This document shows, in pieces, positions 1 to 64,000 of a stretch of 64,000 bases of DNA. Within the stretch, counting starts at the first letter, position 1; every line of letters begins with the position of its first letter. Source of the stretch: Cenococcum geophilum 1.58 (lineage: Eukaryota; Ascomycota; Dothideomycetes; Gloniales; Gloniaceae); assembly GCA_001692895.1 (NCBI GenBank), contig KV748230.1, positions 558,001 through 622,000 of the forward strand, written 5' to 3'. The notes below the pieces were generated by a model. That model worked only from the letters and a program-made list of their open reading frames with translations. It was not told where the DNA came from and did not search any database. Made by a program: the position numbers and the translations under genes.

Positions 1-2100
1 CAGTTATAATGCTACGCCTTAGTCTAATGTGTTATTTAGGCGATTGTTTACTATTACTAATATAGTATATTATTCTTGGGCCAAAAAGCGATCTAGCTTT
101 CTCTCTTTAATACTAGATATTTATTTAATAGGCTCTAGTATAAAGCGGCGAGTAATTAAGACCCTATTAGGGTTTAGGGAGTATTATAGTTATTATTAGG
201 CTAATTAGTTAATGGGTAAGATTGTTAAGGAGGTAGAGGTATAATATCTAACTTTAAACTCCTAGGCTAATTAGCTAACTTTTTTAGAGATAACTTAAGC
301 TTTAAGCGTTAAATAAGTGGGTAGTAATTATCTATAATAATATTAACTTTAAGGATAAGAAGCGTAACTAGGTTATAGGCTATATAGATACTATATAGTT
401 AATAATAACAGCGGCTATTATTCTTTACCCTAAACTACTACTTTTAGGTTTATGTTAATCTATATATAATCTAATAATACTACTTAGGCTTAATAATATA
501 TTGGTTGCCCCTAGTATATCTAGTAAATATAGTAGGATTGGGTTAAATATTACGCGAAGCCTTATATTAAATATAATTAAAAGACTTTATATAGCTAGTA
601 TTAACTCTATATTTAGAGATAGTAATTGCTATTCTAAAATGCTAAGTATGTATTATCTTAATATAAATCAGACTAAGTTCTAGCAATTTAAGACTATACT
701 TAAGGATAAGGGTACGATTAAAGGTGCTTATAGCGTCTATAAAAGTATATTTCTAAACTAGCTTAGTTTATAGGTACCAGAAGACCCTAAAGTTAGACCT
801 ATCCGTAATAACTTCTATAATTAACTCTGGCTTATCTATAGAGACTAACTTATAGTAATCTATATTAGGGCTACTAAAAATAAATAAACCTAGGCTCGCC
901 GACTATATAACTGACGGGATTGGCTTCTTAGTATACCTATATGGTTCTATATCTAGATAAACCTACTAAATACTATTATCCGTATATATTGGACACCTAT
1001 TATTTTTTAAAGAGGCTTATTATTGCTTATAAGCTAATACTACTATATAGGGTTGCATTTAGTGTAGTTAGGAGAACGCTAAATATTATCTAATGGAACT
1101 AATTGTTGCGCAGGGCTTTACGGCGCGCGTAGTTGCATTATTCTATATAGTAATGCAACGTAAGGGCTACCTTATTGCCTCTGGTAGAGACTTTTTTAAG
1201 CAAATAGACCACATTACTAATGCTATTAGTTCTCTTATACCAGATTAATTTTTAAAACTTATTAAAGACGTCCGTCTAGCCGCCTTTATATTAAATATAT
1301 AGAATAGTAATGGCTCTAATAAGTAACTATATAATGATATTAAATTCCAGATAATATATTGTATGCTTTAGGGAGTTAAGCTATTTCTAAGTATTTAGTA
1401 TACTATTAAATATGCTAAGGCACTTTATTAACCCTCTTATTGCCTACTTTTTTAGCGCGTCTTAGCTTAACTATAGCCACAAGATATTATTCTATTAATA
1501 AAATCTCTCCTTAATAAACACTCCTAAATTATAGTATGTAATACTATCCTCTAGGCTTATTAACTAGCTTAGTAGGGTTACTATATATAAAGCAATCAAC
1601 CTTAGGCTTAAGTATTTTAATAATAGCTATAAGATTAAGATAAAGTGTTATATGAACTTAACCTATAATATAGATATTATATTTAACCGAGCATATCTAT
1701 CTAATATTTAGGTTAGGGCGTTACGTAAAAAAGTAGAGGCTATATTTAGCGAGTATATGCCTAGGACTTATATTACTGCTATCATACTACCGGATATGTT
1801 TTTATTTATACCCTCTTTACTTTAAATCTAGCTAAACCGCGGAGTGTTAAAGAATTGGCTAGTAAGAAGTTTTTTTAATTCTTATAATATCTTATAAGAA
1901 GGTATTAAGGTGCTAGCAGATAAAGTTAATTAGTTTAACTAGTAGTACGTCTGATAATTAGATATATTTAGGGGGTTGAACCCTTCTAATACCCTAGATA
2001 GTCTTAATGGATTTACTAATATAGAAGATTATACTAATTAGGTTAGGGAGGGGTTAGATAGAGTTATTAATCTAATAATTAACCTTATAGGAATTGAAGT
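1..2100 (+). pseudogene. RIP-degraded coding remnant, family uncertain
   Basis: Plus-strand reading gives long protein-like stretches broken mainly by TAA/TAG, as expected of RIP. Examples are VVIIYNNINFKDKKRN near 322-369, a stop-free 60-codon stretch at 501-683, and GRDFFKQIDHITNAISS near 1,183-1,235. The (N/D)NINF...KRNQ.IG.. pattern followed by ITTAAII is loosely reminiscent of fungal transposon-associated DUF6589 proteins, but I cannot confirm this. No clean terminal repeats were found on the left because the window starts inside the element. Function not assigned. Confidence 0.35.
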
Positions 2101-2120
2101 AGCTAACTAATCTCTAGACT

Positions 2121-2275
2121 CCTGTAAACTTTTATAAACTCCTATAAACTCCTAAACTAATTAAACACCTATATTTATTAATGCTCTAAACTAGTATACC
2201 TATAATAACTCCCTTAGGTTAAATTTACCTAGTCTTTAAACTTCTAGGCTAATTAGATACCTATATTTTTATTTA
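2121..2275 (+). repeat. Plus-oriented copies of the ACTCCTATAAACTCCTAGGCTAATTA motif (left group)
   Basis: Two copies of the motif that forms the ends of the 3.9-6.9 kb element occur at about 2,131-2,165 (AAACTCCTATAAACTCCTAA, then ACTAATTAAACACC) and 2,243-2,275 (TAAACTTCTAGGCTAATTAG). Both point right. They may be subterminal repeats of an outer or related element; inverted copies lie at about 6.7-7.3 kb. Confidence 0.6.
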
Positions 2276-2430
2276 ACTAGGCTAACTAATCTATATATAA
2301 CCTTTTATACAACCTTTTATATAAACTTTTATATAAACTTTTATATATAAGACAACGACAGAACCCGGCAACTATATTTAACTACTATCTACCTATACTA
2401 CTTACTGGGCAACTCTGAGGCTTCTATAAC

Positions 2431-2610
2431 GCCTTATAGTTAGGCCCGTATTAAATAGTGCCGTTATTTAGGATTACTCCCTTAAATTAACATAGCTGGA
2501 TTAAAGCTTGCCTATAAAGGATGCCTTATAGTTTAGCCTATATTAAATAGTATTATTATCTAAGTTTTACCCTTTAGATTAGCGCAGCCGGATTAAAGCT
2601 TACCTATAAA
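2431..2610. repeat. Tandem duplication, two units of about 92 bp
   Basis: Unit 1 begins GCCTTATAGTTAGGCCCGTA at 2,431 and unit 2 begins GCCTTATAGTTTAGCCTATA at 2,523. Each ends in a GGATTAAAGCTTRCCTATAAA segment. Differences are largely C/T and G/A transitions, consistent with RIP acting after the duplication. Confidence 0.75.
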
Positions 2611-2619
2611 AAAAATGCT

Positions 2620-3600
2620 ATAAAAGCCACTACTTTAGCGTACTAGAGTGCCAGAAAGTAACACTAACCCTTTTTTCCCCTTATGATATAATACCACTAC
2701 TGCTAGGACCTAGTAGTGGACTACTAGACGGCTTATACGCCGCTAAAGACATTAGCCTAGGAGGTAGGGGCAAGGGATCCTTAGGGTTCTTACGCTTTTA
2801 CTTTAAGAGGCTATACCTACTAGAACGGGCCGCTACTTAGTAGCGAGCGCAGGTATTCCTAGGCCTGCTTACTTATTATATACCCTTTTTAGAGTATACC
2901 TAATACTCCTTACCTAAGGCTTAGTAGGTAGTATATTACTTACTACCTACTAACTCTACCCCTAACTCCGTCTCTATTATCCAGCCAATATAGCCCTAGT
3001 CTTTCCGCTTATTTAGCCCTATAGCCGCTAACCCCGCCGCCAACTATAACTACTATTTGCCTTAGGTAGTAGGGGCGTACGCGGTAATCGCCTTACCGTA
3101 GGGGGCTTAAGCCTATAATAGGCGGGCGGGGTTAGTGTACTAGGCAAGAGCAAACCCGGTAGTAGTAAGGGCTAGCAGCAAAAGGGCCGGTAATAGGGGG
3201 AGGGCTAAGGTAGGAGTAAGGGCTAGGGTAGGAGCGAGGGTTAGGGTAGGAGCAGAAGTAGGAGCCGGAGCTAGGGCCGGTAATAGTAATAGTAGTAGTA
3301 GTCTATAAATATATATAAGCTAAGTATATACTATATAGTTATTAATACTTACGGCTCCTTTCCTAACTCCCTACCACTAAACCATTTATCCTTATTATCG
3401 TCGTTATTGTTATTGTCGGCGGCGGCAGCGCTGGCGGCAGTGCTGCTGTTGCTGTTATTGCTATTACTATTACTGTTACTACTGCTACTACTATTAGAAG
3501 GGGAGGGTAGCGGTAAGGGTAAGAGCGAGGGCACCTATTAAAACTAGTTAGTTATATCTTATAGTTAATAGTTAGAGTTCTAATACTAACTACATTTTAA
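2620..3600. other. Low-complexity stretch, no supported gene
   Basis: This stretch holds G-rich short tandem copies of AGGGCTAGGGTAGGAGC-like units (about 3,180-3,290) and a degenerate trinucleotide run (about 3,395-3,492; repeated TTA/CTG/GCG triplets). A minus-strand frame across the run reads Ser/Asn/Ala-rich low complexity and is not taken as a gene. GC is somewhat higher than in the flanks. Confidence 0.6.
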
Positions 3601-3865
3601 TCTAAATTCTGCTAGACCGAAGCTAGCAATAATAAAGAAGGGCCGTAGCTCGTAGTGTTCTTTCTTTATTAAGAAGGATATTAGGGAAATACGTACGTAC
3701 CTAGAGAGTAGGAGGAGATATTTTAAAAGCTTTAATAGGAGATAGTTAATAGGTGTAAGTGTAAAGAACAGTTTTAAAGTAGTTAAAGATATTATTACAC
3801 GAAATTAGAAATTTAATTTATATTTACTTAAATTTTCTTAAATTTTCTTAAAATTTTAAACTACT

Positions 3866-6800
3866 ATAAACTCCTGGGCCAATTAAAACAATATACTATC
3901 TTCTACGAACTCCTATAAACTCCTATAAACTTCTAGGCTAATTAAATATATTCTATATATTAATATAAAAGTTCTCTATACCCTTTAGAGTCGCTTACCT
4001 TATATACCCTCTCTTTAAAATAGGTATAAAGGTTAGTATTTTATTAGTATTTAAATCTTTCTTTATTAACGGCAACCAACATATTAATAGAGTAGTAGGC
4101 TCTATACTTTTACGCCTCTGTCTTTATCTTTTTTAACTAGGAGTAGTGATTTTTTATATATCTAATATATTAATAACTGGCTACTAGATATTTAACTAGC
4201 TACTATTAGGGCTATACCTAGTAATACTTCTAAAGTGCGAGCTTGTTTAAGCTATTTTATAATACGCTAAATACCTTCTAGTATACTATTAAGTAGGATA
4301 AGTAAGGTTAGTAATAGTAATACTAGCATATTAATAACTCCATTAACTTATTCTTCTAGTTATAAGGTTAATGGCGGTATACTAACTCTTACTATATTTA
4401 ATAACGTATGCTTATTTGCTCTGGCCGTCTTAATTATATATAACTATATAGCCCTTAACACCTCTCGTCTTATAACTTATATGGCAAGAGTATTATTCCT
4501 TTTATAAATAGTTACGGCGTAATTAGATACACTAGTATGAGATTCCTAACTATGCTAACCTTATAGCTCCTATAGCTGCTACTATTACTTTCTTATATAT
4601 TTTATATCCTTTATCTTAGTATATAAATCGTTAACCTCCTTAATAAAGTCCTAATGTCGCTCTACTAACAGTTGCCTAGATTTCTCTCTATAAGGCTATA
4701 TTTAAAGTAAAGGAGCTTTAGTATAGAGATAATTAAAGGTTGGCATCTCCTAAAAGTCCGGTCCTAGTTTATACGTATAAGTAAGCTTCTAGCGGTATAG
4801 GGATGCGCCTATATATATTACTATATAATGCTTCTACCTATATAGTTGCCTATTTATTAATAAGAGTTAGGGTAAGGTAAGCTTACGTACTATTTCTTAG
4901 CTAAGTAATTAGTTATAGGATATCTAGAGCCTAAGTAAGAGTTAGAAGTAGTGCTAAATTATAATAACTATAATATTAATCTAGTGGTATGTAGGTAACC
5001 TAAACTTATAGTAGTAACTTATCCTCGCTAACGTAAGTTAAAAAGGCCTTTTAATAGTATATACCGTTAATTATTTCCATCTATATAGTTAATAGCCTAG
5101 CATAATAAGATATCTCTGCCTTACTCTAAAATCTAATTATTATAGCTTTATTAATAGAAGTAGGAGCTTAGCTTAAAGCTAATATCTAAGAGGAAACACT
5201 TTCCGTATTACTTATGTTGCTAGGCGTATAGCCGTTGCCTAGTTAACTATATATTATTACTTAATTAGCTAGTAGTTAATTCTAATATAGCCTATAAGCG
5301 GTCTTCTAAGGTGCGTCTAGTTATAGCTATTGCTGTTTAATTTCTGGTCTATTAACACCTTTTATATTAAAGGCCCAATATAGCAAAAATATATAACCTT
5401 TACTAGTCTAACCATAGCCCCGTCTATCGCAACTAAAACGCTACTAATAATTTATAAGACTCTTTATAATTAGAAACTTCTAAAGCGCTACCTATTTAAT
5501 ATCTAGGATATTAATACCTATACTAAGAGAGGTTATTACTACTATAATCCTTATAGCCGATAAGAATTTCTTAAACTCTTTATATTAAGTAGTACGATTA
5601 TGCTTTTAAATATATACAGTATATACCTAGACTATATTAGTAACGCAATAAGCTTTACTATTAGCATTAGTAGTATACTATTTATTAGGTATAAAGGTTA
5701 AAGTCTTTATAAGGAGTGCTCTTTAGAAGTATACCACTGCATCCTAAACAGACCGACGACCGTCTATAAAGATAATCATCTTTAGTATTTACTCCAGGCC
5801 TGCGGTATCTAAATCTATATATACGTTTAATAAGAAGTATAGTGCGTCCCATAAATCTACCTTGCCTTTACTAAGCGGTAGTACGTAGATTAAGACATTG
5901 GGGCGATTTATAGAAGTTTTAATAACCTTAGTTAAGTATATATGGTCACCTATAAAGCGAAAACCGGCGTTACTAAGAACTAGTTGTTCTGCCTCCTTAT
6001 AAAGTATAGTAAAATAACTAAACTAAATTATATCCTAACGAAGTATTGTCTATAGCTCGCCTAACATTATAAACATTAGTTAGAATAATTCCTATTACTT
6101 TACTAGATAATACTTATTAATTATAATAAGTCTAATCCTAGCCTATAGTTCTAAGCTCTTTAATATATCTCGGAAAGACTTTAATAAGGCCTACTTAGGA
6201 CTAAGAAGTATATGTGTATACATACCATCCTTTACTTTTTTAATTAGGGCCCTATTTAGGTTCCTACTCTTAGCAGTAATAAGGTACGGATTAGAACTAT
6301 TAAGCTTCCGGATATTATCTAACTATTTATTACTAAGCTTACTTAGTAAAACTAACTAGATAGTAATCCTACCCATTAAGATTAAAAAAGTATATTACTA
6401 AAACCAAATATTAGACGTCTTAAGGTGCGTATTTATTTAAAACAAGGGGTTTAAGGGTGGCCTCCTAGGTTTATATGCTAGAGTATTCGTTTAAGATATG
6501 CTTTTAGAACGGCCATTTATAATAGAATATTTTCCTTACGCTAAGCTTCCCTAATAATAGATAGCAATTCTTCTAGGTTTATTAAACTAATTGCTGTAAT
6601 ACAACCTAGTTATAGTATTAGGCGTAGACAAACCTCTACCCCGCCCGCCCTAGTCTTCCGCTAACCCTTATACCATTTCTTCCTATAATTATAATTTTGT
6701 TTAGGCATCTAATTAGCCTAAAAGTTTATAGGAGTTTATAGGAGTTAAAAATAATATAAATTGGCTATACTCTAATCGGTAATAGGTGGATATAGAAGAG

Positions 6801-6882
6801 TAATACTAGTAACGCGCCCTAGGGTTCTAGATATAAGCAATTTAACTAGCCTAAGAGTTTGTAAAAGTTTATAGGAGTTTAT
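3866..6882 (-). mobile_element. Decayed DNA transposon with iterated inverted terminal motifs
   Basis: An inner inverted pair is clear. AACTCCTATAAACTCCTATA... at 3,908-3,943 reads rightward, and the same ~36-bp sequence ending in TAGGCTAATTAGAT reads leftward from 6,746 to 6,710. An outer pair of diverged copies lies at about 3,866-3,898 and 6,841-6,882. Repeated inward-facing subterminal motifs resemble hAT- or Mutator-like ends, but the superfamily is not established. The interior reads best on the minus strand. Clean target duplications were not identified. Confidence 0.65.
4000..6708 (-). pseudogene. Probable transposase remnant inside the 3.9-6.9 kb element
   Basis: Starting at an ATG at 6,708-6,706, just inside the right inverted repeat, the minus strand reads MPKQNYNYRKKWYKG. 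It then continues for roughly 2.7 kb as a protein-like but stop-interrupted frame, with most stops at possible former Gln/Arg/Trp codons. Short passages remain readable, for example RFRYRRPGVNTKDDYLYRRS near 5,770-5,830. I do not recognise catalytic residues, so the family is left open. Its placement between inverted repeats is the main reason to call it a transposase. Confidence 0.4.
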
Positions 6883-7265
6883 AAAGGTTATGGGACTTAG
6901 CTAGTAATAAAAACAGACGTAATATAGTTGTGGTGTAAATAGTTATAGAAGGAGCGGTTTATAGGTATTATGAAGATTCCTTTTAAAAACGCGGTTAAGG
7001 TTTTGCACGATATATCTCGTACCTTTAACTGCGTTATAATTAGCCTTTATATATATAGAATTAAAGATTATTACCTTAAGATTAAAATACATTGAATAAA
7101 GCATTAATGACTATTGGTGAGGGCCTTAGTAGAGCCAGTTAAAGTTAAAATACGCGATTTAAAACATTTATTTCGCACTAAAGCAACGCCTATAAGCTCT
7201 TAAACGCTTTGTAGAAGATTTTATTAGGTAATAGGGGTACGTAGGGGGCTAAAATTAGTGCGCTG

Positions 7266-7335
7266 TTCTAATTAGTCTAGGAATTAGTAGGAGTTCGGGC
7301 GCTATTCTAATTAGCTTAAGAGTTTGCAAGCGTAT
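7266..7335 (-). repeat. Minus-oriented copies of the AACTCCTA...CTAATTAG motif (right group)
   Basis: Two adjacent copies, TTCTAATTAGTCTAGGAATT and TTCTAATTAGCTTAAGAGTT, are read leftward. Each is preceded by GCGCTR. They mirror the rightward copies at 2.1-2.3 kb and 3.9 kb. Confidence 0.5.
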
Positions 7336-7411
7336 TAGATGGTCTATATATTATCCTATATTACGGAACAAATCTTTTATAAAGTGTCTAATTTATAAGA
7401 TAATATATAGG

Positions 7412-7692
7412 GGATATACTTAGCAGAGGCACGTATAGAGGCTATTGGGAATATAGCGGGGACCTAATGTAGAGCTTTGCGCAAAGCCTTGTATAGAGCT
7501 TTATACAGAGCTTCCTGCAAAGCCTCTATATATAGAGCCTCCTACAGAGCCTCTATATGTAGAGTTTCCTATAAAGCCTTATACAGAGCCTTATATAAAG
7601 CTTTATATAGAACTTCGTGTAGAGCTTTGTATAGAGCTTTATATAGAGCTTTATATAGAGCTTTATATAGAGCTTTATACAGAGCTTTATAG
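7412..7692. repeat. Leader of the 'gggaatatagcggggacc' repeat family followed by 12-bp minisatellite
   Basis: A ~55-bp leader (ATACTTAGCAGAGGCACG ... GGGAATATAGCGGGGACC) is followed by about 18 units of the 12-mer TAGAGCTTTATA and variants. The same leader occurs at 39,310-39,362, 36,803-36,858 and 61,521-61,575, and the 12-mer array recurs only at 39.36-40.05 kb. The unit is a multiple of 3 with no stop in several frames, so it mimics an ORF (RALYRALY...). I do not treat it as coding. Confidence 0.85.
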
Positions 7693-7767
7693 TAGATTAT
7701 AGTAACTAAAGTTATTAGTATAATATAGTTATAGCATTGGAATTAATTAATTTTAGTATATTATTAC

Positions 7768-7955
7768 AGCTAAAAATTAGGGTCTGCTTAACTTGTTTAA
7801 GTCGCGATTTTAATAATTTGCGGTAATTTGTAGTGATTTGCTATAAATATACAGACGGGGTAGGTAGGTGTATAAGTAGCCTATATATTTGTAGCAAATT
7901 GCTATAAGTTGCCGTAAATCGCAGGTTTCGTAGACCCTAATTTTCGGCTACTTAA
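7768..7955. mobile_element. Palindromic MITE, about 190 bp
   Basis: The left end CAGCTAAAAATTAGGGTCTG matches the reverse complement of the right end (TAGCCGAAAATTAGGGTCTA). The similarity continues inward: GCGATTTTAATAATTTGCGG... against GCGATTTACGGCAACTTATA..., followed by AATTTGCTA-like segments. The whole element is therefore a near-palindrome able to fold back. No coding capacity. The target duplication cannot be fixed because bases at the edges have changed. Confidence 0.7.
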
Positions 7956-9210
7956 AAAAAAAATCCTAATAAACCTATACTAAAGTAGAGTAAAGGGAAT
8001 TTTAAAGGATTAAAAAATAAGCCAATACCTATAATAAGAACTGCGGTATATATATAGGGTAAAGCCTAATTTATTAATATCTTATATAAGATATACCCCA
8101 ATATAACCTAGCTATACTAGCGGCTTATAGGTAAGGCTATGGCGTACGCTAATAATAAAGCTTAATTTAAAAAGCACCCTTCCTAGACCTAGTCCGCTAC
8201 TCCATACTAGCTTAATAGATCATTTATATTAAAAAAAAGGGCTATTTAACTAAGGTCTTTTACTACCTACTAGTAAACCGCCAGTAGTAATCTATACTAA
8301 TAACTTATATACTATTCTATATATATACTATATAAATAAAATATAAGGCTAAAGTATAGGTTAGTGGCAGATTTAACGGGTATATAGCCTTACTATCTAT
8401 AAATCTAGCTATATATAAGTAATTTATAACCTATCTATAAATTATATATGGCGCTACGCCGGTATAGCGTAGGGCTAAAGTATAGTTAGGTATAAATAGT
8501 TTCTAAAGTAGTAGTAACTAATTTATTAAGGGTAATCGAGTTCTAGGGATCTGAGCTTACTTTTTAGTATATAGCCGGCCAATTCGTTAGTTTAGAAGGA
8601 AGGACTTTATATTTATAGAATCTATAATAGATACGAAATATTATTAAGTCTTTAAATATAGAATCTGTTCTAATTTAATAGATAGCTTAATAAATATTAA
8701 GTTTAGTAAAGACCTTTACTTAACTTAAACCTATAAAAGTTTTATTAATTAAAGGAAAAAAGTAATAATTCTTTTAAATAATAGTGTTTAGCTTTTAGTA
8801 GTTAATAGAAAAATAAACGCTACTATTAGCCTTTTTTGTAAAAGGATAAGAAAAGTAAAAGGAGCTTAAATCGGCTTAATAAACTCTTTATTAAGATTAT
8901 TAATTAAATATTACTTTAAGCTTATCTCTAGTTTACTTATTCAGGAGGCTATAGTTTTAAAAGTTATTAAGTTTTAATTAAATCTTATAATTATATATCT
9001 AGTAAAGAGGTAACTAATCTAAAGCCGCTTTTAAGAATACGTTTAACTAGCTCTTTATTAGTTTCTTTAGCTAGTCTTTTTTCTCTCTTAATAATTATCT
9101 AGTTATTTTTATATAAGCTAGTTATAAAGACCTTACTATTCTTTTAATATATATTATAGTAATATCTACTATAAGGAGGTCGCGTAACTTTAGGGGGTTA
9201 CTTAGCTTTA
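7956..9210 (+). pseudogene. Unassigned RIPped coding-like remnant
   Basis: The plus strand reads protein-like with stops at presumed former Gln codons, for example FINILYKIYPNITQLYQRLI near 8,066-8,125. There is no recognisable motif and no terminal repeats were found. It ends where base composition returns to normal ahead of the gene island. Confidence 0.3.
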
Positions 9211-10010
9211 GGGGTTCTAGGGTATTAGCGTTGTCGTTCCTTCCCTTAACTCCTATTATATATTCTAAAGGCTAGGATACTTGCTATGACAACGGGTACA
9301 AACTTAGCCTTATACATCGTAAAAGGCATAGGTGGTATAGCAAACTCGAACACCTAAGGATTCTCCGCAAAATGCTAACAAGATAAAGCGAACTGCTCCT
9401 TAACTTTGTGTTTTTAGATTGATAGGAGTTAGTTTATAGCAACGGGTACATTATCCCTCTGAAACTAGATATGAAAATAATAACCAAATATCTCTCTACA
9501 AGCCTTTTAAATACAACTAAGGTATCTCTAACTTTCTTATTGACAGAACCATGCTATGTAAGACAGTATGTCCCCACCGGAAAGCTCAACCGCATAGTTC
9601 AGCACTGCCGGTTCTTCTCACTCCGAGCCAGGATAAGAATTGAGTAGGCAGCACTCCATTAGATGCATGAATTCAGACTGGAAGTCATAAGTGGAGGAAA
9701 ATGCAAAACAAAAAACTTCCATAATTTGCATAGCATGTGGACTTTTGTTCAAGTAATACACAGAACTCTATCTTTGAGGTGAACTGGTGCGGGTACCACA
9801 TGCAAGGAACCATTCCAAACTCGGAAGGTTTAGCGATGTTGAAGCACGTGCTTCGCCTTCGCCTCCCATTGCGTGCTCCACTTTCCACCCTCAATCGCAG
9901 CGTTGGGGAGCAGCAAAAGCAATAACCACCATGTATATAACTCTCACAGCGAGCCCCATCAATGTCGTCTAGAGACGGACATGCATACTCTTTGCCCAAT
10001 TACTGTGGCC
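9211..10010. other. Non-RIPped upstream region of the efflux-carrier gene
   Basis: CpA/TpG return and AT content falls here, marking the left edge of a gene island. The stretch holds the promoter and 5' leader of the gene at 10,011. Several short upstream frames exist on both strands but none looks like a conserved protein. A 5'-leader intron cannot be excluded. Confidence 0.5.
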
Positions 10011-11408
10011 ATGACCCCTGCTGGTTTACTCCCCTCCCTACTCGCTGCCGTCCAAGCCAGCTTGTCGGTGCTGCTGGTCATATTCTATGGAATTCTTACA
10101 GCCCGATTCAAGCTCTTGGAAACTTCTTCCGCAAAGTCCATATCCAAAGTGTGCGTTAAGGTGTTTCTACCTGCGCTATTGCTTACCAAGATCGGTTCGG
10201 AGTTACACTCTGGATCCGCACATCGTTATCTAATCATCCTCATATGGGCTTTTCTCTGCCATATCGTTTCGTTCTTAGTCGGAATAGCCGCACACTTGGT
10301 GCTTAAATTCCCCGACTGGATCACAGCAGCGATAATGTTCAACAACACGACCAGCTACCCGCTTCTGCTCATTCAATCTTTAGACGAAACTGGTATTCTC
10401 AGTCACCTCGTTGTGACGGATGAATCGACGAGAGACGCCATCGAGCGCGCAAAATCCTACTTCCTTGTCTTTGCTACAGTTTCAAGCTGCCTCACTTTTG
10501 CAGTAGGCCCACGGTTAATTGACACTGAGCACGCGCCAGATCCGCCGGACGACAAAGATGGATTGGAAGATGATAATGAAGTTGAGGATGGGAATACTCC
10601 AACGGACGGTGCCAATGAAGAGACTTCTTTAATTCCACCGCGCACTCGCATGGCATCAGTAGTATCCGTATCCTTTTTCCCATCACGACCGCGCGAGAAT
10701 TCAGTCGTCTATGATCGCCGTCCCTCCTTCGTCGATAAGCGGCGCTGGTTGGACTTTCATCCCCGAACCCGCTGGTGGCTCCTATTTTTGAATGACTTCC
10801 TAAATGCACCTCTAATAGGAGCTGTCTTAGGGGCTATTATTGGTCTCATACCTGTGCTCCACCGCGCCTTCTTCAACGATACATCCGATGGCGGCTGGTT
10901 TAGCGCCTGGCTAACAGTATCTCTTGAAAATGTAGGCCAGCTTTTCGTCCCACTTCCACTGATCGTCGCTGGTGTTTCTCTATACACTTCCAGGGCCAGC
11001 GCAATGCACGCGTCTACCCATACTGCAAGCACGCCATGGCTGACCACTATATTTGTCCTCATGGTGCGATTCGTGGTATGGCCAATTGTGTCTATTGCGG
11101 TTATCTACACGTTAGCGAATAGGACAGACATACTGAGTGACGACCCAATGTTGTGGTTTACGATGATGCTGATGCCGACTGGACCGCCAGCTATGAAACT
11201 TATTACGATGGTGCAGGTCAGTGATGCGGACGAAGAAGAAGAGCATAAGATCGCTAAACTTTTAACGGTACATTAGCCTCACAACCCGTAAGGAGGTTGG
11301 AGCTAGATTGTACTAACAGTAGTCTAGATATCGTACATGATTTCTCCTATACTTGCTTTCACAGTCGTAGGAAGTCTGCGCGCAAGCCAGGCTGTACTTG
11401 GGGCTTAA
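10011..11408 (+). CDS. Auxin efflux carrier family (PIN-like) membrane transporter
   Basis: Two exons, 10,011-11,267 and 11,328-11,408, encode 445 residues. This looks like a fungal member of the auxin-efflux-carrier/Mem_trans family (yeast Ecm3/YLR152C-like), integral membrane transporters whose fungal substrates are mostly unknown. An N-terminal hydrophobic block (residues 5-37, LLAAVQASLSVLLVIFYGIL) is followed by membrane segments at about 47-62, 73-99, 102-124 and 148-167. A long cytosolic loop (170-255) is strongly acidic at 176-204 and Arg/Ser-rich after. The C-terminal bundle has segments at about 260-287, 304-325, 343-369, 380-403 and 420-441. FNNTTSYPLLL (110-120) and FLNAPLIGAVLG (263-274) fit the family's half-helix repeats. 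I chose ATG 10,011 because the first membrane helix follows directly; in-frame ATGs at 9,873 and 9,981 would only add a non-hydrophobic leader. Without the intron the frame would stop prematurely at 11,276, losing the last helix. Confidence 0.85.
11268..11327 (+). other. Spliceosomal intron, 60 bp, in the efflux-carrier gene
   Basis: The donor is GTACAT after ...AAACTTTTAACG, the branch site TACTAAC lies at 11,311-11,317, and the acceptor is TCTAG at 11,323-11,327. It is a phase 0 intron. Splicing joins ...IAKLLT to ISYMISPILAFTVVGSL, which restores the family's expected last membrane helix and ends at TAA 11,406-11,408. Confidence 0.88.
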
Positions 11409-12180
11409 AATTTACATGTGCGAGGCTCTGTTTTAAAGCCTAAAATCTTATGTTTCTCACGTATCACTCTTGGTTAAAAAAAAATCATACATTCACTGAA
11501 TGAATACATCAGACTTCAGGAGCATCTATACTTCTCCCTGGCGACACATATAGTTCTGAATATTAATATGCTGTATACTCTCCTATTTTTCGGCGTGGGT
11601 CATTTGTAAGCTGAACTGCAGACTTTTTCTTTAATATTCATACCAAAGCAACTACTCGTTACCCATTTTGGCGATATTGGGTATTACGCTGGCAGCTCAA
11701 GGGGAGGAGATGAATTTGATTGACTATTTTGCCTCAAATGTAGAGGAATATCTCCATTTTTTCTGATAATTATTGTATAGCTGCTATTTTTGGAGAGGAG
11801 GGCATAGGCTGTGCTTATCAAATAGGCTGCTGTTATACGGCGGTGCTCTGAGGGTTTAAATTGATCAAATAATCTCTGCATCTATATTCTTAGTTGCGAG
11901 TCTTAAATAGAGTTACAGCAGTTGGGTCTGAATGCAGCCAACAGCGGCTAGAATTGCGTTACAGAACAACCTGGGCAGGGATGCATATAATCAATGAAAC
12001 CATAATCGCCCCCTAGATTACGATTCTGCAAAATCGCTGGTATTGATTTTGATTGATTGTATTGATTAAACCTGTCAAGACTTCACGTGAGGAGCACGCG
12101 GTGTTAAGAAACCATTCTTGTAGTGCTAAGCGGTAGTTAACTAATCTATCTAAGGGCCTGGCTATTAAATTATTTTATTA
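11409..12180. other. Non-RIPped intergenic DNA downstream of the carrier gene
   Basis: Base composition is normal. The stretch holds the presumed 3' UTR. A 65-codon minus-strand frame at 11,684-11,881 (begins MQRLFDQFKPSEHRR) has no recognisable domain and no obvious splice partner. It could be an exon of an unrecognised small gene or chance. RIP-like composition resumes gradually after about 12,130. Confidence 0.4.
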
Positions 12181-12184
12181 TACA

Positions 12185-12600
12185 TCGGCAAAATATTGTC
12201 CCCTATCAATGGCCTCAATAGTCGGTGGTTGACGCAATTGGCGCGCAGTTGAGGGCATTTGGCAACTCGACGCAATTGACGGTTTCGTTAATTTACCTTT
12301 TTACTTATAAAAGTATTAAAGTCTTTTAAGGTATATTATCGTATAGTATAATACAACTTCCCTAAGTAAACTTTTTATAAAAATATTTTTTATATAAATA
12401 TTTTTTAGTAGTGTTACTAGGGGGCTTATTAGAGCTTAAGCGAAAAGAAGTAAAAATAAGAAAATTAAAAAATCTATTAAGTTGCGTGTTAGGTTGCGTG
12501 TTAAATACGCTAATTGCGTAGGCTGCGCGTAGGCTGTGTGCCAAAAACGTTAAATGCGTCAACTACGTTAACTACGTTAACGACAGCTATTTGGCAGCCA
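12185..12600. other. AT-rich insert between GC-rich motif clusters, possible MITE
   Basis: A very AT-rich core (about 12,295-12,470) is flanked on the left by TTGACGCAATTGGCGCGCAG-type sequence and on the right by repeated GTTGCGTGTTA, GCGTAGGCTG and CAACTACGTTAA units. Both flanks include TTGGCA and GACGCA-type words in opposite orientation, which hints at degenerate inverted ends, but no clean terminal repeat could be aligned. Confidence 0.3.
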
Positions 12601-13075
12601 ATTGGCCGAGTTAGCAGTATCTGATTTTGACTTGACGGGTAGTTTAAATTTCAGCCTGCTAGTATTTTCCCAATGTACCAAGATTACACTATATATATTT
12701 GGGGATTTATGTAAAAGAACTATATCCTCCTCTACTAAGCTTAGCTTTCCCCTAAAAGCCAATTATAAATTAATATATTAAGTAATAGAGTTATCTTGCT
12801 TATATATATTATTCTATATAGCTATACTTAATATCTTACTAGTTACTTACTTACCTTTTATAGTTTATTTAGTAGCTAAGTAGTATAAAGGTTATTACCT
12901 TATATAATAATACTAAATATAGTATTCTAAAATAACTTTAAACTTCTTCTAATTTTTTATTTAATTTTTTTTAACTTATATCTATTATATTATACTATAT
13001 ATAACACTACATTTATTTATTCTGTTGATATCTAATACGGTCCCTATTTAGGTTTATATAGACTACTACTATAAT
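12600..13075. other. RIPped intergenic sequence, no gene seen
   Basis: AT-rich sequence leading to the left LTR at 13,081. A short minus frame at 12,577-12,762 has no recognisable features. Nothing else is visible. Confidence 0.5.
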
Positions 13076-13080
13076 ATAGG

Positions 13081-13266
13081 TGTTAGAAACACAGGGTAAC
13101 TCACCAATAACGACTACTTAAGTAGGGTTACAGTAATATTGGTTGATTCTTATTAATAGAAATAAGGAAAGGGGTAAGGAACTTAAGGTTCCTCACCACG
13201 CTAGGGCCACGTTAACACGTAACGGCAATATGCTTCATGCGACGGCAACTTGCCTTATTCTTAACA
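13081..13266 (-). repeat. 3' LTR (left) of the older copia element
   Basis: 186 bp, begins TGTTAGAAACACAGGG and ends CTTATTCTTAACA, with TG...CA termini. It matches 25,476-25,660 almost base for base, including GGAAAGGGGTAAGGAACTTA and CACGCTAGGGCCACGT. Differences are nearly all transitions of the RIP type. Confidence 0.93.
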
Positions 13267-13439
13267 CTAGCAACTCTTCTTTTTATGGTTGCCATATATA
13301 TATACAAACAGACAGTATATAACAATACCAAACAATATGCAATAAAACTAGATAATATGCAATAAAACCAGACGATATACAACAATACGGCAGTTGGTAG
13401 AATTTAGTAAATAACGCGAAGACGGGTAGGCCATTAAGA

Positions 13440-13505
13440 CGCTAGTAGTAAGCGAGCTAATAGCAATTTTCTATACCGGGTATAGAAAATCCTAATTAGT
13501 TAGCA
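13440..13505. repeat. Hairpin module in the 3' region of the older copia element
   Basis: CGCTAGTAGTAAGCGAGCTA is followed by the inverted pair ATTTTCTATACC / GGGTATAGAAAAT and then CCTAATTAG. Near-identical modules occur at 19,625-19,690 (younger copia) and about 33,858-33,925. It sits between the end of pol and the 3' LTR in both copia elements. Confidence 0.75.
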
Positions 13506-13639
13506 GAAGTCTATACCACTACCTAAATTAATTAGGCGTGGCGCTCTTAGCAAGGATCTAACTAATTAAACAACTTTAACCGGCGGTTAAAGTTCCATAA
13601 AATCTTAACTTCTCTAAATTTCCCTCTTAACCTAACCTT

Positions 13640-16600
13640 TAACTTATATATATAGAGTATTTATATTAATAAACATCTCTAGTGCCTTATTTAGGTTTAC
13701 CTTTATTATCGCATTTACTAGGTTATCTTAGCCATTAATCCATTAGATTTTAAAAAGTTCTTAACGCTTATAGGACTACTAAAGTGCCATAATATTAATT
13801 ATAAGACGCTTCTCCTTTATAGTACTAAGCTTAACTAAACACTTATAGAGGGAATATAAGTCGGTATATACGATTATAGGGATAGTAGGAAGTTTAAGCC
13901 GGTCTATAATTATCTTAAGGGTAGTTCCAATTATAATTGCTATATTAACTCCGTTGACCATTTTATATATCTTTAACACTAGAACGCTTTAAGTAACGCG
14001 CTTACTTTTAGTTAAGCTCCAATAAATAAGGTTACCGTAGATTATAAAGTTATTCTCTCCGGTAAATTCATTTATAATAATAATCTTATATCCTAGCTAG
14101 GAGCTAAAATCTTTATTATTTATAAACGATCTATTAACGAATACGAAGAGCTTAGCGGTAGGAAGGTTAATAGGCACGTAAAGTAATCCCCTGTTAAGAT
14201 AGTTTATTTGCTAAAAAAGACGCTTATTTAGGGCAAGAACGTTATCCTTAGTTAATTCCTAGTATTAAGCAGTAACAGAGAGATTAAAGGAAGCCTTAGG
14301 TTAATAGATAAAAGCTACATAAGCTCTATAAGCGCGTTACTCTATATATCCTTACTTTAGAGAATTAATATTAATAACGTTAATATTTTTACCTTAACCC
14401 TTCTAGCGTAGAGCAATAGAGCCCTTATTTAGGGAGAGGATATATTTATTAAAGAGTAATAGTATTACTAAGTTAAGTCTTTCCTTTAGCTTTACTATAA
14501 GGTTTGCCTTTACTAGCTTATCTTCTTTAAGAGCTAAGAATTAGTTGTCTTCTAAGATAATTATATCATCTGTTTATATGCTAATAATTCCAAATAGAGT
14601 TCCTATAGTTATAATAAGGAAGCAGGGATCAAATATAGAAGTAGTTATTAAAAGCTTTTTCTTATAGTGCTTGCTATAGGTAGCCTACTAATAAGTTCCT
14701 ACCTCTGCGATTCTATATAATGGCTTAAGTACAACCATAATTATATCCTCAGGATATTAGTGGCGAATTTGCTCTAAAAGGTATACTAGTATTAAGCACT
14801 AAAGGCGCGTCTCTAATTAGGTATAGGCCTAAGTAATATCTTATAGGTAAACCACCATCCTATTCTTCATTAAGGAGGGAGCTAGCATAATAATAACTTA
14901 TTAACTAGCTTGTTAAATTATAGGGGATTATATAAGGATTACTTCCTTACTATTATTATTATAACCTTAAATAACTAGCCTTAACTTCTTAAATGGGGTA
15001 TTAGTAGCTTTACCTTTAATCTTATTAACCATTCTTAACTTAAATATACGGACTCTATCAAACTTAGTAGGGTCATATTTCTTAAATTTAAAGACTCCTC
15101 TTATAATAAGACCGTTAATCTCCTGCTTATTAGATGCTTAGAAAGGAGCTCCTAAAGTTATAATACGGCCTTTCTTTTAGAGCTATTTTACAAGTTTAAA
15201 GTTAGCCTTCTCTTTAGCTATTATAAAGGCCATTAATAGTTTATCTCTATTCTTAATAGCGGTAATAAATTGCTCTTCAAAATTAATAAGATATTAGCAA
15301 TTTTATAATCCCTTTAGGCGACCTCTACCGCGTCGTAGTTGCGGTATATTTACTACAATTATATTAGAATTGCCTTCGCCTTCTAAAGCACGTTAATTAT
15401 AATTCTCCTCTAGGGTATTCTCTAGGGTATCCTATAAAGGCTTAGAGCTATTATCCCTATAGTAGGGCTTAATAACGGTTAAGCAGAATTAAGTAGGTCT
15501 ATAGGGTATCTAAAGAGTATAAGTTTAACTATTAATTATAATAAGTTTATATGGGCCTAACTATCCTCCCTTTTCACGCCATACGCGTACCTCTAATTAA
15601 AGTGGCAGATTAAGCGTAGTTAAGGTATTTAGGCCATTTCTTATTTCTAGTGCGTTGTTAACCTAGCGCGTAGCATAGAGACGTTATACCTCCTTTATTG
15701 CCTTATAAATAGCCTTAGCTTATTACGCAATAGAGGGAGATAGTAGAGAATTATTAGTCATTTAAGGGTAGGCGCTAAAGACTAGTAACGTAGGTATAAG
15801 CCCATCTGGGCCAGCGGTATCATTAATAGCCTTAACAGCCATCTATAGGATAAGCTCTTTACTAGCACCCTCTAGTTCTAAAGAAATAATCTTATATATA
15901 CGGCGTAATGGTATATAATATCGTTCTACTTTTCTAATACTATTATATGCCTTAACGAGGACTTCCTTAACCTTAATTATTATTGCCTTTACCTATTATT
16001 AAAACTCTATAGATAAGAAGTTCTTTCCTATATTATAAACGATTTAATTAGGGGGTCCTAGGTAGACATTAATCCAGTATAATTAAAGAGTATCCTATAT
16101 GTTCCTAGCTAATATATCTTTTAAAAAGCGTATGGCTTAGAAGGAGGTTAAGAAGTTAACAACTTAGAGTACTGGCTTGCCGCTAAGATATATAATATCC
16201 ATAATAATGTAGAAGTTAAAGTTATAGTTGTCTTTAAGAGTAAACTTAAATCGGCTAGGGGACTTCTAGTTTATTTAGCAGTAGTAGCAGTACTTTATAA
16301 GATATTTAATTACCTTAACCTTAACTTTATAACCTACTCGCTAAAGGACCCTAAGTAATTAATAAACAGATAGGTGGCCAAAACAACGGTATAGTTAACG
16401 TAACTCTAACTCGGTTAGGTGGCTTTAAGTAATACTCCTTTCTAGCTATTAAAGGAGCAACTAAGGGTAACCCTACTTGCGTACAACGGGCACCCAATTA
16501 TCTCCCTAAATAAGCATATTCTTAAGGTTATTAAGCTTAACACCCAATTTATCTATATCTTAGATATAGAATAGGAATAGGGTGTTTATGGGGATAATAT

Positions 16601-18660
16601 AGAAAGTAATATATCCTAACGGGGTTTGGACCTTAATTATGCTAAGAGAGATTACAGTACCCTTACCAAAGCGAATTGTATATTAGCCTGCTGTTAATTA
16701 GTTAATTTAAACAGAGCTATTAAGCTGCTAAAGAGCTTGAACTTAAGGCTCTCCTACTATAGATACTCCTACGGCTCTAGTATCTGGCATAATGCTATAG
16801 AAAACATTTACTAAGTATCTGTCGTTAAAGGAAAACGCGAAACTTTTCTTTAGCTTATTAAAGATATCTAACTTTATAATAGAATAGAGCGTAGATTAGT
16901 TATTAAGGATAGCAACGGTTTATATGCCATTTACCTCACTATACTTAGTAAAGTATTAGTCAGGAGAGTAGTTCTTAATTTCCATATTTATAAGGAGCTA
17001 TTCAGCCTTATTAACCTTACCCTTAAGATCTTCTTTGCCTTTATATTAAACCAGGAAGTTTTAAAAGTAGGCTATAATAACCTCTTAATTTCCAACGTTT
17101 TATATACTCTAGCGAAACCTATTATATACCTCCTTTTGTCTATTAAGAGGGTGTCTAGTTAACTAGTAATTTGGCTTCTTATAAATATAGTACTTCTTCT
17201 AATAATTGCTCCGAAGTAAACCTCTACAAGGACCTCTATAATTGCCTTATAGTTAACATTAATCGTACCCTTTACTATATCCCCTACCACGTCCACTATA
17301 TATTTAATCAGTCCAGTTATAATCGTATTAGTTAGCCAGGTCAATTAAGATAGGTTAAAGTTAGGCATTAAATTACTATACTTCTTAAGAGCATAAAGTG
17401 GTGCCAATAGAGGATCTTAATTAAGTATATACTCCTTCATAAGTACTTATAGGGTTAAAGAGAGCAAAATTGCATTTTTTAATACCTCAGCATACGCTAA
17501 TAACTTAATCACGTAGGCTAAGGTCCTCTTAATATAATTTAAATAAACTACGCTAAATTATCTAAAGTTAATTAAAGAGCTTTTAAAGACAATTAAGCCA
17601 AGAGACACCTAGGTTCATAGCAATAATTCTTAAAAAGGTAGTCTCTCTCTACTCCAACATATATTGCTGCTTATTCTCTTCTATTTTAAAGTGGCATCTT
17701 ATCTTATATATTATTCGGTTAAAATTATATCCTTTTCCTGCCAAATAATTATAATAGAAGGTACTGGCGCGGCCCTTAAGTATAACAGAATAGGCGTTAT
17801 AATATTAGTTAGGTTCTAGTCTAACCTTCTAGCAACAGTTATAGAAGATACGCAGCTTCGAATTAAGGATATTATATAGTTCCCCGCTAAACTTCTTCTC
17901 CTAGTCCGCATAGAGCTTTATAAGCTCTATAAGCATTTTTAAGGTGCCTCTAAGTAGTATTAGACCACGTTAAAATTGCATTAGAGATTAAGGTAGGGAT
18001 TGCTTTATAGGCTGCAGTAGAGATATAGGGCTCGGTAGAACACGGCGTGGTACCTAATCTTCCTATAATAGAGTTCAAAGGTTATTAAATCGCGAAGCAA
18101 GGGGATCTTGCGTTTACTCTTAAGGGGTAGTAGTTAACGTTGCTGGTTAAATTAGTAGATCCTAGGGAGCTAAAGATAGAGGTAGAAGCAATAAATGCGG
18201 AACGTAAGAACTTGTGCCTAGAGTAATAGAATTAGAGCGCGTCTCTATTAGCGTATTATTTAGATTTTATTATAAGTTAAGCTTCCTCTTAGTATATAGT
18301 TAGTGCTTAACCTCTTATAGAGTCCATTCGTGCTCTTCTTTTACGTTAATAACTTACTTCTAGATATTGTCTTTAATAGCACCCCCATCTATAGGGATAA
18401 ATACTCTATTCTCCTAAAGGAAGTTACAGAAGTCTTATATAACGTCCTTCTTCGCGAGAGCCTATATTTCCTTTATCCATCTAATAAAGTCCTCCTTTAT
18501 ATAACATTATAGCTTAATATTGTTATATTCGCTATCTATATAGTATACTATACAGTATACTAAGAATCCATTTAGGTCCTATTCCTTAGCGTTTACAGGG
18601 TTAATGTCTATATCTTACGTCTCCGGGTTAATGCTTTTCTTATACTTCTTTAGGTAGGTT
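13640..18660 (-). pseudogene. Copia Gag-Pol polyprotein, RIP-degraded
   Basis: Order on the minus strand is gag-like N-terminal part, a protease-like segment around 16,900 (GI*TVAILNN*STLY), integrase, then reverse transcriptase/RNase H. The integrase zinc-binding segment (FGHLSVY..LRVL...KYLIKYCYYC*) is near 16,420-16,290 and runs into YNFNFYIIMDIIYLSGKPVL and a later WINVYLGPPN. The region from DTAGPDGLIPTLLVFSAYP (about 15,830-15,770) leads to the RT start VRIFKLRMVNKIKGKATNTP (about 15,050-14,990). Frequent TAA/TAG replace Gln/Trp codons. The order Int before RT defines Ty1/copia. Confidence 0.85.
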
Positions 18661-18715
18661 AACGCTATAGTAGGTATAGAATTAACGGGGTGTCATACGT
18701 CGAAGGTAGGTAGGG

Positions 18716-18732
18716 TTTTTTTTTTTTTTTTT
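18716..18732. repeat. 17-nt T homopolymer
   Basis: An uninterrupted run of T, lying near the start of the older element's coding region (A-run on its coding strand). It may be prone to length error in assembly. Confidence 0.9.
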
Positions 18733-18799
18733 AGCTTTGTAGAATCTCGTAGGTTTACTATTAAAAGGTAGGCAATTAAGATATTATCGACGTATTTCG

Positions 18800-18975
18800 G
18801 ACGTTAACTTTAGGACCGTAGGTTTAGTAACACTTTTAACCTAAAGTACTTAACCAAATCTTTGTATGCGTAGTTGTTTAACACGTTTTAGACGTTAATT
18901 TTAGGACTATAGGTTTAGTAATACTTCTAACCTAAAGTACTTAACCAAATTTTTGTAAATGTAGTTATTCTATAT
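18800..18975 (-). repeat. Leader tandem repeat of the older copia element (two ~91-bp units)
   Basis: GACGTTAACTTTAGGACCGT starts unit 1 at 18,800 and GACGTTAATTTTAGGACTAT starts unit 2 at 18,891. Both continue to CTAAAGTACTTAACCAAAT. The repeat lies between the 5' LTR and the coding start, the same place as the leader repeats of the nested element. Confidence 0.75.
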
Positions 18976-19171
18976 AATAAACGCAACTTAGTATCTCCTA
19001 GTACTTAATAATACTTCTATTACTAGTTTTCCGCAAGTTTAAGGTAGCATAGTATTGCCGGGATCCATTCCATATAAGCGCATATGGCACCCCTATATAA
19101 GACTATCTCTTCTATTCGAAAACCTAGCTGCTCTATAGTTAACTATATATTTAACCACTAATTAGTATTAG

Positions 19172-19342
19172 TGTCGGTATACTCGCTTTATTAACGTGCA
19201 CAAATATCACTTATAGTGGTACGTATGCGGTGTTAAAGTTAGTAGTTAATTGATATCTAGAAATAGGGGTTTGCTCTAAGGTTAGATTAGCTAGTCTTGC
19301 TTTGTGGTCTTGTAACCATGTTATATAACTAACATTCCGACA
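19172..19342 (-). repeat. 3' LTR (left) of the younger copia element
   Basis: 171 bp, begins TGTCGGTATACTCGCTTTAT and ends CTAACATTCCGACA. Same length as the right copy, with transitions only at most differing sites. Confidence 0.94.
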
Positions 19343-19619
19343 CTAGAGTAACTCTAAGAAGAAGGCTAATCTATACTCTAAAGCCAAGTCTATTTCTAGA
19401 CTATTTGTAGCATATACATAATAGCTAAAGATCTAATTAATACGCAATAGTTTCCACGCTCCTCTTATAGGTCCGTAATTATACAACTAGTATTACGGCT
19501 TATACTAATACCTCTAAATAGAAGCTTATAGAATGCTGTATTACGGGGACACTAAGCTAAGGAAAAGAAGGAGAAGGATTATTAGGGGTAACAGGTTAAC
19601 ATATCGCGAGGGCCGCCAA

Positions 19620-19690
19620 GGCGCTAGTAGTAAGCAAGCCAATAGCGATTTTCTATCCTGGGGATGGAAAATCCTAATTAGCTAGTTAAA
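19620..19690. repeat. Hairpin module in the 3' region of the younger copia element
   Basis: GGCGCTAGTAGTAAGCAAGC is followed by the inverted pair ATTTTCTATCC / GGATGGAAAAT and CCTAATTAGCTAG. It is homologous to 13,440-13,505 and 33,858-33,925. Confidence 0.75.
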
Positions 19691-19849
19691 TTTAGGGTCC
19701 GCAGAATATGGCGGGTGGCGTGCCCTAGCACTGTTACAACCTGAAAACCACCTTCTATTGCTCCTTACGCTCCACCTAACCTACAGCCTATATATCGACC
19801 TAGTTTATATTAATAAGTCGCTATAGGGCAACGCAAGGCTTCCCCTTAG

Positions 19850-22800
19850 TCATCGCGTCCGCAGGGTTAGCTTTACTATTGATCCATTTAACCTCCGTAA
19901 TCTGCCGACGTTTATAAGCTTATCGCAGGCACATTACATTAATTATTAATCGCTTCTTTTATATAGTTCCAAGTCGTATAAAACAGTTATATAGCAACTT
20001 AGAATCGGTGCAAAGTATAAGCGGGAGGTTAATCTATAGGACCTTATCTACCATAGACTTGATAGCGACGGCGATATTAAAGCCATAAGCTATTTTATAG
20101 AGTTTAGAAGCCAGAACGCTTCTAGTAACTCTTTTACACTTAATTAAGCTCTAATNGANAANNTTNGCCTTCTTAGTTANNTTAGCTAGTNTAATAATGT
20201 AGCTAATTTNTNAAGANAGGTCCTTATTNTTNGTAAAGGAAGNNTCTATAAAGACTAAGAGCTATAGGGTCTTAGCCTCTAATTTAATAAACTTAAGACC
20301 TCTGTATAAGTTTTAAATCTACCAACTTAGGCGCTTATTTAACTCCTTTACGTCTACCTCTTTAGGATTAGTTACCTAGGTAGCAAAGGATAAGTTAAAT
20401 AAAGCCTCTGGTTAACAGATTAAGGCAATATAGGCTCCTCTAGCGCGTTAAGTGATATACTAGTCCTTTAGCGTAAGTAGGCCGCGCGTAATTTCTTTAG
20501 AGCTAATGCTATCTACTAGCGTAGTATTAACCACACTAAGGTTCTTACACTAGCGCTTTTGCGTTAGCGTAATACTCTTGTCTTATGCCAATTAAATAAG
20601 TCCTCTATTAAACTTAACTAGTATATTAGTGGTCAGTTGCTCTCGCTCCTTAGCCATAAATTTAGCCTTATATAGTTCGCTTTATTTAGCCTTTATAAAG
20701 GTGTTATCTATAAGGAACAGCGTATTATTAGTCTGTAAGCTAACGATTTTAAAAGGTTTATTGCTGTAAAGCAAGTAAGGGTTGTATATAGACTGGTCCA
20801 TTCGCAGCTAATTAATATAGTATAAATAGTAGGTCTTAAACCAGTAGTTTCCAGCTTTAGGCACTTTATAAAGTAGCTTTACAACCTTTAGAATAGAGTC
20901 CTTATTAATTCCCAATTGTTTATTTAGCTCGTGTGGTGGTTATACGTAAAACTCGCGGTTTAGGTTCGTAGTAGACTGGATATAGGCTTATAAGATGTCT
21001 CGGAGGTAGAGTTATATCTACGGTAGCGTAGCAGCGATACAGAGAATCAGCCGCTGGCTAACTCGTTAAATTGTTAGTGACTGAGTAAGAACTAGCTCTT
21101 TCTCTAAATCGTTATAGGCCTATATAACAAGTCGTGATTTCTTAAAGGCTTTATTAGTTCCTTTATTCTTAATCTTGTTAACAAACCGTGAATTAAAGAG
21201 TTTAACCCCCTTTAGTATATCGTGTAGCTTAATAATCTTAAAGACGCCTTTCTTAAGTAGGCCTATAACCTCCTTTTGCTATAAAGCGCTAAACTAGGTA
21301 TTGCCATCGTTCTGTAAGTAAATAGTAGTGTTAGCTATATCTGCGGTATTGTTATCCTGCAAGTAAATAGCGATGTTGGCTATGTCTGCAATATCACCTA
21401 TAAGGGCATCTATGTCTATTGTAGCGTCCGTAATAGCCGTGTCTGCGACGGCCGTAAGCAATAGGTATTTATGGGGGCGACCTCTGCCTCGCTTTGGCGG
21501 TAGCTATAGTTTAGCTAGTGTAGGTACTAGTTCAGCTAATTTAATAGACTCTTGTAGTTTAACTAAGTTTTATAGGTCTAGTAGATAAGGTTTTACGACT
21601 ATAGAGCGGAAGGTTGTAGGCCTATTTAGTAGCTTTACGGTATAGGTCTTACCGTTAACGGTAAGTAGCATATATAGCCCGTCCCAATAACCGCTTTGGC
21701 TAGTATTGCCTTCTCTCTAGACTAAGATAGGCGAACTAGGTGGGAGGCCGTGAATAGCGTTAGTTCGTTATCTATTTCGCGTATTAAGAGCGTTAGCGAT
21801 CTATTATTTAGCTTAAAGCTTCTAGATTTCCACCATTGCTTTCTTAATAGCCGCAGCTCGCTGTGCGACTGAAGGTAATGGTGCGTCCGATTTAACCATT
21901 TAGGGGTAGGCTCTAAAGACTAGGAGTGTAGGGACTAGGCCTTCTAAGCTAGCCGTGTTATTAATAGCTTTAAAAGCCATTTATAGGGCCATCTCCTTAC
22001 TGATTTCAGGGATTTCAGATATAATAATTTGGTAGGCTCGTCGTAGCGGACTATAGTAGCGCTCTACCATTCTAATGGAATTGTGTAATTTAACTAGAAC
22101 TAACTTTATAGTTACTCCTATAGTAGTAGCGTAGTGCTTAAACTCCTTACTAATAAAGTTCTTCTTAGCGTCTATGGTGATTAAGTCTAGTAGTCCTAAA
22201 TAGCTATCGATCTAGTATATTTATAGAACGTCCTAAGTATACTTGGCGCTAATATCTTGTAGCTATCTACCAGTTTAAAATTAAGTTACTTCGTTAACTA
22301 CGTGTAGTAGGGGGGAGCCGCTAATATATATAATGTTAACGATAATATTATAGTTAAAATTAACGTCGTCTTGTAAGGTAAAGCGAAATCTACTTAGAGA
22401 TCTGCTAAACTTCTAGCAGTAGTAGTAGAGTCTGGTTAGCTCTTTAATGGCGGATCTATTAGTATTATAGCCGTAGCCAGTCTTATTAAGAAGCTTTTGC
22501 AGTCTATTAACTGATAGGTGACCAAATTAACGGTGTAGACGTTGTAGCTCTACGTTAGTTAAGTAGTAAGGGTTCGCGTTAAAGGACTTAACTAGATAAG
22601 ACTGTAAAGAGAAGCTCTATATGAGAAACGGGTGGCCAAATCGTCTAACTACTAGCACCTTTTTAGTGTAAGTAATAATGACGTCCTTTAGGTTATCGTA
22701 TTTAATATAGAGTCTATTTATATCTGCTAAGTAAAGTAGGAAAGAAGTATCTACTTTAACGATATGGAATTATACCTTGCCTATAGGGCTGTTAACGTCT

Positions 22801-24810
22801 ATAGTTCCGATAGACGTAGAGGCTCTAATCCCAAATTGGATAGTTACTTGGCCCTTAGTTAACGTGTTAAGACTTATAGACTTGTCTACGGCCTATAGGG
22901 CTTAGAATTGGCCGTAGCCAGCTATAGACTTACGCGAAGCACCTATATCGATTATAATTCCTATAAAGACCGTCGAGGTGTATTGTAACGCTATGGTTAT
23001 AGTCGTATTACAGGCGAATGGGTTAGTCTCTGTGTAAGGTTTCGTGGTAGACTCCGTAGTAAGTTTTAAAGCTATAAGTAGGTGTATACAAGCCTTATTA
23101 GCTAGCTCTACGCTTATAGAGATTACTTTCTCTATAGTAAGTGTTCTAAAGGTGGTAATATAGGCAGAACTATCGTTAGGTTCTCTGGCATTGCTCCTAG
23201 AGTTATTAGCGTCTTATATGTAGGCTTTAAAGTCTAAGTTATCCTCTTTATCTCTTTCGCAGGCGGCGACGTATTATTTAAAGTAGTTATTAAAGTTGCC
23301 CTTATTGCGGCCCTTAATATTAATAAAACGTCTCTTATAATCGTCTCTGGATTAATTACGCTCCTCCTCTATATATTTCTATAAACGGCAGTCCTCCTTC
23401 TTATAGACGTAGCACTTAGCCTTTAGTCCGCCGTTAGTTCTATAGGGGCGATTACTGCCGTAGCGATTAGTGTTTTGGTCTTAATTTTGGTTATTTTAAT
23501 AGTAACGTTAATCCGTAAAAAAGGTTTGGTAAGACGATCTTATTAAGGCCTATAGGGGGTGTTCTTTTTCCTATGTAATAATGGAGAATTATAGCTTACT
23601 GATTAACTAAAAGAGGTCTTTTAAGGGGTTAGAGACAGTAATACGGCATGCTAGCACTCCCTGGTAAGTAGTGACTAACTTATTTATAAGAATGCGGTTC
23701 GTACGAAAGTCTAGGTATAGTCTATAATATTACTTTAGCAGTTTATCTATAAGCAGTTAGAAGTTCTAATAAATTAACTTATTAGGGTTCTCGTCTATAA
23801 CTCCTTAGAGGGTTATGCTGTTCCACTCCGTAAGGTTCTTATAGTAGTATTCTGGCCCTTTAAAGAACTATTATATGTGGTTGCAGGCTTCCGTAAAAGG
23901 TCTTAACTCAAGGTTGCTGTTATAGTAGTGGTCCTAAGCAAGCCCTTTTAGTATACTAGGGAATGCTACTACGTAGCCTTCTAGTGGTAAGCCAGATCTC
24001 TTATAGATATTATAGAAGATAGTCAGCTTAAAGTCAAAGCTGTTATTAACTCTATTATACTTTTAGTCGTTTGTGTAGATCTTTGTAATTATGGCCACCT
24101 CCTTGCTATATCTAGGTCCTTACTCCGCACTAGGCACAGCTGGTTTAGGTAGTATATATATTTGTAGCTACTACGGCTACTACTCTCTTAGCTATAGTAG
24201 TTGGTTAATAAGAGTGTAAATTTGGTTGTAGTTGGAGGATTAAGGACTGGGAGGGGTAGTAGGGGTAGCGGGGGTAGCAATTAGAGTAGCTGGCAGTGTA
24301 GCAACCGGAGTAGCTGGTAGTACGGCAGCTGGGATAGCTGGTAGAGTTAGTGGAGTAGCTAATAGTAGGGCTAGAGGTATAACAAGCTTATCTAAGGTTG
24401 AATTAAGTTGGTTTTATAGAGTTGTTATAATTATTAGTTTTACCTCTGTAAGGGCCACAATAAGCTCCTTATCCGTCCATTTATAAAACTCTTCTTTATT
24501 AGCAATATCCATTAGCACCTTGCTAAGGGAGTATCTCTTATCTTGCTTAGTAATATATACTCCTTTCTTAACTAGGTATTAACGGATTCCCATTTTAGTA
24601 TTAGATTGTACTCGTTTAAAGGTCTCTAGCGTAAAGTTCTTAAAGTCTTCCTAAAACACTATCTACAGTGCAAAGTCTATAAGGTTGGATTGTGTGTATA
24701 GGTGCATCTTGGTCTCTACATACTCCGTTAGGTCGTTATCCGTAGCTGTCTCTAAGTTAATTCCGTAGCCGTATTTAGTAATTCTTTCCTTTTAGTTAAT
24801 TTCCATATTA
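19850..24810 (-). pseudogene. Copia Gag-Pol polyprotein of the younger element, RIP-degraded
   Basis: Minus strand. The zinc-knuckle part of gag/integrase reads KCYVYKKEDCR near 23,420-23,385 (one expected Cys reads Tyr). Integrase follows near 22,550-21,700 and the basic RGRP hinge near 21,490-21,470; RT/RNase H extends to about 19,860. The same domain order as the older element and many alignable passages show they belong to related copia families with different LTRs. Unresolved bases interrupt 20,157-20,243. Confidence 0.8.
20157..20243. other. Cluster of ambiguous bases (N)
   Basis: About 16 scattered N calls within 90 bp inside the RT/RNase H region. This suggests consensus disagreement between near-identical repeat copies rather than a sized gap. 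Confidence 0.95.
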
Positions 24811-24970
24811 TCGTGTCTTTGTGTATAAGGGTAGGTGTAAGGATAGGTATAAGGGTAGTCGTTAGTTTGAAGAAGTTAAGGTTTAAAGTAAGGATGTAAA
24901 GGTGTGTATATATCCTATTGACGAATCTACAGTTCTTAGAAACTGTAGACGATTCTTAGCAAAGATACAG

Positions 24971-25268
24971 TCCTTTAGGCGATCTGACGCGTTAACAGTT
25001 AAGTTAATACGTGGTTTTAAGCTTTGAGGGTCCTCTAGGCGATCTAATACGTCAACAGTTAAGCTAATACGTGGTTTCGAGCTTTGAGGGTAACGTAGCT
25101 CTCTCTAAATAAAGGTACGATTCTCTAGGCGATCTAACGCATCAGTAAGCTAATACATGGTCTTGAGCTTTAAGGGTAATATAGTTTTCTCCTTTAACTA
25201 AAATAGGGCGATAGCTCTGCGATCTAACGCGTTAGCAGTTAAGCTAATGCGTGGTTTTAAGCTTTGCT
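24971..25268 (-). repeat. Leader repeats of the younger copia element (four copies)
   Basis: Four imperfect copies of a ~55-bp unit (YTAGGCGATCTAACGCGT, then AGTTAAGCTAATACGTGG and GCTTTGAGGGT) start at about 24,974, 25,034, 25,123 and 25,220. They lie between the 5' LTR and the polyprotein start. Confidence 0.8.
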
Positions 25269-25304
25269 ATTGCGTATTTCCTAATCTATACGTCTACTAA
25301 TCAG

Positions 25305-25475
25305 TATCGGTATACTCGCTTTATCAACGTGCATAAATATCACTTATAGTGGTACGTATGCGGTATTAAAGTTAGTAGTTAATTAATGTCTAGAAATAGG
25401 GGTTTACTCCAAGGTCAGATTAGCTAGTCTCGCTTCATGGTCTTATAACCACGTCACATAACTAACATTCCGACA
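25305..25475 (-). repeat. 5' LTR (right) of the younger copia element
   Basis: 171 bp, begins TATCGGTATACTCGC (TG changed to TA) and ends CTAACATTCCGACA. It pairs with 19,172-19,342. The internal sequence directly beyond it, on the coding strand, begins CTGATTAGTAGACG, similar to CTAATTAGTGG in the older element. Confidence 0.93.
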
Positions 25476-25660
25476 ATTAGAAACATAGGGTGACTTACTA
25501 ATAACGACTACTTAAGTAGGGTTACAGTAATATTAGTTAATTCTTATTAATAGGAATAAGGAAAGGGGTAAGGAACTTAAGGTTCCTCACCACGCTAGGG
25601 CCACGTCAACACGTAACGGCAATATGCTTCATACGACGGCAACTTACCTTATTCCTAACA
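25476..25660 (-). repeat. 5' LTR (right) of the older copia element, main part
   Basis: Begins ATTAGAAACATAGGG, where the younger element's target duplication is fused to the LTR, and ends CTTATTCCTAACA. Its missing first bases (TATTAG) lie at 19,166-19,171. The target duplication ATAGG follows at 25,661. Confidence 0.92.
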
Positions 25661-25665
25661 ATAGG

Positions 25666-27250
25666 TATAAAAAACCTCTAAGGGAGACGTAAGTAGTAAT
25701 ATAGAGTGTACTCCTCTAGGTAATACGTCCGTACTACATTAACGGGAGGAAAAACACCCTTAGGCCGCTACTCTAAAACTCCAGTATAAGAGTGTTCTAA
25801 TTGCCTATCTTGCCCTATTTACTATTTATACCATATCTCTTTTTAAATTTAAAAATACTAAAGATTAATATAATCCTGCCCTTGCTCCTATTTAAATGCC
25901 CTATATATATATACTCGCCTATAGTCCTTTTACTTATAGTATAATTTCTGCCCTAAAGAAGTAATAGGACGAATATAGATCTATATCTAGGTGTCTTATC
26001 CTAGGGCCTTAACCTAGGCCCCCTATTTCCTATCTCCTATATTTAATAAGTGCGCTTAGCTTAGTACTAGCAGTAGTAGGGGTATACAACGTCCCTATAC
26101 CTAAGTACTTATACTACTAATGGTACTAGAATATAGCTAGATTAATTAAAGTATAGAGAAAGACGGAATACCGCGCGGTAAGTCTAGGCTATTAGGTAAA
26201 GTCTTATTATAGACTTCCCAGAGCGTATATAGCTTAGTTACCGTGCCGTATAGGTGCCGTATAGTACCGTATATATTATATTGTATTATCTACCATATAG
26301 GAGGAAGGGGGACGCATATTATAAATGCCGTAATTTAAGTCAGATTTCAATATATAGACGTACTAGTCGTTTTTAAGCTCTCCCGTTAGGGCTTACCCTT
26401 TTAGCAAAAAAATTTCTACATTACTACTACGTCCTAGCAACCCGCGCTGCGCTATTATATATATATATATCTACGTTTACTCTAGTAGTCTATAGCACGA
26501 TTTTAATAGAACGCTAATAACTATCTACTAGGTTCCTAGGCTCTACTATATAAAGGTATAAAGGTTGATTTTTTAGAGCCCCTATATATAATACTACGTA
26601 TATAGTCTCTAGGCCGTAGCCCTATAGCCCTATATATATAAATCCTCTTTAGGCAGCTTAATATATACTAGTAGCTATATCCTAGTAGTTTATAAACCTT
26701 TAAGCTAGGGGTTTACCACTTTCTAATAGAATACTAGGTTATTAACAACCATCAAACAATAAGAAAATAATAAAAAAGATTATAAAAAACCCTAACGCCT
26801 ATCTCTATCCTTTTTATAATTTATTTTTATCCTTTTATACCCCTATTATCTATTTACTAAAAACCTAGTAAGAGTTGCCTCCTTTTAAGGATCCTGCTGC
26901 TCTTAGCCACTTTTTAGTAGCTATTTCTATCTTATCTAGAAATAGAAATAGCGTGTTTTTTCCTTTTTTTATTATATAAAATAACTTCTTTAGAGAGAGA
27001 AGAGAGTATATCTTAGGAACGAACTATATATTTAGAAATTTACTTTATTAAGTAGAAAGAAAGTTAAAAATATACTAGAATTAAAAAAATAGTTAGGAAA
27101 ACCCGGTTTGTTAGTAATAAGGATCCACCTAGCGTATTGCGATCTTTACGCTAAATTAAAGAAACTGAAAATTAGTAATAAAATTTTATCCCTTTGAACT
27201 TTTTTAATAAATTTTTTAGAAAACTTTTCTAGAGTATACTTGCTTTATAT
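25666..27250. other. RIPped intergenic region, no gene seen
   Basis: AT-rich, with a TA microsatellite near 26,454-26,472 and a hairpin near 26,918-26,957 (GCTATTTCTA...TAGAAATAGAAATAGC). A few GC-richer pieces are visible near 26,000-26,250 but no conserved reading frame. Confidence 0.5.
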
Positions 27251-27526
27251 TAAAGTTTTAAATTTTAAAAAAGCTATTTTATTGCCTCTAAAATTGAGAA
27301 AACGTGTTAAAAATTGTCTCGCTTGTGGGGGGTGGCACGTTACGTCAACTCATAGTAAGAATTGTGCAACCAAACCATTGGTAGAGGTCGGTGTTCCTGC
27401 ACCCAGTTACATCGTGACACGAATTCGTGCTTGAATGGCTTGACTCCATATACAAGAAAGATATCTTTTGCCTCTCACCCTGATCATTCACCTCAACTAC
27501 TACCGCAACTACATTAGCATTTCTTC

Positions 27527-28346
27527 ATGGCTGCTAGCAGTCCAGTGGCCTACTTCCAGGCAGCTCTGAAAGAGTATACACCGAGGCCCTGGTTTTTATA
27601 TACGTACTAATTTCCCAGGTATTTCAATTCTTCCAACTTCTCAGACGTTATTATCCGTTGTGAGGGAAAGGAATACAAGGCCCACCGATTGGTGTTATGT
27701 GCTCAATCGAAATGGTTCTCCAACGCATGTAATGGGGACTGGAAAGTACGCCTGGTATGAACAATTTCATCTCGTATGTAATATTAACAAACGTGACCAG
27801 GAGGCAGCCGAGGGCACGATAGAACTCCCAGACGATGATCTCCCGATCGTTGAAGCAATGCTCAATTTTTTGTATCACTTCGACTACCAGGCTAGTACCT
27901 CGCCTATGATCTTCAATGCCAAAGTGTACGGCATTGCGGACAAGTACAACATCCCGACTCTGAAGTCAAAAGCAATCGAAAAGTCTCGAAAGAGCGTTGA
28001 AACATGCTGGAGTATGGACGACTTCCCGCATGCCATCAGAGAGATATACAGCTCGACTCCTGGCAATGATCGAGGACTTCGTGACTTGGTTGTAAAGATT
28101 GCTTGCGAGCATATGGAAACACTTTCAGAGCAGCCGGAGTTTAGGATTCTGCTTGAAGAAGCTTATGGCTTCGCAGCTGACGTTGTGCTTTTCATGGCTA
28201 AAGGTAGTTTCGAACGTATCAAAACGCATAAATGTCCAAATTGTGGCAAAACCTGGGAAGGAGTAGCTCCTTCCGGCCCTAATTATTATTGTCTGCGTTG
28301 TGGTAGCTACCGTTCAGATTGGGAAGCACACGTTGTACATAGATAG
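27527..28346 (+). CDS. BTB/POZ domain protein with C-terminal zinc-ribbon-like motif
   Basis: Three exons, 27,527-27,573, 27,619-27,745 and 27,801-28,346, give 239 residues. Introns of 45 bp (GTATAC...TTTCCCAG, branch TACTAAT) and 55 bp (GTACGC...GTGACCAG, branch ATTAAC) fit fungal splicing. BTB domain: residues 17-58 read NFSDVIIRCEGKEYKAHRLV (22-41) then LCAQSKWFSNACNGDWK, and continue over the second junction to EGTIELPDDDLPIVEAMLNF and LYHFDY. This is the typical SD(V/L).I.C....F..H+..L...S.FF start, the beta strand and the helix pair. The C-terminus has C203-x2-C206...C222-x2-C225, a possible zinc ribbon or knuckle. Fungal BTB proteins of this short type are common and mostly uncharacterised; BTB mediates dimerisation or Cul3 adaptor binding in other families. 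The unspliced frame from 27,660 gives a false N-terminus. Length and codons look intact. Confidence 0.87.
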
Positions 28347-28404
28347 GGATAATTGTCTATGAGGAAGGGTTTAACCTTCGGTAACTCCTTTACCTCAGAA
28401 GCTC

Positions 28405-28486
28405 AGACCAAGAAATCGATTGCGGATATAGGAATATCCGCACCGTCCGCTAAGCTAATTTAGGACGGTAATCGTTTTCTTGGTCT
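28405..28486. mobile_element. Small fold-back element, 82 bp, 3' of the BTB gene
   Basis: The ends AGACCAAGAAATCGATTG and CGGTAATCGTTTTCTTGGTCT are inverted copies of each other (~18 of 20 pair). Two internal hairpins are also present: GCGGATATAGGAATATCCGC, and GTCCGCTAAGCTAATTTAGGAC split as GTCC...GGAC. It could be a MITE remnant or a structured 3' region; the neighbouring GGATAGATTATCCTATCC is a further short hairpin. Confidence 0.5.
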
Positions 28487-28639
28487 AAGAGACTTTGGCG
28501 AGATTTGTAGTCAGACCTACAGAGGATAGATTATCCTATCCGGTCGGGCAGATAATAATCCTATTTAAGGATAGCCTGGATATTGGATAATATCTAGATA
28601 ACATCTAGATATCTGCAAAATTTTAACTATAAAACTAAA

Positions 28640-29290
28640 CCTTTACTCCATATTATATAACGCCATAAATATAGCTAGTACTAGTAAAATTTACCCTAAA
28701 AACTTTAACGATAATAATTCCTTTAAAGTTGATATACTTTCTACCCTTTTAAGCGGCGTTAAGACTAAAGCTAATACTGGTTTAATTCTAACTATTTATA
28801 TAATATAGATCTTAAGATAAGTCTCCTTAATTTATAAACATACTTGCACGGTAATAAAGGAAGAAAAGGCTTATATAAAGAAACGCTACTTTTATAAATA
28901 CTATCCTCCTTAAGACCTAAAAGAACACTATTTCTTAACCGTTAGATTATAAGGCCATTTTAAAAAAATAAAATATTAAATAGAATCTGGTAGAGAACTA
29001 GGAGCGTACGACAGTAAAAGATTAAGGGAAGAGATCTCTTTTAGAACTATATTAGAAGCTTTTAGTAAGAGGAGAAGTTTAAGGCCCTAAGGGTAAGGTT
29101 CTAAAGCGTATAACGTAACTCACTAGGTTATAACGGACCACCTAGTTATAACGGAAATCTAACCGCCCTTAGAACACTAAAATACTACCAAATACTAATT
29201 TGCAGGCAAATCGCTAGTAAAAACCATCGCAAAGTATTATTTCATTATTAAACTTAAATAAAGCCTTAAATATATATAGGAGAGTCTATA
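28640..29290 (+). pseudogene. Short RIPped coding-like remnant
   Basis: The plus strand reads KEEKAYIKKRYFYKYYPPQD near 28,860-28,920 and LKTQKNTIS-type residues after it. This loosely resembles a BED-finger start of a hAT transposase, but Cys/His residues are not all visible. At 29,122-29,155 a 15-bp motif (ACTAGGTTATAACGGA / CCTAGTTATAACGGA) is repeated directly and may be the end of the adjacent transposon. Assignment is weak. Confidence 0.3.
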
Positions 29291-29299
29291 TCGACTTTT

Positions 29300-31345
29300 T
29301 ACGGTGTATTACTTAAAAGGCTTATATAACCGCGAGTAGGCGGGTTAAAGTCCTCCTTTAAGGCCTCTTCGTTGCTTAAGGCGCTATCTTCCTTATTATC
29401 CTTATCGTCCTCCTCTTTATCCTCCTCCTTATTGGGCAGCTCGTCTGGTTAAGTAGCTGCCTCCTTAATCCTCTTTAAGATCGCAATAAGTTCCTTATAG
29501 TGTGCTAAAGCAGTAAAGGTAGTATTAAGTAACACCTTAGCTTGTTCTTAAAGCTATTTAGCAGTAACTTATATAAATGCTATATCTTTAGCAGCCTAAG
29601 TTACTGCTTATAGAGCGTCCTCGGTAAGCTTCCTTCTATATATACTAGCTGCAGTCTAAAAGGCCTTCTATGCCTTCTTTACTGCCTTTCCTGCCTTACC
29701 AGCCTCCCTCTAATGTTAATTAGTAACCTTCTTAAGCTTTATAGCAGTAATACGAGCCTTCCCCCTAACCTTAACTTGCTCCTTAGCAATTACAGCAGTA
29801 GCCTAGCGGCCTCTTTTAGCTTACTCTTGCGTAATCTCAGTATGTTTTTTAAGCTCCTTAGTAGCCCTTTTAGTAGTAACAACTGCCCTTATTACCTTAG
29901 TAGTAAGCACTAATTCGCAAGAGAGTATAGCACGCTTCCTTTGCTTCCTCTTACTCCTCTCTGCAGTGTGGTTATAAAGGTTATTAGCTTCAACCTCTAT
30001 TAACTCTATACCCTCCTCCAACAATTATAGCCGCCTTATTAACTTCCTAATAATAACCTCAGCCGCCTTAGGTATAATTTTAGAGTAAAAAATTATATAG
30101 GCATATTAAGCTTAATTAGTATAAGTTTAGGGCGTATAAGGATATAAAGAGGAGAATAAAAGCGTTACTAGTATATCTTAAGGTGGTATAGATAGTTGTT
30201 TAGATAAAGGCTGCTTAGTACAGCGCCTTAGCGCTTATTTAGGGTTAAGAGGTAAAAGACCTACGGCTTTAAAAGCGCTATTAATTAACTTAGTAGTATA
30301 GACTTAAGGCCGAATCTCACCAATAATCTTTAGGAAGTACTCCTTATTAATACCGGTAATTCCATTTAATATATATTTATTAACTTTTACTAAATATAAA
30401 CGCTTAAGGACTGAAAATATAACCAAATTGAGAGGCTAGAGGAGGTAGGTAAAGTGCGGTAGTAGGCAAATTAGAATAATCTTATATAACCAGTAAAACT
30501 TAATAAACTTAAGATTAATATAGCTACTGTGGCCATCCATAATAAGAAGTTAATAGCTATAGTATTAAGAGTCTTCCTTATTATTTTAACTTGCCTACTA
30601 TGCCTCTGGTCATTGAGTATATTACTTAAAGTATTACAGCTAGGCTATACCGAATTGCTAATTTAACTAGCCATTTTTACTTATTCTGATTGCACAGTCG
30701 CCTACAGCTTCTATAGCTTCCTCCTATAGGCTTTCTATATACTAGCGTCCCTTAAAAACAAAGAACGGTGGTATAATTTGGCCATATATACCAATTAAGT
30801 TAATATATAATACCCACTCTCTAGAGCTATTAACCGTCTTAAAATTAGTAATATTACCTTACAGTATAACTACTTTAGCACTATAAGGAAAGCCTATAGC
30901 ATAGCTAGTCTTATCTATATTCTAAATATCTAAATCGGCAACATTATACTCGGTCTTAGCGTTAGTATAGTTATTAAAGAACTGCTATATACAACCAGGA
31001 TTATTAGCAGTAAGAGCTTATTTTATATTAAGTAAGCGTATATAGTAAGTATATAGTTCTTCCTACCGTTTTAGAAACTTATATATCTAATTTTCGCCTA
31101 AAGGATTAATTAAAAGGTAGCATAGAAGGTTAGTATATTCGCGCTACAGAATAAGGTTAGAAAAGGCTTAAATAACGCGATATTAATATGGAAACCTGGC
31201 TTTAGCAAGATATATATAGTGTTAAATTATCGCATCCTTACCAGCGGGAGTTATATAATATTGGTTGGTATAGGCAACTTTATAAGACGTTTGCTTTCCA
31301 TTAAGGCGACGGCAAAAAATGTTTTAATTAACTTTGTGCGCGACT
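29300..31345 (-). pseudogene. pogo/Fot1-type (Tc1-mariner superfamily) transposase, RIP-degraded
   Basis: Minus strand. The DDE core begins DLDIQNIDKTSYAIGF near 30,950, matching the family's D-I-(W/Y)-N-(F/M)-D-E-T-G-(F/Y) block (first catalytic Asp). INLIGIYGQIIPPFFVFKGR near 30,800 and AIRISKNGQLN follow, then LLIMDGHSSYINLKFIKFY near 30,540 (second Asp, HGSH block). ILICLLPHFTYLLQPLNLVI near 30,470-30,410 corresponds to the PPHSSHLLQPLDVGVF block carrying the third Asp, here read as N. The C-terminal part (about 30,030-29,400) is Lys/Ala/Glu-rich with a stop-free stretch at 29,821-30,024 and an acidic tail. Stops and D-to-N changes make it inactive. Terminal inverted repeats were not securely found. 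Confidence 0.8.
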
Positions 31346-31557
31346 GCACAGGCTTCCTTACTTTTATAGTAGTTATATTTTTCCCTTATTAAGGGTTTTC
31401 AGGAGTTTAAAGTAGGGGTTAGATAGATAGATAATATATAGTGATATACTAACACCTCTCTAATATCTCTCCAAACCCCTTCTAAGACAAGCCCTTATAA
31501 TCTCCCTACTATAAGGTAATAGCGATTAGGGGCTAACTGTAAGAAGAAGGGAAGCAA

Positions 31558-31746
31558 TATAAGGGATATTATTGCGGTTACCTTAGGTTGCCCTTAGGAA
31601 AACCCTAGACGCCCCTTAAATAGTCGCCAGTTACGTGCTAAAGGCATATACCTATAGTATATAGTCTCTATAATCCTAGAGGCCCTACCTCCTTAAGAAT
31701 TCGTCTTTCTTACTAATCTATCTTGTTCCAAAATCGTGTCCTTATA
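31558..31746 (+). repeat. LTR, plus orientation (189 bp)
   Basis: Begins TATAAGGGATATTATTGCGG (TG changed to TA) and ends GTGTCCTTATA. It is homologous, in inverted orientation, to 36,912-37,063, with about 37 extra bases in the middle. It lies upstream of a plus-strand gypsy pol remnant, so it could be that element's 5' LTR. No direct copy was found at 33.5-34 kb. Confidence 0.7.
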
Positions 31747-31879
31747 GCCCCCTATCTATAAAGTCCCCTTATAGATGCGGCCTTATATAACTAGATATAT
31801 AAGGTTATTATTACCTATATTAATATAAAAGTAGTATTTAGTTTTAGGCGACACAGAAATATAATTTAAAAAATCTTAA

Positions 31880-33480
31880 ATATTAGGCGTTACTATATTT
31901 ATTAAAGAAGTGTCGCGTATACCTATATAGCGTTTGCTTTATAGTAGAGACGGATATAAATACCTTAGTTACTTAACTAAATTATACCGCTATTAACTTA
32001 CCTAAAGCCTTAATAATTAGATAGTTAGCATAAATCTAGCTATAGGACTTTAATATTAGATATATACTAAGGAAAAAAAATAGCCTAGCTAATGGACTTT
32101 TATAACGGCTACTTAATAGTAAATAATCTAATAAGCCGACTAAGGATATTAAAGAGTTTATTAACTATAAGTTAAGTGCCTTAAAATATATAGCTGCCCC
32201 TCTTAAAATAGAAGTGGGTCTGCTATTAGAAGACTTATATTTAAAGAAATCTTAGAGAATTATAAAGTAGCTTATAACCTTATAATATTTAAAAGAGATA
32301 AATAATATACACTAGGGTTCCTAGTGCGTAATTAATAGCTCTTTTACTAATAGTTTAAAAAAATACTAAGATAAAGGATAGTTAATAACAAGGATGCTTA
32401 GTAGGAGATTATTAAAAGCCTTTATAATTAAAGTAGATATTATAAATAAGAGAGAACGTATTAAGGGTCTTAAATTAATATTAGTGGCTAGGGCTATAGG
32501 ATGAGATATTATAGTATATTAAGTCGTGTTTATAATACTAGGAATAATAGCTAAAATAAAAAGAAGAAGTAATATATCCTATATAGGAGTCCACCTTATA
32601 GCAATAAGTAATAGTAGATATTATATTTATACCACTAAACCGCCTTAGATTCTAGTACCTGGCTATTATATAAATATATATATCTAAATAGGTAGAAGCT
32701 TATTCCCTTTAAAATAAGAATATAAAAAGTATAGCAAAGTTCCTCTATAAGGATATTATCCACTAATAGGGAGTATTTAAATAGCTATCTATAGATAGTA
32801 GAGGAGAGAATGCTAATATTACTACTATACTTGCAGAGATTTATAATATTAAGAGGGTTATAGCTTTTATATATTACGCTTAAATATAAGACTTTATAGA
32901 GTAAGGCTATAAACCAATAATAGACGCTTTAGCGAAGATAGAAAGCCTATAGCTAAATAATTTTTATACCATTTATAGGTAAATAGTATAACTATTAAGC
33001 AGTTTACGGGAATAATACTAGTAAGAGTTATATACAGGTATAAGTATATCCTCTTTATTAAACTCTATATGCCTACCTAATAAACGCTATTTTAGTAAAC
33101 TGTCCAGACCACTATAAAGCTACTAGAACTTTATATAAAGTAGTTTAACTAAAGAGGCGCGGATATACGAGAGGGTATAAAACGGCAACGGGTAGTAAAT
33201 AAAGAGTATTTTAATAATACCTATTATATTTACTAGGATAGATTTAAGGTTAAAGATATAGTTATACTTTATAATATATAGCTTAAGTAAGACTATTTTA
33301 GTAGTTATAAGTTAAATCTAAAATAGCTAGGCCCGTTCCGCATATATAATAGTTGCCCTTATAAAGGATAGTACTTAATTAAGGATCTTAACGGCATAAT
33401 ATTCCATAATTGAACTCCAGGAAATAAATTAAAGAAGTTTTATTAATAATAAATATCTAAAGTCCGCTAAAAAAGACTAG
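31880..33480 (+). pseudogene. Ty3/gypsy pol remnant (RNase H end and integrase)
   Basis: Plus strand. NKPTKDIKEFINYKLSALKY near 32,131-32,190 resembles the PAD.(P/L)SRRPDY segment ending RNase H. GYKPIIDALAKIESLQLNNF near 32,902-32,960 matches the G(H/Y)KPIVDAL.K block of fungal gypsy integrases. Near 33,240-33,440 there is a C-terminal part equivalent to VGD.VLLHN...LGP(F/Y)R...G.Y...ELDG......G..LK(K/R)FY; visible pieces include LNGIIFHN and GNKLKKFY. Multiple frameshifts and stops. Only the 3' half of pol is visible. Confidence 0.7.
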
Positions 33481-33854
33481 CTTAACTGGTTAGGTAGAAC
33501 TATACTATAAAAAAATAACAGCAGAGCTAGAATATAAGAAAGATACTATATAAAATCCACTGGTGTTATAATGCCGCGTAGTTTAAGAAGTGCGCATTTT
33601 AGAAACATTATTTAATAAAACTAAGTATAAAACATATAACTAGGAGATAGTTAAGTTCTAAAGTAGGGGAGAGTAGGTAGATAATAGCCATATAATCTAT
33701 CTATTTATTTACTGTATTTCCTAAAGTTCTTTCTATTACGCTTTCTTATTTACTTTTTTTAGTTATAGGAATCTAATACGTGTTAATAGTAAGGCAAGGG
33801 TAAAAAAATTTGCGCATAACCATTTAGTACTACCCATTACAAAGATATTAGTTC

Positions 33855-33990
33855 CGCTTACCGCCTTTATTAAGCTAATAGTAATTTTCTATCCTAGGGA
33901 TAAAAAATTATAATTAGTCTATTTAATAATTAGAGCTAGTAGAACTCTATACTACTACCTAAATTTAATAGACTATTTAAATTAGAAACC
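33855..33990. repeat. Third copy of the hairpin module
   Basis: GCTAATAGTAATTTTCTATCCTAGGGATAAAAAATTATAATTAG is homologous to the copia modules at 13,440 and 19,620 (quoted in parts: ATTTTCTATCC / GGGATAAAAAAT). The trailing CTATACTACTACCTAAATT also matches 13,512-13,530. No copia LTR is adjacent, so the module may be a mobile unit itself or mark another degraded element. Confidence 0.6.
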
Positions 33991-33999
33991 CCCATTTAG

Positions 34000-36430
34000 A
34001 ACTTTACCTTTTTACCCTTTATAAACCTTAAATATAGCCGCGATTAATTAAAGCATACATTAAATAAAATTAATAATAGTATATTTATTATATCTTTATT
34101 TAGTAGACCTCTAATACTATATAAAGGAGCTAAGTAATAGATTAATAACGTTATTATAGAAGTTAGAGACTTTATAGTTAATTAGTATTAGGTAATACTC
34201 CTCTAAATCTATAATAAGATTCTGCTCATTTAAGAAAACTATATAGATACTATTAGTATAATAGTTAATTTCGTTAACCAGGATAATAGGTTATAAGTAT
34301 CTTTAGAAAAACGCGTTTTTATTAATTTTTAAGAATATCTCTAATATTAGTAAAATAGCAAAAGATTAAAGAAAGTAGTATAATAAAACTAAAGAAACTA
34401 TCCAAAAGTCTTAGAGATAAGGTATTCTTAATAAACTACTTAAATATATAGTCTTTTACTACTTCCTTTCTACCGCCTAAAAGCTTACTATCTACCTACT
34501 TTATAAAGTAATAGCGCGAGTTAAGAAGGCCCTAATTAATAGGCTTAATTATCTAGAATGCGGCATTAAGAATATTACTTAACTATAGTTAACTGATCTT
34601 ACGCTTACGCCTAAAATATTAGAAAAGGTAATATTAGACTAGGTAGTAAATAAGTATAATTTAGGGAGATACTTAACTAGCTTTTATATTCTAAATAAGG
34701 ACCTACTACTAAAAAGTAAGAAACTGGCTACTATAGAACTAGAAGTTGCTAATATCAGAATTAGATAAATAGGAGAGAGCTTAACTCTTATACTACAAAT
34801 ATATTCGCGATATGCTTTTAACGTAATAAATTTATTAGCCTTTTAGCCGCTAACACCTATTTAAGGAGGAGGCGTTAGTATTACACTAAGCCCACCCTAA
34901 TAAGGATTACCTATATTAGTTAACTCGCCTTTATCACCTATAAATAAAAGTATTTTTATAGCTAAAAGGCCTATTAGCTTATTCCAGTAGCTACTAGTAT
35001 CCTCTTTAAAAGAAATTTAAGGAGAGAACTAATAGTTACTTACCTAGAAGTAGGAGAGCTAGGGGTAGAATTAATATTTAATAAGAATATTATTAAGCTA
35101 GGAGATAATAAGGAGTATACTAAGAAGGCTATAGATATTATAGAAATACTCTATATAAAACGAGGATGTAACTATAAGAATAATATACTTACCCATTTTA
35201 AAACGTCCCTAAACTAAACTATTAAAATTAAACTAATTAAGGTTATAAAGTTCTTATATAGTTAATACAGAGCAGCTAGTTCTAATCCAGAGATATGTGA
35301 TATTTATTAAATATATATATAAGTAATAAAAGGGCGTATAGGGTTAGTAACAAAGAGTCTAAATTATACCGTACTATATTACTAACTCCGCTTAATATAT
35401 TATGCTTATAACTGCCTTAACACTTTAAAGACGGATCTTACTATATACTCTTAGTTTAAAAAAGCTTATAATCCTCTAGTTCCGTCTAACTCCTTAGAAC
35501 TATATAAATTTATTTATAACTTAGCACTAAGGTTTTCCTATAATTAAATGACTTTGCTTAATTAGATACTACTATTAAATAACTAAAATATATAGAAGTA
35601 AGAAGAATCCGTAGTTTTAATCATATTTAGATAGTAGTAGGATTTTAGTATCTTAGTAATAATTAATAAAGAAATGCGTATATACCGCTATTATTAGTAT
35701 CTAATTAATAGGCGGCTAAATTACGGCTAGTTAAGAATAATAGTTTATAGTCTTTACTAGCAGCTAATAAGGCAAGATCCTTAGTATTACTGTCTCTATT
35801 ATGCTTTTAGGCCTAATAGCTAGTAGTAACTTATCTCCTACTCTTATTATACAAAATTCGCGGTTAAGGGAGACTCTATAGCTTTCCGCTATATTAATAT
35901 TAATATTCCCTCTCTCTTAGAGAGCGGATGCAGTGCTAATATAATCTAAAAAAGCGTTTCTCTAATAAGACTAAGGATAATTATATAATTATTCTATTTA
36001 GTATATACTATTACCTAAAATTATAATAGGAAGATTTTAAGGCATAAGGATTAACTAAGGGCGATGAATTTATATATAGGATCTCTAACTAAAACTAGAC
36101 TACTAAGAACGTAAGAAAGTATATAACTAACTAGGTAGCTTAGCTATATAAGAAAGAAGACGTATATATAACTATACCTTACCTTTTTTATAGAGTAAAA
36201 GGACCTTTAACTAGGACCTAGCGAATAATACTACTATAGTTTATTAGCATTTAGAATAATTAAAATAACCTTAAGGTTATAGAAGGAGGGACCTAGGTAG
36301 AGCTAGTAGATACTTACTAAGGCTTAAAAGTACTACTCTATACGCTATCTAAATATACTAATCTTTACAGTATAATTCTATATTGCTTCCCTATTATAGT
36401 TAAGCTTACTATTATTAGCGCCTTATTTAA
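34000..36430 (+). pseudogene. Unassigned transposon-associated ORF, possible 2OG-Fe(II) dioxygenase-like
   Basis: The plus strand has long readable stretches with stops at presumed Gln codons: LLRRELIVTYLEVGELGVEL-like residues near 35,015-35,070, then YSQFKKAYNPLVPSNSLEL near 35,440-35,495. Near 35,830-35,910 it reads SYSYYTKFAVKGDS and FRYININIP. RIP can turn CAT-ATT-GAT (HID) into TAT-ATT-AAT (YIN), so an ancestral FRHIDxNIP, carrying the HxD iron motif, is possible; a further SANII*KSVSL and a D/N-rich stretch follow before a putative distal His. This is inference only. The family remains unproven. Confidence 0.35.
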
Positions 36431-36739
36431 CGCCTTTCTAGGTAAATAACAATGGGATTCTCTAATAGTAATTTAAAATTATAATCTTTTTTAATAATAA
36501 TAGGAATAAAATTAGGGGGTAGTAAAATTTAGCCCCCTAGATTTAATATCTAGATTAGGTATAGCTTTAGGAGAGCCTAGGCCTTATAGTTATATTAATC
36601 GGTCTAAAACCCTAGAGTCTTTAATAACTTAGACAAAACTAACAGATATATAGTTTTCCTTTAATATACTCTTTTCTTCTCTCTTTATTAACTGCTTATA
36701 TGCTAACTAATTTAAACCGACTACACCGTAACTTTCTAT

Positions 36740-37170
36740 CTATAAAAGCCCGTACCCTTCTATAATATAAGGAAGGGTAAAAAAATAAAATAGCTATAAA
36801 AAGGTAACTTGGTAGAGGTATATATAGGCTATTAAAAATATAGTAAAGACCTAATAGCACTATATGTTATATTAGGGGGTGTTATATTAAGGGGGGTATA
36901 TAGGAGGTGTCTATAAGGACACAATTATAGAATAGGATAGATTAATAAGAGAGATTAATCCTTAAGAAGGTAAGGCCTTTAGTATATAACCGGCAACTAT
37001 TTAAGGGGCGTCTAAGGGTTGTTTTAAAGGCAACCTAAGGTGTCCGGAATAATATCCCTTACAGTGTTGCTTTTGGGAGGGGGGGGGTAAAAGGGGTATT
37101 ACTTAGGGGGTATCCTACTAGGAACCTAATAGGATAATTAGAAAATACTAGTTTTTCATTAAAACCCTAA
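36740..37170. repeat. Copy of the 'gggaatatagcggggacc' repeat family interrupted by an LTR
   Basis: 36,803-36,911 matches 61,521-61,720 (GTAACTTGGTAGAGGTATAT...). After an LTR insertion, 37,064-37,170 matches 61,713-61,800 (GTGTTGCTTT...GGAACCTAATAG...TCATTAAAACCCTAATA). The uninterrupted 61-kb copy shows the pre-insertion state. Confidence 0.8.
36912..37063 (-). repeat. Solo LTR, minus orientation, 152 bp
   Basis: On the minus strand it begins TGTAAGGGATATTATTCCGG and ends GTGTCCTTATA (terminal CA probably changed to TA). It is flanked by GTGTC (36,907-36,911) and GTGTT (37,064-37,068), a 5-bp duplication with one transition. Same family as 31,558-31,746. Confidence 0.8.
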
Positions 37171-37320
37171 TAGGACCCTATTAGGATAATTAGGAAAATT
37201 AAAGATTCTAATAAAAGCCTATTAGAACGATTAGGAAGATTAGGAAAATTAAAATCTTACTAAAAGTCTGCTAGAAGCCTATTAAAATAATTAAAATCCT
37301 ATTAATAGGTCTCTAGGATC
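37125..37320. repeat. Degenerate short tandem repeats (CCTATTAGGATAATTAGGAAAATTAAA type)
   Basis: About five imperfect units built from CCTATTAG, GATAATTAG and GAAAATTAAA words. No coding signal. Confidence 0.6.
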
Positions 37321-37459
37321 TTAGTACCCTAACAAAATAATAATATAGTAGTTATTAACCTATTAGTTTATATATTTATAAAATGGGGTTTAAACTACTT
37401 TAACGCCTAGCTGGTTAAGAATAACCCTATATACGCTACTTTGTTAATTAGTTTTACTA

Positions 37460-38230
37460 CAGTCCCTCGTCAAAAGTGTCCGTCCGAGCGCCTTTTTTAG
37501 ACAACCCACCTTGCTAAATTACTATATAACAACCATATAATTAATTCTAAAGCTATAAAAAAATATTTTAAGTTTATATTTTATATAAAATCTAGCTATT
37601 AGACCATTTTTTAAAATTTAAAATCTATAACTCCTTTAGAAATCCCATTAATTCTTTACTAAAATCTCAAATCTATAATATATATTTTCTATTGCTAAAT
37701 ATTAAATTTATTTTTTAAAAATTTAATATCTTATAGATATTTAGGTTTACTATAACTTTTTTTATTTAAATTTTTATTTTAAAAGTGTGAAAGTTTATTA
37801 TAACCCTTTATACCCTCATTTTTTCAAATTTGTATGGGAAATTGCATTTTTTTACTCTTTTTTAAGTTTATAACCTTATAACAAATTTTAATACTTTTTA
37901 AATAAAAATTTAAGTAGAGGGAGTTTTAATAAAAGAAAATCCCTATAAGATATTAAATTTTTAAGAAATATTTTTAATATCTAGTAATAGAAAATATATA
38001 CTAAATGTAGTAAGTTTTAGTAGGAAGTTGGTAAAACCTAGAGACTTTTAATAAAGAACTATAGATTTTAAATACTAAAAAAGTATCGCAATTACTAGAT
38101 TATATATCTATAAGTAGCTTTAGATATTTTTTTAAGCTCTAGAATTAATTATGTGACTTCTATATAGTATTTTGGCAAAAAGTGTCATTTTTCGCGTGAC
38201 CTCGGGACGGACACTTTTGACGAGGGACTG
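37460..38230. mobile_element. Fold-back MITE of the TA-targeting (Tc1/mariner) type, 771 bp
   Basis: Perfect terminal inverted repeats of at least 26 bp begin CAGTCCCTCGTCAAAAGTGT at 37,460 and, reversed, end at 38,230. They are flanked by TA on both sides (37,458-37,459; 38,231-38,232). Similarity between arms continues far inward. For example, ATATATATTTTCTATTGCTA at about 37,678 pairs with the complement of 37,985-38,015, and both arms carry TTAAAAATTTAATATCTTAT. The element is therefore one large AT-rich palindrome with no ORF. The TIRs escaped decay better than the flanks. Confidence 0.88.
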
Positions 38231-38529
38231 TAGCTTAGATCTTTTATAGTAAATTATTAATTGCATCTATATAAGAAACCCCTTTAGCTTATACCTTTCT
38301 CTCTTTATATCTTATAACTGCTTAGCTAATACTAGTTATATTAGCCAAATATTTATACCTTTTAATAGTACTAATAGCTCCTAATAGCTCTTATTAGCGC
38401 TGTTAGGAGCTTTAAAAGATACTTATACGTTAGGAAAAAAATTTACCAGCATTTTTGCAGCATTTGGCAGCATTTGGCGGCCAAATGCGCATTCCGCGCA
38501 CTATAACGTGTAGCGTATAGTATTAACTT

Positions 38530-38670
38530 AGGTGCGGTATACTGCTGTACTCAATAATGCGGTGCAGCATACTGCCGCATACTGCTGTATTTAATAATGC
38601 GGTGCAGTATACTGCCGTATTTAATAATATAGTGTAGTATACTGCCGTATTTAACAATACGGTATAGCTA
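38530..38670. repeat. Type-1 end tandem repeats (about 30-35 bp units)
   Basis: Units of GCGGTRYAGYATACTGCCGTATTTAATAAT, about four copies. The same array is expanded to about twelve copies of 30 bp at 59,925-60,290 in inverted orientation. Confidence 0.75.
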
Positions 38671-38850
38671 ATTACGCATTTTACACTTAATGCCCTCCTC
38701 GCGCATTCTATATATAATGCCCTTCTTACACATTCTATATATCTTACTCACTTTAAGCAATAAATATTGCTCTTTTTACGCAGTTAGTGTAAAATAAATT
38801 ATATTATTTTAGATAATTTAATTTAATATAGCGACGGTTCTTTTTTACCT

Positions 38851-39060
38851 ACCTACCTACCTGCCTACCTGCCTGCCTACTTACCTACCTACCTACTTAC
38901 CTACCTGCCTACCTACCTACCTACCTACCTACCTACCTACCTGCCTATCTACCTGCTTACCTACCTGCCTGCCTACCTACCTGTTTATACCTACCTATCT
39001 ATACCTACCTATCTATACCTACCTGTCTATACCTACCTATTTATATCTACGTGTCTATGC
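38851..39060. repeat. (CCTA)n / (CCTG)n microsatellite
   Basis: Nearly continuous CCTA/CCTG/CTTA tetramers to about 38,990, grading into CTACCTATCTATAC-type units. A degraded counterpart is at about 60,530-60,670. Confidence 0.9.
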
Positions 39061-39119
39061 CTACGTATCTATGCTACCTTAATTCAATCAATTAATAGAA
39101 TTATTTACAGTGTTCGCTG

Positions 39120-39235
39120 GCTGGTCGTCTAAACGGTTGTCGTCTAGCCCTAGCAGCGGTCGTCTAGCTCTAGCGACGGTCGTCTAGTTCTAGCGACGGT
39201 TATCTAGTTCTAGCGACAGTCCTCTACTAGCTGCC
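39120..39235. repeat. 20-bp tandem repeat GGTCGTCTAGTTCTAGCGAC
   Basis: About five copies. Related blocks stand at 60,960-61,075 and 61,365-61,450, always upstream of the same leader. Confidence 0.8.
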
Positions 39236-39309
39236 GTTCTGGTGCCTTCCTAGGTAGGGAGGATGTAAGAAAGGAAGAATGGGTAAAAAATAAGGTGGCT
39301 ATATAGGGG

Positions 39310-40056
39310 TATACTTGGCAGAGGCACGTGTAGAGGCTATTGGGAATATAGCGGGGACCCAATACGGAGCTTCGTGTAGAGCCTCCGTACGTAGAGCTTT
39401 GTGTAGAGCCTCTATACGCAGAGCTTCGCGTAGAGCCTTGTGCAGAGCCTCTGTACGTAGAGCTTTATATAGAGCCTTATATAGAGCCTCGTGCAGAGCT
39501 TTATGTAAGAGCTTTGTATAGAGCTTTATATAGAGCTTTGTATAGAGCTTTGTGCAGAGCTTTATACAGAGCTTCGTGCAGAGCTTTGTGCAGAGCTTCG
39601 TGCAGAGCTTTGTGCAGAGCTTCGTGTAGAGCTTCGTGCAGAGCTTCGTGCAGAGCTTTATGCAGAGCTTCGTGTAGAACTTCGTATAGAACTTCGTGCA
39701 GAACTTCGTGCAGAACTTCGTGCAGAGCTTTATATAGAACTTCGTGCAGAGCTTCGTGTAGAACTTCGTGTAGAGCTTCGTGTAGAACTTCGTGTAGAGC
39801 TTTGTATAGAACTTCGTGCAGAGCTTTGTGTAGAACTTCGTATAGAACTTCGTATAGAGCTTTATATAGAACTTTGTGCAGAGCTTTATATAGAGCTTCG
39901 TATAGAGCTTTATATAGAGCTTTATATAGAACTTTGTACAGAGCTTTATATAGAACTTTGTATAGAGTTTTATATAGAGCTTCGTGCGGAGCTTCGTGCG
40001 GAACTTCGTGTGGAACTTTATATAGAACTTTATATAGAACTTTATACGGAGGCATT
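39310..40056. repeat. Leader plus 12-bp minisatellite (about 57 units)
   Basis: The leader ATACTTGGCAGAGGCACGTG...GGGAATATAGCGGGGACC (39,310-39,362) is followed by units such as TGCAGAGCTTCG and TATAGAGCTTTA. Both strands stay open for over 180 codons simply because the unit is a 12-mer lacking stops: RALYRASC-type on plus, KALYEVLH-type on minus. The unit composition is less TpA-rich than the flanks. Confidence 0.88.
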
Positions 40057-40057
40057 T

Positions 40058-40245
40058 TCTAGCATTTAGCAGCTAAATGCTAATACTTAATTATAAATGC
40101 GGTATTTAGCGGCTAAATGCTAGTACTTAGTAATAAATGCTGCATTTAGCTACTAAATGCTAATACTTAATTATAAATGCGGCCTTTAGCGGCTAAATGC
40201 TAGTACTTAGTAATAAATGCCGCATTTAGCTGCTAAATGCTAGGG
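40058..40245. repeat. Type-2 end palindromic tandem repeats, short copy
   Basis: Five units each with a GCATTTAGCNGCTAAATGC hairpin separated by TAGTACTTAGTAATAA-type spacers. Confidence 0.8.
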
Positions 40246-40557
40246 AATGCTAGAAATGCTAGGAAATGCTAAAATGGCAGAAAAGTAAAATTAGATGCTG
40301 GTAAATTTTTTCCTAACGTATTTAGTATTCTATTAGAAACCTTTAGGACCTCTAAAACCTCTAGGGCTATTAGGACTATTAAGACTATTAAAATAATAAT
40401 AAAAATTATAGATTTAAAAATAAAGCATATTAATACTTTAGTATTTATAGCTAGGTAAAAAATATATAATCTAAATAATCTAAAATAATCTTTCCTGCCT
40501 ACTACCTACGTCAGGAAAAAATTTACTAGCATTTAATTTTACTTTTCTGCCATTTTA

Positions 40558-40735
40558 GCATTTTTTAGCATTTCTAGCATTTCCTAGCATTTAGCTGCTA
40601 AATGCCGCATTCAGAATCAAGTGTTAGCATTTAGCTGCTAAATGCTGCAATTAGAATTAAGTATTAGCATTTAGCTACTAAATGCCGCATTTATAATTAA
40701 GTGTTAGTATTTAGCTACTAAGTGCTAACTATAAG
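40558..40735. repeat. Type-2 end palindromic tandem repeats, giant copy
   Basis: Four units with GCATTTAGCTGCTAAATGC hairpins, inverted relative to 40,058-40,245. Confidence 0.8.
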
Positions 40736-40985
40736 ATTACTAAGCATATATAAAAGTATAATTTTTATAATTTTTATATTTTATATACACTTTATTAATA
40801 TTACTAAGCATATATAAATATATAATTTTTATAAATTTAATATTTTATATACGCTTTATTAATATTACTAAGCATATAAAAATATATAATTTTTATAAAT
40901 TTAATATTATTAATAAAAANTTNATATTTTATATTTTATATATATTTTATTAATATTAGTAAGTATANGGGGNNGGGNNGNATTA
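40736..40985. repeat. About 62-bp AT-rich tandem repeat with ambiguous bases
   Basis: Three to four copies of ATTACTAAGCATATATAAA... TATATACGCTTTATTAAT-type units, with N calls at 40,920-40,981. Confidence 0.75.
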
Positions 40986-41199
40986 TAAAAAAATTTACTA
41001 GTATCTTAAATTAGGTTTATGCTAATTAAGTAATTTTAGTATTTAGCCGCATTTAGTTGTATTTTGCGGCTATATACTACACCGCTAATAATAATACTAT
41101 AATTTGCGGCTAAACGCCGCCTTAATAATAAAAGTGCTATAAGCTGCAGCTTAATGCTCTCTTAGAAATAATAATACTAGAAATATTTTAGTTAACTAA

Positions 41200-44100
41200 G
41201 TTTACTATATACGCTACGCTACTACCTATAAGTTACTAGAAGATACGTCCCTTAGCCCACGTATACGCCACTATATAATTATAATAGGTTTCGCTATATA
41301 GCGGCTATATATAGTATTCGGAACTATCTATAGTTATATTATACTCTTATAATCGTTACCAGCATTAGATAGTCTTAGTGTCTTCCTTTTTACCTTAGCC
41401 TACTTTTAAGCTCGAATCGGCCTTCTCCTTATACACCAACTTATACAGTAATAACGTAAATTTAGTTAACTTTAATATTCTTTACTTAATACTCGACTTC
41501 TAATTAGCTATAATAGTACTATAGTAGACGGGCTTAGTCTATCCTTATTAATCTATTTAAGTAAACAGTTACTTTACCTCTAAGAGCTTATGGCTTAGCT
41601 TAACTATAATAGTGTAATTTACGCGCTATAGGTTAATAGACAGCCTAATTAATATAAAGGTATAAAGTAGGATCTACTTAGAGTTATTAGTATTAAAGGT
41701 TTACCTAGCCTCGGCCTTTTTAATATTAGATATGCCGGCTATATAGTGGAGTACCTTATCTTTACTATATTCTTTATATAGCCTATTAAACTAATAAGCT
41801 AGTGTAAGAGGTAAGCAAGTAGTAATAATAATCTTACATACTAAACCATTTGTTCGTTTTTTAATATAAACGTAATTATAGATTTTTTTAGCTTAAAAGA
41901 ACTTTACATTCTATTGAAAATAGTGGTTAAGTATATTAGTAAACTCCTTACTAAGTGGGTTAGTAGTCTACTTAGCGATAATTGGGTCCTTAAGTATGCA
42001 ACTCTAAGTTTTTAGGCGTTTATTATTAGACTCGTTAGACTTATTAGACTTAATTATAATAGGGGTATACTGGTCCTAGTATTAGATAACCTAGGCTACA
42101 CTTACTGCCGTTTTCGCGTTAGTGTATAACTCGGCTTGGGTAAGTTTTAGTATTTCGGGTTTAGTATTTAAATCGCTGCTATCTTCCTCCTATATAGCTA
42201 GAAGTTCCTTATATCGGCGCCTCTACTCTATTCTTACTTAGTCCTCTATAGCTATAATTATAGCCGCCTTAGTATTATTAGGGTCGGCCTATAACGTAAC
42301 TAATTTAAGACAGCTATTCTTTAGGATAAGCTTTTACTGGTTAAACTAGAGTGTTAACTCCCCTCTATATATCTAAAACATTAGAATAACTATGCGGAAA
42401 AATATAGCTAGTTCACCGAATTTCCTATCTACTATTGCTCTGGCTAGGTTAGTCTTTATATCCTTATAGAGACGGTTAAATTTTTTCTTCTTTAGCTAGA
42501 TGTTTTCTTCTTTAAGCTTAAGTAGTACTTTAAACTCCGTTCCCTTTAGCTTATTAGCTTCTTCCTACTTTAGCCTCTTTAATCCTACTATAATAAACCG
42601 TATTAGTTACATTAGGTTTCCGTTATTAGGCGTGCTAGATATACCCTATATAGTAGGGCTATAATTATATATAATACGGTACTTCTTAACCATATCCTTA
42701 ATAAACGATATTAAGACTCTACCGGTTGCGTCTAGGTGGCATTTATCCTAAAGGATATGCCTAACCTATATTGCACTCTTTAATTTCTAATACGTTCTAG
42801 GGGATTAGCTATTTAGATATTTCTATATATTAGTTTATATGGTAATAAACCCGCGTATTAGTTATATAGTAATATAATTTCGCGTAGTAATTAGAAGGAA
42901 TTAGGTTAAGTATTTTAGCGCTAATAGTTCCGTTATATTAGGGGCAGGGCTATAATTATTCTTAAACCTAGCTTTACCCTATAGGTGTAATAGGAGAGCC
43001 TTACTAACTAGATATATATCATTATTATTCTCCTATTATTCCTTATTAGTCTACTTAAGAGCCTTACGGATTTACGGCTATTTATCCTTTTTTAGTTTAC
43101 TAAATATCTTAACTTTATTATAGCTAGGGGTAAGAATTGTAATCTAGGGTAGGTTGGGGCGCTTTATAATCGCGCCATCTTATAACATTGCACTTACGTC
43201 CTTTAGGAATCCTAGTAGGCCCGAGGTTGGCGTAAAAACGACTAAGCAGCCTCGCTGTAGGTCTATAGGGTATAGCTTCTTAGGGTTGTCTTCGCAGTAG
43301 TATATAATTGGCTGCTTTACTACCTATAGGCATTTTAAATCCGGTAGATGTATTTTAGGTAGGTAGTAGGTCATATCCCTAGCAGCTTAGGCCTCTTAAA
43401 CGTTTATTACGTTCTAATAATAAAAGTAGTTCATTAGCTATTAAGTAATTATTTATATAGTCTTGCCCGCGCTAGGTTTGTCTGTACAAATACTGCCTCC
43501 TTTAATTATCCTCTTTTACTTAAATATCTAAGCTATATATACCACTTAGTATAGGCTAAATTTAAAGCCTAATGCAAGGCCCTAATTAGGGAGTTCAATT
43601 AGGGCGGTTTTAGAAAGTGCTTTTAATAAGACAAGTAGGAAATACTCTAAAGTAAGTAGAAGATCCGCCTCCGTTACGTACGCTAGTACGCTATTTAGGT
43701 TATCCTTCCCGGCCTTATAGAGCTAGGCTAAGAAAGTTTACTAGTTAAGTTCTTCCTCTACGTCTATATCTTAGTTATTATTATTAACTAAATTCTTATC
43801 TTAGTTGCTATTATTAACCAAATCCTTATCTTTATCTCCACTCTCTATATCCTTAGAGTTAGTATAATATAGGAACTAATTATCGTATCCACCGGTATAT
43901 TACGGCAATTTGCTGTCCTCTATAGTAATATCTTAAGGGATATTAATAGTTGGTAATGCAGTAATAGGGTCGTCTATTATATTATCAGGCTAGTATATAC
44001 CTTTAGGTTTGGTAATAAATTGCGGCGATTTACCGTTATCTGCGGCAATTTCTCTAGTACCGCTATTACTCGCTAATATAGGCTTATAGGTAGATAGGTT

Positions 44101-45372
44101 ACGTCTTCCCTTTACTAATTACCTTCTACGCATAACTGGCTCGTTATTACTGTTTTCTATAAAGGTACTTACCGCTAATTTTACTTAAGGGCGTTTCCTA
44201 CTTCTATTTAGGTTGGCCTTGCGACTATTTAACTTTTCGGGCGCGGCCGGCTCGCTTTTATTATTCTCCGCTAGGGCACTTATTGCCAATCTTAGTTAAG
44301 GCCACTTATTATATCTGCCCGATTTAGTCTTACTATTATTTAATTTCTTATATCTAATAGGCTCACCCTTACTATCTTTATTAGAGCTATATACTACTAA
44401 TTTTAAATAACTTTACTTCTTACCTTCTTTTAATTTACTCTTACCGCTAACCTTATACGGCGTTAGGACTTACTAGCTGTTTTTTACGCTGCGTCTATTA
44501 CGTCTAGGCGCCTTAGATTTAATAGCTAGCGGTATATTATTAGTGGCAGCGACTTAGGAGTTTAAGCTAGGAGGTAAGAGTAATGCTATAAGCACGGCCT
44601 CCTTTATGCCATTTCGCGCTATTTTGCTAAGAGCTGTAATAAGTGTACCTTCTAACTATATTGTAAGGTTTTTATATCTCCACAGCGATATATAGATATT
44701 CTTTTTAGGCGGACTGTTAATGTTAAGCTCTATATAGGCTCGTAGTTCCTCCTATAGCTTACCTAGAGCTATATATAGGTTTCTACTTATTAGATATAAG
44801 ACTTAGACTACCCTAACTATTAACCTACCCGTTAAGCCTATAAATTAGATTTTAATCTCAATATCTTCTATATTAATTACGTTGCTTACCACTAGGGTTA
44901 CTAGCTAAGGCGAAGGGATACCGTGTAGTAGGGTTATAGTAATATCTATAGGCTATATCGCATATAGCAGCTAAGGTGGCGTTATCTCATCTTATGCTTT
45001 GGTTTTTAGGGGTAATATATATTTACGCAGAGCATGCCCACTCTTAGAGGTACTTAGTACCCTCCTTACGCGATTAGAACGAGCACTTCTTATAATTTTT
45101 AGGATTATCTATAGTTTCTAATCCGGTAAAGCATTAGTAAATTGCAAGAGTTACTTATAAAACTCCTTAATATACCCTTCTTTTATTATTATAGAGTTGC
45201 CGCGATATATTACGTACTTAGGCTTAACTTTAATCGCGATATCTTTAACCTTCTCTTTTAGTCTATTGTAGTTTTTAATGCTTATTCTAAAGCCTTAGGC
45301 AATATCTATATCTTTAGTCGGCTTTAGGTTCGCCTTATACTACGCGTCTAGCTTTGCCTATAGTTGCGTCAT
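41200..45372 (-). pseudogene. SNF2-like ATPase/helicase, RIP-degraded
   Basis: The minus frame starts MTQLQAKLDAQYKANLKPT at 45,372. Near 43,505-43,460 it reads RIIKGGSICTDKPSAGKT, matching the SNF2 motif I pattern KGG(I/L)xxDxxGxGKT, and is followed about 75 residues later by RGCLVVFTPTSGLLGFLKD. Near 41,850-41,700 the C-terminal helicase lobe reads KIIITTCLPLTLAY*FNRLY and KDKVLHYIAGISN. Near 41,650-41,590 it reads LSINL*RVNYTII (motif V-like), and near 41,570-41,530 F T*ID**G*TKPV, the place of the R.NR.GQT motif VI. Fungal SNF2 proteins remodel chromatin or nucleic acids using ATP; here stops and changed residues make it inactive. The N-terminal ~400 residues are not recognised. Confidence 0.65.
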
Positions 45373-45843
45373 TATTAAGTTGCTTATTTGGTTAGGTACG
45401 TGCAATATTACGGCATATATTAAGTAAAAGGTAACTATTAAAGTAAAAGGGCTTTATACGGTAGCTGGCTAGCGCTATATTAGTATAACTTTAGTATTAG
45501 ACGTAGTTAGAGGTTAGTTATAGAAGAGATAGAAGGTAGAGTAAGTAAAGTTAATTAAGAAGAGGTAAAGAGGTAGATCTTGTAATTACCCGCACGTGCC
45601 CATATAGAGGTAAAATTGGCTATAATTTACTACTACTAGTTAAAGTAAATACGGCTAGACTTGGTACTATATAGTTAAATAAGGGTATAATTATATAACT
45701 TATAGGGACTACCTTACCTAGCCTGTTTAGGGCTAGGTGGTAGTTTAGTACCGCTAAACTCTTATAGTTTTTAATATAAGCGATTTATTAAGTGCCTGTA
45801 AAGGGGTAACTAATTATTATAGCATAGTAGACTATAGAAGGTT

Positions 45844-46169
45844 ATAGGCGTTACTATATTTCTTATTATTATATGGAGTTAGTATATATGCGCGCCGCTA
45901 GAGTTAGAGGGCTAGCCTGCGTTTATATATGCAGGCTCTATCGCTATAAAGTATTTGCTATATAATAGGTAGTATTTTTAGTAGATAGTAACGTATTGCA
46001 CTTATTATAGGCGTTACTATATTTCTTATTATTGTATAAAGTCGGTAGATATACGCGCTACTAAAGTTAGAGGGCTAGCCTACGTTTATATATACGGACT
46101 CTATTACTGCGAAGTGCTTAGTATATAATAGGTAGTACTTCTAGTAAATAGTAACGTATTACACTTACT
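45844..46169. repeat. Tandem duplication, two units of 163 bp
   Basis: ATAGGCGTTACTATATTTCT begins at 45,844 and again at 46,007. Both contain GAGGGCTAGCCTRCGTTTAT and end CTTATT/CTTACTT. Located between the divergent SNF2-like and SF1-like coding blocks, in the position of a shared promoter region. Confidence 0.8.
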
Positions 46170-46849
46170 TTATAATTGCTAGTGTTATTATTATACTGTA
46201 TAGCACTTAAGGGCCTACTAAATAAGTTTATCCGGAATAATAATTATCTAGTATATAGGATTTACGTCTGTGTATAAATATCTAGTGCTTATTTAAACGC
46301 ATATCTACCGCAAAAGGTAGTAGGAGGTTTTATATCTTATATTATAAGTTTATATAATTAATGGCATTTTATAGCATTTTGCGGCATTTTAGGGTATTTT
46401 AGGATAGTAGATATATTATATATACTAGTATCCAGCCGCTTAGCAACGTTAACTTATCTTACTATTTATCTATTTAGTATTATATAAGAGGTTAGTATTC
46501 TACTATAGTATTTATTATATTAAAGTCTCTTAAATTTAATATCTTTATTTTAGATCTGTCTAAAACTATATATAGTTTTATAATATCCCGCTCCCTACCT
46601 AGTACTCTAGTAAGAGATTATTTAGTTAATAATGCCTTTTCTCTTACTAATTAAGGGAGGAAAAGACTTATACTTTCTAGTAGTGGTAGGCTATACTTAT
46701 TAGTAATATTTTTAACGGATTATAGTGTTTAAGTTTCCGTTTACCTATAATGTAATTAGCCTGCCTATAGTAAAGTGCTTTTGCTTTACTACTCGCTTCT
46801 CTTTTCCCTTACCCTTCTATATATTTATATACTCGCATTATAAACTATA

Positions 46850-49800
46850 AGAGCTTAATAGTGCTAGATTATCGCCTGGCCTATATTAAGAGATAGGCTA
46901 AGTAGGGTAGTCCCCGTAACTTACACTATACCGCGTCTTCCTCTATAGGTTGGTCTTATTACTATAGATTTACCCTTATACGCGTTTAACCTATAGAGTG
47001 TATAACCATATACTTTACCGCCAAGGCCTTACTTATATAATTTTATTAGGGCGCGCCTTATTTCCTTACCTTTACTAGTTAACCTAACTTTACTAACTAC
47101 CTACCCTTACTCCTACCCTACTAGCATCTACCTCTATAACTAGTACCTCTATAGATCTATCTAAGCTATAAAGCCTTATAATATAGTAAGTTAGCTGCCT
47201 TATCTTTAGCCTTAGCTATATAATAGAGGGTTTGTATTTACTAATGCGTTTACATAGACTACTACTTAATATAGCCTACTACCAAAATAGACCTACCCAC
47301 TAATTATTTTATAACTCGCGATGTTAACTACATCTATGACCATAAAAAGTTCGCTAAAGGCGTTATAGTTTTTAAGATTGCCTTAACTGTAGTAACTATA
47401 GGCTCTAGTGTCTCGTAAGGTAATAGTAAGGGCCCTGCGCTTAATGAGCCTTTTCTTTTAAAGCTTAGCAGTCTATACCTCTTAGCTAATAACGCTCTAA
47501 AATACTATCTCTGTTTATTTACCGGCCATATACGCGCCGATTGTCCTCTTAAGAAAGCCTCTTAACTTTATTATAGCTGTGGTGAGGCCGGTTATCTTAA
47601 AGCTAACTACCCTAACCCTATATATAATAATTATAGGAAAGCCGGTCATCTTAAGAGTAACTATCCTAGTATAACGTGTAACTAATATAGTGCTATAGGC
47701 TATAGAAAGCGAGACTGTCCCTAGCTATTAGGTAAGAAGAAGTAAACTTACCTAAACTATAGCTCCCTAGACTATTAAACTGTCTTTTATAGTTAAGTAT
47801 ATAAGAACTATAGAGTTATAGGGTATAATATTAATGATTATATAAGTAGACCTACTTCGATTTAGGTAATAGACGCCGTAACCGCTCTAGCAAGGTAGAT
47901 ATACTAGGTGCTGCCGCTTTAAGTATAGCTGCTACCTCTTTATTGCCTAAACCTCTCGATATAGCCGGCTTCTATCTAGTAGTAGATGGCCTAGTAGATA
48001 ATCTAGACACCTACGTAGAGGATAGCGATTCCGTAATGGCCGAACCTTTAGATATACTCTAGCTTCCAAATAACGACCACCTTATAGTTTAGTTTGTTAT
48101 ATAAATTATTAAAGAGTATATTATAGTATATAGTATTACATTTTAGGTGTCTTACAAGACTAGTAAAATGCCTACTTATTGTTTATATAAGATGGCGTCT
48201 ATCCAATTCACGGATGCCAACATCGCCGGCGACGTTAAGGTTAACACTACTAATGCTGCTTCTCTAGTTACTTAACGACTATTACGTCTAACCACGCTTA
48301 AATATCTTACTCACATTCTCCTACAAGATGCTATAACTCTACGACTTTACTATATTAGGTTCGTTATTGCCTCTAACAAACTTACACTAGATACGCGTAC
48401 GTTGCTTAGTAAGTACTTCTTTATTAATAGGGACCTTGGCCTATTTACGCCGCAAATCTATAAAGCTTAGGATATGCTATTAAATAGTCCTATGGTTATT
48501 ATCTACTTCTTTATACTAGGCACTAAATAGCTTAATAGTTATATCGCGAGCCTAAACGCGAGCCTATAATAACAGAGCGTTAATAATCCTTTAGGTTGCT
48601 AGTGGAAGAACTATAATATAAATATCTAGCTTGGTATATAGCTCTTAGTAAAGAACCAACCATCGTATAAAATCCCCGCGAGGTATTAGTTTAATAGCGT
48701 TCTTAAGTATTTTACGGTCTAGTTCTATACCATAATCACAAGCCTTAAGGCCGTTAATTAGAACCCCTAGGTACCCACTATTATTTATCTTATTACCTTT
48801 CTAGGTGGCGCGGACTAAGTCTACTACGCTACTATCTAAATAGTTAATAGTCTTACCCTTTATACCGACTCTATTATTAATATCTTATTCCTAAATAAAG
48901 ACGCAGATAGCTAGGCTAGCTAAAAAGGAGTTATTATTAATACTACTCCCTTTAGCTCCAGCTATAACTACTATACTTTTATCTTTTAACTATAGGTGGG
49001 TTATAAGTTTATACTAAACCCTATATTTGCTCCGGAGCATATTTTAAGCAGCAATAACTTTATAATAGTTAGTAACCTAAATAAGGCCCTAATTACGGCA
49101 TAGGGTATTAAATGTCTTATAACTAAGTATATCCCTAAGGTTAGAATCTCCTAAGAGATTAACACTCTACGCCACCTATAGTAAGGAGGTAATAGTTTCT
49201 ATATTAAGCGCTAAATTATATTATCCAACAACTTTATAGATCTCCCGCGTATTAATTACTTTAACTGCAATATTACTAAGTATAGGAAGAACTTAGTCGA
49301 TAATGCCCTTAAGGCTATTTTATTATTATTTAACGAAGAGTAAACAGGTGCCTATACTGCGCTTAAATATATAATAGGCGGTATTTTGCTAATATAAGGC
49401 CCCGGTGGTGTTAGGAAATTAACCTTCCTAACTATTTTAGTACAATACCAGTATTAACTTAGGTTGCTTTAGTAGGATCCTGCTAGAATCTAGGTCCTAT
49501 TACCGCTTAATCGCCAACTAGATATACTAGCTAAGATAATTAATAATACGCTTATAGAGGACTATAAGGCACTAATTACATAAGGCCGTCCCGCTAAATT
49601 TCCTATTATCCTTTACCGCTATATACACTTAACGGAAACTAAGGTCTATAAATAGGATGCCGTTATACAGCGAATAGCGGTAGGTATTAATACTTGTCCT
49701 AAGTATTTTAAGGAATAGGATAACTATACTACGATTGACGAGGACGCGTCTATGCTAAATATAGCATTCCTACTCTACCGTACGTTTAAGGCTAGTAATG

Positions 49801-51360
49801 CCACTAACTTTAATAAGCGGTTGTAGGTTATAGATTTGTCTAAAGGTTAGTAGTTATTACGCCTTATAGGTGTCCTAGATAGCAACGGAAACCTATATCC
49901 TATTATAGACCCTAATATAACTAAATACGCCAAATTCCGCTAATACTTGTACTAATTTGCGCTTAGTAATAATATAACGCAAGATAATAAGATGGGATTA
50001 ATACTTGTAGCTAATATAGTTATTATAAACCTGGCTAAGAAGGCTAATGTTATTTTTATAATACCTAATATAGTCTTACAGACTTATATATATTCTATTA
50101 GCGCTATACGCGCAGTTTTCTATAATAAGGCTAGGAAGGTGTTTAAGCTAAGCAGTTTTGCTAGGTTTGCCTAGAGTAGACCATATTTAATCTAAGGAGG
50201 TCTATAGATCTAGGCTGGCGACCCCATGCCTTAGGTTTTCCTTAGTGATATATACTAACTAAAACTAATCCTTAGTCCTAATTTTGATAATCCGTTCTAC
50301 TATTAGAAATCTATCTCCCTCTATACGCGTCTCCTCGCGGCTAGTGCGGATATAGTATAGTTCTCGCTATAATATTAATTTGTTAAAGATATTATATATT
50401 TTATAAATACCGTCCTACTATACGGCCAGCTTTAAATAAGCCTAATAGTTAAGAACTAAGAGCAGTTAAAGCTAGCGGCGAGCTTTTTTAAGGATATACT
50501 GCGCTATAACCACCCTATTGCCTTCCTTGCCGTTAATAGTACTATATAGGTAAATAAGCTTAGCTAATTAACGTATAACCTAGTCCACGCTTAACGCGTA
50601 TTTTAGGTAGCTATAGCGCTAATAGACTTTGGATTTAAGCTATTAGAGGTTGGCCTTGCTGTTCCATATATAGCCTAACTTACCGTCTACTCCGTAGCGC
50701 TATATACGCTTAAAGAATAGTACTACGCCTAGTAAGATGGCAGCAAGTGGCGGGAATTTGCGCTAGTAGTTAGCGAGATTAAGGTCTTTACTATTAACGG
50801 TATCTAAGGCGGCTAGGTAGAGTTATTAGTGTATAATATAATAGTTACTAGTCTACTAAATTTTATTTAGGACACGGCAAGGAACCTTCTTATAATTACT
50901 AGACTATAAGCGGGCCTTATTATTATTAGTAGTCCCTAAGTAGTCTATAATTATTATACTAGCGATAAGATCTTTATAAATACCGCGTATTATAAAATTA
51001 AGAAGTGGTGTAAGGATAATAAGGTATTTATTAACCTTAAGAATTTTAAGCGGAAAGAGCACTTCTAGTAACTTATCGCCCTATTTAATATTAATGAAAC
51101 TATATAGCGTATCTACCGCTAGCGTACAGCCGATTATATACCCATTTTATATAGTATAGACGTTAACTTTAATATTACTATCCCTAACTTCGCGGGTGTA
51201 GTAAATATTAGCGGCACTAGTAATTATATTAAAGCGTAGAATAAGGCTAATAGAGAAGGCGCCAATAATAATGGCTGGGGCGGTGCCGGTAATAATAACG
51301 AGGATAACGATAATGGAGAGGATGTTAGTGGCGTTAAAATATAAGGAGGGTAGTAAGGAT
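46850..51360 (+). pseudogene. SF1 (UPF1-like) helicase with four upstream CCHC zinc knuckles, RIP-degraded
   Basis: Zinc knuckles at about 47,500-47,740 in one frame: YLCLFTGHIRADC, YYSCGEAGYLKANY, YNNYRKAGHLKSNY and CN*YSAIGYRKRDC. Each fits C-x2-C-x4-H-x4-C with some Cys/His now Tyr. A second frame opens at ATG 48,192 (MASIQFTDANIAGDVKVN). Near 49,397-49,423 it reads *GPGGVRKLT; reverting two RIP-type changes gives a Walker A of GPGGVGKST form. Later blocks fit superfamily 1: VGLAVPYIA*LTVY (about 50,650-50,690), FTINGI*GG*VELLVYN (about 50,790-50,835) and ARNLLIITRL*AGLIIIS (about 50,880-50,932), matching motifs IV, V and VI of UPF1-type helicases. The tail is Gly/Asn-rich. The DEAD-box-like motif II is not clear. 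Zinc knuckles and helicase may be one spliced or two separate proteins. Confidence 0.65.
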
Positions 51361-51399
51361 AGATGTTATAGACTTTATTAGTAGCGAGACCCTTAAATA

Positions 51400-52140
51400 G
51401 GGACACTAGATAGAAGTTAAGAGCGGTAATAGCTATAGGCCTTTAATATTTATAATTTTGCTATAGTACTAGGTAAAATACGGTATATTATAATATTATA
51501 TATTATAGCTAAATAAGATCTCTAAAATAGATAAGCGCATTATAGTGAAAATAGCCCAATTTATAAAGCCTAGTAATCCTAGTTTCTATCCCTTTTAGGC
51601 TAGTGGTTAATTAATACTAATCTATAATCCAGATTTTAAGGGGTTATTTAGTTATAATTTATTACTTTTAAATCTAAACTAAAAGTCTGGTAGAAAGAAC
51701 GCGTTCCTTTTTAATTTAATACGCGTCTATAGCTCTATAGGTTATATAGACGTATATAATCTAAAGCCTTTAAATTTAATCTAGAGTTTAAATAAGGAGC
51801 TTTAAGCTTCTGATTTAAACTGACGCTAAGACCTTAGTTTAGATTCTGTATATAGTAAAGTTACTAACTTTTTAGTAACTTTTAGCGTGTTTTTTAGAAC
51901 ATTAAAAATTTATAGCTAAAGTTAAGTTAAACTAGAATTTAACCAAATAATCGCCTTAGAATTAGATTAGAGCTCTAGATTAACTCTATTCTAAAGCCCT
52001 TATTCTAATTTAAACTTATAACTAAATATTCCCTAAGTACTTAACTAGTTAGATTGTAGTCTAGATATCTTGCTAGTAACCGCAACTATTATTAATTACT
52101 CTCCGTATAGTATAGGCCGCCTCTATTTTTACTAAACTAT
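51400..52140. other. RIPped spacer, no gene seen
   Basis: AT-rich, with repeated TCTARTTTAAAC-like words between 51,640 and 52,010. No protein-like frame found. Confidence 0.45.
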
Positions 52141-52149
52141 AATAACCTT

Positions 52150-53440
52150 AAATAGGATCTAATCCTTTTCTTGCTATAGCTGCTGCTAAGGCAACATAAC
52201 CTAACACCCTCTTCTGCTTATATTAGGTATGCTATTCCTAGTATTAGTACACTATTACTATATCTTAAGAAACTTGTCGCTAATGCTATAGGCCCTTAGA
52301 ATAATACCTGTCCTACTATACTAGCTACTAGCTAGTAAAACATAGAACAAATATAATATCTATATAGTTACCCCTAATAAAAGAGCCTGTAGTAAAGGTA
52401 ATTCACTATACTACGTCTGGATAACCTAAGATTATATATATAGGCAATAATTTTAGGGCTTCCTAGTGCAATAGGAGGTCTCGCTATAAGGCAAACTTGA
52501 CTAAAGTTACTATCTCCACATAGATTAGATTAGCTATAATTAATTAATACCTTCTAGCCCGCCTAGTGAAATGTATTACGCTAGAGATAGGGCTAGATAA
52601 ATATTAGCAATATATTATAATTACGACGGATACCTATATACTATCTCTACAGATAGCCGTAAATATAACCTGGTCTATCCTATAATAAACTGCCCTTAAT
52701 AAAGCAGCCCTTAAGGCCCTATTGTTTTAGATAGGCATAGTCTCTATATAGGCGGCCTATATCTACTCCTTATTATAATTTACCCCGGCCTCTAAAAACA
52801 TCTTAACTAGCAGCTAATATTTAACTGTGCGTAGGTCTTAAGGCGCATTAGATAGCAACACTAGACTTAAGGCCACGTCTATACTTAGGACTAAGTTTAT
52901 ACTATCTAGTTTCCGCTTATAAAGTAGTATAACGAGTCATTTAAGATTATAGCCGCAGTTCTGTATATAGTTAAGCTAGGATAAACTCTACAAGTTTACG
53001 GCAGCCATATACCCCCTTTTTACATCCACTATATAGTTAATGCCAGGCTGCCCTAGCATCTTTATTTTCTTACGCATATTTAACTATACGCGGGCTAGTA
53101 TATTCTATATAGCCTTGTGTACCTATAGCGCTAGTGCCTTCTTATATTTTACTACCTAACGAATAACTTTCTAAATCGCCTGCTCGCGTAGCGAATTATT
53201 TAGTTATCCGCGAAATAAAATGTATAGGATGCCGTCCTTAATAATAACCTGCTTAAAAGTCCGCTTAGTAGTATTAAGTCTCTTTACAGTAATGCCTAAG
53301 CCAGTAATAAGCTGTATATCTTTTTACGGGTCGATAGCGCTCGCAGAGTTATACTACGCCGTATTTACGGCATACCGCTATTGTATATTGCGTCTCATTA
53401 TAAAAAATAGTTTAGTATCCTAAGTAGGGAATAGTAGTAT
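52150..53440 (-). pseudogene. Unrecognised protein remnant of about 430 codons
   Basis: One minus-strand frame stays aligned from about 53,440 to 52,150, interrupted almost only by TAA/TAG (presumed CAA/CAG). Readable pieces are KDIQLITGLGITVKRLNTTK, KMLGQPGINYIVDVKRGYMA and ARRY*LIIANLIYVEIVTLV. There is no frameshift in the visible stretch. No family recognised. It is convergent with the SF1-like gene and divergent from the Plavaka transposase. Confidence 0.5.
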
Positions 53441-53819
53441 TTAGAATCCTGTGCTTAGTATAACAGAAAGGCGGCGCGATATTAGTAATAAGTAGAGTCT
53501 CCTAGCCTAACGTAACGTAATTTAGCGTAAATTAGCGCAAAACGCAACGGGTTGCGCTATTTAGCGCGTTAGTATCTATGGACATCGCTATACTCTTACT
53601 ATACTCCTCCTATTTTAACTGGCTTATAACGTAGTATAAGCTATAAATACTACTTTAAACATACAGTTCTACACAGATATTGTTTTTAGCTCCCTTCTAA
53701 CTAAACTATAGCAAATTATAGCTTAATATGGCAATTTACAAATAAGCTCTATCTAGCGGTAATATGGAAAGTATAGGACTAAAGTAAAAAGTATAGGCGG
53801 TCTAACCCGTTATAAATAA

Positions 53820-56800
53820 TATTATTTAAGATAATAGAAATGGAAGAAGGGTAGATATAAGGGCGTTAATATTAAAGAGACAAATAATAATACACCCTTA
53901 CGCCATTAAAGCTTAGAGGAGTATTAGATAGCCTATTATAAGGCCGAGCTAGAGCAATATAATAAGTGGCCACTTATATAATATATAGACGACGATGCAC
54001 TATTATACTATTAAACCTTAGAAGGGTATTATACAACTAATTATAAGGCCGAATTAGAGTAAGGTAATAAGTGGCCACCTATATAAGCTTTAGGCGATAA
54101 TATTGTTAATAAGCCAAATAATAGGGCTGCGGATGTGCACTATAATAATAATTCCGTAATATTTAATAGGGTATATAACCTAGTAATAGTTAAGACTAAT
54201 TAGTAAACTTTAACTAGAATATCTATAGACGTCTTTTGGACTAAAATATTTAAAGAGGCTACTAACCGCGCTATGGGAAAGCCTCTAGGACGGAACTAAG
54301 GAAATCTGTAAACTGTGGACAATACTATAGCAGTATGCAACATTATACCGCGTATTAAGCGTACAGGTAGTGCACTAAATAAGATACCTCCCCCGTTTTA
54401 TTTATTTGGCAGTAAGGTAGAATACATATAGGTCTTATAGTAGGTAAGCCATAGGACTTCTAACCGCGCTATTAACAAGTAGTTTAATAATATTAGGCTT
54501 TAGGGAGTATTTACTAACCATTTTTCTTACTAGAGTGCTAATAATGTTAAAGCAAAACTACTTTTAAAACAGATATAATCTAAGAGTAATTAACTATAGT
54601 GGATTAAAATAATTATAACCGTAGGGGATTAGCAGCTGCTAGTACGTTACCGAGATGCTCTAGAGATTATATCCTTCCTTATTAGTTACGGCCCTTTCTA
54701 AGGAGATATAACTTTCTCGCCAGTAAGGTAGTACTTATTAGTAGGAATAAGAATATATAATAAGCTTAATATAGTAGACTAGTGGTAGGAAACGTAAGAG
54801 TAGCTACCGCTTAGCGCAACTGTAGTGCCGATTATATTAACTAGCGATAAGACCTAACTAATATAATATGCCGGCGGCAAGAAAGCATAGCCGCTTTATA
54901 TTTTAATTAGAAATATTAAACTACGTATTTAACAATCTATAAATTAACTAGCCCTATTACTACTTATATACCTCCTAGTCTATATACCTAGCAACCGAAT
55001 AATATAACTAGCGGTATAATATAAGACCCTTACGGCTATCCTTAAACATATACTTTAGCAATAACCCTACTACTAGTATAGTTATACTAATAATGCCTAT
55101 AGCGTTAGAGAAAGCTAGTAAAGAAGAAGTACGTCTCCTATACGCGGATGGCTAAGATTAATACTACTTTTTACTTCTAGCTATATTTATAGCTGATTAT
55201 AAAGAATAGGTTACGCTTATAGGTATTAAGAGTGGCCGTAAATATTTAACTTATTATATATATACAAATAAACGGTATAATCTAATAACTGCTATCTAGT
55301 GACTGTGGCCGTTCTGTATATACTAATTAATAAAAGACTAAATATAAATGTAGTAGGAAGGTTGCGATACTAATAAGAAGGATAACTTAGATTATATTTA
55401 GTTGTTCCGTAACTTTATATAGGGCTATAATCTATCTAATATCTATAAGATAATAGCGCCTGATTTCCTACACTAGGTGCTTAAAGGCCTCACTAGTAAA
55501 TATCTTATATATTGGATTAAGGGGCTTATATAAAGCGAAATATAGGCCAGAAAATATTAGGGCCTTAATATCCCGCGTATAGATAGTTGCGGCTAGGAGA
55601 TGTTAAATATTAATGCACTTATTACCACCTGCTTTATATAGGTGGAACAATTTACGAATATAATAGTATAGGATAGCTAGGTAAATGTCGGCTAATAGAC
55701 AGGAAAGATATATAAATCTCTATTATAACAATTGGTCCCTATTATAGTACCCTTACTAAAACAAAATAAAGGCACTATGCTATTTATCCGGGCGTTTATA
55801 GACTTTACTATACTATCTTAATATATATTACACGATGAATTAACTATTTAGTACTTAGTAGCAGCTATTTATAGAATGGATAAGATAAAGGATATATTTC
55901 TTTTATTTTAACTAAGTAAGGTAGGACTACCACACTTTAATATTCCTAAGCTATATACTATTACCTACTATCTAAAGAGTATTTAGTGACTAGGAGTAAT
56001 TAGAGGTATAAATATAAAGTATTTAGAGCAAGCATATAAGCTATAAAAGGCATTCTACTATAGGACTAATAAACGGAATAACTATAAAGAGTAGATGCTA
56101 TAATATAATATTATATATCTTAATACTATGCTTTAAAACGAACTTAAGCTATAGGCGTCGACTAATATAATTAATATAGTAGACCTAATAAGCGCAATAT
56201 AGACAATATAACTAGGCCTTATAGTTAATATATATGTACATTACTTGTATATATAGAACTTTAACGACTATATAACTTAGACACTTTAAGACTAGAGAAT
56301 TAATATATCTATCTAGCGTATAGTTAAGGAGGTATAGCGCTAAATAAAGATTACTAACCTTATATCTAAACTAGCCCCCTTTATAAGGGAATGCTGTAAG
56401 TAGATTAATAGAATCTGGCGAATAGACTAGGACGTTAACCAACTAAAGGCCGATAATAATTAGGTATTAAAAATGCCCTTAAGTATCTATTACAGCGTTA
56501 TATACTATATTTGCTTTAAGAAAGATACTACTAACACTAATAAGCTTAATAAGGTGTTTACTTAATATACCCTATTATAGGCTAATACTAGAGCCCCCTA
56601 CTATAATACTGTAATAGTGCAAGAATATAAGCGGGTAAATAATAGCCTCCATAGTAATAAAGTAGGGAGGCTTTATCTACTACTTACAATTTAGGATACT
56701 AGGTAATTAGATAATAAGGGCAAATACCTAAAATACGCTAGTGCGTTAGTAGAGACCCTCTAAGTTTACGATAGTAGTAAGATTAATATAAGAACCGGAA

Positions 56801-57130
56801 TGCTTAGAGTGTAGAGTATAAAGCTATTTAACAGCAGGACGAAACGTACGCTAGATGCCCTCTAGATATATAATATTAACTATATTATAAGGCCTATTTT
56901 ACTTATACTAACGGACATTAACGTTATAGACTATTTCTTTATAAATAACTATAGCGATTAGGATATATATAATACTATATATAACGAAGATTTTAAACAA
57001 ATAAATAGGGTATAGGTTAATGCATATATAAGGAAATAGGCTCGCACTAGGCGGTAAATAAATATAACTTAGCCGAAATAGTAGTAAGTTGCGACTAGCG
57101 GCGCCGGATTGTAATAAAGGGGTAGATTGC
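53820..57130 (+). pseudogene. Plavaka-type DNA transposase, RIP-degraded
   Basis: Conserved blocks of fungal Plavaka transposases appear in order on the plus strand. D*W*ETQ (54,779-54,800) corresponds to the GDWWWETQ block, with Trp codons turned to stops. It is followed by LPLSATVVPIILTSDKT*LI and YAGGKKA*PLY (to about 54,900). DG*D*YYFLLLAIFIADYKE*VTLIGI (quoted in parts: FLLLAIFIADYKE) lies near 55,150-55,220, then CITPD-like APDFLH*VLKGL near 55,457-55,492, and a C-terminal region to about 57,130. An internal ~105-bp duplication near 53,935-54,090 repeats YKAELE*.NKWP. The presumed start is ATG 53,840. Catalytic residues cannot all be placed. Confidence 0.75.
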
Positions 57131-57149
57131 CGCAACTATAATAAACTAA

Positions 57150-59500
57150 AATATAACACTACTACGTATCGCCCTCTACGCGCTAGCTACCCTTTATATC
57201 CTATATACTATACTATCTACCTTAAGAGTAGGTAAATATTGTAAGGAACTAGGCTTCTATATAGTATAGAAAAAATATTATATAAAGTAGGACCTTATGC
57301 TATAGTAAGGCAATCTAATTGCCCTATTATAAAGCCTAATAAATAGTTAGGCCGCCCTCCTAACTTATTATTATAAGTTTATTAAAGCTCCTTTCTATAT
57401 ACTTGGCGAGAAATGCCTAATTTATATTATAAAAGTTAACTAGGTTATTATTTAAAATATATTAGGTATAAGACTCTAAACTATCTAGCGTTTTCTAGGG
57501 AAGTAAGGTATATATAAAAGCTAAATAGTTTTACTAAACTAATATACTTATCCTCTACTTATCCCATAGAAAAGTAAATAAAGACGCTATAAATTAAGTA
57601 GTAGCTCCTAAGATAATCTAGATCTTAAAGGGAATAATATTAGGCTCTATACCGTAACTATCTCCATTAAAAGGTAAGGCTGTTATTAATGTACTATAGT
57701 ACGACCTATTATTGTTAATTTTAATAACGTTATCCTAATAGATAGTCCTATTCTTATTAAACAAAAGCCTATAAACCCTAAGTAACCGCAAAATATCCGA
57801 AACCTATACTTGAAAGAAACGTATATATTACTTAAATAAATAACCGCTATAGGATAACTTTAGACGACGTATAAAGCAGCCACTTAGCCTAGTTAATATA
57901 ATAATATACAGTATTGCTTAGATACGTCTTATTATATAAGTAATAATAGGCTCTATACCTAAAGAGCTCTATTTTTTTCCCTAGCCGGAAATAAATATAA
58001 GCGGTCTAAATACACTAATAAAGCAGACGTGAAAGAGGTAATTACTATTATAAACTGTTACAAAAACCTAATAAATAGAGCATTAAGTATGCTACTAGGG
58101 CCGGCGGCACGCAAGGTTCGCGGTCCTTAGATTTAGTAGCACTATACTAACTAATTTTCTAGCTATACGACTAGCTTAGCGTATTTTAGTATTATATAAT
58201 AAATATAGTACATAATACCGTTGCCGGGAGCTATAATTGCCTTAAACTAGATACTAAGGCTATAGTAGAGAAAGTAGCGGAACTACTTAAGGATAACCGC
58301 TTTACGCTTAGTGGCCTAGTTAGTACTCTACCTTTTACTATACCTAACTAACTAAGGCTAGGATAGAGAGATAAGATTTAGGGCGCTAATTATTACACGT
58401 TATATTAAGCGCGTATTCTTTAATACTAGGCTAAGGTTACTTACCCTTAATAAGAATAGTACTAACCTCTTTTTACCTATTATAGCTAATATAATATAGC
58501 TTATATACATAGCGATTTAATATACTTTTAAGGACTATAGAAGTAGAATATAAGTTATTTATAAGTTTAAAGCCAACGCTATAATTATAGGTAAATCTAT
58601 AGAAAGCCTCTTACTATACTTACTAAAGCGTATTATAGATAGTTAGGAGCAACTATAAAATACCTAGAAAAGCTACTAACCTAAGCGTAATAAAAGGCTA
58701 TATAGGCTACTTTTATAATAAGTTAATAAGATATAGAATATAACTAGAGATAAGATGCTATAGACTTAGTAGGCAATTAATAATCCGTTTAAGGATATTA
58801 TAGAAAATCTAGAGGAACTAGATCCTAAGTATAATAATAGGTTTACTTAATAACCGTATACTATAAGTGTAAATATATAATATTATATTAATTATATCGC
58901 AACGTTATATCGCAATACTCGCTATATACTATAGCACTTTACCGCCGTTTCCTATATTATAATATTATACTATTTTAATTATTATATACGGGCTAATAAA
59001 GATAATATAATAGGACAACGGTAGCCTAGTGTATTTATTATAAAGAATAAACCCTAAAACTATATATAAGGTCTCCTTTTCGCAGTATATTAATAAGACG
59101 ATTTTAATACTATATAACTATAATATTAACGCTATCTAAGCGCGCCTTAAATAAATTTAAGGTAATAATAAATAGGAAACAGGAATTAATCACCGTATTT
59201 TATAGTATACTTTTACTAGTAAGTCTAAAGTTATAGATATTACGGATAGTGCTATATTAGAGGATATAAAGGCCCGCCTATAGAGTAGAGATAAACTAGT
59301 AATACTAGAATTTGCTAATAAAGAGGATAAGAGTAAAAAAGGTAGCAGAATAGATAGGGAAAATAACGGTGATAAAGAGGATAAGATTAGAGAAGGCAGC
59401 GGGATAAATAGGGAAAATAATAGTAAAAATAATGGCGAGAATAAAGACAGTTAGGGGTTTAATAGTATAATACTACTATTATGGCGGGACTTATATAAAT
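57150..59500 (+). pseudogene. Second coding-like stretch downstream of the Plavaka transposase
   Basis: Readable plus-strand pieces include GPAARKVRGP*I**HYTN near 58,099-58,150 and an acidic/basic tail near 59,300-59,440 with repeated EDK(I/S)(R/K)xGSGI-like units. No known domain recognised. It may be the C-terminal part of the transposase ORF or a separate accessory protein of the same element. Confidence 0.4.
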
Positions 59501-59624
59501 ATTAAACTTAAAATAGCAGGTTAACTAAAGGGCGTTATTAGGCGTATTAAGGCTATATTATACTACTATTAGGTTAAAATATATTCTTTATATAGTATAT
59601 ATTAGGCATATAAAATAAATAAAA

Positions 59625-59785
59625 AACACTAACTGTATAGAATAAGTAAAGGGTACTAACTGCGTAGAATAAGTAAAGGGTACTAACTGCGCAGACTAAG
59701 TAAAGTATATTAATTACGCGAAATAGGTAAATACTATTAACCGCGCAGACTAAGCAAATACTATTAAGTGCGTAGGAAGAGCAAC
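59625..59785. repeat. 29-bp tandem repeat at the type-1 end
   Basis: About six units of ACTAACTGCGYAGAATAAGTAAAGGGT and variants. Only one unit equivalent survives in the short copy near 38,770-38,800. Confidence 0.7.
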
Positions 59786-59924
59786 GCTTATCTATTACTT
59801 AAAGTAAGTAAGATATATAGAATGCGTAAGGGGGGTATTATATATTAATTATATATTAAGTGTAAAGAGAGCTTAATAGAATAAAGGCATTATTTACCTA
59901 AGTAGCTATAAATACGCAATTAGC

Positions 59925-60300
59925 TGTACCGCGTTATTAGATATAGTAATATACTACACCACGTTATTAGATACGGCAGTATACTTACACCGCGTTACTA
60001 AATACGGCAGTATACTATACCGTGTTATTAGATACGGCAGAATGCTATACCGCGTTATTAGATACGGCAGAATGCTATACCACGTTATTAAATGCGGCAG
60101 AATGCTGTATTACGTTGTTAGATGCGGCAGAATGCTATACCACGTTATTAAATGCGGCAGTATACTTACACCGCGTTGCTAGATGCGGCAGTATGCTGCA
60201 CTGCGTTATTAAATGCGGCAGTATACTATATCGCGTTATTAAATGCGGCAGTATGCTGCACCGCGTTATTAGATACGGCAGTATACCGCACCTAAGTCGA
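59925..60300. repeat. 30-bp tandem repeat at the type-1 end (about 12 units)
   Basis: Units of CGCGTTATTAGATACGGCAG plus TATACTACAC, the inverted and expanded form of 38,530-38,670. A 106-codon plus-strand frame across it has exact 10-residue periodicity and is a repeat artefact. Confidence 0.85.
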
Positions 60301-60499
60301 TACTATACGCTACACGTTACAGTACGCGGATTGCGTATTTAGCCGCCAAATGCCGCCAAATGCTGCGAAAATGCTGGTAAATTTTTTCCTGACGTATATC
60401 TATTAGAAGAGCTCTATAATTATTTAAGAATTAGGTAATTAATTAAGAAGCCTTATATAGAGACTTTAAATTACTAATTAGTGGTATTTCTAATAATCT

Positions 60500-61800
60500 G
60501 CTAGCTGTATATTAATTTTTTTTAACTTAGCTTAGTACCTACTTGCCTACTTGTCCTACCTATCCTCTCTATTCTATTTATCTTACCTATCTTACTATCC
60601 TATCTTTTCGTGCCTCCCTATCTGTGCCTACCTATTTATGCCTACCTGTTATATCTACCTATCTATACCTACCTTCTATGTCTTTAATTTGGGAGACAAA
60701 TTAGCCTATTAAAGGCGCTACTTAATTTAATTAATTGATTAATCGTATTAATTTAATTGCGATTAACTGCACTAATTTAAATCGTTCTCTATGGGCGTTT
60801 GCTGGCTATATATTTAAATAGTAGTTGTCTAAGGTGCCTCCCTAAGAGGCCTTAATTTGAGTTAATTGGTAATAGGCTAATATTAAGGCTCTAGTTCGAT
60901 TTAATCGATTAATTAAATTAATTATAGTATTTGCTAGCTAGTCGTTTATATAATTACAGTTTAGCTCTAACGGTAGTTGTCTAGCTTTTATAACGGTTGT
61001 CTAGCTCTAGTAGCGGTTATCTAGTTCTAGTAACGATTGTCTAGTTTTAGTAACGGTCTTTAGTTTTAGCAACAATCTTTTCCTATCTACCTATCTACCT
61101 TCCTTCCTGTTTATTTACCTACCTATATTAGTATCTAATTTAATTTAGGGAAGGGGTTGGCTAGATTAAAGGCTCTAATTAATTTAGATCGTTCTCTATA
61201 GCCGTTTACTAGCTATATATTTAAATAGTAGTCGTTTAAGGTGCCTTTCTAGGAGCCCTTAATTCGATTTGGCAATGGGCGAACATTAAAGCTCTAGTTT
61301 AATTCGATTAATCGATTAATTAAATCGACCGTGGTATTTACTAGCTAGTTATTTAAAAGGTTATTATCTAGTTTTAGTAACAGTTGTCTAGTTCTAGTAA
61401 TAATTGTTTAGCTTTAGGATAGTTATCTAGTTCTAGTAACAGTCCTCTATTAGCTACTATTTTAGTGCCTCCTAAGGTAGGGAGAATATAAAAAAGGGTT
61501 AAAATAAGGTGGCTATAAACGGGGTAACTTAGTAGAGGTATATATAGGCTATTAGGAATATAGCGGGGACCTAATAACATTATATATCGCGTGCACGCAT
61601 ATATAGAGTGGTGTTGTATTAGGGGGAAGGTATTATATTAAGGGAGAGGTATCGCATTTAGGGAGGTATTGTATTAAGGGTATTGCTTAAGGGATATATA
61701 TAAAAGGTGTTGCTTTAGGGGGGTTAGGAAGGGTATTACTTATAGGGTATTCTGCTAGGAACCTAATAGAATAATTAAAAAATACTGGTTTCTTATTAAA
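60500..61800. repeat. Second full copy of the 38.8-39.4 kb repeat family, internally duplicated
   Basis: Order: degraded (CCTA)n (60,530-60,670), duplicated block starting ATCGTTCTCTAT at 60,781 and at 61,188 (period 407 bp), each ending in GTTGTCTAGTTCTAGTAAC repeats. Then AAGGTGGCTATAAACGGGGT and the leader (61,521-61,575) follow. No 12-bp minisatellite follows this leader; instead TATTAGGGGGA-type repeats do (61,615-61,740). No gene. Confidence 0.7.
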
Positions 61801-63200
61801 ACCCTAATATAACTACTTATAAGTCGTTATTCCGTATACTAGTATCCCTTAACCTTAAGGTAGATACTACTCTAAATAGTATTATAACTATGCTTTAGGT
61901 AGCATCTTATTAAATATTATTTTACTATAACCTTAGTAGTAGATATATAATAAGGCCTTATAGTAAATACTACGGCAAACTTATTAATAGGCTGAGTATA
62001 TAGATAAACATAATAATAAGATTTAACTATAGAGTAAATGCCTAACGGTTAACTCTAATTATATTCTAAGATTTATTATAAAGAGAGAACTATTTAAGGT
62101 AGGGACTGTAATCCTTTAAATATATATTTTACTTCTTAAGAAATATACTAAGTCTGTTAGTACGTTAGTATACCCTATACTCCTACACTTCTACGCTTTT
62201 ACGTTCTAAACTATAATCCTATAACCCGTTATATAACTTAGCTACCCCTTATTCTATAGTTTAACTAATTCTAGCGCCTCTTACGCTTTTATTACTAGTC
62301 TGTTTATATCCTCTTTAAGTAGTTATACTACTGCTAATATAAGGTCCGTAATAACTAATATATATTAAGCTGCCTAGAAAGGATTTATATATATATAGAA
62401 CTATAGCGCTATGGCCTAGAGGCTATATACGTAGTATTATACTACGTATAATATAACGGATAAAATTAAAATTAAAAGAGTAGATACGTAATAGATTAAC
62501 TTTAATTATATTCTAAGCTTTACTATAAAGAGAGAACTATCTAGGTAGGGACTGGTAGTCCTTAAATACACAACTATATGCCTAAGAAATCCCTTTATAC
62601 GTAATATACATAATATGTATAACATTTCCTACATATTCTATATAATATATATAATCTAATCTAACCTTATTTAATCTTATTTAACCTCGCTTACTACTCG
62701 TTATATAGTTCTATTTATTTTATTATAGCCTATACTACGTTTTATAGCTTGTCTAGTTTATTAATAAGTATTATTTAAAATTACGTAAAACTATTACTAT
62801 CTAGGTAGTAAGGATATCTCTATTAACTTCTATTAGAGTCCTAGTTGTTTAAAAATCTATAAGAATAAAACAGAAGATAAGCTAGCTATAAAAAACTAAT
62901 TTAAAAGAAAAATAGAATCTTTTTATACATCTTTAGCCTATATAGAGTAAGTAGAAAGAGATAAGATACTAAAATAGAATAAATTTTTTAGCAATAGTAT
63001 AAAAATAAAGGAAAATACTATATTAGGATCTATAAATAAAAATATTCCTTTTCTCTTAAAGCCCTTAAGGGTAGATATTCTAAAAGGCTATAATTGGCTT
63101 TTGTCTAACTAAAACTTAGAAAAGACTACTTTAAATTCTTCTCTAAAATAATAGGGAAAGGTTAAAAAAAGCAAATACTTTAAGGAATATAGTGCTATAT
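61800..63200. other. RIPped sequence with a direct repeat pair, no gene seen
   Basis: A ~100-bp segment (AACTCTAATTATATTCTAAG ... AAAGAGAGAACTATTTAAGG ... GTAGGGACT) at 62,051-62,150 recurs at 62,498-62,597. This could be LTR remnants or an internal duplication. Protein-like frames are not recognisable. Confidence 0.5.
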
Positions 63201-63229
63201 ACACCTCTGGGTATCTATTACTAGACTAC

Positions 63230-63475
63230 AACCTATACAAAAGTGAGAGAAAAGAGATAAAGGCAGCGAAAGAAATAAGGATCTTATAAAGGAATGCCTG
63301 CAAGCTCTAGTAGATAAGGTGCACAAGGCGTTTGAGACCCACGAGGTTCTAAAAGACACTAGCAAGTATACCGCGTGGCAAATTGCGCCAATTTATCTAG
63401 GGCCTGGCAATTACTATCCTTTATTTAACAACAATGGTCATTGCCGGAAGGACATTGATAACCCGAGCCGATAGA
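63230..63475 (+). pseudogene. Coding-like fragment, unassigned
   Basis: The plus frame reads LIKECLQALVDKVHKAFETH near 63,283-63,342 and continues with KYTAWQIAPIYLGPGNYYPL to a TAG at 63,471. Base composition is normal (not RIPped). There is no start codon in the RIPped upstream, so it may be the truncated end of a gene whose 5' part was destroyed. No domain recognised. Confidence 0.3.
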
Positions 63476-63506
63476 ACCTCAGATATTTCTCGCTAGCTAA
63501 ACAACT

Positions 63507-63773
63507 TCACGGGAGCAAAAACCTCATGAATTTATAGATAAGAGAAGAGGACCATGAATAATGATAGGAAGCCTCAACGACGGGTGTTGGGGAAAAGGTT
63601 CGGAGAGAATATACGAAGCTTGCCATCTCGACTGCTGAGGGTTTATTTGCTCTAGCTTGGGTGAAATTTCTAAGTGGCAAGATTACTCCTTTTGGTCCTG
63701 TTCCCTGAAGCCCCAGCGTAGCCATATAGGCCTCATAGGCCCGCATAGTTGCCCATGGTCGTCATAGAATTAT
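63507..63773 (-). other. Possible exon or gene fragment on the minus strand
   Basis: A 79-codon minus frame (63,746-63,507) begins MRAYEAYMATLGLQGTGPKG and ends WSSSLIYKFMRFLLP, in non-RIPped DNA. The phrase ATLGLQGTGPKGVILPLRNF looks protein-like, but there is no recognised domain and no neighbouring exon could be assigned. The remaining bases to 64,000 hold nothing else recognisable. Confidence 0.25.
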
Positions 63774-64000
63774 CGATTTTGGTTCCACCGTTCGTCTTAT
63801 TCTAGAATATCCTCAATCTATGCCTGGATCCATCTGGAGACTCGGGAAAGCTCTAAATCCAGCCCAAAAAGGTAAAGGTTTTAGGCATAAATATGATCAA
63901 TAGACGTTTAAGCCACCCAGGGCTCCAGAGCAGTTTTGGCACGGAGGCGTGGACATAGATCTGTTATAGCCAGTCGTTTTTACCCCGCAGTAAACCTAAC

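Follow-up and report, generated by a model that had tools for sequence, protein, structure and literature searches.

DNA transposons with a helicase or SNF2 gene beside the transposase, an arrangement shared by the element described here, are known. Inton and Enton carry an SNF2 helicase and Academ carries a RecQ helicase (cited in PMC3627910); in the sections of that paper available to us, these are other transposon groups with one helicase type named for each. AcademH and KolobokH are named as helicase-bearing DNA transposons in PMC10799480, and Plavaka is unmentioned in the available part of that text. We compared these systems with an element in a window of 64,000 nucleotides of fungal DNA. 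In the available part of PMC12730594, PlavakaA and PlavakaB (CMCT clade, fungi) share with the window element a PF18759 transposase, short inverted ends, and 2-bp target duplications, the duplication being 2 bp in PlavakaA and 2 or 3 bp in PlavakaB. The ends of the window element, CGTCA..TGACG, differ from those given there for PlavakaB, CATCA..TGATG, by one mismatch over 5 bases, and the PlavakaA end, TGT..ACA, does not match them. In contrast to both, the window element is 19.9 kb long with SNF2, an SF1 helicase, and DUF6532.

The Plavaka partner treated in PMC12730594 is a TET/JBP dioxygenase, and the word SNF2 is absent from its main text. Tet_JBP was not found in a six-frame scan of the window copy, which also missed the helicases, or in a genome-wide scan, where the lack of any match leaves absence unproven. 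X3X3R8 of Stagonospora nodorum is described as a RIP-degraded duplicated host gene cluster with Rad5/SNF2-like helicases, in these respects like the window element, but no ends or transposase are described for it in the available part of PMC3017866. No paper linking Plavaka and SNF2 was found in the literature searched, in which the Plavaka papers were covered in part. Starships, giant mobile elements of fungi, carry cargo genes, use a tyrosine recombinase (DUF3435), and have end structures of another kind. The window element is set apart from this general description by its Plavaka gene and inverted ends; six-frame Pfam scans of the window copy, in which the helicases also went undetected, gave no DUF3435.

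A single element of the Plavaka group and its copies

Positions 40509-60394 of the window are occupied by one giant Plavaka-group DNA transposon of 19,886 bp, whose features are listed in Table 1. The inverted termini of about 26 bp flanked by TA, proposed in the original prediction, were borne out: 40507-40534 pairs with 60369-60396 at 27 of 28 positions across 19,834 bp of intervening DNA. The 18-nt terminus CGTYAGGAAAAAATTTAC has 301 + 287 matches in the genome with at most two mismatches, compared to 3 + 8 for a reversed control. Terminus pairs read CGTYAGG..CCTRACG at their ends, and 11 of 13 have equal 2-bp flanks, 3 of those 11 not being TA (TA 8, TC 1, TT 1, CT 1, different 2). Inside the full copies the terminus pattern is absent, except that the C11 copy has a single degenerate match close to its left end.

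Table 1. Positions of the element's features in the window, of a neighbouring element, and of full copies elsewhere in the genome
Feature	Position	Strand	Remarks
Non-autonomous neighbour element	38428..40318	-	about 1.9 kb; TA both sides; opposite orientation to large element
Target duplication, left copy	40507..40508	.	TA, 2 bp
Terminal inverted repeat, left	40509..40534	+	CGTCAGG...
Left subterminal arrays	40551..40725	+	short repeats 40551-40592; 40-bp repeats 40585-40725
64-bp array after left subterminal arrays	40732-40908
SNF2-type ATPase gene, RIP-damaged stretch	41239..45189	-	reading of four-copy translations
SNF2 motif VI (R.DR.GQTKPV)	41527-41559	-	approximate, by hand
SNF2 motif V	41629-41652	-	approximate, by hand
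SNF2 motif III	42616-42639	-	approximate, by hand
SNF2 motif II (DECH-like)	42736-42747	-	approximate, by hand
SNF2 motif I	43459-43500	-	approximate, by hand
163-bp tandem duplication between divergent helicase genes	45842..46167	.	83%
CCHC zinc-knuckle row upstream of SF1 core	47500..47725	+	reading; PF00098 E 0.77, PF21890 E 0.014 (weak)
UPF1-like SF1 helicase core, RIP-damaged	49302..51299	+	four-copy translations
SF1 motif I	49398-49421	+	approximate, by hand
SF1 motif II	50124-50135	+	approximate, by hand
SF1 motif III	50241-50268	+	approximate, by hand
SF1 motifs V/VI	50790-50960	+	approximate, by hand
Plavaka transposase gene	54369..57045	+	PF18759; tblastn to less damaged C30 Plavaka
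DUF6532 (PF20149) domain	58365..58580	+	position mapped from C13 copy
Right subterminal arrays	59611..60314	+	27-bp and 30-bp repeats
Terminal inverted repeat, right	60369..60394	-
Target duplication, right copy	60395..60396	.	TA, 2 bp
Full collinear copy	C11:360479-380326		19.8 kb
Full collinear copy	C13:454670-474490		19.8 kb
Full collinear copy	C10:950439-972018		21.6 kb

A search with the terminus for other copies of about 20 kb, conducted within the element's own genome, found three more full collinear copies, as seen in Table 1. Each pair of full copies differs by 1,901-2,008 transitions and 28-74 transversions. Since the copies are collinear and differ almost purely by transitions, the history read from them is one of young expansion, followed by independent RIP mutation of each copy. 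The copies examined are now inactivated by RIP, and dozens of mutated copies are present in this one fungal genome. At 36 of the 40 scored SF1 places an SNF2 block lies upstream within 45 kb, and at 27 of the 40 there is both SNF2 upstream and Plavaka downstream; in another count, SNF2 and Plavaka are paired at 28 of 40. No SNF2 or Plavaka was found on the same strand but the wrong side at any of the 40, and a partner lay on the opposite strand at 2 and 2 places, one partner each. The collinear whole copies and the fixed block order at many sites place the SNF2-like and UPF1-like helicases and the Plavaka transposase in one mobile unit, as had been predicted. The 163-bp duplication between the helicase blocks is also real and is gap-free in all four copies.

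Other elements share these ends. The small neighbour in the window has the ends of the large element and both types of subterminal array, and its interior consists of minisatellite repeats. Helicases are absent from 9 of the 13 terminus pairs, which have only the ends in common with the large element in the comparisons made (blastn for seven, self-blast for the window's small element, and tblastn for five: the C2, C4, and C1 pairs, the 9.1-kb C10 pair, and the small one in the window). Because only the ends are shared, none of the nine represents the element with this Plavaka gene but no helicases; thus, within these comparisons, the arrangement that would have spoken against a single unit, Plavaka without helicases between the same termini, did not occur among the 13 pairs. 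Four pairs, on C2 (19.4 kb), C4 (10.4 kb), C1 (6.8 kb), and C10 (9.1 kb), were considered as variant large elements and rejected, since they share only the ends, and the C10 pair gave no long blastn match to the large element. Blast groups these four with the elements of about 2 kb. LTR-like direct repeats lie inside the C2 and C10 pairs, and the same test found none inside the C4 and C1 pairs. Other terminus pairs, with their ends 7-19 kb apart, are related to the ~2-kb elements but have gained additional DNA.

Genes of the element and a second family

The SNF2-like ATPase predicted on the minus strand is supported by motifs I, II, III, V, and VI, readable by eye in order in the four-copy translations, and by damage-tolerant tests. 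The net length of the SNF2 stretch is a multiple of 3 in all four copies. A profile of three host SNF2 proteins gave z 4.9, in the SNF2 reading frame alone, and column shuffles reached the SNF2 score in 0 of 300 cases for the N-lobe and 4 of 300 for the C-lobe. The SNF2 gene of a second family (L063) aligned to that of the window family at 110.2, compared to a null of 50.3 (sd 5.3), and PF00271 matched the C10 copy below its cut-off (E 0.0032). PF00176 was unmatched in the window family in the six-frame scan of the window copy, the genome scan, and scans of other copies, and all three comparisons with single host SNF2 proteins as templates were at noise level. Of 23 RIP-damaged PF00176 places, only 4 have a listed Plavaka place at a distance of up to 30 kb. 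Several modest tests thus agree that an ATPase of SNF2 type (SF2) was probably encoded before RIP, the case being made by motifs together with alignments that tolerate damage and weak hits to profiles. Each of the 56 listed SNF2 matches contains stops (of 162 candidates, 55 were scored), so that no intact copy is among them, and activity therefore cannot be shown.

On the plus strand, the expected UPF1-like SF1 helicase with CCHC knuckles is readable in the four-copy translations, with Walker A, a DEA-type motif II, a GD.QL.P motif III, and motifs V and VI. A host UPF1-like protein aligned to the SF1 block with a score of 93.2, reached by none of 150 shuffles, and PF13087 matched the C10 copy below its cut-off (E 0.0052). 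Motifs, tolerant alignments, and weak profile hits, all modest, agree here too in pointing to a zinc-knuckle SF1 helicase encoded before RIP. A PF13087 match with stops on C75 was not taken as an element because it occurs at just 2 places, the other being a stop-free host-like gene on C18.

The profile searches suggested with the original prediction found Plavaka, but neither helicase was detected in the six-frame Pfam scan of the window copy, so such scans are not sensitive. Genome scans with PF00176 and PF13087 gave no match at known places of the window family. A regular-expression motif search of the four copies had no match, NCBIfam and PHROGs searches found nothing, and PDB searches with profiles of damaged copies returned nothing relevant, with two weak irrelevant matches. 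Comparison of RIP-damaged alignments to single host proteins by hhalign gave probabilities below 1% in 4 of 4 cases and was uninformative. Stops were read as X in translations.

The Plavaka transposase is on the plus strand, as predicted. PF18759 matches the window copy at 54633-54977 (E 6e-16) and 55105-55518 (E 2.5e-8), and its scores of 59, 34, 52.5, and 35.3 bits exceed the curated cut-off of 26.3. The frame change at about 55,050-55,100 is probably an intron. Downstream of the transposase is a DUF6532 gene (E 1.7e-6, 28.5 bits, cut-off 24), which the original prediction had overlooked. Plavaka and DUF6532 alone pass curated profile cut-offs in the window family. For the proposed minus-strand ORF at ~51.3-53.5 kb, six-frame scans of the window and C10 copies gave no family match, and it stays unproven. 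In 24 kb surrounding the C30 Plavaka, which is less damaged, no helicase was detected, by a test that could have overlooked one; Plavaka may thus not always be accompanied by helicases.

In the second family, 9 of 16 places combine its own SNF2 gene with Plavaka, in every case divergently and with a spacing of 11.3-11.4 kb at 6 of them, and DUF6532 is present at 4 of 16. Its SNF2 gene, L063, matches PF00176 at E 9.1e-5 (22.1 bits, cut-off 24.9), and one copy, C4:5283598, passes the cut-off with its neighbours. Ordinary tblastn does not join the SNF2 genes of the two families. DUF6532 is within 30 kb of Plavaka at 56 of 76 places, 44 of them in two tight arrangements, compared to 2 of 38 intact SNF2 places as a control. 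By chance, ~4 of 76 would be expected if the places were evenly distributed, which is an underestimate wherever repeats are clustered; linkage is better argued from the fixed spacing. Since SNF2 and Plavaka are paired again in the second family and DUF6532 is so often near Plavaka, the three seem to belong to a gene set and not to a single capture by chance.

Explanations and meaning

We consider it probable that this is a giant Plavaka transposon, now inactivated by RIP, which formerly carried SNF2, SF1, Plavaka, and DUF6532 as a set whose helicases aid transposition. The Plavaka transposase would most likely cut at the CGTCAGG ends and insert at targets of 2 bp that are mostly TA. By opening or moving nucleosomes on a silenced, highly repeated element, the SNF2 protein would make the ends accessible and allow them to pair across 20 kb, and the SF1 helicase would help to process or resolve DNA in excision or integration. 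The ~2-kb elements, in which no genes were found, would be mobilised in trans, as their shared ends and target duplications suggest. Most DNA transposons need only ends and a transposase, and large fungal elements commonly capture genes, so the helicases could instead be host-type passengers, carried along or of use to the host, with no role in transposition. The C30 Plavaka with no helicase detected nearby agrees with this, as a weak test. Passenger cargo is nevertheless unlikely given that the second family keeps the divergent SNF2/Plavaka arrangement with a strongly diverged SNF2, that two arrangements link DUF6532 to Plavaka, and that the SNF2 stretch keeps net lengths in multiples of 3 in four copies.

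Three further readings seem very improbable. Nested or adjacent unrelated insertions might resemble one element in a repeat-rich region where ~2-kb relatives have been enlarged to 7-19 kb by other DNA, but content, order, and spacing are the same in four whole copies and at many further places, and the copies differ nearly always by transitions. A RIP-hit duplicated host gene cluster has a precedent in X3X3R8, which the available part of PMC3017866 describes as RIP-degraded with SNF2-like helicases; such a cluster, not being a transposon, is equally hard to reconcile with terminal inverted repeats and 2-bp duplications at independent sites, a transposase gene inside, and the lack of an intact SNF2 locus in the 56 listed matches. 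A virus-like or polinton-type element with a chance Plavaka-like gene would fit the length of ~20 kb and the inverted ends. This too is scarcely credible against the 2-bp duplication, the six-frame Pfam scan of the window copy, which gave Plavaka alone (an insensitive scan, the helicases being missed), and parts of other copies, which gave Plavaka, DUF6532, and weak helicase and zinc-finger matches. A match to the poxvirus polymerase family PF12415 (18 residues, E 0.064) was sub-threshold and taken as chance.

Giant Plavaka elements of this fungus may, tentatively, form a distinct class, with a conserved SNF2 remodeller, Plavaka, and DUF6532 in at least two families and SF1 in the window family. 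If so, they would come with a system of their own for opening chromatin and processing DNA, and this division of labour in a eukaryote would be comparable to that of multi-protein bacterial transposons. DUF6532 gains a genomic context, and large RIP-degraded helicase repeats that might otherwise be mistaken for duplicated host genes may be explained. The SNF2-type enzyme and second helicase that appear to accompany the transposase suggest that some transposons bring their own DNA-opening machinery, and transposon-borne TET/JBP enzymes are a known parallel to a transposon-borne remodeller. Should the remodeller and helicase function in transposition, the element would directly exemplify a eukaryotic DNA transposon with chromatin-remodelling machinery for reaching silenced DNA.

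Copies, ends and RIP damage of the giant element

The original prediction of a single transposon of about 20 kb was upheld by three further full copies in the genome, on contigs C11, C13 and C10 (19,848, 19,821 and 21,580 bp, respectively, compared with 19,886 bp in the window). The full copies are collinear and about 89% identical. Insertions, among them one of 1,708 bp, account for the extra length of the C10 copy. The six pairwise comparisons of the four copies (19,444-19,712 positions compared) gave 1,901-2,008 transitions versus 28-74 transversions and, therefore, the copies were near-identical before each was separately mutated by RIP. RIP of the giant element is also seen in its indices (TpA/ApT, 1.68; (CpA+TpG)/(ApC+GpT), 0.40) and in the C/T columns of the four copies, 895 of 1,749 of which stand before A; this signature and the Plavaka genes point to a fungal origin. 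Stops were present in all 56 SNF2 matches listed, with 22-67 in each except for one 39-residue piece with 3; this count scored 55 of 162 candidates.

The predicted inverted termini were confirmed, since 27 of 28 positions pair between 40507-40534 and 60369-60396. Across the genome searched (177.19 Mb in 162 contigs, with the window at C55:558001-622000), the 18-nt terminus occurs 588 times at two mismatches or fewer, versus 11 for the reversed control. Terminus pairs were picked by eye from a listing that covers the first part of the 588 places, and 11 of the 13 pairs read, two of them within the window, had equal 2-bp flanks (TA in 8; TC, TT and CT in 1 each). The flanks were unequal in the C11 copy (TA/AA) and in pair s2 (TG/TA). 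The giant element has inverted ends and a 2-bp target duplication. Because three pairs carry non-TA flanks, TA does not belong to the end but is a target that the element prefers.

Genes carried by the giant element

Positions, strands and basis of the features read in the window
Feature	Position	Strand	Basis
Non-autonomous element, ~1.9 kb	38428-40318	opposite to giant element	same ends, both array types, minisatellite interior
SNF2-type gene, approximate extent	41239-45189	minus	four-copy translation reading
Zinc knuckles, SF1 gene	near 47500-47725	plus	four-copy reading
SF1 helicase core, motifs I, II, III, V, VI	49302-51299	plus	four-copy reading
Plavaka PF18759 domain, two frames	54633-54977 and 55105-55518	plus	six-frame profile match
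DUF6532 domain	about 58,365-58,580	plus	mapped from C13 copy, E 1.7e-6, above cut-off

The transposase and DUF6532 domains are present in the giant element, and the Plavaka gene agrees with the original prediction. PF18759 was matched again in the C10 copy, and tblastn joined 54,369-57,045 to a less damaged Plavaka gene on C30.

The SNF2 (minus) and SF1 (plus) identities, each of which had been predicted on that strand, are supported by several independent, individually modest tests. The four-copy reading of the SNF2 gene gave GG..AD(E/K)P.AGKT as motif I and D(E/K)CH as motif II, then (S/G)TPNN and R.DR.GQTKPV with a motif V between them; bracketed letters include presumed RIP changes. PF00271 reached E 0.0032, below the cut-off, in one of three copies scanned, and single host SNF2 proteins as templates gave noise-level scores against the element. 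A three-protein host SNF2 profile scored 51.4 in the SNF2 frame versus a null of 32.8 (sd 3.8, z 4.9, 30 shuffles) and z -0.4 to 2.3 in the other five frames; its score was reached by 0/300 shuffles for the N-lobe and 4/300 for the C-lobe. An alignment of L063, a stretch of a second SNF2 repeat family, scored 110.2 in the SNF2 frame versus a null of 50.3 (sd 5.3, 20 shuffles), and other frames stayed within 2 sd of the null.

For the SF1 gene, PF13087 matched the C10 copy below the cut-off (E 0.0052, profile positions 3-193 of 195), and its scan of the window copy gave no match. A host UPF1-like protein aligned with a score of 93.2, ending at about 50943, and none of 150 shuffles reached this score (mean 60.3, sd 6.6, maximum 88.8). 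Another candidate, L064 (C75:371700-372700), was rejected as an element; it is a RIP-damaged relative (77%) of C18:2139352-2140134, apparently a host UPF1-like helicase gene, and the two loci make up its only places.

Gene order and recurrent partners

The gene order SNF2-SF1-Plavaka is fixed in the giant element family. The DNA block searches each scored the best 40 of 78-95 candidates and, therefore, absences in them mean little. At 28 of the best 40 SNF2-block places (the window's included), a Plavaka block of the same strand follows no more than 45 kb downstream, with a spacing of 12.3-12.9 kb at 12 of these; the remaining 12 have no Plavaka in the list, and one other arrangement was seen. 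Among the best 40 SF1-block places, tallied with SNF2 places pooled from two genome searches, SNF2 is upstream within 45 kb at 36, both partners are present at 27, and neither at 4. No partner is on the wrong side on the same strand; opposite-strand SNF2 and Plavaka occur at 2 places each.

DUF6532 may be a general Plavaka partner, because it is tightly linked in two different arrangements. With a reference set of 163 Plavaka places pooled from two genome searches, 56 of 76 PF20149 places are within 30 kb of one, whereas an even spread would place about 4 of 76 there, a figure that understates chance in clusters of repeats. DUF6532 is 4-5 kb downstream on the same strand at 22 of the 56 and 16-17 kb away on the opposite strand at another 22, with other layouts at 12. 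Eight DUF6532 places lie within 8 kb of a window-family Plavaka, all on the same strand at about 4 kb. As a control, 2/38 intact SNF2 places are within 30 kb of Plavaka.

The L063 family (C46:278700-280200) has 16 long copies. Plavaka is within 25 kb of nine, always in opposite orientation and at 11.3-11.4 kb in six, and DUF6532 is 5.1 kb away at four. SNF2 and Plavaka are divergent at a similar distance in both families. No tblastn match joined their SNF2 genes (best E ~0.2, at the motif I region), and a layout shared by two such families argues against chance capture. Helicase partnership as a universal rule is disfavoured by the 24 kb surrounding the C30 Plavaka, where no helicase was detected with a method that could overlook one. 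RIP-damaged PF00176 places are within 30 kb of Plavaka in 4/23 cases; repeats on C75, C71, C36, C100 and others have no listed Plavaka place that near and are possibly another SNF2-bearing element. Each long L063 copy is also accompanied by a partial copy of its first ~610-625 bases, at 75-80% identity. The two share contig and strand, and their starts are 6-9.5 kb apart in 15 cases and 12.4 kb apart in one, as if the SNF2 gene were duplicated.

Small elements and possible roles of the genes

The small element, 190 bp from the giant element, is flanked by TA and TA, with 38428 as its first base. Relatives of its minisatellites (12-bp unit, 39391-40043; TACC array, 38846-39039) lie at 7404-7696 and within the giant element's right flank (60525-61576). 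Eight more related terminus pairs comprise four of 1.8-2.1 kb and larger pairs with extra DNA inside on C2 (19.4 kb), C4 (10.4 kb), C1 (6.8 kb) and C10 (9.1 kb), those on C2 and C10 containing LTR-like direct repeats. In the comparisons made, these relatives have the ends alone in common with the giant element, except that the C1 pair and the full copy on C10 share an insertion of 1.7 kb. Elsewhere in the window are an imperfect palindrome (37457-38233, ~780 bp, 70% identical to the sequence of its reverse complement) and an un-RIPped island (10050-11234, GC 0.46). The island contains a gene for a membrane transport protein (PF03547, E 5.9e-26), likely an ordinary host gene.

Passages of the literature describe the ends of Plavaka elements, their duplications of 2-3 bp and their TET/JBP partners (Kojima 2025; PMC12730594), Inton and Enton with SNF2 and Academ with RecQ (cited in PMC3627910), a RIP-degraded cluster with SNF2-like genes (PMC3017866), a domain list for two Ganoderma species in which Plavaka and DUF6532 both appear (PMC8955403), and the helicases of AcademH, KolobokH and Helitron (PMC10799480). 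Among the papers listed in our literature searches, none showed Plavaka together with SNF2. In the mechanism we propose, the Plavaka enzyme would cut and paste the giant element, the SNF2 protein would open chromatin on the silenced 20-kb donor, the SF1 helicase may aid strand processing, and the ~2-kb elements would be mobilised in trans.
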